Of a DNA stretch of 32,260 nt, positions 1 through 32,260 are shown in pieces. The notes under the pieces are model-generated. The model was given only the letters and a program-made list of their open reading frames with translations. It did no database searches and was not told the DNA's origin. The position numbers were made by a program, and so were the translations under genes. Source of the stretch: an uncultured delta proteobacterium (lineage in GTDB: Bacteria; Myxococcota_A; Polyangia; Polyangiales; Polyangiaceae); assembly GCA_903870415.1 (NCBI GenBank), contig CAIQDA010000424.1, positions 1-32,260 on the forward strand, read 5' to 3'. Numbering within the stretch: position 1 is the first letter of the stretch; the number at the start of each line of letters is the position of its first letter.

Positions 1-1230
1 GACTCCGCGCAGCGCATCGTCTCCATCGCACCCCCGGCCATCGAGGCCGCGATCGAATCCGCAATCGCGGAAAAACGCTGGGACGGCGATTCCATCGAAG
101 GCATGCTCGAGAGCGCGCGAGCTCTGCACGCAACAGACTTGCACCTCGTGTCCGAGCGCCCTGCCCTCGCACGCCTCGCAGGTCTTCTCGAGCCCGTCGG
201 GGACCCCCTCGACCACGCGTTCCTCGTGCGCGAAGCCCTGCCGTTGATCCCCGAACGGTTGCGCAAAGGTTTCGAGATCGACGGAACCGCCGACTTCTCC
301 TTGGACCTTCCGCGCGGCGGGCGCGTGCGCGCGAACATCGTCAAGCAACGCACGGGGCTCAAGCTGTGCATGCGCCTTATTTCCAAGGAAATTCCAACGA
401 TCGAGGCGCTCGGTCTCCCGTCGCTGATCACGAAAGCGCTCAAGCACCACCAAGGTCTCATCATCATCGCGGGCCCCACCGGTCACGGCAAGACGACCTC
501 GATGACGGCGCTCGTGAACCTCATCAACGAACAGACGCGGCACCACGTCATCACCGTCGAAGACCCGATCGAATATGTGCACCCTGCACGTTTGGCCGTC
601 GTGTCGCAGCGCGAAGTCGGCACGCACACCAAGAGCTTTGGTGCCGCACTCAAGGCCTCGCTCCGCGAAGACCCGGACGTCATTGTCGTAGGCGAATTGC
701 GGGACACGGAGACCGTGCGCATGGCGTTGAACGCGAGCGAAACAGGTCACCTCGTCCTCGGCACCATGAACACGCCGTCCGCCGCGAAGACCATCGATCG
801 CCTCATCGACCTCTTTCCGCCAGGTGAGCAGCCGCAGGTTCGTCTCACCCTCGCCGGAGGCCTGAAGCTCATCGTGGCCCAGCGTCTCGTGCCTCGCGCA
901 GACGGCACCGGAGTCGTCGCTGCGGTGGAAGTTCTTCCGGGAATCGTGCCGCTCTGGAATCTCATTCGCGAGCAAAAAACCTACCAAATCGCGAGCCTTC
1001 AGCAGCGCGGTCGCGGCCTCGGCATCATCCGTTTGGACGAATCGCTGCTTGAGCTCGTGCGCGCAGGAACCATCACGCGGGAAGCCGCGCTCGCTGTTGC
1101 GGAGAACGCCACGGAACTCGAAGCGACGATCGACGGACGACCAACCGGTGTGGAGGCTCAAGGTCAATTGCCCGCGGGGACTGAACCTCGGCAAAAGCTC
1201 CCAGGCAATCTCTTCCGAAGGAACAGCTAA
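1..1230 (+). CDS. PilT-like type IV pilus retraction ATPase paralog, 5' partial
   Basis: The frame is open from the first base of the window, so the gene very probably starts upstream; an internal ATG at 103 is a poorer start. Counting from codon 1 of the window, the product has the PilT order. An N-terminal PAS-like segment (ATDLHLV, matching the ASDLHLT of PilT) is followed by Walker A GPTGHGKTTS at residues 158-167, the Asp box TVEDPIEYVH with Glu187, and Walker B DVIVVGELRD with Glu232. The His box reads GHLVLGTMNT: the first histidine (His250) is kept, but the second is Asn257 (codon 769-771). Family knowledge: PilT hexamers hydrolyse ATP at the inner-membrane base of type IV pili to retract them. 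The C-terminal AIRNLIRE signature of PilT is altered to PLWNLIRE. The stop overlaps the next start (TAATG), so the two genes are translationally coupled. A divergent PilT/PilU-like paralog is the best call. Confidence 0.85.
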   Translation, partial: DSAQRIVSIAPPAIEAAIESAIAEKRWDGDSIEGMLESARALHATDLHLVSERPALARLAGLLEPVGDPLDHAFLVREALPLIPERLRKGFEIDGTADFSLDLPRGGRVRANIVKQRTGLKLCMRLISKEIPTIEALGLPSLITKALKHHQGLIIIAGPTGHGKTTSMTALVNLINEQTRHHVITVEDPIEYVHPARLAVVSQREVGTHTKSFGAALKASLREDPDVIVVGELRDTETVRMALNASETGHLVLGTMNTPSAAKTIDRLIDLFPPGEQPQVRLTLAGGLKLIVAQRLVPRADGTGVVAAVEVLPGIVPLWNLIREQKTYQIASLQQRGRGLGIIRLDESLLELVRAGTITREAALAVAENATELEATIDGRPTGVEAQGQLPAGTEPRQKLPGNLFRRNS

Positions 1231-2309
1231 TGGCTGAAATTCACGCGCTTTTCGATGACTTGCTCGCACGCAAGGGCAGCGACCTGCACCTGGCCGCGGA
1301 CCTTCCGCCGATGATGCGCATCCACGGCGAGCTCCAGCCCACGGGCACCGAGGTTGTCGGAAACGAGAACCTTCAGCGCATCCTTCTCGAGATTCTCGAC
1401 GAGGGGCAACGCAAGACCTTCCTCGAAGATCGCGACCTCGACTTCGCCATCGACCACGGCAAGAACCTCCGCTTGCGCGCGAACTACTTCTGGAAGGTCA
1501 GCGGCCCCGGCGCGGTTTTTCGCACGATTCCGACAAGCATTCGCTCCCTCGACGACCTGGCGTGCCCGGCGGCGATTCGCAAACTCTCCGAGCGCCGAAA
1601 CGGGCTCATTCTCGTCACGGGCCCCACGGGCTCGGGCAAGTCCACGACCCTCGCCGCGATGATCGACTTCATCAACGCGACCCGCGCATGCCACATCCTC
1701 ACGGTCGAAGACCCCGTCGAGTTCGTGCACTCGCCGAAGGCCGCCCAAGTCACGCACCGTGAGGTCGGCCCCGATGCGTCGAGCTTTTCGAGCGCCATTC
1801 GCAGCGCGGGACGCGAAGACGCCGACGTCATCCTCATCGGCGAACTCCGAACGAACGAGACGATGAAGCTCGCCTTGCAGCTTGCAAGCTTCGGAATTCT
1901 CGTCTTCGGAACTCTCCACACGAACAACGCCTCGTCGACCATCGATCGCATCCTCAACGCGTTTCCCACGGACGAGCAGGGACAGATCCGCGGCATGCTC
2001 GCCGAGAGCCTCGCGGGCGTCGTTGCCCAGCAGCTCGTGCGAACCGCCGATGGCAAAGGTCGCGTGGCGGCCCACGAAATTCTCCTTGGTTCGCCAGCGC
2101 TCGCGTCGATGATCCGCGAGGGAAAAACCTTCCAAATTCCCAATGTCATGCAGGCCGGCCAAGGTCAGGGCATGCAGACGATGGACATGGCGCTCGTGCG
2201 CCTCGTCGAAAACAACATCATTTCCCCGGCGGCTGCGATCGAGAAAGCCAGCGACAAGGAGGCCTTCGAAAAGGCGCTTGGCGACAAGGCTCCCGCGCCG
2301 AGTCCGTGA
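1230..2309 (+). CDS. PilT-like type IV pilus ATPase paralog
   Basis: 359 residues, near the usual PilT length. The ATG shares its A with the TAA of the preceding PilT-like gene. Visible landmarks are SDLHLA at 17-22, Walker A GPTGSGKST at 131-139, the Asp box TVEDPVEFVH with Glu160, Walker B ADVILIGELR with Glu205, and a C-terminal REGKTFQI/GMQTMD segment typical of PilT. In the His box the usual ETGHLVFGTLHT has become ASFGILVFGTLHT, so Ile223 replaces the first histidine while His230 is kept. This is the reverse of the loss in the upstream neighbour. Walker residues look intact, so ATPase activity is plausible. No pilin, PilB or PilC gene is in the window, so a link to the main pilus machine is inference from family only. 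Confidence 0.88.
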   Translation: MAEIHALFDDLLARKGSDLHLAADLPPMMRIHGELQPTGTEVVGNENLQRILLEILDEGQRKTFLEDRDLDFAIDHGKNLRLRANYFWKVSGPGAVFRTIPTSIRSLDDLACPAAIRKLSERRNGLILVTGPTGSGKSTTLAAMIDFINATRACHILTVEDPVEFVHSPKAAQVTHREVGPDASSFSSAIRSAGREDADVILIGELRTNETMKLALQLASFGILVFGTLHTNNASSTIDRILNAFPTDEQGQIRGMLAESLAGVVAQQLVRTADGKGRVAAHEILLGSPALASMIREGKTFQIPNVMQAGQGQGMQTMDMALVRLVENNIISPAAAIEKASDKEAFEKALGDKAPAPSP

Positions 2310-2378
2310 GCCGCGAGGACTCGAGCGTCGACGGCCGACGTTCACGAGGCACGCTCCCCGCCTTTTTGTGTCGCCGCA

Positions 2379-2407
2379 TTGACGAATCGCCAGGGCCGGA
2401 ACATGCT
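2379..2407 (+). promoter_or_regulatory. candidate sigma70-like promoter before the aldehyde dehydrogenase gene
   Basis: In the 136-bp gap after the PilT pair, TTGACG (2379-2384) is followed after 17 bp by CATGCT (2402-2407). The first hexamer matches the -35 consensus at 5 of 6 positions, but the second matches TATAAT at only 3 of 6. The spacing and the position 38 bp before the ATG at 2446 fit. A GC-rich genome gives few recognisable -10 boxes, so this is a weak prediction. A T5 run at 2363-2367 lies just upstream, but I see no convincing stem before it. Confidence 0.25.
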
Positions 2408-2445
2408 CCGCGGCGGCTATTTCCATTTTCCGTACGAGCATACCC

Positions 2446-4038
2446 ATGGCGACTGTGACTGCCCTCGATTCCCGCAAGAAGAAGGCTCCTGAAACCCAGG
2501 CGACTCCCGCGGAAACCGTCGAGCGCCGAACCCTTCGGAACCTCTCGCCCGCGGACGGAGAGCCGCTCGCGTCCGTGCCCATCACGACGCCGGACGAGGT
2601 TCGTGCGGCGGTAGCGAGAGCAAGGCGTGCGCAGTCGGCTTGGGCGCGGATGCCGATCGAGGAACGTGCAGAACGCATCCTTCGTTTTCGTGACGCCATC
2701 GTGGAAAACGCCGATCGACTCGTCGACGTGCTCGTCCGCGAGACTGGAAAGCCTCGGAACGAAGCGCTGCTTCACGAAGTGCTCGTGGTGGCGGATCTCG
2801 CAAGTTACTTCGCGCACAACGCGGCCCGGATTCTCGCACCGCAGAACATCTCGCTGCACTTCCTTGTGCACCGCAAGAGCTACGTGCACTATGCACCAAA
2901 GGGCGTTATCGGCGTCATCTCGCCGTGGAACTTCCCGTTCGCCATCCCAATGGGCGACGTGATTCCGGCGCTCCTCGCGGGCAACGCCGTCATCGTGAAG
3001 CCCAGCGAAGTCACGCCTCTCATCGCGCTCGAGGCCAAGAAGGTCTTCGACAGCACGGGGCTTCCCGAGGACCTCTTTCAGGTCATCACCGGCGACGGAG
3101 CCACCGGCCAGGCGCTCATCGAATCGGGCATTCAGAAGCTCATCTTCACGGGCGGAGTGGCCACGGGTAAGCGCGTCGCGGCCGCATGCGGCGCGCAGCT
3201 CGTTCCCTGCATCATGGAGCTTGGCGGCAAGGCACCGCTCCTCGCCCTCTCCGACTGCGACGTCGAACGCACCGCTCGAGCAATCGTTTACGGCGGCTTT
3301 TGCAACTCGGGACAAGCCTGCATTTCCGTCGAACGCGTCTACGCGCATCGCTCGATCCACGACGAACTCTTGCGTCGCGTGAAGGAGCTCGTCGGCGAGC
3401 TCAAGCAAGGTGACGCGTCGAAGTCCTTTGTCGACATCGGCTCGATCATCTTTCCGAAGCAGATCGAAACGGCTGAAAAGCTCATCGCGGACGCGGTCGC
3501 CAAAGGTGCAGAGGTCGTGGCCGGCGGTGAACGCGTGCATCGTGCAGGCAATTATTTTCAGCCCACGGTGCTCGCCGAATGCCACCACGGCATGGACGTC
3601 ATGCGCGAGGAAATCTTCGGGCCGATCGTTCCCATTCAGCGCATCGACAGCGACGAAGAAGCCATTGCGCTCGCCAACGACTCGCACCTCGGGCTCAACG
3701 CGTACGTGTTTTCAAAGAGCCGGGAGCGTGCCCTTCGCGTCGCTGAAAAGATCGAAGCGGGCAGCGTCGTGGTGAACGACGTCATGCTGAATTACGGCGC
3801 ATGCGAAGCCCCTTTCGGCGGCCTCAAAGAGTCCGGATTCGGGCGCGTGCACGGCGACGATTCGCTTCGCGACATGTGCGACAAGCGACACGTGAACTAC
3901 GGCCGCGTGCCGATGCCAGCGCGCGATCCGCTGTGGTTTCCCTACTCATCAACGTCGTACTCGATCTTCTCGAAGGGCCTCGAGGTGCTGTTCCACGGCG
4001 CCGGCGTCATTCAGCGCATCGTCAAGCGAATGCCTTGA
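2446..4038 (+). CDS. NAD(P)-dependent aldehyde dehydrogenase
   Basis: 530 residues of the aldehyde dehydrogenase superfamily, which oxidises aldehydes to carboxylic acids with NAD(P)+. Seen in order: SPWNFPF with the oxyanion Asn162; the cofactor-site FTGGVATG (Gly-Gly where FTGS is usual); general-base Glu258 in MELGGKAP; the nucleophile Cys292 in NSGQACIS; and EEIFGPI. There is a hydrophilic N-terminal extension of about 30 residues. A C-terminal tail of about 40 residues (WFPYSSTSY onward) is hydrophobic/amphipathic and recalls long-chain or coniferyl aldehyde dehydrogenases that work at membranes. The ATG at 2446 is the first good start; no clear Shine-Dalgarno sequence precedes it. The PHP phosphatase gene starts 22 bp downstream, so the two may be co-transcribed although their functions are not obviously related. 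Substrate cannot be told from sequence. Confidence 0.9.
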   Translation: MATVTALDSRKKKAPETQATPAETVERRTLRNLSPADGEPLASVPITTPDEVRAAVARARRAQSAWARMPIEERAERILRFRDAIVENADRLVDVLVRETGKPRNEALLHEVLVVADLASYFAHNAARILAPQNISLHFLVHRKSYVHYAPKGVIGVISPWNFPFAIPMGDVIPALLAGNAVIVKPSEVTPLIALEAKKVFDSTGLPEDLFQVITGDGATGQALIESGIQKLIFTGGVATGKRVAAACGAQLVPCIMELGGKAPLLALSDCDVERTARAIVYGGFCNSGQACISVERVYAHRSIHDELLRRVKELVGELKQGDASKSFVDIGSIIFPKQIETAEKLIADAVAKGAEVVAGGERVHRAGNYFQPTVLAECHHGMDVMREEIFGPIVPIQRIDSDEEAIALANDSHLGLNAYVFSKSRERALRVAEKIEAGSVVVNDVMLNYGACEAPFGGLKESGFGRVHGDDSLRDMCDKRHVNYGRVPMPARDPLWFPYSSTSYSIFSKGLEVLFHGAGVIQRIVKRMP

Positions 4039-4060
4039 GTCGCGCGTCCGACTCGCCACG

Positions 4061-4852
4061 ATGAGCACCACAGCCTCCGGCCGCGTCGACCTGCATTGCC
4101 ATTGGGTCGCGAACATCGACGACGGCGCCCGCTCGCCGGCCGACGGCATTGCCATGCTCAAGGGCCTGAAGGCGTTGGGCTACACCGAGGTGGTGGCGAC
4201 GCCGCACATGCGCCCGGGCATGTTCGACAACGACCGCGCGAGCATCGCAGCGGGCTACGCGGCCATGGCCCCCCATCTCGCGGAGGCTTCGACGGAACTG
4301 CCCGCCGTTTCCCTCGGCAGCGAGCACTGGTTCGACGACGTGGTTTACGGCCGCATCGTCGAGGGTCATGGCGTTCCCTACCGCGGCGGCGGCGCGCTGC
4401 TTGTCGAGGTGAACCCTCGAGCGTTTCCCCTGCTGTTCGCGAACCGCCTCGTCGACCTGCGCCGGGCTGGGTTCCTCGTCGTCCTCGCGCACCCGGAGCG
4501 CTACGAGCCGGTGTGGAAAGACGACAGCTGCCTCGACCCGCTTCTCGACGCGGGCGCGACGCTGCTTCTCGACGTGGCCTCGCTCGTGGGCAAATACGGA
4601 CGCGCTGCGCAAAAAGCCGCGGAAAAACTTTTGGATGACGAGGCTTACGAGGCCGCGTGCACCGACTCACACAAGCCCGAAGATCTGGATTCGATGGCGC
4701 TCGCGCTTGGTGTCCTCGACAAGCGCGTGGGGCGCGACGAAGCCATGCGACTCACCGCCACGGCTCCGGCGGCCATCTTGCATCGTCCTCGCGGCGGCAA
4801 GCAGGCAATCCCCGATTGGGTCAAGCACGCGTCGCATGGTACGGTCCGCTGA
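4061..4852 (+). CDS. CpsB/CapC-type protein-tyrosine phosphatase (PHP fold)
   Basis: 263 residues with the complete metal-binding set of the PHP phosphoesterase family. This includes DLHCH (His12, His14), IDDGA, ATPHMRPGMF (His49), GSEHWFDD (Glu88), LAHPERY (His144) and TDSH (Asp202, His204). The run ATPHMRPGMFDN matches the CpsB landmark SHRRKGMF closely. Family knowledge: CpsB/YwqE-type enzymes are Mn-dependent phosphatases that dephosphorylate bacterial tyrosine kinases and so control capsule or exopolysaccharide export. No BY-kinase or polysaccharide gene lies in the window, so its partner is unknown. The ATG at 4061 lies 22 bp after the dehydrogenase stop; a 46-bp gap leads to the TPR gene. 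The biochemical class is firm; the physiological target is inference. Confidence 0.87.
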   Translation: MSTTASGRVDLHCHWVANIDDGARSPADGIAMLKGLKALGYTEVVATPHMRPGMFDNDRASIAAGYAAMAPHLAEASTELPAVSLGSEHWFDDVVYGRIVEGHGVPYRGGGALLVEVNPRAFPLLFANRLVDLRRAGFLVVLAHPERYEPVWKDDSCLDPLLDAGATLLLDVASLVGKYGRAAQKAAEKLLDDEAYEAACTDSHKPEDLDSMALALGVLDKRVGRDEAMRLTATAPAAILHRPRGGKQAIPDWVKHASHGTVR

Positions 4853-4898
4853 GGGAGCGCGCGGCGACCGTTCGTTTCGCGCCCTCCTTCGTGTGTTC

Positions 4899-7340
4899 AT
4901 GAGTTCGCCCCATCCCCGCCCGAAGCGCCCGAAGCGCCCGCAAGCGCCCGAAGGAAAGGCCGCCGATCGCGCGCCTTCCACTGGGTCGCCGCTTGCCACG
5001 CTGCGCCTTGCGATCGGCCGAGGCGGCATCGCCATCGAACTCGACGATGATGTGGCCATCGGTCCAGCACGCCTTGTGGACCTTTCGATTCGCCTCCCCG
5101 GACTTCCGTTTCCGCTCGACGTGTCCGGCGGTGTGGCGCGTTTTCGCCATCGGCGCGGACAGCTCGCGCGCCTTGAACTCGATCTCGACGGCGATCGTCT
5201 CGCTCCGCATTTGGCCAGGGATTGGCGCGGGATTCTTTCGGCCGATTTGCCGGAGGTGTGGCTGGCGGTGGAGCCTTGGGGGGCACGCGTGGCGTTGCGC
5301 ACGCCGATGGATCCCCTCGCCAAGGGCCCTCGTCCCGTGCTCGCATTTGACCTCGTCGTCGACCCGACCGATCGCGGCTTGCGCCTGCACGTGCTCCGTC
5401 CTCGCGGCGTCGACTTGCCAGCTCCTGCGCGGGTTTTGGCGCTGCGTGCGGTCGAATCGGCAACCCATCGCGTGGCCGTGCGTGAGGGCGGACGCTTCGT
5501 TCTAGACGGCCTTCCCGACAAGGTTGCAGAATACATCCTCCCCGATCTCGGCGTCCGCATGCCAGCGATCACGCCGATGCCCTTCGCGTGGTATGCCACC
5601 GCCCATCGAGCAGGCTCGATCGTCGCGTCCCACGATGGAGGCCCGGAGCTTCACGAACACGTCCTTCGTGCGCGCGAGCTTCACGACGTGCATCTGCGTG
5701 TCGACGAGGCGCTCATCGTCAGCGATTATCCTCGCGCTCGCGCGTCCATTCTCGACGCCCTCGAACTCGCTCCGCACGAACCGGCGCTTTTGTATCTCCT
5801 CGCGGACCTCGATCGACACGCGGGCAATCGTGCCGAAGCCGCACTCTCGACGCTCGCTCGCGCGCCCCGTTCTGCGCGACCGCAAGATGGCGGTCTCATG
5901 GGCACGCTCCACGAGGAGACCGGAGACGTTCCCGCAGCACTTGCAACCTACACGCTCTCCGCGGAGCGCGACGACGTCTCATGGCTTGGCGCAGCCTGCT
6001 TTGCGAAAGCCGCGGCGCTCTGCGACCAACCGTTCGATGCACTCGACTGGCTCGACCGCGCGATCGTGCGAGACCCGACCGATGCATCGCTTCACGGCGT
6101 GCGTGTGCGCGTGGCCTTCGCGGCCGGGCGCCCTGGTGAAGCACGGTCGTCCGTTGAACACCTCGATGCGATGCTCGTCGGTGCCGAAGCGAAGTACGCG
6201 GTATGGCTGCTCGCAGGTCAGGCGGCGAGCGAGCGAGGTTTTGGCGGCGAGGCCATCGCGCTTTACGAGCGGGCACTTGCACGCGTTCCCGACGAACCGC
6301 GAGCCCTTGCGGGGCTAGGCACGACCATGATTCACGAGCGCCGCATCGCGCGTGGCGTCTCGTTGCTTCACCGTGCCCTCGAACGCGCGGAAGAGGCCTC
6401 CCTTCCCACGGCGCCCATCGCGCTCGCACTCGCGAAGGCGCTTGCGGACGGCCTCGACAACTTGCCTGGCGCCATCGCTCGCGTGCGACGCATTCCAAGC
6501 GCCACCGACGAAGCCCTCGACGCACGCCTGCACGAAGGTCGTTGGCGCGCCGCCCTCGGCGATATTCTCGGCGCGGGAATCGCCTTCGCTCAGTTCCGCG
6601 AACTCGCTCGCACGCGCGTCCCGTCGGACTCGCGCGTTCGCGGCGACATGATCGCAAGCGGCCTCCTCGAAGCGGCGCGTTTCGAACGACACCAGCATCA
6701 CGACATTCTCGCGGCCCACGCGCACGCGTCCATCGGACTCGAACTTCGTCCAACCGATGCAGCTCTGCGTGCATTCTACAGGCAAGTTTCTGCGGAGCTC
6801 GCGTTCCCGGCCGGAGCCCCCAGCGCCGTTGACGAGGTTCGCCCGCCTTCGCCGCCTGCGCCCACGTGGTCGGAGGACGATGCCGACGATGTGCCGCCGA
6901 CGCCTGCGGTTTTGCCCTATTTGCCGAATGCGCCTCGCGAGACTCTCGCCTCGTTTGACGACGACGACGCTGGCGATGGGGACGACGGCGACGCGCTCGA
7001 GACCTTCGGAAGGGCGCTCGATCTTTCCTTCGAGGACGACACGCCGGCGGGCGACGCGGATCTCGAACAGCGTGCAGTGGACCTCTCGCAACGGCTTCAA
7101 CTCGATCCGACGGACGACGCGGTGGCCGACCAACTCATCGAGGTGCTCACAGCCCTCAATCGCGGTCACGAGCTGCTCGCCGTGCTCCTCGCGCGCCTCG
7201 AAGACGCAACCGACGAGCGACGCGACGCGCTTCGCGAACGAACGCGTGAGGTCCTAGTGAACCTCGCCGAACGCGTGGAATCCGCCGGGCGCGCCGACGA
7301 AGCGGGGCTTTTCCGCATGGCTGCCGATAACCTGCCGTAG
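4899..7340 (+). CDS. TPR-repeat protein with a unique beta-rich N-terminal region
   Basis: 813 residues from the ATG at 4899. The frame is open further upstream inside the phosphatase gene, but that part is Arg/Ser-rich and not convincing. Residues 1-30 are basic (repeated PKRPKRP). Residues about 33-250 look like alternating beta strands (IAIELDDDVAIG, RLELDLDGDRL) and match no family I recognise. From about 265 to 640 there are many degenerate tetratricopeptide-like helical hairpins (for example ALYERALARVPDEPRALAGL and LHRALERAEEA). An acidic linker at about 670-725 contains long Asp runs and the motif ALDLSFEDD. A last TPR-like pair follows. There is no signal peptide or membrane segment, so it is probably a cytoplasmic scaffold. 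The phosphatase upstream and the convergent TerB-like gene downstream give no clear role. Confidence 0.75.
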   Translation: MSSPHPRPKRPKRPQAPEGKAADRAPSTGSPLATLRLAIGRGGIAIELDDDVAIGPARLVDLSIRLPGLPFPLDVSGGVARFRHRRGQLARLELDLDGDRLAPHLARDWRGILSADLPEVWLAVEPWGARVALRTPMDPLAKGPRPVLAFDLVVDPTDRGLRLHVLRPRGVDLPAPARVLALRAVESATHRVAVREGGRFVLDGLPDKVAEYILPDLGVRMPAITPMPFAWYATAHRAGSIVASHDGGPELHEHVLRARELHDVHLRVDEALIVSDYPRARASILDALELAPHEPALLYLLADLDRHAGNRAEAALSTLARAPRSARPQDGGLMGTLHEETGDVPAALATYTLSAERDDVSWLGAACFAKAAALCDQPFDALDWLDRAIVRDPTDASLHGVRVRVAFAAGRPGEARSSVEHLDAMLVGAEAKYAVWLLAGQAASERGFGGEAIALYERALARVPDEPRALAGLGTTMIHERRIARGVSLLHRALERAEEASLPTAPIALALAKALADGLDNLPGAIARVRRIPSATDEALDARLHEGRWRAALGDILGAGIAFAQFRELARTRVPSDSRVRGDMIASGLLEAARFERHQHHDILAAHAHASIGLELRPTDAALRAFYRQVSAELAFPAGAPSAVDEVRPPSPPAPTWSEDDADDVPPTPAVLPYLPNAPRETLASFDDDDAGDGDDGDALETFGRALDLSFEDDTPAGDADLEQRAVDLSQRLQLDPTDDAVADQLIEVLTALNRGHELLAVLLARLEDATDERRDALRERTREVLVNLAERVESAGRADEAGLFRMAADNLP

Positions 7341-7380
7341 CGCCGAGCGTTCGCATCTCGCAGCCGCTTTTTCGCGACAC

Positions 7381-7411
7381 AAAAAAAGGCCCGCGCCATG
7401 AACGCCGGACC
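7381..7411 (-). terminator. intrinsic terminator of the TerB-like gene
   Basis: Read on the minus strand, GGTCCGGCG pairs with CGCGGGCC across a 7-nt loop (TTCATGG). This gives about 8 base pairs with one wobble and one bulged G, followed at once by seven T residues (A7 at 7381-7387 on the plus strand). It lies 47-77 nt beyond the stop of the minus-strand gene ending at 7458, in the convergent gap after the rightward TPR gene. Stem plus T-tract in the right place makes this the best terminator in the window. Confidence 0.7.
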
Positions 7412-7457
7412 CTCCTTGAGCTCGCCACAGGCGACGTAAACGCGTCGCGCGGCGAAA

Positions 7458-8036
7458 CTAGCCGACCACGGGAACGGCCGGAGCGTCTTGGTAAACAAGC
7501 TCCGTCAGCTCAAGGCGAAGCTTGCGTTCGTCGCTCATGGGCACGTCGAGCGCGTTGCACAAGCGCGCGATGAGAGCCTCTTCGGTCTCGGAAATCGTGT
7601 CGTTCGCGAGAGCCACGAGGATCGCCACGCGCAAGAGCGCGATCTTCTGTTCGGGTCGGCGCACGCTTTGGGCAATGCGCGCCACACGACGATCGACGCC
7701 GTCGATGGCGAGATGCTCGGCGAGCTCTTCGATGAGGCCGTTCAAGTCGCTGCGCGGCAACGCGTTTTCAGCGGAAGCCGCGACGATCCTCGAAAAGACC
7801 TCACGTTCGTCCGCGTCGAACACGCCGTCTGCGGTTGCCACGAGAAACGCGGCCTCGACGATCGCCTCGAAAAGGGTCACGGCAAACGGGTCGAAACCCG
7901 TGGGGGTGGTGGAGTCGACGGATGGCTGCGATGCATACGCCGCGGCAGCGAGCGCGATCACCGATCGGTTACGACCAGTTCCGCCCTCTTGCCCCGAAGA
8001 AACATTCGCCAAGCGTTCGATGCGATCAACGCGCAC
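7458..8036 (-). CDS. TerB-like (tellurite-resistance-family) domain protein
   Basis: 192 residues, start chosen at the GTG at 8036. On the minus strand GGAGAGG ends 5 nt before it, which is ideal spacing, while an earlier GTG at 8042 overlaps that ribosome site. The first 50 residues are low-complexity. Residues about 50-180 are a bundle of helices with two acidic loops, ATADGVFDADERE (67-79) and ALANDTISETEEALI (142-156). This doubled pattern is the hallmark of TerB-like domains, where acidic residues may bind metal. TerB domains occur in tellurite-resistance clusters and, often, next to membrane or DnaJ-like partners; none of the other ter genes is present here. An 84-bp gap separates it from the lipoprotein gene upstream. 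The fold is fairly sure; the function is unknown. Confidence 0.72.
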   Translation of the reverse strand: MRVDRIERLANVSSGQEGGTGRNRSVIALAAAAYASQPSVDSTTPTGFDPFAVTLFEAIVEAAFLVATADGVFDADEREVFSRIVAASAENALPRSDLNGLIEELAEHLAIDGVDRRVARIAQSVRRPEQKIALLRVAILVALANDTISETEEALIARLCNALDVPMSDERKLRLELTELVYQDAPAVPVVG

Positions 8037-8120
8037 GTGCACCTCTCCGACGAACCCTTACCAGAATGGAAGCCCCGGGCCAGCCCGAAAGGCATGGCAA
8101 ACGAATCGCATTTGCGACGG

Positions 8121-9842
8121 TCATTGCGGCGCTTCGTATACGACCACTCGGCCGTCCGAATGCGAGACGCCCTCTCCAAGCCACGTGGGCGCGGCGTCAC
8201 CATTCAATCGCAACGTCTCAACAATCGCAGCGCCTATGGGGGCGCCGATCTGCGGAGCCGCATCGAGAATGGTCATGCTCCGTCGAACCGGAGCGCGCAA
8301 TCGGCATGGAATTTGGCTGAGCTGCGTACCGTCGAGCGCGTCGCGACCGAGCAGAACTTCCTGCATCGGAGCTCCGGGCGGGCCACGAAACCAAAACGCG
8401 AATCCGGCACCTGGCAGATCCAAATGAAACGCGCCGTCTGCCGTGGTCACGGCGGCCACGCGCGTAAACGCGCCCGGGCTCGCGGAAGCGTTGAGGAGTC
8501 GCGCCTCCACCGTCGCGCCCGCAACCATGCGCCCGCCCGCAAAGGCGCACACGCCATCGATGGACCTCGGGGCCTCGGGCCTGAACGTCACCGATGCGGT
8601 TTCTTTACTGAACAAAAGCAGCAATTCACGGGTTGCGGCCAAGAGCGGTCCGTCGAGAGCACGCGCCACCGCGGTCAACTGTCCGAGCGGGACCACCGCC
8701 GTAGCGACACCCGCGGCGTCCGCACGAAGGTCCGTCATCCCTTTCGCATACGAAGCGAATACGCTGTCTGCGTCGCCCGATACCGGGTCCGTTCCATCGA
8801 CGCGAAGGCGGAGCGAGGCGCCGCTCGCCGGTGACCCATCGGGCAAGAGCACCTTGAACGTTGCTCGTGCGGTCGACGGGAGCTTTGGATACGCAATGCG
8901 AGGCAATGCGCTGGGAAGCGGAAGGAGCAGGTGCGGCGACAAAACGCCTTCGTCGCCCGGTGCAACGACCAGGTCGAGCGCGAGCGGATTCGAATCCGCG
9001 CCCGCGACAACACGAAGCGACACCGGGCCCGAGAACGATTCTCCGCGCGCCACCGACGAGCGGCGCTCGCCCTTCGCATCGACGAGGTAGAGCGACCATC
9101 CCGCGCGACGCGTCCCGAGTTCGACGTGCGGCAACAAAACAGTCGCGAGCGTGCCCGTTCCAACTCCGTGCATGGGCTCACCGCCCGGGACCAAAAACGT
9201 GTCGTGGAACGGCGGAAGAACCTCGTCGAATGGCGGAGCAGGAAGCAGCGTGCGCGCGTAAGAACCCTGAAAAACAACAGCACGAGACGTGACCGCGGCG
9301 TCGCCGGCCGGGCCCCTCCACGGACTCGACGCGAGGCTCGTCGCCCATCGTTCGAGCGGCGTGATGGCGAGCGGAGCCGCGAGCGCGCCAGAGAGCGGAA
9401 AGCGACCGGCGATGAGCGCGTCGATGCGAATGTCCGCGGGCACCACGACGTCGGTCCCCGTGTCCCAACCGAGTTTCGTGGCCAATTCACGGGCCACGAG
9501 GAGCCCTTGCTCCGTGCTGTACGGCGGCGCCGGAAGCGACACGCACTCCTTGCAGGATGCAAGTACCGATGGTGCGGAGAGCACGAAGGCTCCGGGGGAC
9601 GCGTTCGAATTCGCGGGAAGACGCACGGCGACAACCACGTTCGCATCCGAAAGCGCGTTCGAGCAAACGCCCCCCGTGCACGTGGCGGACGACTCGAGCG
9701 TGGTGCACTCCATCAAGGGGCAGTCCCAATCGGTGACGACGACGGACGTCGAAGACGCCACGGGAGAGCATGACGAGACTGCGCAGCCCAGAATCCCGAA
9801 GAGCCACAACGAGTGCGGTCGTGGTGCCGCCTCAGAGCGCAT
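8121..9842 (-). CDS. large predicted lipoprotein with carboxypeptidase-regulatory-like domains
   Basis: 573 residues from the ATG at 9842, which overlaps the 3' end of the preceding lipoprotein gene by 11 nt and gives an N-terminus with a clear signal: a hydrophobic stretch (LWLFGILGC) and a second Cys in VSSC. Either Cys20 or Cys25 could be lipidated. A Cys-rich patch follows at about 40-60 (four Cys, probably disulfides), then Cys-x2-Cys in ASCKEC. Two segments look like carboxypeptidase-regulatory or Big-like beta sandwiches: FKVLLPDGSPASGASLRL, and GGRMVAGATVEARLL leading into TTADGAFHLDLPG. The protein is probably anchored at the outer membrane facing the periplasm or surface. I recognise no enzyme motif. 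It is coupled to the two genes upstream and likely made with SppA. Confidence 0.75.
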   Translation of the reverse strand: MRSEAAPRPHSLWLFGILGCAVSSCSPVASSTSVVVTDWDCPLMECTTLESSATCTGGVCSNALSDANVVVAVRLPANSNASPGAFVLSAPSVLASCKECVSLPAPPYSTEQGLLVARELATKLGWDTGTDVVVPADIRIDALIAGRFPLSGALAAPLAITPLERWATSLASSPWRGPAGDAAVTSRAVVFQGSYARTLLPAPPFDEVLPPFHDTFLVPGGEPMHGVGTGTLATVLLPHVELGTRRAGWSLYLVDAKGERRSSVARGESFSGPVSLRVVAGADSNPLALDLVVAPGDEGVLSPHLLLPLPSALPRIAYPKLPSTARATFKVLLPDGSPASGASLRLRVDGTDPVSGDADSVFASYAKGMTDLRADAAGVATAVVPLGQLTAVARALDGPLLAATRELLLLFSKETASVTFRPEAPRSIDGVCAFAGGRMVAGATVEARLLNASASPGAFTRVAAVTTADGAFHLDLPGAGFAFWFRGPPGAPMQEVLLGRDALDGTQLSQIPCRLRAPVRRSMTILDAAPQIGAPIGAAIVETLRLNGDAAPTWLGEGVSHSDGRVVVYEAPQ

Positions 9843-10428
9843 CCGCACCCTCGGTCGACGCGTCCGATGCGGCTCCTCCATCCAAGAGGTTTCCAGCGTC
9901 GTCGGTGGCGGCGCCGGCGTCAGGCAAAACACCTGCGCAACCGTCCGGACCGGAAGCAACGAGCCAGCTCACGGTATCCGGCGGACCCGCCGCGGGCGAC
10001 GTCAACGGAAAGCGCCGATCGTCGAAGCTTCGCGCCGCATAAAATTGCACGAGCGTGCATCCTGCACCCACTTCCGTTGGCGCTTCGAGTCGAAAACGGA
10101 TCATGCGAATGGCGTCGGCACTCAGCGGCTCGGCCTCGCTCGTTTGCCCGATGTCGAAGAGCGCTCCCGATGACGCGGACGCCGCTTTGCGATCGAGGTC
10201 CACGTACACGCGCCATTGGAACGTCGACGTGGGACCGTTCACCGCTACGGGCACGAGAAATTGGTCAGGAAATGCCGTCAAAATACGCTCGGGACGCGGA
10301 TCGACCGCGTCGCGCAACACGAACGGACGCGCCTCGGTCACGGTGCCCAAATCCGGAACCGTCGCCGTCATCAAGCAACCGCCGAGAAGCGTTGTCGCGC
10401 CGATGAACAGGCTCCGGTACAAGTTCAC
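9832..10428 (-). CDS. small predicted lipoprotein with DAG-rich tail
   Basis: 198 residues starting with the GTG at 10428, which overlaps the sppA stop as GTGA. Upstream in-frame sequence exists but would run through the sppA 3' end and lacks a signal peptide. The N-terminus is a short lipoprotein signal with lipobox LLGGC (Cys18). The body (about 30-160) is a compact, probably beta-rich domain with one pair of cysteines (AGCTLVQF and DGCAGV). The last 35 residues are low-complexity Asp-Ala-Gly (LPDAG, DDAGNLLDGG), a composition common in myxobacterial secreted lipoproteins. The function is not recognised. Its place between sppA and a larger lipoprotein suggests an envelope role. Confidence 0.75.
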   Translation of the reverse strand: MNLYRSLFIGATTLLGGCLMTATVPDLGTVTEARPFVLRDAVDPRPERILTAFPDQFLVPVAVNGPTSTFQWRVYVDLDRKAASASSGALFDIGQTSEAEPLSADAIRMIRFRLEAPTEVGAGCTLVQFYAARSFDDRRFPLTSPAAGPPDTVSWLVASGPDGCAGVLPDAGAATDDAGNLLDGGAASDASTEGADAL

Positions 10429-12239
10429 CGAAGCTCCAGCCGAAACGGCATCGCGGCAACTGCGCGCTCGCCCGTGGCAAGAGGCGCAAGGGGCCCAAGC
10501 GCTTCGAGAGCCGCCGCCCTCACAGGCGACCACGCACGGAGAGATTCGACCGCAACCGCAGCACTCGAACGCGAACCCGCGGAGGTCTCGAGGCCCTCAA
10601 GGAGCTGCAAAATTCCTTGCTTCGTGTCCGGGAACGCGACCTCGGCGTCCGGGCCCAAGTGGGCGAGTTCGCGCGCGAGATGAACCGCCTCGTGAAGGCC
10701 ACCAAGCGAATCGATCAGGTGACGCTCGAGAGCCTGACGTCCGCTAAAAATACGACCCTCCGCCGACGGCGCGATGTCCTTCACCGTGAGCCCGCGCCCC
10801 TCGGCAACGCGGTCGAGAAACAGCGTGTAGATCGCAGTCATGGTTCCGAACACCCGGGCGCGTGTCGGAGCGTCCCAAGGTTCGAGGATGGACTCCATGG
10901 CCGCGCGGCTCCCCGCACCTGCATTTGGGCTGGCGGGAAACACCTCGTGGTGGATGCCCCAGTGCTCCGCAGCCGCGCCGAAAGTCATCTTGCCGCCGAC
11001 GACGCCGATCGATCCGATGATGCTCGCGGGGTCCGCCACGATCTTCGTGCCCGTTGATGCGAGGTAGTAGCCGCCGCTGGCTGCCATGTCGCCGATGCTC
11101 ACGACGATGGGTTTCTTCGCGCGAAGCTTCATGAGCGCATGCCACAAGAGGTCGCTCGCGAGCGCGCTCCCGCCGGGCGAGTCGATTCGAAGCACAACGG
11201 CCTTCGTGCTCTCGCTCTTCTCGAGCCTTGCGATTAGCCGGGAAAGCTCACGCTCGCGGATGCCGGTCGACGACTCGAACGGACCATCGCCGCCGCCCGA
11301 CGTGATGGCTCCTTCGGCGCGCACGATGGCGATGGGTGCCGTTGCGCTGTCACCGACGCCCACGGCCTTGAACACGTCCGCGATGTCGTCGGCTTTGTCT
11401 TGTCCTCGAGGGCCGAAGCGTACGTCATCGCGAGTCGCACCGACCGCCTTGCGTGCCTCTTCCCGCGCGTCGTCTCCGTACGCGAGCGCGTCGACAAGGC
11501 CGCGTTCGAGCGCCTCGCCCGCCGCATAGGGACCGTCTTCAAGGGCTGGAATTTTCCCCTTCAAAAGCTGGGGCCGCGTCTTGCTCACGTCCTCGTGCCA
11601 CGCCGCTCGCATGTCGGAGAGCGTGCTCAGGAGCGAGGTCCTTGCTTCGTCGCTCGGTCCGTCGCGCGTGAAGGGCTCCTCGGCGCCTTTGAACTTTCCG
11701 ACCTGAAGAATATCGAGCGTAATACGAAGCTCATCCGCGAGAAACTTACGGTAATACGCTATCTCTGCGGCGATACCGTTCGCATCGACTTCGCCCGGTG
11801 GCGCAAGAACGATGCGCGTGCACCCTTGCGCGGCAATGGCGAGCGTGGCGTTGTTGAACGATTCGCCGTGGCAATGCACAGGCTTTCCGCTCTCGACGAG
11901 ACGGCGAAGCGCACTTCCGAGCTCGTGAGCTCGCGCGAGACCGAGACGCGCAGAACCGAAGCGCACGAATACGCCGCGCACCTCGGGCTCGTCGTGAAGC
12001 GCGTCGAGTTCGAGAATGGCCTCCGCGAAGCTGCTCTTGCGCGGGACGAACGAGAAGACCCCGTGCACGTCGAGCTCCGGTGCGCCGGCGGACAAGTCGA
12101 TGATCGCAAGCGTCGCGTCACCACCCTTTGGAGCGAGCGCGGGAAGCTTTCCGGCATGGACCGGCGATCGCCCTTCGCACGCAGAAACGCAGGCAATGAG
12201 CGACGCAAGACCCACGAAGGCATTCAGACGACGACTCAA
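10425..12239 (-). CDS. sppA: signal peptide peptidase SppA, 67K type, predicted lipoprotein
   Basis: 604 residues with the double-domain layout of the long (E. coli-like) SppA, a serine protease that degrades cleaved signal peptides using a Ser-Lys dyad. The lysine is Lys184 in VGKFKGAEEPF, in the N-terminal repeat. The serine is Ser388 in GDMAASGGYYLAS, in the C-terminal repeat. Spacing and context match E. coli Lys209 and Ser409. The start is a TTG at 12239, overlapping the upstream stop as TTGA; it gives an Arg-Arg plus hydrophobic N-terminus ending in LIAC (Cys17) and VSAC (Cys21). Both fit a lipobox, so this enzyme may be a lipoprotein rather than having the usual transmembrane anchor. 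A GTGA overlap couples it to the next lipoprotein gene. The family call is firm; lipidation is inference. Confidence 0.9.
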   Translation of the reverse strand: MSRRLNAFVGLASLIACVSACEGRSPVHAGKLPALAPKGGDATLAIIDLSAGAPELDVHGVFSFVPRKSSFAEAILELDALHDEPEVRGVFVRFGSARLGLARAHELGSALRRLVESGKPVHCHGESFNNATLAIAAQGCTRIVLAPPGEVDANGIAAEIAYYRKFLADELRITLDILQVGKFKGAEEPFTRDGPSDEARTSLLSTLSDMRAAWHEDVSKTRPQLLKGKIPALEDGPYAAGEALERGLVDALAYGDDAREEARKAVGATRDDVRFGPRGQDKADDIADVFKAVGVGDSATAPIAIVRAEGAITSGGGDGPFESSTGIRERELSRLIARLEKSESTKAVVLRIDSPGGSALASDLLWHALMKLRAKKPIVVSIGDMAASGGYYLASTGTKIVADPASIIGSIGVVGGKMTFGAAAEHWGIHHEVFPASPNAGAGSRAAMESILEPWDAPTRARVFGTMTAIYTLFLDRVAEGRGLTVKDIAPSAEGRIFSGRQALERHLIDSLGGLHEAVHLARELAHLGPDAEVAFPDTKQGILQLLEGLETSAGSRSSAAVAVESLRAWSPVRAAALEALGPLAPLATGERAVAAMPFRLELR

Positions 12240-14176
12240 GGCTGTTGCTCCTCGGCACTCGGTGGTCGGCCGAAGGCACGCTCTTTGACGACGGGCGGGT
12301 AAGCGCCCTCGGGGAAGTTATCGACGATTTCGCGGTAGGCCTTCATGGCGTTTGCGCGGTCGCCCGCCGCCCACTGCGCGTCGGCAAGGCCAAGGCGCGC
12401 GGGCAAGAAGCTCGGGTTGGCTCCAAGGGATTTTCGGTAATACGCAATCGCAGCCGTCATCTCGCGGCCGTCACGAGCGCAGTCGCCGAGGCCCGCGAGC
12501 GCCTCGGAATCGAGGGGATTCGCTTGAAGTGCCACCGCGTAAAGAGCCTTCGCTTGCTCGAGGTCGCCGCGTCGTCGCGCACGTTCACCTTCTTCGAGCG
12601 CGCGCCGAGGATCGGTCGTCGTGATCTTGCGAGGACCTTTGGGCGCCGCGCCTTCGCGGTCGTTCTCAGCCCCTTCGAAGGGAACACCGAAGTCGTCACC
12701 GCCTGCGTTCACTTTCGCCGCACCCGCTTCGACAACGGTGCCTGCGTCCGCCGCCACCGGTGCCGGAAGCGCATCGAGCCAACGGAGGAGCGCCGCACTG
12801 TCCGAGCTCGACCGAAGCGCGGCCACAAGTGCCGTTTGCGTGGATGCGTCATCCGCGATGATTTGCTCGGTGAGAGCGCGAAGACGAGCCCTGAACGGCT
12901 CTTGGGTGAACGCGCGTTCGAGGCGGCTCGCGCGATCATCGGCGCCTTCCACCACCGCCACGAGCGCACGGGCGTAGGCGTGAGTTCCATCGTCCGCACC
13001 GAGGCGATCAACCCATTGCCGTGCGCGGGCTCGTGCTCCCGAAAGCGCAAAAGCTTGCGCCAACCGATCGAGCGAATCCGCACCGTCTGGCATCGATTCC
13101 GCCGTGCGCTCGGCGGCCTTCACCGCGGCGCCCGAAGCTTCTTCGGCTGCAAGCGCGAGAGCTGAAGCGTCAGGAGAGCCAGTCTTTTTCCCCACAATCG
13201 CCAGGCAAGCAGCCACGTCGGCTTGCGCGAGGGCCAAGTCCGCGCGAGCCGCGAGGAGCAAAGGATCGGCCCCGAGATCTTTGCTCATCGCATCGATGGC
13301 TTCGCGCGCGTGCTCGAGGCGACCGGCGCGCACATCGGCAACGGACCCTGCGACGGCGGCCAGCGATCGAGGCACCTGCGCCGAATCCGCGGCCGGTTTC
13401 GTGTAGCGACGCCCGAGGAGGAACGCCCCGGACCCGACCAAAATAAGCATCGAGGCCGCGACGATCCAGCCCGTGGCTCGGGCCTTCGGGCGCACGTCGA
13501 TAGGAACCGCCGATCGCGGCGCGTCCGTGGGAAATGCCCCAGAAACGGGCGGCGGGCCTGCGTAGCTGCGCTCGCTCATCGTCGACCTTTCGGACGCGGC
13601 GACAAGCACTGGATTGCCCGTCGACACGGTGGCCGAAGGAGGAACACTGCTTGTCGGCGATCGAACTTCGAACGGTGGCGGGAACGACGGCGACCGCGGA
13701 AACGGCATCGGTGACACGCCGCTGAACGACGACGACGTGAGGGCTGCGGTTAGGTCCGGAATGGACTCAAGAACCACCGCCGACGGATCGGACAAGATGT
13801 TCGGCGACGTGGGCACGTCGTCGGGGATAAAGCCTGGGCGCGAGAACACCTCGCTGTCTTCCCGGCGCGCTTGCGCATCGAAAAAACCCGCGAGTTCCAC
13901 GATATTGCCAAGGGGCCGAGCTGCGCCTTTTCCGCGCGCAAGCAAGTCACTGCGCCCTAGCTCTCCACGAATAATGGCCTGTTGCACGTCCGGGAGATTT
14001 CGGAAGCGTGCGATGCCACCGTCGAAGGTGCGCACGACCCACGGCTCGTCCTCCGCATCCCGCGCGACGCGAAATTTATGTTCGCAATTCGTGCAGCGCA
14101 CGAGGGTTCCGGTGCTGGTGATGAGCGCATCGTCGAGCTCATACGCGTAGGCGCATTGGGGGCAGAGAACGTCCAT
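12236..14176 (-). CDS. zinc-ribbon (MJ0042) / GYF_2 / single-TM / TPR protein
   Basis: 646 residues from the ATG at 14176. That start places a zinc ribbon at the extreme N-terminus, with Cys5-x2-Cys8 and Cys28-x2-Cys31. A GYF_2-like domain follows at 44-100 (EPWVVRTFDGG, LPDVQQAIIRGEL, DLLARG). Next come a Pro/Ser-rich linker (about 105-230), one transmembrane segment at 236-255 (WIVAASMLILVGSGAFLLG) and a C-terminal part, probably periplasmic, with degenerate helical repeats. Two or three clear TPRs end the protein (about 540-640, such as AKALYAVALQANPLDSEALAGLGDCA). A cytosolic zinc ribbon plus GYF in front of one TM segment recalls GltJ of the Myxococcus gliding machine; the TPR C-terminus differs. 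The stop overlaps the sppA start (TTGA). It is not a transcription factor despite the zinc ribbon. Domain calls are by eye. Confidence 0.8.
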   Translation of the reverse strand: MDVLCPQCAYAYELDDALITSTGTLVRCTNCEHKFRVARDAEDEPWVVRTFDGGIARFRNLPDVQQAIIRGELGRSDLLARGKGAARPLGNIVELAGFFDAQARREDSEVFSRPGFIPDDVPTSPNILSDPSAVVLESIPDLTAALTSSSFSGVSPMPFPRSPSFPPPFEVRSPTSSVPPSATVSTGNPVLVAASERSTMSERSYAGPPPVSGAFPTDAPRSAVPIDVRPKARATGWIVAASMLILVGSGAFLLGRRYTKPAADSAQVPRSLAAVAGSVADVRAGRLEHAREAIDAMSKDLGADPLLLAARADLALAQADVAACLAIVGKKTGSPDASALALAAEEASGAAVKAAERTAESMPDGADSLDRLAQAFALSGARARARQWVDRLGADDGTHAYARALVAVVEGADDRASRLERAFTQEPFRARLRALTEQIIADDASTQTALVAALRSSSDSAALLRWLDALPAPVAADAGTVVEAGAAKVNAGGDDFGVPFEGAENDREGAAPKGPRKITTTDPRRALEEGERARRRGDLEQAKALYAVALQANPLDSEALAGLGDCARDGREMTAAIAYYRKSLGANPSFLPARLGLADAQWAAGDRANAMKAYREIVDNFPEGAYPPVVKERAFGRPPSAEEQQP

Positions 14177-14298
14177 CGTTGGCGGGCGAAGGCTAGCTTG
14201 AATCGTCCGCCGAACGGAGAATGATGCGCAGGAATCGGCGCGAGGCTCCTCGGCACGCCCCGAGCACTTTCCCTCACGGCGCGTCCCCCGAAATGCAC

Positions 14299-14333
14299 CA
14301 CGAGCAGCAAGGCCTTTCAGCCCGCTGCTCGTG
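14299..14333. terminator. strong 10-bp hairpin after the HEAT gene, possible U-less terminator
   Basis: CACGAGCAGC (14299-14308) and GCTGCTCGTG (14324-14333) are perfect inverted repeats with a 15-nt loop, inside which GGC and GCC can add three pairs. It lies 28 nt beyond the stop of the minus-strand HEAT gene (14361) and before the start of the zinc-ribbon gene (14176). Neither side has a T-run, so it is not a classical intrinsic terminator. It could be a U-less terminator, an mRNA 3'-end stabiliser or an operator. Confidence 0.45.
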
Positions 14334-14360
14334 TGGAAAACGGTTTGGACGCCTTCCGAA

Positions 14361-15011
14361 TCAGTTTCGCGCAGCGCCCTTGAGCAGCGTGAGGGCTTCG
14401 AGGGCGAGTTCGCCAATCGTCACCGACTGCGCTTCTTCGCCGTCGTCTTCGACACTCACTTCGCGCTTGTCCTTCTTGAGCGTTTCGAGCGCGCGGGCGG
14501 CCGACGCATCCCCGATTTCGACAAGGGCTTCGATTGCCGACGCGACAACTTCAGCCTCTTTGTGCGCGAGGAACTTCTCAAGAAGCTTCACGCTGCTTCC
14601 TTCGGGAATCATCGCGAAGACGTACGGAAGCTCACGAAGCGCGCCGCTGTCGCCGGAACGGGTTTCAAGCTGCTTCTCGACCACTTGCGCGACCTCCTTG
14701 AAGCGGTCGGACGCGAGGCCCACAAGCGACTCGCCCGCCACTTGGCGCGCGTCCGCATCGTCGAGGTCGAGGACGTCGATGAGCATTTCAACGACCGCGG
14801 GGCCTTCGAGCTCTGCAAGCACTTCGGCAATCGCCACGTAGCGACGCGAGGCTTCGTCTTCGTCGTCGATGGTCCCCGCCTTCTCGAGTTCGACTTGAAG
14901 ACCGCGAACGAGGTCGTCCTGTGCAACGTCGAGAACGGCTTCTTGCGCAGCTCCGAGCGCGCGGTGGGCGTTGAAAAGAGCTTCGAGGGCGGACGCTGGA
15001 GAAGTGGCCAT
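14361..15011 (-). CDS. HEAT-repeat protein
   Basis: 216 residues, ATG at 15011. The sequence is almost wholly helical and acidic, with repeating HEAT-like units of about 30-40 residues (for example AVVEMLIDVLDLDDADARQVAGESLVGLA and SVKLLEKFLAHKEAEVVASAIEALVEIG, described here by their ends only). No catalytic motif, signal peptide or membrane segment is seen. HEAT arrays are protein-binding scaffolds. The gene diverges from the Ser/Thr kinase gene across a 242-bp gap and is set apart from the downstream minus-strand stack by 184 bp with a strong hairpin, so it is probably its own transcription unit. The partner is unknown. Confidence 0.78.
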   Translation of the reverse strand: MATSPASALEALFNAHRALGAAQEAVLDVAQDDLVRGLQVELEKAGTIDDEDEASRRYVAIAEVLAELEGPAVVEMLIDVLDLDDADARQVAGESLVGLASDRFKEVAQVVEKQLETRSGDSGALRELPYVFAMIPEGSSVKLLEKFLAHKEAEVVASAIEALVEIGDASAARALETLKKDKREVSVEDDGEEAQSVTIGELALEALTLLKGAARN

Positions 15012-15090
15012 GAGGCGCGCCGTAACCCTTTTCGCGCACGAGGGCCAGCATCGTCTCTTTGCATCGCGGGGACCGGCTCTTGGACGCCGA

Positions 15091-15108
15091 CGAAGGTCGC
15101 CGCCTTCG
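15091..15108. repeat. inverted repeat in the HEAT/kinase divergent region
   Basis: CGAAGG and CCTTCG, six bases each, flank a 6-bp spacer. They sit in the 242-bp region between the divergent HEAT (start 15011) and kinase (start 15254) genes. The size would suit a dimeric repressor, but six-base repeats arise easily by chance at this GC content. The same gap holds a perfect 8-bp palindrome GATGCATC at 15143-15150. No clear promoter hexamers are visible. Confidence 0.2.
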
Positions 15109-15253
15109 CAGCTGCGACGGAATCGAGCCGCGTCGCTTCATCGATGCATCTAAGCGGATTCTATCGGTTGAAACGCTGACCTGGTCGGGGGAACATCGCC
15201 AACCCCTGTTGCCACGACCCGCCCTCCCCGCCGAGACCGTCTCCCCCGACGCC

Positions 15254-16750
15254 ATGGGTGCCCGCATGCGGTGCACCGAGTGCGCTCGCAGCTACGTTGC
15301 GGGTCGCACCGACAAGAATGGCCATTGCCCCGTCGACGGCGCGCTCCTCGTCATCGCGCCGCCTTCGAGCGCGCCCGCCATCGATCCCTTCGTCGGTCGA
15401 GTCATCGAAGGCCGCTACCGCATCGAGGGATTGCTCGGTTCGGGCTCCATGGGCGCCGTGTACCGGGCGCGGCAATTGAACATCGGCCGCGAGGTCGCCG
15501 TGAAGATCCTTCGGCAGGACCGCAACGCCGACGAGACGACGCCCGCTCGATTCAAGCGCGAAGCGGAGCTCATCGCGAAGCTCAGCTCGCCGCACACGGT
15601 CACCGCCTTCGACTCGGGGCTGACCGGCGACGGAGAGCCGTACATCGTCATGGAGCTTCTACGAGGCGAATCGCTAGGTCAGCGCCTCGCACGTCTGCGT
15701 CGCATCGAGGTCACGGAAGCCATCGACATCGCGATTCAGGTGCTCCGCTCCCTCTCCGAAGCGCACGCAAAGGGCATCGTTCACCGCGATCTCAAACCGG
15801 ACAACGTGTATTTTGCAGGTGTCGAGAGTGGCTCCGGCAGCCGTGAAATCGTCAAGGTTCTCGACTTCGGAATTGCCAAACTCGTGGGCCGAATCGACGC
15901 CTCGCTCGACGTGGTCGAAACACAAGCGGGCGCGGTCTTCGGAACGCCGCGGTACATGTCGCCAGAACAGGCTCAGGGGCTTCCGCTCGACGCTCGCTCG
16001 GACCTCTACACGCTCGGGGCCATTCTTTATCAAATGGTCAGCGGCCGCCCGGTTTTCGACGATCGCGAAGCGGTGGTCGTCATGGCGCGCCACATCAAAA
16101 CCGCGCCGACGCCGCTCCGCGATCTCGGTCTCCCCGTCCCTATCCCGGACGACCTCGAAAACCTGCTCAGCGACGCTCTCGCGAAGGACCCAAGCCTTCG
16201 ACCCGCGACCGCCGACGCGTTCGCCGAGCGACTCTTGCGCGTGTACGAAGCCGCGTTGGCCGATTCGAGCGGCATGCGCGTCTCTCGCCGTTCCGCGCCA
16301 TCGGCAATGACGTCCGCGTCGTTCACCGCGATGGCCTCGTCGCCCGCCCCCGAGGAGGCGACGCTCGTCACCGAGTCCGTGAAGGACGTTGGCATTTCGC
16401 CAGAGAAAAGACACCCGTTCGCGAGCTTCATCGCCGGGTCGCTCGCCGCACTCGCGCTCGGTGCCGCGCTCTTTTTCGCGCGAAAGGCTCTAACGCCCGC
16501 GCCGTCCGAGGCCCCGCCGCTTGCCGGTCTGGCCGCGCCCGCGCCGGTGCCTCAAGCCCCGCCTTCACCCGCCAACACGCCTTCCATCGCGCCCTCACCG
16601 GAACCCGCCACTGGCGCGCTTCCGCCAAAGGGCACGAAGCCCGCAAGCAAGACACCGCGCACCGCGCCGTCCGCCGCCTCCGCTACGCCCGCGACTCCGA
16701 CCGACCCTCCGGCGACGAAACCGTCGTCTGGGTATGGAATCTTCGAATGA
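15254..16750 (+). CDS. membrane-anchored eukaryotic-like Ser/Thr protein kinase with N-terminal zinc-ribbon-like segment
   Basis: 498 residues from the ATG at 15254 (another ATG at 15266 is equally possible; the frame is open further upstream but there is poorly conserved in look). Cys7-x2-Cys10 and Cys25 (CPVDG) form a zinc-ribbon-like start common in such kinases. The Hanks kinase domain covers about 53-330: glycine loop GSGSMGAVYRA, Lys84 in VAVKIL, catalytic HRDLKPDN with Asp179, DFG at 204-206 and SPEQ for APE. All catalytic residues are present, so it should be active. After a Ser/Ala-rich linker, one TM segment lies at about 391-408, followed by about 85 Pro/Ala/Thr-rich residues that would lie outside the membrane. 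The stop overlaps the giant TPR gene as ATGA, which suggests kinase and TPR protein work together. Confidence 0.9.
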   Translation: MGARMRCTECARSYVAGRTDKNGHCPVDGALLVIAPPSSAPAIDPFVGRVIEGRYRIEGLLGSGSMGAVYRARQLNIGREVAVKILRQDRNADETTPARFKREAELIAKLSSPHTVTAFDSGLTGDGEPYIVMELLRGESLGQRLARLRRIEVTEAIDIAIQVLRSLSEAHAKGIVHRDLKPDNVYFAGVESGSGSREIVKVLDFGIAKLVGRIDASLDVVETQAGAVFGTPRYMSPEQAQGLPLDARSDLYTLGAILYQMVSGRPVFDDREAVVVMARHIKTAPTPLRDLGLPVPIPDDLENLLSDALAKDPSLRPATADAFAERLLRVYEAALADSSGMRVSRRSAPSAMTSASFTAMASSPAPEEATLVTESVKDVGISPEKRHPFASFIAGSLAALALGAALFFARKALTPAPSEAPPLAGLAAPAPVPQAPPSPANTPSIAPSPEPATGALPPKGTKPASKTPRTAPSAASATPATPTDPPATKPSSGYGIFE

Positions 16751-19700
16751 CCACGCCTTCCACTAGCTCGACCCCCGCCGCTTCATCTTCGTCCACCGCC
16801 CCGGACGCGCCCGACTCTTTCGCCGCGATGCCGCACCTTGGTCGCGCGCAAGCCTGGGTCGACGCGGCCAAAGCGGCCCCCACAGACGATCGGCGAAGCG
16901 AGTGTTGGGCTGAAGCTGCCTACGCGTTCGCCGAGGCAGGCGCGCGGGACACGGCGATTGAGTGCCTCGACGCGCTGTTGGCCATCGAGGAACCGAAGCT
17001 TCGGGCTGCGCAACGAGGCGTCGACGCGGCCACGCTCGTGGGCGAATTGGGGCGCGCGCTCCGCCTTTACACCTGGGTACTTCCGAGTATTTCGCTTGAT
17101 GAAAAGCGGGCCTCGACGGCGATCACCCTCGCGGACGAAGCGTCGAAACTGAACGACAGGGCGCTTGAGCGCTTCTTCTTGCGCGAGGCCATGGGCGTTC
17201 AACGATCGGAAGAGCTTCTCGCGCGCTTCGCCCAGTCCGCGGTGCTTTCGGCGAGGGAAGAGAGCGGCCTCGACGACGATGAGCGCGCTCAGGCGGTGCT
17301 GTCGCTCGTGCACCTCGCGCGGCGTCATCAGGGGCAAACGGGCTACGCGTACGCGGCTTCGGCCCTCGAACTTGACCCGAGAAGCGACGACGCCCTCGAC
17401 CTCTTCGTGGACCGCGGTATCGAGGCAAAACTCAACGAATCTGTGCGCACGAAGCTCGAAGCTGCGCTGTTCGTTCTTGGCTCCGACAGGCAAGCACGCG
17501 CCCTTGGACGTCTCGAAGCAAGCCTCGACGATCGCCCGACCGGCGCGCTCCCCGAGGCACCTTCTTCCACCTCGTCGATCGTCGACGTCGATGAACTGGA
17601 GCAGCCCGACGCGCACCCACGCGACCCTCGCGTCGACGTACTCTTGGCCGAGGCCACCTCGTTCAAATCGTTTCCGTCGCTTCACGTGGCCAAGCTTCGT
17701 GAGGTGCTCGTGCTCGATCCGCTCGAGGCCGAAGCGCTCGGGGAAATGCGGGCCATTCTTGAGAGTCGCGGCGACCACGAAGGCTTGCGCGACGTGCTCG
17801 TGGAAGCCTCGGACGCGGCCAAAACCCGCGGCTGGCCCGTCACGAAGCGCCTGCCCATCGTGCGCGAGCTGGCAGAGCTTTGCGCCGGCCCCCTCGACGA
17901 TCCTTTCGGGGCCATCGACGCCCTCGAAGAACTCGTTCGGACCGACGCGAAGAACGCGGACGCGCGCTCCGCTTTGCGTGGACATCTCGAACGCGTGGGC
18001 CGCTGGGATGCGGTCGTTCGGCTCGTGGAAGAAAGTCTCCCGACCGCAGCAAACCCAGCAGAAGTCCTCGCGGAACTGGCGCGACTCCAGCTCGACAAAC
18101 GGCGCGACCCTTCGGCTGCGGGCGCCGTGCTGCTCCGTCGTGCGCAATTGCTCACGACCGATGCGGCTGCGTGGCGTGAAGTGCTTCACGTCGTTCGGCC
18201 CCTTCGCGATCGCCCGCGTCTCGAGTCCGTTCTCGTCGACGCTCTCGCGGCCATTGGGGCTGCGCTGACCACAACGGAACGCGCATCGCTGAGCGAGGAA
18301 CTCGCCAACCTCAGGCGCGCGTCCGGTGACGTGAGCGGGGCGGAGAAACTCTTCGCCGACGCGGCACTTGCCACGCGTGATGCACGTCTTTTTGCTGCTG
18401 CCGAAGCATGTGCGATCGAACTTGGGGCATCGGAACGTGCCGCCCGTTCGGCCCTCGCACAAGCGGACCTCGCCGACGAGCGCGCGCGGTCCACGCACCT
18501 CGTTCGTGCCGCGACGCACTTTGCCAAGAGCGGCTCGCGTAAGCTCGCGCTGGCGACGCTTCGCGATGCGGTTGGCGCGGGTTGCGACGTGAGCGTGCTT
18601 CGCAACGTGGTGCTCGCGTGCGCCTCCGGTGACAACGGCGAAACGTTCGATTGGGCCACGACCTTGGCCCTCCGCACCACGAAGGACCGCGCCGCGTGGC
18701 TGGCGCTCGCCGAGGAACTCGCGCCCGGTCACGAGCAGTCTCCGCGAGCACTTCCGCTGGTGAAAGAGCTTCTTCGCCTGGGACCGACCCCCGCCCGTTT
18801 GCGACTTCTTGCGCCCGTCGCGTGGAGCTCGGACGACGAGCTTCGGGCCCTCGTCGAAGGCGTCGCGACGCGCAGCGATGTCCCCCAAGCGCTACGCATG
18901 GAAGCGGCACTCTTGAGCGCAGGAGCCCTTCGGTCGCGCGGCGATCGCGACGGGGCATTGCGTGTACTCCGCACGCTTCCGCAGCCCTTTGATGGGCGCG
19001 TGGTGCGAGAGCTTCTCGACCTGGGCGCTGGATTGCTCGGTCCACAAGAAGAACTCGACCTCGTCGAACAGGCGCTCTCGTCGACCACCGATGACGCAAG
19101 CGAGAATAAATCCTGGCTCGAACGCGCGGTAACCCTCGCGCATGCGCGCAACGATGCGCCGCGCGAACTGCGATACGTCCTCGCGCTCCTCGACCTCGAC
19201 GCGGACGACTTTGATCGCGTTGCGCAAGCGACGGCGCTCGCGCGGTCCACAGGCGACGTCGCGGTCCTTGATCGCTGCCTCGCGAAGGCCATCGACGTGG
19301 AGGCCGATGACGAAACGCTCGAGGGCCTCGTCCGCGAGCGAGCGCTTCTTTTGGGAGGCCGCCTCGGACGCGCGCACGATGCCGCAACCCTCGTGGCACC
19401 CCATGCCGCCGCGAATCCGGAGCTGAGAACGCTTTGGGTTCAAATGGCGTCAAAGGCTGGAAATATTCAGGAAGCCGCAGTGACGCTGGCTTCGTTCGCG
19501 GGTCTCGAACCGGCGGAAGAAGCGCTTCACGACTGGCTCTCTGAACTCCCTTCGAACGAGGCCTGGCTCTCACTCGCTCTCGCCGCGCAGCGAGCGGGTC
19601 ACGCAACCTCACGACGCATCCTTGCGCTTGCACTCGCGCGCGGCGACGCGGACATCGCCCGCAAAGTCTTCGAGCCGATCGGCCCAAGCCCGGACGCCGC

Positions 19701-21090
19701 AGAGGCGCTGAGCGAGGCTCGGTCCCTTTCAGCGCTCGGACTCGGTCGCGAAGCGTTCGCGAGCGTCGACGCTCATGCGGGCGCGCCAGCGAGCGAGCGA
19801 CCTGCGGAATGGCTGACGTTCGCGCTTTCGATCGCGCCCACCCCCGAACAGGCCGTGGCGCTCCTTCGTCGCACGCAGGGACTCCCTGCAGCCGCGTTCC
19901 ACGATGCCCTCGCCCAGGTCCTTCGCACCGTCGACGGTGAAGGGCGTGATGCGCTCGTGTCCATCCTCGAAGCTGCGGGCGATGCGCTCGACGCGGAACG
20001 ACTCGCCAACCACACGACCGACGGGCGTGTGGCGGAAGCCCTCGCACGCTTGGGCGGAGCGCGCGGTCTGCCCACGCATCGCGCAATCGTCGCGGCGCTC
20101 GAACGACTCGGTGCGGACGGAAGCCTGCGAATCATGGCACTTGCAGCGCTCATCGCGGCCCACCCTGAGGTCGCTCAAGAGGCGAACCTCACCGCGGAGC
20201 TCGATCGCGTCACCGTGCTCCAGCGCGCGCTCGAACACGCGAGCGGACCGGGTAGCGAAGCCATTGGAGTTGCCCTCGTTGACGCGCTCGTCGCGGCGAC
20301 GCGCCTCGAGGAAGCACAAGCTGTCGCGCAGACCCTTGTCGACGGAAGCCCCGTCCATCGCGAACTGCTCGAGCACATTCTTGAGTCGCGCGGCCTCGTT
20401 CACGAGCTCGTCGCATCCCTTGAGAAGCGCTGGTCCTTGGAAAAAGACACGCCGCGACGCATCGCCATCGCGCGACACATCGCGGAGTCCCTCGAGGACG
20501 CGAGCGGCGATCCACGCGAAGTCGCCGATGCCTGGCGCCGCGTGCTGCGACTCGATCCGAAAGACGGAGAGGCCACCGCCGCCCTTGAGCGCGCGAAATC
20601 GCGGTCTCTCGGTTCGGTTCCGCGAGCAAGCGCCCCGCCCCCACCCTCGTCCGCACGCGTGAGTGTGCGCGCGATACCCGCGATGCCGATCGTCGAGGTC
20701 ACGCCGCTTCCGGTCACGCCCCCCGCGCTCGACGTCGCAACCGCCGAAAGCGCTCCTGCCACAGAAAATGCTGCTCCGGCGCCATCCGCACCGATCGCGC
20801 TCACGTCGTTTCTGGCGGCGACAATGGCGCCAGCCTCGGAGGGGTCGTCCGAGGACGGAGCCCCGCACGTTGATGCAGCGGCTGCCGTGCCGAACGCGCC
20901 AACCTCGGTCCTCGACCTTTCGGAGGTCGAAGACGCGGGGGGCGATGAGCTCGAAGACGCTGCAGCGCTGGACCTGACGCGAACGGCCGCAGACCTTCCC
21001 GCGAGCGACGTTCCTGAAGCACTTCCGAGCGGAGACTTGCTCGACGATTCGCTTCTCGAGTCCATGCCCGATGCTGAGGAAATGGGCTGA
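16747..21090 (+). CDS. giant TPR-type helical-repeat protein coupled to a Ser/Thr kinase
   Basis: 1447 residues, starting with an ATG that overlaps the kinase stop (ATGA). After about 25 Ser/Thr/Pro-rich residues, residues 30 to about 1280 are a long array of degenerate TPR/alpha-helical hairpins rich in Ala, Leu, Arg and Glu (for example YAYAASALELDPRSDDALDL and EVADAWRRVLRLDPKDGEA). The last 165 residues are Pro/Ala-rich, then acidic, with repeated LDLS/LDLT motifs. There is no signal peptide, membrane span or enzyme motif, so it is probably a cytoplasmic scaffold. Similar very large TPR proteins are typical of Myxococcota. Long Arg-rich open frames on the opposite strand inside it are judged artefacts. 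A role as kinase substrate or scaffold is inferred from the coupling only. Confidence 0.82.
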   Translation: MTTPSTSSTPAASSSSTAPDAPDSFAAMPHLGRAQAWVDAAKAAPTDDRRSECWAEAAYAFAEAGARDTAIECLDALLAIEEPKLRAAQRGVDAATLVGELGRALRLYTWVLPSISLDEKRASTAITLADEASKLNDRALERFFLREAMGVQRSEELLARFAQSAVLSAREESGLDDDERAQAVLSLVHLARRHQGQTGYAYAASALELDPRSDDALDLFVDRGIEAKLNESVRTKLEAALFVLGSDRQARALGRLEASLDDRPTGALPEAPSSTSSIVDVDELEQPDAHPRDPRVDVLLAEATSFKSFPSLHVAKLREVLVLDPLEAEALGEMRAILESRGDHEGLRDVLVEASDAAKTRGWPVTKRLPIVRELAELCAGPLDDPFGAIDALEELVRTDAKNADARSALRGHLERVGRWDAVVRLVEESLPTAANPAEVLAELARLQLDKRRDPSAAGAVLLRRAQLLTTDAAAWREVLHVVRPLRDRPRLESVLVDALAAIGAALTTTERASLSEELANLRRASGDVSGAEKLFADAALATRDARLFAAAEACAIELGASERAARSALAQADLADERARSTHLVRAATHFAKSGSRKLALATLRDAVGAGCDVSVLRNVVLACASGDNGETFDWATTLALRTTKDRAAWLALAEELAPGHEQSPRALPLVKELLRLGPTPARLRLLAPVAWSSDDELRALVEGVATRSDVPQALRMEAALLSAGALRSRGDRDGALRVLRTLPQPFDGRVVRELLDLGAGLLGPQEELDLVEQALSSTTDDASENKSWLERAVTLAHARNDAPRELRYVLALLDLDADDFDRVAQATALARSTGDVAVLDRCLAKAIDVEADDETLEGLVRERALLLGGRLGRAHDAATLVAPHAAANPELRTLWVQMASKAGNIQEAAVTLASFAGLEPAEEALHDWLSELPSNEAWLSLALAAQRAGHATSRRILALALARGDADIARKVFEPIGPSPDAAEALSEARSLSALGLGREAFASVDAHAGAPASERPAEWLTFALSIAPTPEQAVALLRRTQGLPAAAFHDALAQVLRTVDGEGRDALVSILEAAGDALDAERLANHTTDGRVAEALARLGGARGLPTHRAIVAALERLGADGSLRIMALAALIAAHPEVAQEANLTAELDRVTVLQRALEHASGPGSEAIGVALVDALVAATRLEEAQAVAQTLVDGSPVHRELLEHILESRGLVHELVASLEKRWSLEKDTPRRIAIARHIAESLEDASGDPREVADAWRRVLRLDPKDGEATAALERAKSRSLGSVPRASAPPPPSSARVSVRAIPAMPIVEVTPLPVTPPALDVATAESAPATENAAPAPSAPIALTSFLAATMAPASEGSSEDGAPHVDAAAAVPNAPTSVLDLSEVEDAGGDELEDAAALDLTRTAADLPASDVPEALPSGDLLDDSLLESMPDAEEMG

Positions 21091-21162
21091 CGATCGCCAT
21101 CGATGGGTCGCGCACCTCGCTTGTTCTTTCGCCGCGGTGCCTCCTGCGCAGCGACCGCGAAG

Positions 21163-22059
21163 TCAATCCGGCGACGTTCCGAAGCAGTGGGTCACCGCCG
21201 TGCTCGTCACACGAACGCGTGCACCTTGCACGAATATTTCGTTTGGTGCTTCGTGACCGAAGGGCGCGCCTTGCACGACCGGCACGCCAACGCGGGCCTC
21301 GAGCTCCCGCGCGAGTTGGTCGAGGGTGCGGCCGTCCACACGCCCTTCGCACCGCGTGAAGTGGCCGAGGACGATCGCCTTCGCGCCTGAGAAAAAGCGG
21401 CCATCCACGAGCGCGGCGAGCATGCGGTCAACGCGATAAACACGTTCGCCCACGTCTTCGAGAAACACGACGCGCTCGCTCATGGACGGAAGTCGCCCAG
21501 CGATGGCCTCGTGCGCAAGCACCGTGAGGTTGCCCCCGGCTGCAACGCCCGACACGGGCTCGAACGAGGAGGCCGCGCGCACCTGCCACGTGGCCTCGGT
21601 CGCTTCGCCGCGAAGCATGGCCATGACCGCTTGCGCTTCGGGCTCGGAGCGACCGACGCCGCCGCCGTTCGGGCCGTGGACCGAGGCGACTCCGATGCTT
21701 TGCGCCCAGGCGTGAAGCACGGTGACGTCGCTGAAGCCCACAATCCACTTGGGGCTTTCGAGGAAACGTCGCGCGTCGAGCCGTGCCGCGATGCGACCAG
21801 CGCCATAGCCGCCGCGCACCGCCACGATGGCTCGCACGTCCACGTCGTCGAGCGCTCGCTGGAGCTCCGTGCGGCGGCGCGTGTCCGAGCCCGCAAGGTA
21901 ATCGTCCCGCTCCAACACGTCCTCGGCGACCTCGACGCGAAAGCCTTCGCGCTGAAAACGTTGCACCGCCGCCTCAAGCTCCGCCGGTTCGAACGGGCTT
22001 GAGGGGGCGACCAAGACGAGGCGGTCGCCGCTACGCAAATACGCTGGAAAGTGCACCAT
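21163..22059 (-). CDS. ldcA: LD-carboxypeptidase (peptidase family S66)
   Basis: 298 residues, ATG at 22059, a normal length for the family. S66 enzymes cut the L,D bond that releases the terminal D-Ala from murein tetrapeptides during peptidoglycan recycling in the cytoplasm. Seen here are the N-terminal GDRLVLVAPSSP, the RGGYGAGR loop, the nucleophile Ser110 in GFSDVT, Glu201 in VVFLEDVGE and His269 in PFGHEAPN. These correspond to the Ser-Glu-His triad. No signal peptide is seen, as expected for the cytosolic enzyme. It is convergent with the giant TPR gene (72 bp apart, no clear terminator) and divergent from the small Fe-S gene. It could instead be a related MccF-type immunity peptidase, but the stand-alone setting favours LdcA. 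Confidence 0.87.
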   Translation of the reverse strand: MVHFPAYLRSGDRLVLVAPSSPFEPAELEAAVQRFQREGFRVEVAEDVLERDDYLAGSDTRRRTELQRALDDVDVRAIVAVRGGYGAGRIAARLDARRFLESPKWIVGFSDVTVLHAWAQSIGVASVHGPNGGGVGRSEPEAQAVMAMLRGEATEATWQVRAASSFEPVSGVAAGGNLTVLAHEAIAGRLPSMSERVVFLEDVGERVYRVDRMLAALVDGRFFSGAKAIVLGHFTRCEGRVDGRTLDQLARELEARVGVPVVQGAPFGHEAPNEIFVQGARVRVTSTAVTHCFGTSPD

Positions 22060-22156
22060 GCACCGGCGAGCTTACGCGGAGCAGGCGCATGCGCGAAAGA
22101 CGCTTCGACGCGTGGTTCGTCGCCCACGCTTTTCCGCCACGTCTCTCGCTCGAAGC

Positions 22157-22187
22157 GCAGGGTGATTCGCTTTTTTTTTCGCCCTGC
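22157..22187 (+). repeat. hairpin with a T9 loop in the leader of the Fe-S gene
   Basis: GCAGGGTG (22157-22164) can pair with CGCCCTGC (22180-22187), with one G-T wobble, around a 15-nt loop that contains nine consecutive T residues (22171-22179). It lies 36 nt before the ATG at 22224. A homopolymer of this length stands out in such GC-rich DNA. It could be a leader structure or a slippage-prone tract; function is unknown. Confidence 0.3.
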
Positions 22188-22223
22188 TCGCGCGCTTTCC
22201 GAAGGGCCGTTAGGGTGCCACGA

Positions 22224-22658
22224 ATGCTTGCGCTCCTCCGCACCGCGCTTCTCCTCGCGTGGAGTCTTCTCCGGGTTCTCGCCGCGCGCGCCCTTGGACA
22301 GGCTCGTGGGCTTTTGGAGTTTCGCGAGGCCTACCGCGCCGACGGCCTTCTCTCGCTCACCCCCGCCGAGCGCACGGTCGTCGACAACGCCCGCGGCTGC
22401 ATCGCGTGTGGCCTTTGCGCCCTCGGAACGCTGCCCGCAGACGCGCGCGCCGGCCTCGCCAATCCGATGAACCTCTTCCTCGCGTCGAGCCGCAGCTTGC
22501 CCGATTACGACGCGGCCCTCGGCGGCTTCTCCGCAATCGACGACGCGACACTTGAACGCCTCGAGGCCGATTGCCCTGCCCGCGTCCCGATGCGCGACCT
22601 GGCGCGACTCGTGCGCACCAAGGGCACCGAACTCGCCGAAAGTCGCAAGGCTCGCTGA
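22224..22658 (+). CDS. small membrane-anchored protein with a candidate 4Fe-4S cysteine motif
   Basis: 144 residues from the ATG at 22224, with a weak AGGGTG upstream. Residues 1-24 are one hydrophobic segment (LLRTALLLAWSLLRVLA), a likely signal anchor. Cys59-x2-Cys62-x2-Cys65 in RGCIACGLCALG, plus Cys117 in DCPARVPMRDL, resemble the ligands of a 4Fe-4S cluster. The 'CPARVP' type ending is common in ferredoxin-like domains of membrane oxidoreductases. The usual x3-Cys-Pro is displaced by about 50 residues, so either one cluster is formed by a 3+1 arrangement or the domain is decayed. No redox partner gene is adjacent; a lipoprotein gene follows after 71 bp. The gene is real by frame and composition; the function is unassigned. 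Confidence 0.68.
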   Translation: MLALLRTALLLAWSLLRVLAARALGQARGLLEFREAYRADGLLSLTPAERTVVDNARGCIACGLCALGTLPADARAGLANPMNLFLASSRSLPDYDAALGGFSAIDDATLERLEADCPARVPMRDLARLVRTKGTELAESRKAR

Positions 22659-22729
22659 CGAAGCGTCGACTCGCGCATGGGCGAGGTTCTCACGTGCCGC
22701 GCGCCGCGCCCTTTGGTAGGCATGGCCGC

Positions 22730-23533
22730 ATGCGCACTGCGGTTTTGGTCACCGGTCTCTCGCTCTCTCTCGCAGCGTGCGGTGCGAGCACGCGCCCAGG
22801 CGACGCCATCGTGATTCCGGAACCAGGTTCGGGCCCGGATTGCCGCACAGACGCGAACGCTGCGCCGAACCGCATCGTCTGCCAGCGCAACCCGCAATCG
22901 CCCACGCGCCGCGACCCGGCCACGGCGCCCATCATCGACATCGATCGAGCCGTCGTCGTGGCGATCGACAACTTCGACGAAACCCGGGACGGCAAAGGCC
23001 GCGGCGCGGTCTACGTGCAAGACGTCAGCTCGAACGCGCCATACTCCGGCGTCTCGCTCTACCGCCCGACGCTCATGCCCGCATCGGCCACGCCCGCACC
23101 CGGTGACGTGTTCGCGCTCACCGGCGGCAAGTACCAAGAGAACACGACCATCGGCACGACCGTCGTCTTCCCCGCAGGCCAATACCTGCCGCAATTGTCC
23201 TACGCCGCGGGCGCTTTTGCGTTCGAGTACGTGCCACCGCCCCCCGCGGAGATCACGCCCGCGATGCTCGCCGACTGGGACACGGGCAAGGGCTACATCG
23301 GCATGCTCGTCAAGCTGACGAACGTCTCGATTCCGAGCTGGAAAGACGACGGCAAGGGCCGCATCACCGGCGCCATGGCGACCGGCACCAACGCTCCCGC
23401 CATGTCCAACGAGCTCATGGACCTCGGGCAGAGCGTCCAAGCGCATTCGACCTTCAGGTCCGTCACCGGCGTCGTCACGTACTTCTTCAGCCTGAAGGTG
23501 GCGCCGCGCTCGTCGGCCGACCTCGCGTACTGA
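22730..23533 (+). CDS. predicted lipoprotein, possibly OB-fold-like
   Basis: 267 residues, ATG at 22730 with GGTAGG 9 nt upstream. The signal peptide (LVTGLSLSLAAC) has a good lipobox with Cys17. The mature part is mostly beta strands. The segment around GRGAVYVQDVSSNAPYSGVS resembles the first strands of extracellular OB-fold domains, and two cysteines (DCRTD, IVCQR) could form a disulfide. The later segment GDVFALTGGKYQEN continues the same pattern. I recognise no catalytic motif. It is convergent with thiS (28 bp apart). Envelope location is fairly sure; the OB-fold suggestion is weak. Confidence 0.75.
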   Translation: MRTAVLVTGLSLSLAACGASTRPGDAIVIPEPGSGPDCRTDANAAPNRIVCQRNPQSPTRRDPATAPIIDIDRAVVVAIDNFDETRDGKGRGAVYVQDVSSNAPYSGVSLYRPTLMPASATPAPGDVFALTGGKYQENTTIGTTVVFPAGQYLPQLSYAAGAFAFEYVPPPPAEITPAMLADWDTGKGYIGMLVKLTNVSIPSWKDDGKGRITGAMATGTNAPAMSNELMDLGQSVQAHSTFRSVTGVVTYFFSLKVAPRSSADLAY

Positions 23534-23561
23534 AGCGGTTCGCCTGTAAAACTCCGGCCGA

Positions 23562-23762
23562 TCAGCCGCCGCCGACAAGCTGCACGAGCTCGACGACGTC
23601 GCCCTCTTGAAGGCCGTGCGTGTCGTGCTCCGCGCGAACGACGATGGACTTGTTCACCTCGACCGCCACGAGCCCTTTGCCCAAATCGAGATGCGTGAGC
23701 AATGCACGTATCGTCACCGAGGCAGGAACGTCGCAAGGCGCGCCGTTGATGATGAGTTTCAT
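23562..23762 (-). CDS. thiS: ThiS-family sulfur carrier protein
   Basis: 66 residues, ATG at 23762 overlapping the coaBC stop as ATGA. This is the size and pattern of ThiS/MoaD-type beta-grasp carriers: MKLIINGAPCDVP at the start, ALLTHLDL in the middle, and a C-terminal GDVVELVQLVGGG. The terminal Gly-Gly is the residue adenylated by ThiF and then thiocarboxylated. Family knowledge: ThiS donates sulfur to thiazole synthase ThiG in thiamine synthesis. No thiG, thiF or other thi gene is nearby; it sits as the last gene of a coenzyme A/envelope gene string. A larger open frame through this position extends into coaBC and is not needed. A MoaD-like carrier for another pathway is the main alternative. 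Confidence 0.85.
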   Translation of the reverse strand: MKLIINGAPCDVPASVTIRALLTHLDLGKGLVAVEVNKSIVVRAEHDTHGLQEGDVVELVQLVGGG

Positions 23763-24991
23763 GGGCGCGGAGTCCTTTCGAAAAGTTTGGCGAGCTCGCT
23801 CACGATGACCGCCGCGACCTCGTCTTTGGAGCCCGAGATCGGCCCGACCGCGTCGTCTCGCGAGGCAAAAACCAAGTACATCGTGTTTGAATCGCCTTCG
23901 AGCGCCCGACTTGCTTCGTTCGCCACGATGACGTCGCACTTCTTCGCGTCGACCTTACCGCGCGCGTAGGCCGTGACTGCGGCCTCGTCGCCGGTTTCGA
24001 GCGCGAAGCCAACGAGCACTGGAGACGGCCCCGTGCGTCGCGCCCCGATGGCCGCGAGGATGTCCGGGTTGCGCACAAGTGCGAGCGACGCGCCCTCGCC
24101 CTGCTTCTTGATCTTCGTGTCAGAGAACGAGGCCGGTCGATAATCGGCCACCGCCGCAGCCATGATGAGCGCGTCGGCACCACGAAGCTCCGGACCGAGA
24201 ATTCGCTCAAGTTCCGTTTGCAGTTCAAGGGCGCTACGCACGTTGACCCGCTCGACGTTCGCCGGGGTCGCACGGTTCACCGGTCCTGCCACGAGGGTGA
24301 CACGAGCCCCCTTCCTCGCGGCCTGAGCTGCGATGGCGAAGCCCATTTTTCCCGACGAACGGTTCGTGAGAAAGCGCACCGGGTCGAGATCTTCCACGGT
24401 GGGTCCGGCGCTCACGAGCACATGACGCCCTGCAAGCTCCTGCGACGAACCGAGCATCTCCGCGACCGCTTCAACGACGGCCTCGGGGTCGATCATCCGG
24501 CCCACGCCCTCGTCACCGCTGGCGACCTGACCGTGGATTGGCCCGAGAAAAGCCACGCCGCGCGACCGAAGCAGCGCCACCGAAGCTTGCGTAGCCGCGT
24601 GCGCCCACATGCGGGGGTGCATCGCAGGCGCAACGAAAACGGGGCACGACACGCACAGCGCGAGGGCTCCGAGCAAGTCCTCGGCGCGACCTTGGGCGAA
24701 CACGGCAAGGCGATCGGCGGTCGCGGGAACCACGACGAGCGCATCGGCTCCGCGCGCGAGCGTCACGTGGAGCTCACCCTCGATGGACGAATCCCACATG
24801 TCCGCGTGCACGGGCTCACCCGTGATGCCAGAGAGCGTCGTCGGACCAAGGAATTTCCTGGCCGACGCGGTCATCACCGGGCGTACGCGCGCCCCGCGTT
24901 TCAAGAACAAACGCGCGACCTCCACGGCCTTGTAGGCGGCGATGCTGCCGGTCACCGCGAGGATGATGGTCTTCCCGTCGAGGCGTTTCAT
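23759..24991 (-). CDS. coaBC: bifunctional phosphopantothenoylcysteine synthetase/decarboxylase CoaBC
   Basis: 410 residues, ATG at 24991 overlapping the vanW-like stop as ATGA. The protein makes 4'-phosphopantetheine for coenzyme A in two steps: CoaB joins cysteine to phosphopantothenate (CTP-dependent) and CoaC, an FMN enzyme, decarboxylates the product. CoaC covers about 1-185: VTGSIAAYKA, catalytic His75, VPATADRLA, then PAMHPRMW where PxMNxxMW is usual (His replaces Asn), and ASGDEGVGRM where ACGD occurs in E. coli (Ser replaces Cys). CoaB covers about 187-405: SAGPTVEDLDPVRFLTNRSSGKMG, described by its key NRSSGKMG, then AAAVADYRP and the lysines of DTKIKK. Length and order are normal. 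The substitutions may be tolerated, as actinobacterial CoaBC also uses PAMH as I recall. Confidence 0.92.
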   Translation of the reverse strand: MKRLDGKTIILAVTGSIAAYKAVEVARLFLKRGARVRPVMTASARKFLGPTTLSGITGEPVHADMWDSSIEGELHVTLARGADALVVVPATADRLAVFAQGRAEDLLGALALCVSCPVFVAPAMHPRMWAHAATQASVALLRSRGVAFLGPIHGQVASGDEGVGRMIDPEAVVEAVAEMLGSSQELAGRHVLVSAGPTVEDLDPVRFLTNRSSGKMGFAIAAQAARKGARVTLVAGPVNRATPANVERVNVRSALELQTELERILGPELRGADALIMAAAVADYRPASFSDTKIKKQGEGASLALVRNPDILAAIGARRTGPSPVLVGFALETGDEAAVTAYARGKVDAKKCDVIVANEASRALEGDSNTMYLVFASRDDAVGPISGSKDEVAAVIVSELAKLFERTPRP

Positions 24992-26610
24992 CGTTTGCCC
25001 TTCCCGCTCTTTGTCGCAGCGCCCTTCTTGGGCTCGGGCGTGGAGACTACACCCTTCTTGTGGCGCCGCTCGAACGCGCCCTCCTTCGCGCTCCAGCCCT
25101 TCAAGCCGTAGCGACCGGCAACGCGCACCTCGGTGGTGCCGCCTCCGCGCTCGGGCTCGGTGACATTTGGACTGTGAATATCCGGGCCTTGCGTCACGCT
25201 CAAATAATCGTCGGCGACGTATTCGGGGTGTTCGTCGTCGTGAAGAGACGACTCCGGGACGCCGGTCCCTGTGCCCACGCGCCAAAGCTGACTGGTCGGC
25301 GGGTACACGTCCGAGAGCCGCTCGCGGTACGCAAACGCGCCTTCGCGCACGATGCGAAAGCGCGTGACGTTGAATCCAGGCACGCCGCGCTGCGAGAGAA
25401 TGCGTTCGCCTTTCGGCAGTCGGGGCTCGGGCACGTCGCGCTCATCGAAGCGCGACGCGACGTCGATCTTTCGAACGAAGGTGACCGCTTGCGATCGCTT
25501 CGGACCCAGGATTTCCGCGCGCACGAGGCCCCCTCGAACGCTCTCGACGAGCACCACGGGGAACGTGTTGGGGTTGCGAAGCCGCAGCGTCAGCGTGGGG
25601 TAGGCCACCGCCGCATCAAGGCCCATCTTGATGTAGAAACTCGGCCGCGTGTGCGGGTGCCTTTCGATAACGTCGAGCCCCGCGAAGAAAGCTGCACCAT
25701 GCAAGGTTCCAGCAACCTGACACGTGCCGCCACCGACGCCGTCGACAAGTTCACCGGACGCGATCACCGGCGCAACCTTGTATCCAAACGCCTCGGTACG
25801 CGGGCCGACAACTTCGTTGAAGTCGAAGGTTTCGCCAGGGAAGAGCACAGTTCCATCGAAGCGTGACGCGGCGAGCTTCAGGTTGAACGACCGCGCTTCG
25901 TGCTTCGCGTCGCTGTTGTAGTGCGTGTCGAAGTACCCGAGAACCTCATCAAAACGAACCCCGCTCAGGTCTTCGGCTCGATGCGAAGCAGGCACCTCTT
26001 CAACGACGGCGGCGACCTCGCTTCGACCTTCGCGCACCGCGCCAAGGACAGCTTCAATCGTTCGGAAGACGTCGAGACGAATGCCCGCCACGTCCTTCTT
26101 GACCTGCCCGCTCTTCGTGTCGATGCGTGCGCTTACCGCGCGGCGATCGGCTGCATTTTTCGCCTCGATAAGCCTTGCTTCAAGGAGCTCGGGACGCAGC
26201 GTGACCGGTGCCTCGAGCGCGAGACCGCTCGCAAGCAGCGACTTGCGAAGCTCGCTCGACGCGTTTGAGAGCTCCAGCGCGAGAGACGCGACGCGTGACT
26301 CGTCGACCGCAAAACCGAAACGCTCGGGCACGATCGACAGCGCGTCTGCGCCAGGCAACGTGACCCGAAGCGGCCTCGCAAGGAGCGTGCGCGTGCGTGC
26401 GTCGAGCGATGCGGCCGAGTCTCCACCGGAACCACCCACCGGCTCTGACCCCAGCAAAATGTCTGCCGAAGTGGACTCCGCTCCCTCGCTCGCGGGCCTA
26501 GCGGTCGCACGAGGACGAGCGGTCCACAGCAAGCCTAGCGACCCTGCGGCCGACAGCGCCGCCGCGGCAAAGAGCGCGAGCGACGAACGCGGAAGCGAGC
26601 GAAGGTTCAT
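24988..26610 (-). CDS. VanW-family protein with N-terminal membrane anchor and PG_binding_4-like region
   Basis: 540 residues, ATG at 26610 overlapping the MAPEG stop as ATGA. A single hydrophobic segment at about 10-30 acts as signal or anchor. A Pro/Ser/Gly-rich stretch and a putative peptidoglycan-binding (PG_binding_4-like) region at about 75-230 follow. The VanW domain lies at about 236-360 with its usual landmarks: LFPGETFDFNEVVGPRT, FGYKVAPVI, GGGTCQVAGTL (Cys297), ERHPHTRPSFY and DAAV. The C-terminal 180 residues end in a basic Lys/Gly-rich tail. VanW accompanies some vancomycin-resistance clusters but its activity is unknown; free-standing copies are widespread. The protein is likely in the periplasm. 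The link to CoaBC is by gene coupling only. Confidence 0.88.
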   Translation of the reverse strand: MNLRSLPRSSLALFAAAALSAAGSLGLLWTARPRATARPASEGAESTSADILLGSEPVGGSGGDSAASLDARTRTLLARPLRVTLPGADALSIVPERFGFAVDESRVASLALELSNASSELRKSLLASGLALEAPVTLRPELLEARLIEAKNAADRRAVSARIDTKSGQVKKDVAGIRLDVFRTIEAVLGAVREGRSEVAAVVEEVPASHRAEDLSGVRFDEVLGYFDTHYNSDAKHEARSFNLKLAASRFDGTVLFPGETFDFNEVVGPRTEAFGYKVAPVIASGELVDGVGGGTCQVAGTLHGAAFFAGLDVIERHPHTRPSFYIKMGLDAAVAYPTLTLRLRNPNTFPVVLVESVRGGLVRAEILGPKRSQAVTFVRKIDVASRFDERDVPEPRLPKGERILSQRGVPGFNVTRFRIVREGAFAYRERLSDVYPPTSQLWRVGTGTGVPESSLHDDEHPEYVADDYLSVTQGPDIHSPNVTEPERGGGTTEVRVAGRYGLKGWSAKEGAFERRHKKGVVSTPEPKKGAATKSGKGKR

Positions 26611-27008
26611 GCCGCGTGTGCGAGGGCCTGACCAAAGATGCCGAGCGTCGCCGCGAAGCCCACCGTCCAGACGATGGATCGCACCGTCCGCGCGTCCGCA
26701 AGGTACGCCGCCACGTAGGCGATGCGGGCCACGAGGTGCGTGAGGGCGAGCCCTACAACGAGCGGAGACGAGCTGATTCCCACGCCTTGCGCGAGCGCGA
26801 TGGCGGCAGCAAACGCCATGAACGCTTCGAAGCCATTCTCGTGGGCGCCCTTCGCCCGGAGCGCGAGGCCCGTGAGCCGCTGCTGCGCAACACGCGGCGT
26901 GCTGTTGTCGTAGCCGCCTTCGAGCTTCGCTTGCCCCATCGCCATCGGTACGCGCAGGGCATAGACGAGAAGCAACGTGAAGGGGACGCAGGCAACGGCG
27001 AGGTTCAT
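26607..27008 (-). CDS. MAPEG-family membrane protein
   Basis: 133 residues, ATG at 27008, with four predicted transmembrane helices (about 3-22, 60-77, 80-100, 108-130). The conserved MAPEG signature is visible as GAHENGFEAF (Glu57, Asn58, Glu61) after RAKGA, with the upstream Arg-rich loop. MAPEG proteins include microsomal glutathione transferases and eicosanoid enzymes; bacterial members of this short type are mostly uncharacterised. It is the first of four ATGA-linked genes. A short repeat GTCTG...CAGAC (27023-27042) lies in the 76-bp gap upstream and could mark a control site, though it is too short to be sure. Confidence 0.85.
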   Translation of the reverse strand: MNLAVACVPFTLLLVYALRVPMAMGQAKLEGGYDNSTPRVAQQRLTGLALRAKGAHENGFEAFMAFAAAIALAQGVGISSSPLVVGLALTHLVARIAYVAAYLADARTVRSIVWTVGFAATLGIFGQALAHAA

Positions 27009-27084
27009 GGCGATGGGTCTTAGTCTGAAATCGACACCAGACGTAAGCCCCGCGAAAGCGCCCGACGCCCCGCGGTGACGCGGC

Positions 27085-28353
27085 CTACGCGGCAGCGGCT
27101 TCGTTTGTGATTTTCCTACTCGAACTCTCGTCCTTCACCACAGCCACAAGAGGTGCCAGGCGACGCACGAACTCGGGCAACGGCAAGCTGACGAGCATCG
27201 CAAACGCCGCAAGCTTGGGCATGCCGAGAAGCTCCCCGCTCGGGCCCGACGAAAGAAACGTCGCGCCAACCACGGCACCGAGGGCAGACCCCATGTGCTG
27301 CACCGCGCTCTGCAGCGACTGGAACCCCGCGCGTTCATGGGGCGCAGGCACGCGCGACGCGAGAGCCGACGACGCCACGTTGCGAATCGACTGCGCGCCC
27401 ATCATCAGAATGAAGACGATCGCCGGATGCACGAGCGTGTGACCGGCCGCAAACCCGAGCGCCATGGCGAGCAGGAAAAACCCAGTGCCTACGAACGCCA
27501 CCGGCGGCGAGCCGAAGCGGTCGGCCGCACGACCTGCCACGCGAAGCACGAAGAAGGTTGGCACGCCGCCCGCGAGATACAGGAGCCCAAGTTGCGCGCG
27601 CGGAAACCCGCAGTTGCCCTGCAAGTAGGCACTCACGTTCGGGATGACCGAAAACCCCGCCAGCGTGATGGACGCGGTCGACGCCACCGCAAGCAACGTC
27701 GCCGGGCGCGCGAGGAGCGCAAGTGGACTCACCGGCTGCGCATGATGCATGAGGTGTGCACGCATTGGCTTCAGGCGAAGAATGACGCCCGCAACGACGA
27801 CAGCGCCAAGCGCTGCGACAGCAAATAGAGGGAATCTCCAGCCGAATTGGCGCCCAAGTTCGAGACCGATCGGCACGCCGAGAACGCTTGCGATCGCAAA
27901 CGCTCCCATCACCGCGCCCAAGGCTTTGCCCCGACGTTCAACGGGCACCGCGTCGGTCACGATGGAGAGGCCGATGGCCGTCGCAGGACCGCCGCACGCG
28001 CCCGCAATGACCCGCGCGAGAAGAAGCGAGCCGAGGCTCGTCGCGAACCCCGCCGCGACCGTGCTCAACACGAGACCCACCATGGTCACCGCGAGTGCGC
28101 TGCGGCGATCGAACCTGTCGAGGAAGCGCGAGGCTGCAATTCCAGCCACCGCAGCCGACGCCGTGTACGAACCCGCCACGAGGCCGAGGCGCGACGCATC
28201 GATCCCGAGCTCGCCCGCGTAGTCGGGCCCGAGCGGCAAGATGATCATGAAGTCGAGGATGTTCACGAACTGCGCGAGGCCGATGAGGAAGACGACTTCG
28301 CGCTCCGAGACGCTGCGGTTCAAAGAAGCAACCATGGCCGTTCGATGCTCCAT
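27085..28353 (-). CDS. MFS transporter, drug-efflux (AraJ/DHA1-like) type
   Basis: 422 residues from the ATG at 28353 (another ATG at 28335 is possible; the frame is open further upstream across the divergent P450 start but is not hydrophobic there). About 12 hydrophobic helices are visible. Between TM2 and TM3 the loop RFLDRFDRRSA is a degenerate motif A. In TM5 GVPIGLELGRQFGWRFPLF fits motif C, typical of proton-driven exporters. Members expel drugs, sugars or arabinose-like compounds; the substrate here is unknown. It is divergent from a cytochrome P450 gene, 80 bp apart, so it may export the P450 pathway product or protect against its substrate. It is followed by MAPEG after 76 bp. Confidence 0.87.
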   Translation of the reverse strand: MEHRTAMVASLNRSVSEREVVFLIGLAQFVNILDFMIILPLGPDYAGELGIDASRLGLVAGSYTASAAVAGIAASRFLDRFDRRSALAVTMVGLVLSTVAAGFATSLGSLLLARVIAGACGGPATAIGLSIVTDAVPVERRGKALGAVMGAFAIASVLGVPIGLELGRQFGWRFPLFAVAALGAVVVAGVILRLKPMRAHLMHHAQPVSPLALLARPATLLAVASTASITLAGFSVIPNVSAYLQGNCGFPRAQLGLLYLAGGVPTFFVLRVAGRAADRFGSPPVAFVGTGFFLLAMALGFAAGHTLVHPAIVFILMMGAQSIRNVASSALASRVPAPHERAGFQSLQSAVQHMGSALGAVVGATFLSSGPSGELLGMPKLAAFAMLVSLPLPEFVRRLAPLVAVVKDESSSRKITNEAAAA

Positions 28354-28398
28354 CGGTCCGCCGCGGTGCAACGACAATCGGCTCGGGTCTCGCGCGGC

Positions 28399-28434
28399 TG
28401 CGCACGACAGCGCTTCGCGATAGTCTCGTGCGCA
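28399..28434. promoter_or_regulatory. perfect 9-bp inverted repeat between MFS and P450 genes
   Basis: TGCGCACGA (28399-28407) and TCGTGCGCA (28426-28434) are exact inverted repeats with an 18-bp spacer, in the 80-bp region shared by the divergent exporter and P450 genes. The right arm runs into the first base of the P450 ATG (28434). It could be an operator that senses a ligand for both genes, or an mRNA hairpin that hides the P450 start. No Shine-Dalgarno sequence is seen before this ATG. Confidence 0.4.
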
Positions 28435-29780
28435 TGAGCACGATCGCGCCCGGACCCCGTGGCCATTTCCTTCTTGGGAGCCTGCCGGACCTTCGCCGTG
28501 ACCCCGCACGTTTTCTGAAGGAATCGCAGGCGACCTTCGGCGACGTGGTCCGCTTTTCCTTCGGCGGCAGCGTGGCTCACCTCGTGTCGTCTCCTTCGGG
28601 TATTCGCCACGTCCTTCAAGCGAATGCCAAAAACTATACGAAAAATACACCGGGTATTCAGAAGCTCAAAGCCATCCTCGGTGAAGGGCTCCTGACCTCC
28701 GACGGCGAGTTCTGGCTTCGTCAGCGACGCATCGCTCAGCCTGCATTTCACCGGGACAGGCTCCAAGGCTTCGCGGACCTTATTGACAAGCATGCAGAAG
28801 CCCTCTGCGTTCGCTGGCGCGTCGAGGCGCTGGCAGGCCGCCCGGTCGATGCGCATCGCGAGATGATGGCGCTCACCCTCACCATTGTCGGGGAAGCGCT
28901 TTTCGGCGCCGACGTTGCCGCCGATGCGCCCGCCGTTGCCCACGCGCTCGATGAGATCTTGCTCGTGCAAGATGCACGCTTTACGCGGGCCATCCCCCTT
29001 CCCGTCTGGCTTCCGGTGAGGGAAAATAGGCGTTTTTCCGCTGCGAAGGCCGCCCTCGACGACGTGTGCATGCGGATGATCCGAGGACGACGCGGCGCCA
29101 CCGAAGGCCGGTCCGACCTTCTCTCGATGCTCATGGACGCGCGCGATCCGGAGACGGGCCAAGGCATGAGCGACGCGCAGCTTCGCGACGAGGTCGTCAC
29201 CACGTTTGTCGCCGGTCATGAAACCACCGCCAACGCGCTCACCTACGCGCTCTACTTGCTTGGCGCACACGCCCCTGCGCAAGAGGAACTCGGCGAGGCG
29301 GCGCGTCTCGAATTTCCCTCAGGCATTCGTTGCCGTGAGGTTTTTCGCTGGGCACCCGCCGAACGCGTCGTGAACGAAGCCTTGCGCCTTTACCCGCCCG
29401 GTTGGCTCTTTGCGCGCTCACCGACGGAGGATGACGAGGTCGATGGCTTCGCGATTCCGAAGGGCAGTTTCGTCTTCATCTCAGCCTGGGTCGTGCATCG
29501 CAAAGCCGACTTGTGGACGAACCCCGACGCTTTCGAGCCGGGTCGCTTTGCCGCTTCGCCGCCGGACCGCTTCGCCTTCTTTCCGTACAGCGGAGGCCCT
29601 CGTCAGTGCATCGGTGCGGCCTTCGCCGACATGGAGATGCATGCGATCGTTGCGCGTATCGCCCAGTCTTTTTCCTGGCGAAGCATTGGCCCAGTGCCTC
29701 CCATCGATCCGAAAGTGACGCTTCGACCGAAGGGTGGAGTCCCGCTCTCGCTCAGCTTGCGCGTAGCGCCTTCGCCATGA
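28434..29780 (+). CDS. cytochrome P450
   Basis: 448 residues from the ATG at 28434 (a GTG at 28428 would add two residues). All landmark motifs of a heme-thiolate monooxygenase are present. There is the C-helix WLRQRR, the I-helix oxygen-binding AGHETT (about 260-265), the K-helix ExxR in NEALR (315-318), and the heme loop FFPYSGGPRQCIGAAF with axial Cys392. The sequence around AWVVHRKADLWTNPDAFEPGRF is the usual PERF region. There is no N-terminal membrane anchor, so it is a soluble class I enzyme needing separate ferredoxin and reductase, which are not in the window. The general look (LRLYPPGW, full-length heme loop with extra Gly-Gly) is that of fatty-acid or xenobiotic type P450s. The last 29 bp overlap the 3' end of the opposite-strand acyltransferase gene. 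Confidence 0.93.
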   Translation: MSTIAPGPRGHFLLGSLPDLRRDPARFLKESQATFGDVVRFSFGGSVAHLVSSPSGIRHVLQANAKNYTKNTPGIQKLKAILGEGLLTSDGEFWLRQRRIAQPAFHRDRLQGFADLIDKHAEALCVRWRVEALAGRPVDAHREMMALTLTIVGEALFGADVAADAPAVAHALDEILLVQDARFTRAIPLPVWLPVRENRRFSAAKAALDDVCMRMIRGRRGATEGRSDLLSMLMDARDPETGQGMSDAQLRDEVVTTFVAGHETTANALTYALYLLGAHAPAQEELGEAARLEFPSGIRCREVFRWAPAERVVNEALRLYPPGWLFARSPTEDDEVDGFAIPKGSFVFISAWVVHRKADLWTNPDAFEPGRFAASPPDRFAFFPYSGGPRQCIGAAFADMEMHAIVARIAQSFSWRSIGPVPPIDPKVTLRPKGGVPLSLSLRVAPSP

Positions 29781-30546
29781 CCGATGGGTCTTCCATCAGC
29801 ACGCGAAGCCCCTCGGTGCCGCGCGCCATGTCCGCGCCGTCGAGGACGTAGTGGTCCGCGAGGAAGAGCAGATGCAAGACCCAGCGAGGGACGACGGCGC
29901 CGTTGACCACGCGCGGAAGCTCACGAAGCGTCCCCGGAAGAAAAGCGCATCCCGTATTACCGAAGGTGTGCCCGCCGACGGGACCGTGGTCTTTTGCAAG
30001 GTTTGAGCTCACCCCATACGTTCCAAAGTGCTGGATGTAGAAGTGCGGGTCGCTGCGGGCCTTGTACGAGAACCAGCGCAGGAGCAGCAGCGGGGCCTTC
30101 TTGATGCGCTCGATGGCCGCGAGCTGCGGCAAGGTGTCGAGGGGCGCGGTCTTCGCCTCGCGGAGAGCCTCGCCCACCTGGCGAAGCGTCATCTTGTCGA
30201 TGTGGCGCAAGAGCAGCGGCAGCAAGATGTCCTCACCCGCTTCGCCGCGGCGACCCACAACCGTCGTGCAACTGACCTCTTCGAAGTCGACCTCGAAGCG
30301 GCGAAACCACCCGTGAAAACAGTGACGATTCAGCCGTGGCTGCGCGCCAATGAGCTGCCCGGTGCACCAGAGCAAGTAGCTGATGAGCGTGACCGGAAAG
30401 CCTTCACGCTTGGCCGCCTCGATGAGTGGCAACACGTCGGTGACGTCGAGCTCGTGCTCCGTGGACACGACGAGGTGATGGTCGCGCGCACGCGTCAGCT
30501 GATCGCCGATGAGTTCGCGGTTCTTCGAGAAGGGTGTAATCTTCAT
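29752..30546 (-). CDS. stand-alone 2-oxoacid dehydrogenase E2-type (CAT-fold) acyltransferase
   Basis: 264 residues, ATG at 30546 overlapping the GH3 stop as ATGA. The start is fixed by this overlap; upstream in-frame sequence is Arg-rich and belongs to the GH3 coding region. The whole protein matches only the catalytic domain of E2 components: TPFSKNRELIGDQLTRAR at the start, the central VSSNLAKDHGP-type segment, and near the C-terminus ADHYVLDGADMAR. There His232 and Asp236-Gly237 match the DHRxxDG active site. There is no lipoyl or peripheral-subunit-binding domain and no E1/E3 gene, so it is unlikely to serve a normal dehydrogenase complex. A chloramphenicol-acetyltransferase-like acyl transfer to or from CoA is the likely chemistry. 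Coupling to GH3 suggests a shared acyl substrate. Confidence 0.82.
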   Translation of the reverse strand: MKITPFSKNRELIGDQLTRARDHHLVVSTEHELDVTDVLPLIEAAKREGFPVTLISYLLWCTGQLIGAQPRLNRHCFHGWFRRFEVDFEEVSCTTVVGRRGEAGEDILLPLLLRHIDKMTLRQVGEALREAKTAPLDTLPQLAAIERIKKAPLLLLRWFSYKARSDPHFYIQHFGTYGVSSNLAKDHGPVGGHTFGNTGCAFLPGTLRELPRVVNGAVVPRWVLHLLFLADHYVLDGADMARGTEGLRVLMEDPSVMAKALRAS

Positions 30547-32260
30547 GGAGTTTTCGTCACCTTCATCCGGCGACTTGAGCTTCGGCGCTTGGCGCGATCG
30601 AGCACGTGCACCACGGACTCTTGGCTCAAAGCGTCCCAACCCGCACGAAACACAGGCCATTTGTATTGCCCATCGCGCTTGCCTCCGGCGATGTCGGCGC
30701 GACGCTGAGCCTCGGCCCAGCCGCGTTCCATCACACACAAGCGCGGAGGCAAGAGGCGCTTGGACTTGCGCTTCGAACGGTATTCGTCGTTCTGCGCTCC
30801 GAGCGCTTCATCGAAAGCGTCGAGGAATCGGCCCAAGTCGTCGTCGTCGGGCGTTTGGCCGTCGACCTCGACGAGGAGGTCGTAGCGAAGCCCTGGCGCA
30901 TCGGGGACGAGACGAAACTGCACAAGCTCGGTCCCGAGAACTCCACGCACCGCCGCCTCTGCCGCGAGCGCGTGGTTGACGTGCAATTTCTCGCCCGTGA
31001 TGTTCACCATGTCGCGACCCTTGCGCACGAACGCGAGGATGGGGGCGGTACCGACGAAGCCCTCGCAGCGCACGATGTCGTTCATGTCGTAGCGATAGAG
31101 GCCGCTTCGGTGCGTGACGACGAGGTCGTACTCGTGCCCCGTTTCGAGCTCGTGACCGAGGAGCGTCGAAGGCTGATCGGATTCCATTTCGGCCACCGGA
31201 ATGAACTCGAAGAGGTTTGCGTAACCCGTCGCAACGCCCGCCGCGGTGCCGTCTTCAAGCGGCACAGTGAAGGTCCCCTCGCTCGCGCGCAAGCCCAGGT
31301 CGCGCAAGACGGGCTTCTCGCCAATGTAGCGCCGGAGCCTGTGAATCACCTGGCCGGCGCTTCCTCCGAGCCAACAGCTCACGAGCGCGAGATTCGGCCA
31401 CGCATCTTCGAGGCGGAGCGATCCGCGAAGAGCCGCGGCGCGTTCGAGTTCCTTCGCACGCTTCGGGTTCGGCGCGAGTTTGCGTTCCACCGCGGCGATT
31501 TGGGAACGCCATGCACCGACGTCGCCGGAACCTATGCCCACGGAGCCATCGTGAATCGCCCGAAGCAGACGCTCCGCGTGGTCGACCGCGAGCTCGCCGA
31601 GTTTCACGAGGGTCGACGCATTGGGAACGACCGCAAGGCTCACGTTGGCTTCGACCGAGAGGCGCAATGCGAGCCAATAACGCAGGTCATAGTCACCCAC
31701 GGTCATCACGCCGTAGGGAATGGCGTAGTTGCGCCGCGCCGCAGAAGGAACGCGCTGATAGGTCAGGCCGCTCATGCTCCCGATGGGAAGGCCGCTGCGC
31801 GCGAAGCCTTCGACCGAAGGACTCACGATGCTCACGATCTTTTTCGAAAGCATGCGTTTGTGATCGCGAGACGCTCGGTGGATCCACAGGCGCATGATCG
31901 CCGCGAGCTCTTCCTTCCACGCCTCGGTGACCGGGATGAGCTTTGGCTGACCGGTGGTGCCGCTCGTGCTCGTGAACATGAACGGCTCGTCGTGCGTGAG
32001 CACCTGCTTTTCGCCGTTCAAAAGCCGGTCGATCCACGGGCGATAGTCTTCGTATTCCCGAATCGGTACCTGCGTACGCCAAGCGTCTAGGTCTTTGATT
32101 TTCCCGAAGCCGTGCGCGCGCCCGAACGCGGTTTTCGCATTGGTGCGGCAGAGCTCGTCGAGAAGCGCGAGTTGCACACCGCGGTAGTCGCTCACGCTTT
32201 GCGCGAACGGACGCTCGGCCACGATTCCGCGCGCGTGAACAATCGCGCGCGCGAGGAGAC
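30543..32260 (-). CDS. GH3-family acyl-acid amido synthetase, 5' partial
   Basis: The frame stays open to the window edge. A GTG at 32222 could serve, but the preceding residues (LLARAIVHARG) look like the usual GH3 N-terminus, so the gene is shown as running out of the window. At least 572 residues are visible. Residue numbers are from the GTG: TAFGRAHGF (31-39), the P-loop adenylation motif STSGTTGQPKLIP (85-97), the ATP-binding and strand region LASEGTF-like (RASEGTF), the YRYDMNDIV motif and the GEKLH motif. The C-terminus ends in Arg/Ser-rich residues. Family knowledge: plant GH3 enzymes adenylate carboxylic acids such as auxin or jasmonate and join them to amino acids; bacterial members are little studied. 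An ATGA overlap couples it to the E2-like gene. The family is firm; substrate unknown. Confidence 0.88.
   Translation of the reverse strand, partial: LLARAIVHARGIVAERPFAQSVSDYRGVQLALLDELCRTNAKTAFGRAHGFGKIKDLDAWRTQVPIREYEDYRPWIDRLLNGEKQVLTHDEPFMFTSTSGTTGQPKLIPVTEAWKEELAAIMRLWIHRASRDHKRMLSKKIVSIVSPSVEGFARSGLPIGSMSGLTYQRVPSAARRNYAIPYGVMTVGDYDLRYWLALRLSVEANVSLAVVPNASTLVKLGELAVDHAERLLRAIHDGSVGIGSGDVGAWRSQIAAVERKLAPNPKRAKELERAAALRGSLRLEDAWPNLALVSCWLGGSAGQVIHRLRRYIGEKPVLRDLGLRASEGTFTVPLEDGTAAGVATGYANLFEFIPVAEMESDQPSTLLGHELETGHEYDLVVTHRSGLYRYDMNDIVRCEGFVGTAPILAFVRKGRDMVNITGEKLHVNHALAAEAAVRGVLGTELVQFRLVPDAPGLRYDLLVEVDGQTPDDDDLGRFLDAFDEALGAQNDEYRSKRKSKRLLPPRLCVMERGWAEAQRRADIAGGKRDGQYKWPVFRAGWDALSQESVVHVLDRAKRRSSSRRMKVTKTP

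Follow-up and report, generated by a model that had tools for sequence, protein, structure and literature searches.

A GH3/E2-like gene pair from a Polyangiaceae genome: putative 3' half of an operon for an exported N-acyl-amino-acid lipid

Relationship to described GH3 and E2 systems

The chemistry of the GH3 family, adenylation of an acid with ATP and formation of an amide, is established. In the OlsH/OlsI system from Singulisphaera, published in 2025, the GH3 protein OlsH makes N-acyl ornithine and its operon partner OlsI acts as the O-acylating enzyme (PMC12493201); besides OlsH, the published operon comprises OlsG and OlsI (PMC12493201). The sequence-only reading of the DNA analyzed here had described the known GH3 enzymes as forming acyl-amino acid amides unaided, which is too strong a claim in view of this GH3 with an operon-encoded acyltransferase. 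The window, i.e. the whole stretch of DNA that was analyzed, is one complete contig (G000:C424, 32,260 bp); it belongs to a metagenome-assembled genome (MAG) with a size of 4.7 Mb and a completeness of 98%. Like OlsH/OlsI, the window combines a bacterial GH3 with a putative cluster-encoded acyltransferase, and by this analogy an N-acyl amino acid intermediate and an O-acylated lipid would be expected.

The two systems differ in several respects. With the OlsH model (NCBIfam NF052613) the window GH3 scores 100.3 bits against a cut-off of 620, and its relatives score 82–129 bits. The partner exhibits the E2/CAT fold, unlike OlsI, which is an alpha/beta hydrolase, and no OlsI-type gene was found among the loci of the window's own genus. 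The cluster also goes beyond OlsH/OlsI by the addition of a heme-oxygenase-like diiron protein (HDO), an enolase-superfamily enzyme (MR_MLE, hereafter MLE), a cytochrome P450, an ICMT-family methyltransferase and an exporter. A true OlsH was identified in none of the 14 genomes searched; the GH3 of a Singulisphaera MAG (L140), which had been thought to be OlsH, was rejected on its score with the OlsH model.

The gene pair and the upstream half of its operon

The features of the window that are discussed here are:

30543..32258, minus strand: GH3 acyl-adenylating amide synthetase (571 aa; PF03321, 211 bits)
29752..30546, minus strand: putative lone E2-type (CAT-fold) acyltransferase, hereafter E2-like (264 aa; PF00198, 41.1 bits)
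30543..30546, minus strand: ATGA overlap of the GH3 stop and the E2-like start (read directly; translational coupling)
28434..29780, plus strand: cytochrome P450 (PF00067, 250 bits; convergent with the E2-like gene)
27085..28335, minus strand: MFS exporter (PF07690, 141 bits; divergent from the P450 gene)

Direct reading and the domain search bore out the earlier description of both ORFs, their ATGA overlap, their motifs and the lack of a lipoyl domain. All three GH3 domains score above the curated cut-offs (GH3_M: 73.7 bits, GH3_C: 53.1 bits), and the ATP motifs STSGTTGQPK, RASEGTF and LYRYDMND are present, with the motifs counted in the relatives too. The best PDB match of the GH3 protein is the benzoate-glutamate ligase GH3.12, only marginally above the jasmonate and auxin GH3s.

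The E2-like protein corresponds over its whole length to PF00198 (cut-off 23), the sole match in the domain search of the 264 aa, which identified neither a lipoyl nor an E3-binding domain. Its DHYVLDG motif occupies residues 231–237; the DHxxxDG pattern is kept in nine aligned relatives, and this pattern and the Ser of GTYGxS are retained in the E2-like sequences of all Myxococcota loci aligned. One further E2-like neighbor of a GH3 gene (L135) was excluded from the count, as its motif, DQRVMDA, is devoid of the catalytic His. The AlphaFold2 model is of low confidence (mean pLDDT only 62), and the top PDB matches found with it by Foldseek are all E2 catalytic cores. Thus, the protein resembles the E2 component of 2-oxoacid dehydrogenases (PF00198) in its fold, in DHxxxDG and in the conserved Ser; unlike a complex E2, it has no lipoyl or E3-binding domain, is encoded in a biosynthetic operon and scores only 41 bits. 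Judged by its domains, it is a relative of PF00198 and not a complex component. Three other E2s encoded in the same genome are complete, with lipoyl and E3-binding domains, which makes the lone form distinct; it therefore need not serve a lipoyl-bearing complex encoded elsewhere, an option that the sequence-only reading had raised.

The contig ends a few codons within the start of the GH3 gene, which leaves the upstream half of the operon outside the window. In a congeneric genome (G002) the genes upstream of GH3 encode MLE and a PF14518 protein (HDO), and the same two genes were found by tblastn in another (G001). In the window genome itself the end of a second contig (C253) carries HDO, MLE and a GH3 fragment of 104 N-terminal residues; this contig shares about 310 nt of the GH3 start with C424, with six synonymous differences, which we read as probable strain variation within the MAG. 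The possibility that this second GH3 fragment is a paralogue was accordingly rejected: it is the missing start of the window GH3, with strain-level differences. Overlaps of 4 bases link HDO to MLE, MLE to GH3 and GH3 to E2-like in the window genome (across the two contigs) as in G002, and the last of them occurs in G001 (L067) as well as in G002 (L066). The ICMT gene lies upstream of HDO, divergent from it, in all three congeneric genomes.

On the other side of the pair, the P450 gene overlaps the 3' end of the E2-like gene by 29 bp, and its orthologue adjoins E2-like in L066, L067, L200, L201, L202 and L206. The exporter scores 235 bits as MxcK-like (cut-off 525). Each of the three genomes of the genus, G001 and G002 among them, has orthologues of the P450 and of the MFS exporter; in other families the exporter slot is occupied by an MMPL/RND-type protein (MMPL in L200, L201, L202 and L206). 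The P450 and the exporter, which had been noticed as neighbors of the pair, thus belong to the same conserved locus, which in the window's own genus consists of ICMT, HDO, MLE, GH3, E2-like, a convergent P450 and a divergent exporter. Downstream of the exporter there are also MAPEG and VanW-like genes, left out here as likely background, since the gene calls for G002 include no MAPEG gene.

Conservation in Myxococcota and across phyla

In profile searches of a single fixed set of 282 Myxococcota genomes, HDO was identified in five (G000, G002, G161, G180 and G285) and a close GH3 (>630 bits with the operon profile) in the identical five and no others; all five also possess an E2-like gene (>170 bits). 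For this co-occurrence, hypergeometric tests with manually entered counts and number of families gave P-values of 4e-9 (by genome), 3e-7 (by genus) and 1e-4 (by family). In G161 and G180, E2-like adjoins HDO, followed by P450, an MMPL exporter and ICMT, with HDO/E2-like and MLE/GH3 on different contigs. G285 has a single cluster of E2-like, ICMT, P450, MMPL, MLE and HDO, and G303 has E2-like, ICMT, P450 and MMPL together. In G070, G119 and G304, E2-like is found about 30 bp, 44 bp and 1.7 kb, respectively, from a much diverged, shorter GH3, in clusters of modular PKS and acyl-CoA dehydrogenase genes. Adjacency of GH3 and E2-like, proposed earlier as a check, is therefore present in related genomes: the pair is intact in 3/3 genomes of the genus and related E2-like genes adjoin GH3 or HDO in more distant Myxococcota, which argues that the pairing is not due to chance. 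The GTDB loci had suggested that E2-like is confined to the window's genus, which was overturned by the Myxococcota-wide search. The gene was seen in Myxococcota only, which makes it an accessory rather than a core component.

With the GH3 alignment as query, a single scan of GTDB genomes yielded 80 loci, nearly all from MAGs; a simple script based on codon usage was used to call the genes. MLE lies within the locus in 59/80 cases (in 48/80 directly upstream on the same strand), and HDO in 21/80, every time with MLE. In seven loci (L082, L086, L087, L090, L094, L098 and L121) HDO and MLE form one ORF of ~620 aa. The HDO loci come from about ten phyla: Myxococcota, Rokubacteria, Actinomycetota, Cyanobacteriota, Omnitrophota, Tanganyikabacteria, Fibrobacterota, Chloroflexota, Binatota and Thermodesulfobacteriota. 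In a quick ML tree of GH3 (SH-aLRT), of which only the ingroup groupings were used because deep outgroups gave long branches, the HDO loci fall into one clade of 34 (99%); in a neighboring clade of 31, MLE is usually paired with an alpha/beta hydrolase. Isolates that have the simpler combination of a hydrolase, MLE and GH3 are Neiella marina, Neiella litorisoli and Desulfosediminicola flagellatus. Pairwise distances of MLE and GH3 are correlated (r = 0.63, n = 53, 0/2000 permutations as high), with shared species history uncorrected. Literature searches, which did not extend to most subscription journals or to preprints, revealed no published description of an HDO-MLE-GH3 unit and nothing relevant that connects GH3 to enolase, HDO or mandelate racemase. 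The HDO-MLE-GH3 core is a conserved multi-enzyme unit, apparently undescribed.

HDO matches PF14518 with 50.8 bits (cut-off 28.9). The nearest fold to its model (pLDDT 91.5) is that of CADD (Z 18.8, rmsd 3.0 over 203 residues), followed by HrmI (Z 16.8), FlcD (15.4) and UndA (15.1), with which it shares the HDO fold (Z 15–19) and the metal-ligand patterns; two such patterns (E/H/E/HxxxDxxH) are present in 25/25 sequences. Unlike the known HDOs, the subgroup described here is fused to or overlaps an enolase-superfamily gene, a link not mentioned in the 2026 HDO review (PMC13108848), in which a word search found none of the words enolase, racemase and GH3. MLE matches PF13378 with 127 bits, its nearest solved structures are dipeptide epimerases, and the aligned proteins from the genus and from G011 exhibit the catalytic residues of the MLE subgroup (dipeptide epimerases, N-acylamino acid racemases, muconate cycloisomerases), i.e. 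KxK, the metal ligands D, E and D, and the second Lys. Unlike the named families of this subgroup it is linked to GH3 and scores below every curated NCBIfam cut-off tested (88/500, 107/400 (DgcA) and 132/335 bits with dipeptide epimerase, N-acylamino acid racemase and muconate cycloisomerase models), the muconate cycloisomerase model giving the best score, still under its cut-off. HDO, MLE and GH3 all look like active enzymes.

A predicted lipid pathway and its alternatives

Hints about the product type come from the neighboring genes. ICMT is present in 12/80 GTDB GH3 loci as well as in the Myxococcota clusters, and LCM, a carboxyl methyltransferase unrelated to ICMT, is found beside HDO in L089 and, by sequence clustering, also in L081. 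Aas-like transporter-acyltransferase-ligase proteins occur in L084, L087, L090 and L121, in the HDO slot of L073 a small membrane protein is fused to a fatty-acid hydroxylase, and L080 contains MMPL and a DUF3419 protein, which we take to be of the BtaA type. These neighbors, from different phyla, suggest a lipid that carries a free carboxylate, which fits an N-acyl amino acid that is modified, methylated and exported.

The linkage of the cluster genes is conserved, and we estimate the probability that the pair constitutes the 3' half of a GH3-centered operon making and exporting a lipid of the N-acyl-amino-acid type at roughly 0.5. Judged from the neighbors, the most likely product would be an oxygenated, O-acylated, perhaps methyl-esterified N-acyl-amino-acid lipid. 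GH3 would use ATP to adenylate its substrate, a fatty or polyketide acid, and then join this to an amino acid through the amine. For the steps beyond amide formation we hypothesize that MLE, whose catalytic residues are in place, deprotonates the carboxylate form of the N-acyl amino acid at its alpha carbon and epimerizes or rearranges the molecule, that HDO and P450 oxygenate it to give a hydroxyl, and that the E2-like CAT-fold enzyme puts a second acyl group, probably from acyl-CoA, on this hydroxyl, a role that would be that of OlsI or OlsA in ornithine-lipid synthesis. The carboxylate may then be methylated by the ICMT-type enzyme and the product exported by the MFS or MMPL transporter. 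HDOs of known function act mostly on free amino acids or small acids. The nearest HDO fold, CADD, is a pABA synthase and not a lipid enzyme, which counts against the lipid reading.

The same observation leads to an alternative that we consider unlikely, a small-acid conjugate: HDO and MLE would build an aromatic or alicyclic acid by CADD-like and o-succinylbenzoate-synthase- or cycloisomerase-like chemistry, GH3 would join an amino acid to it, as plant GH3.12 does with benzoates, and E2-like and P450 would decorate the conjugate. The CADD match (Z 18.8), the marginal preference of GH3 for GH3.12 and the best, sub-threshold score of MLE with the muconate cycloisomerase model are consistent with such a product, and small acids are also among the substrates of known HDOs and of plant GH3s. 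However, the recurrent neighbors (fatty-acid hydroxylase, Aas-like acyltransferase, MMPL, ICMT, BtaA-like protein) are of the lipid type, and no invariant Tyr occurs in the N-terminal part of an alignment of 20 HDO sequences, the region in which the self-sacrificed active-site Tyr of CADD would probably lie.

Ornithine-lipid synthesis proper, in which GH3 would give lyso-ornithine lipid and E2-like would replace OlsI as the O-acyltransferase, follows the same logic as the OlsH/OlsI precedent, and the alpha/beta hydrolases paired with the neighboring GH3 clade have the OlsI fold; yet GH3 scores of 82–129 bits against 620, the failure of all 14 searched genomes to pass the OlsH cut-off, and a published operon of OlsG and OlsI devoid of HDO, MLE and P450 make it rather improbable. 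We likewise give little credence to the idea that E2-like acts before GH3, supplying or editing the acyl substrate by thioester transfer or deacylation: CAT-fold enzymes are established users of CoA thioesters, and in G070, G119 and G304 E2-like is placed between the PKS/acyl-CoA dehydrogenase and GH3 genes, but a thioester is not required by the GH3 family, which works on free acids with ATP. Finally, that E2-like is a chance neighbor or serves a 2-oxoacid dehydrogenase complex encoded elsewhere in the genome is very improbable, despite the lone E2-like proteins of other subfamilies in the window's order and the uniform fold matches to E2 cores, as its co-occurrence with HDO and close GH3 largely refutes chance, it adjoins GH3 in unrelated clusters as well, and the genome has three complete E2s.

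The conserved pairing and the presence of the P450 and the exporter in the same locus are best read as a sign of a dedicated pathway for biosynthesis and export. The pathway proposed in the sequence-only reading survives in so far as the locus is conserved and dedicated; it missed HDO, MLE and ICMT, the partners beyond the contig end that define the pathway. Tentatively, and at slightly less than even odds, we suggest that a phylum-crossing pathway of GH3 and MLE, with a diiron HDO in one large clade, often fused to MLE, leads to a previously undescribed class of exported N-acyl-amino-acid lipids, and that a CAT-fold derivative of E2 was recruited as its acyltransferase in myxobacteria. GH3 proteins are widespread among bacteria, and OlsH is essentially the sole one with a known function in the literature searched. 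The HDO-MLE-GH3 unit gives three large enzyme families one shared, testable physiological context and predicts a new class of lipid amides, with the catalytic core of an E2 drawn into a biosynthetic operon.

The operon in the window's own MAG

The end of a second contig of this MAG, C253, overlaps window positions 31950-32260 over ~310 nt at 98% identity, with all differences synonymous; the operon is split over the two contigs, probably because of strain heterogeneity in the MAG. Downstream of the MFS exporter gene lie:

window 24988-27008, genes for a VanW/G5 protein and for MAPEG

The congener G001 also has a MAPEG gene, and none was found among the called genes of the congener G002.

A second setting of the E2/GH3 pair

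Three genomes of one Myxococcota family possess polyketide synthase (PKS) clusters that constitute a second setting of the pair, unrelated to the first (the AMP-ligase is named for L203 and L205):

L203 3-9895, PKS, AMP-ligase, acyl-CoA dehydrogenase, E2-like protein, short divergent GH3
L204 7224-15917, PKS, acyl-CoA dehydrogenase, E2-like protein, short divergent GH3
L205 19-10206, PKS, AMP-ligase, acyl-CoA dehydrogenase, E2-like protein, short divergent GH3

Neighbours of GH3, the diiron protein (HDO) and the enolase-superfamily enzyme (MLE)

In genome G011, HDO-MLE-GH3 lies beside genes for two ketosynthases, an ApeP-like dehydratase, an SDR and a Trp-halogenase-like protein, a set that resembles an aryl-polyene-type cluster:

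L049 (= L089) 2341-12000, HDO-MLE-GH3 and adjoining biosynthetic genes

In ~10 loci of the HDO clade of the GH3 tree, GH3 or HDO is adjoined by a small (~160 aa) membrane protein with no Pfam match, which in L073 forms one fusion with a fatty acid hydroxylase; examples are:

L087 10542-11036, membrane protein
L090 9314-9829, membrane protein
L121 10572-11105, membrane protein
L075 4641-5282, membrane protein

In the myxococcote G161, HDO is adjoined by an immunity-like protein with an Imm5 domain (L200 826-2154). MLE-GH3-methyltransferase (ICMT) loci of Omnitrophota, Lentisphaerota, Planctomycetota, Verrucomicrobiota and Spirochaetota (L085, L092, L097, L091, L095, L083, L084, L076) exhibit a 440-aa protein family, likewise lacking a Pfam match:

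L085 6403-7791, 440-aa family member

Finally, the hydrolase/MLE/GH3 set is adjoined in Verrucomicrobiota, Planctomycetota and Desulfobacterota by genes for Cache-domain Ser/Thr protein kinases (L103, L104, L106, L108, L111-L116, L126), which possibly play a regulatory role.
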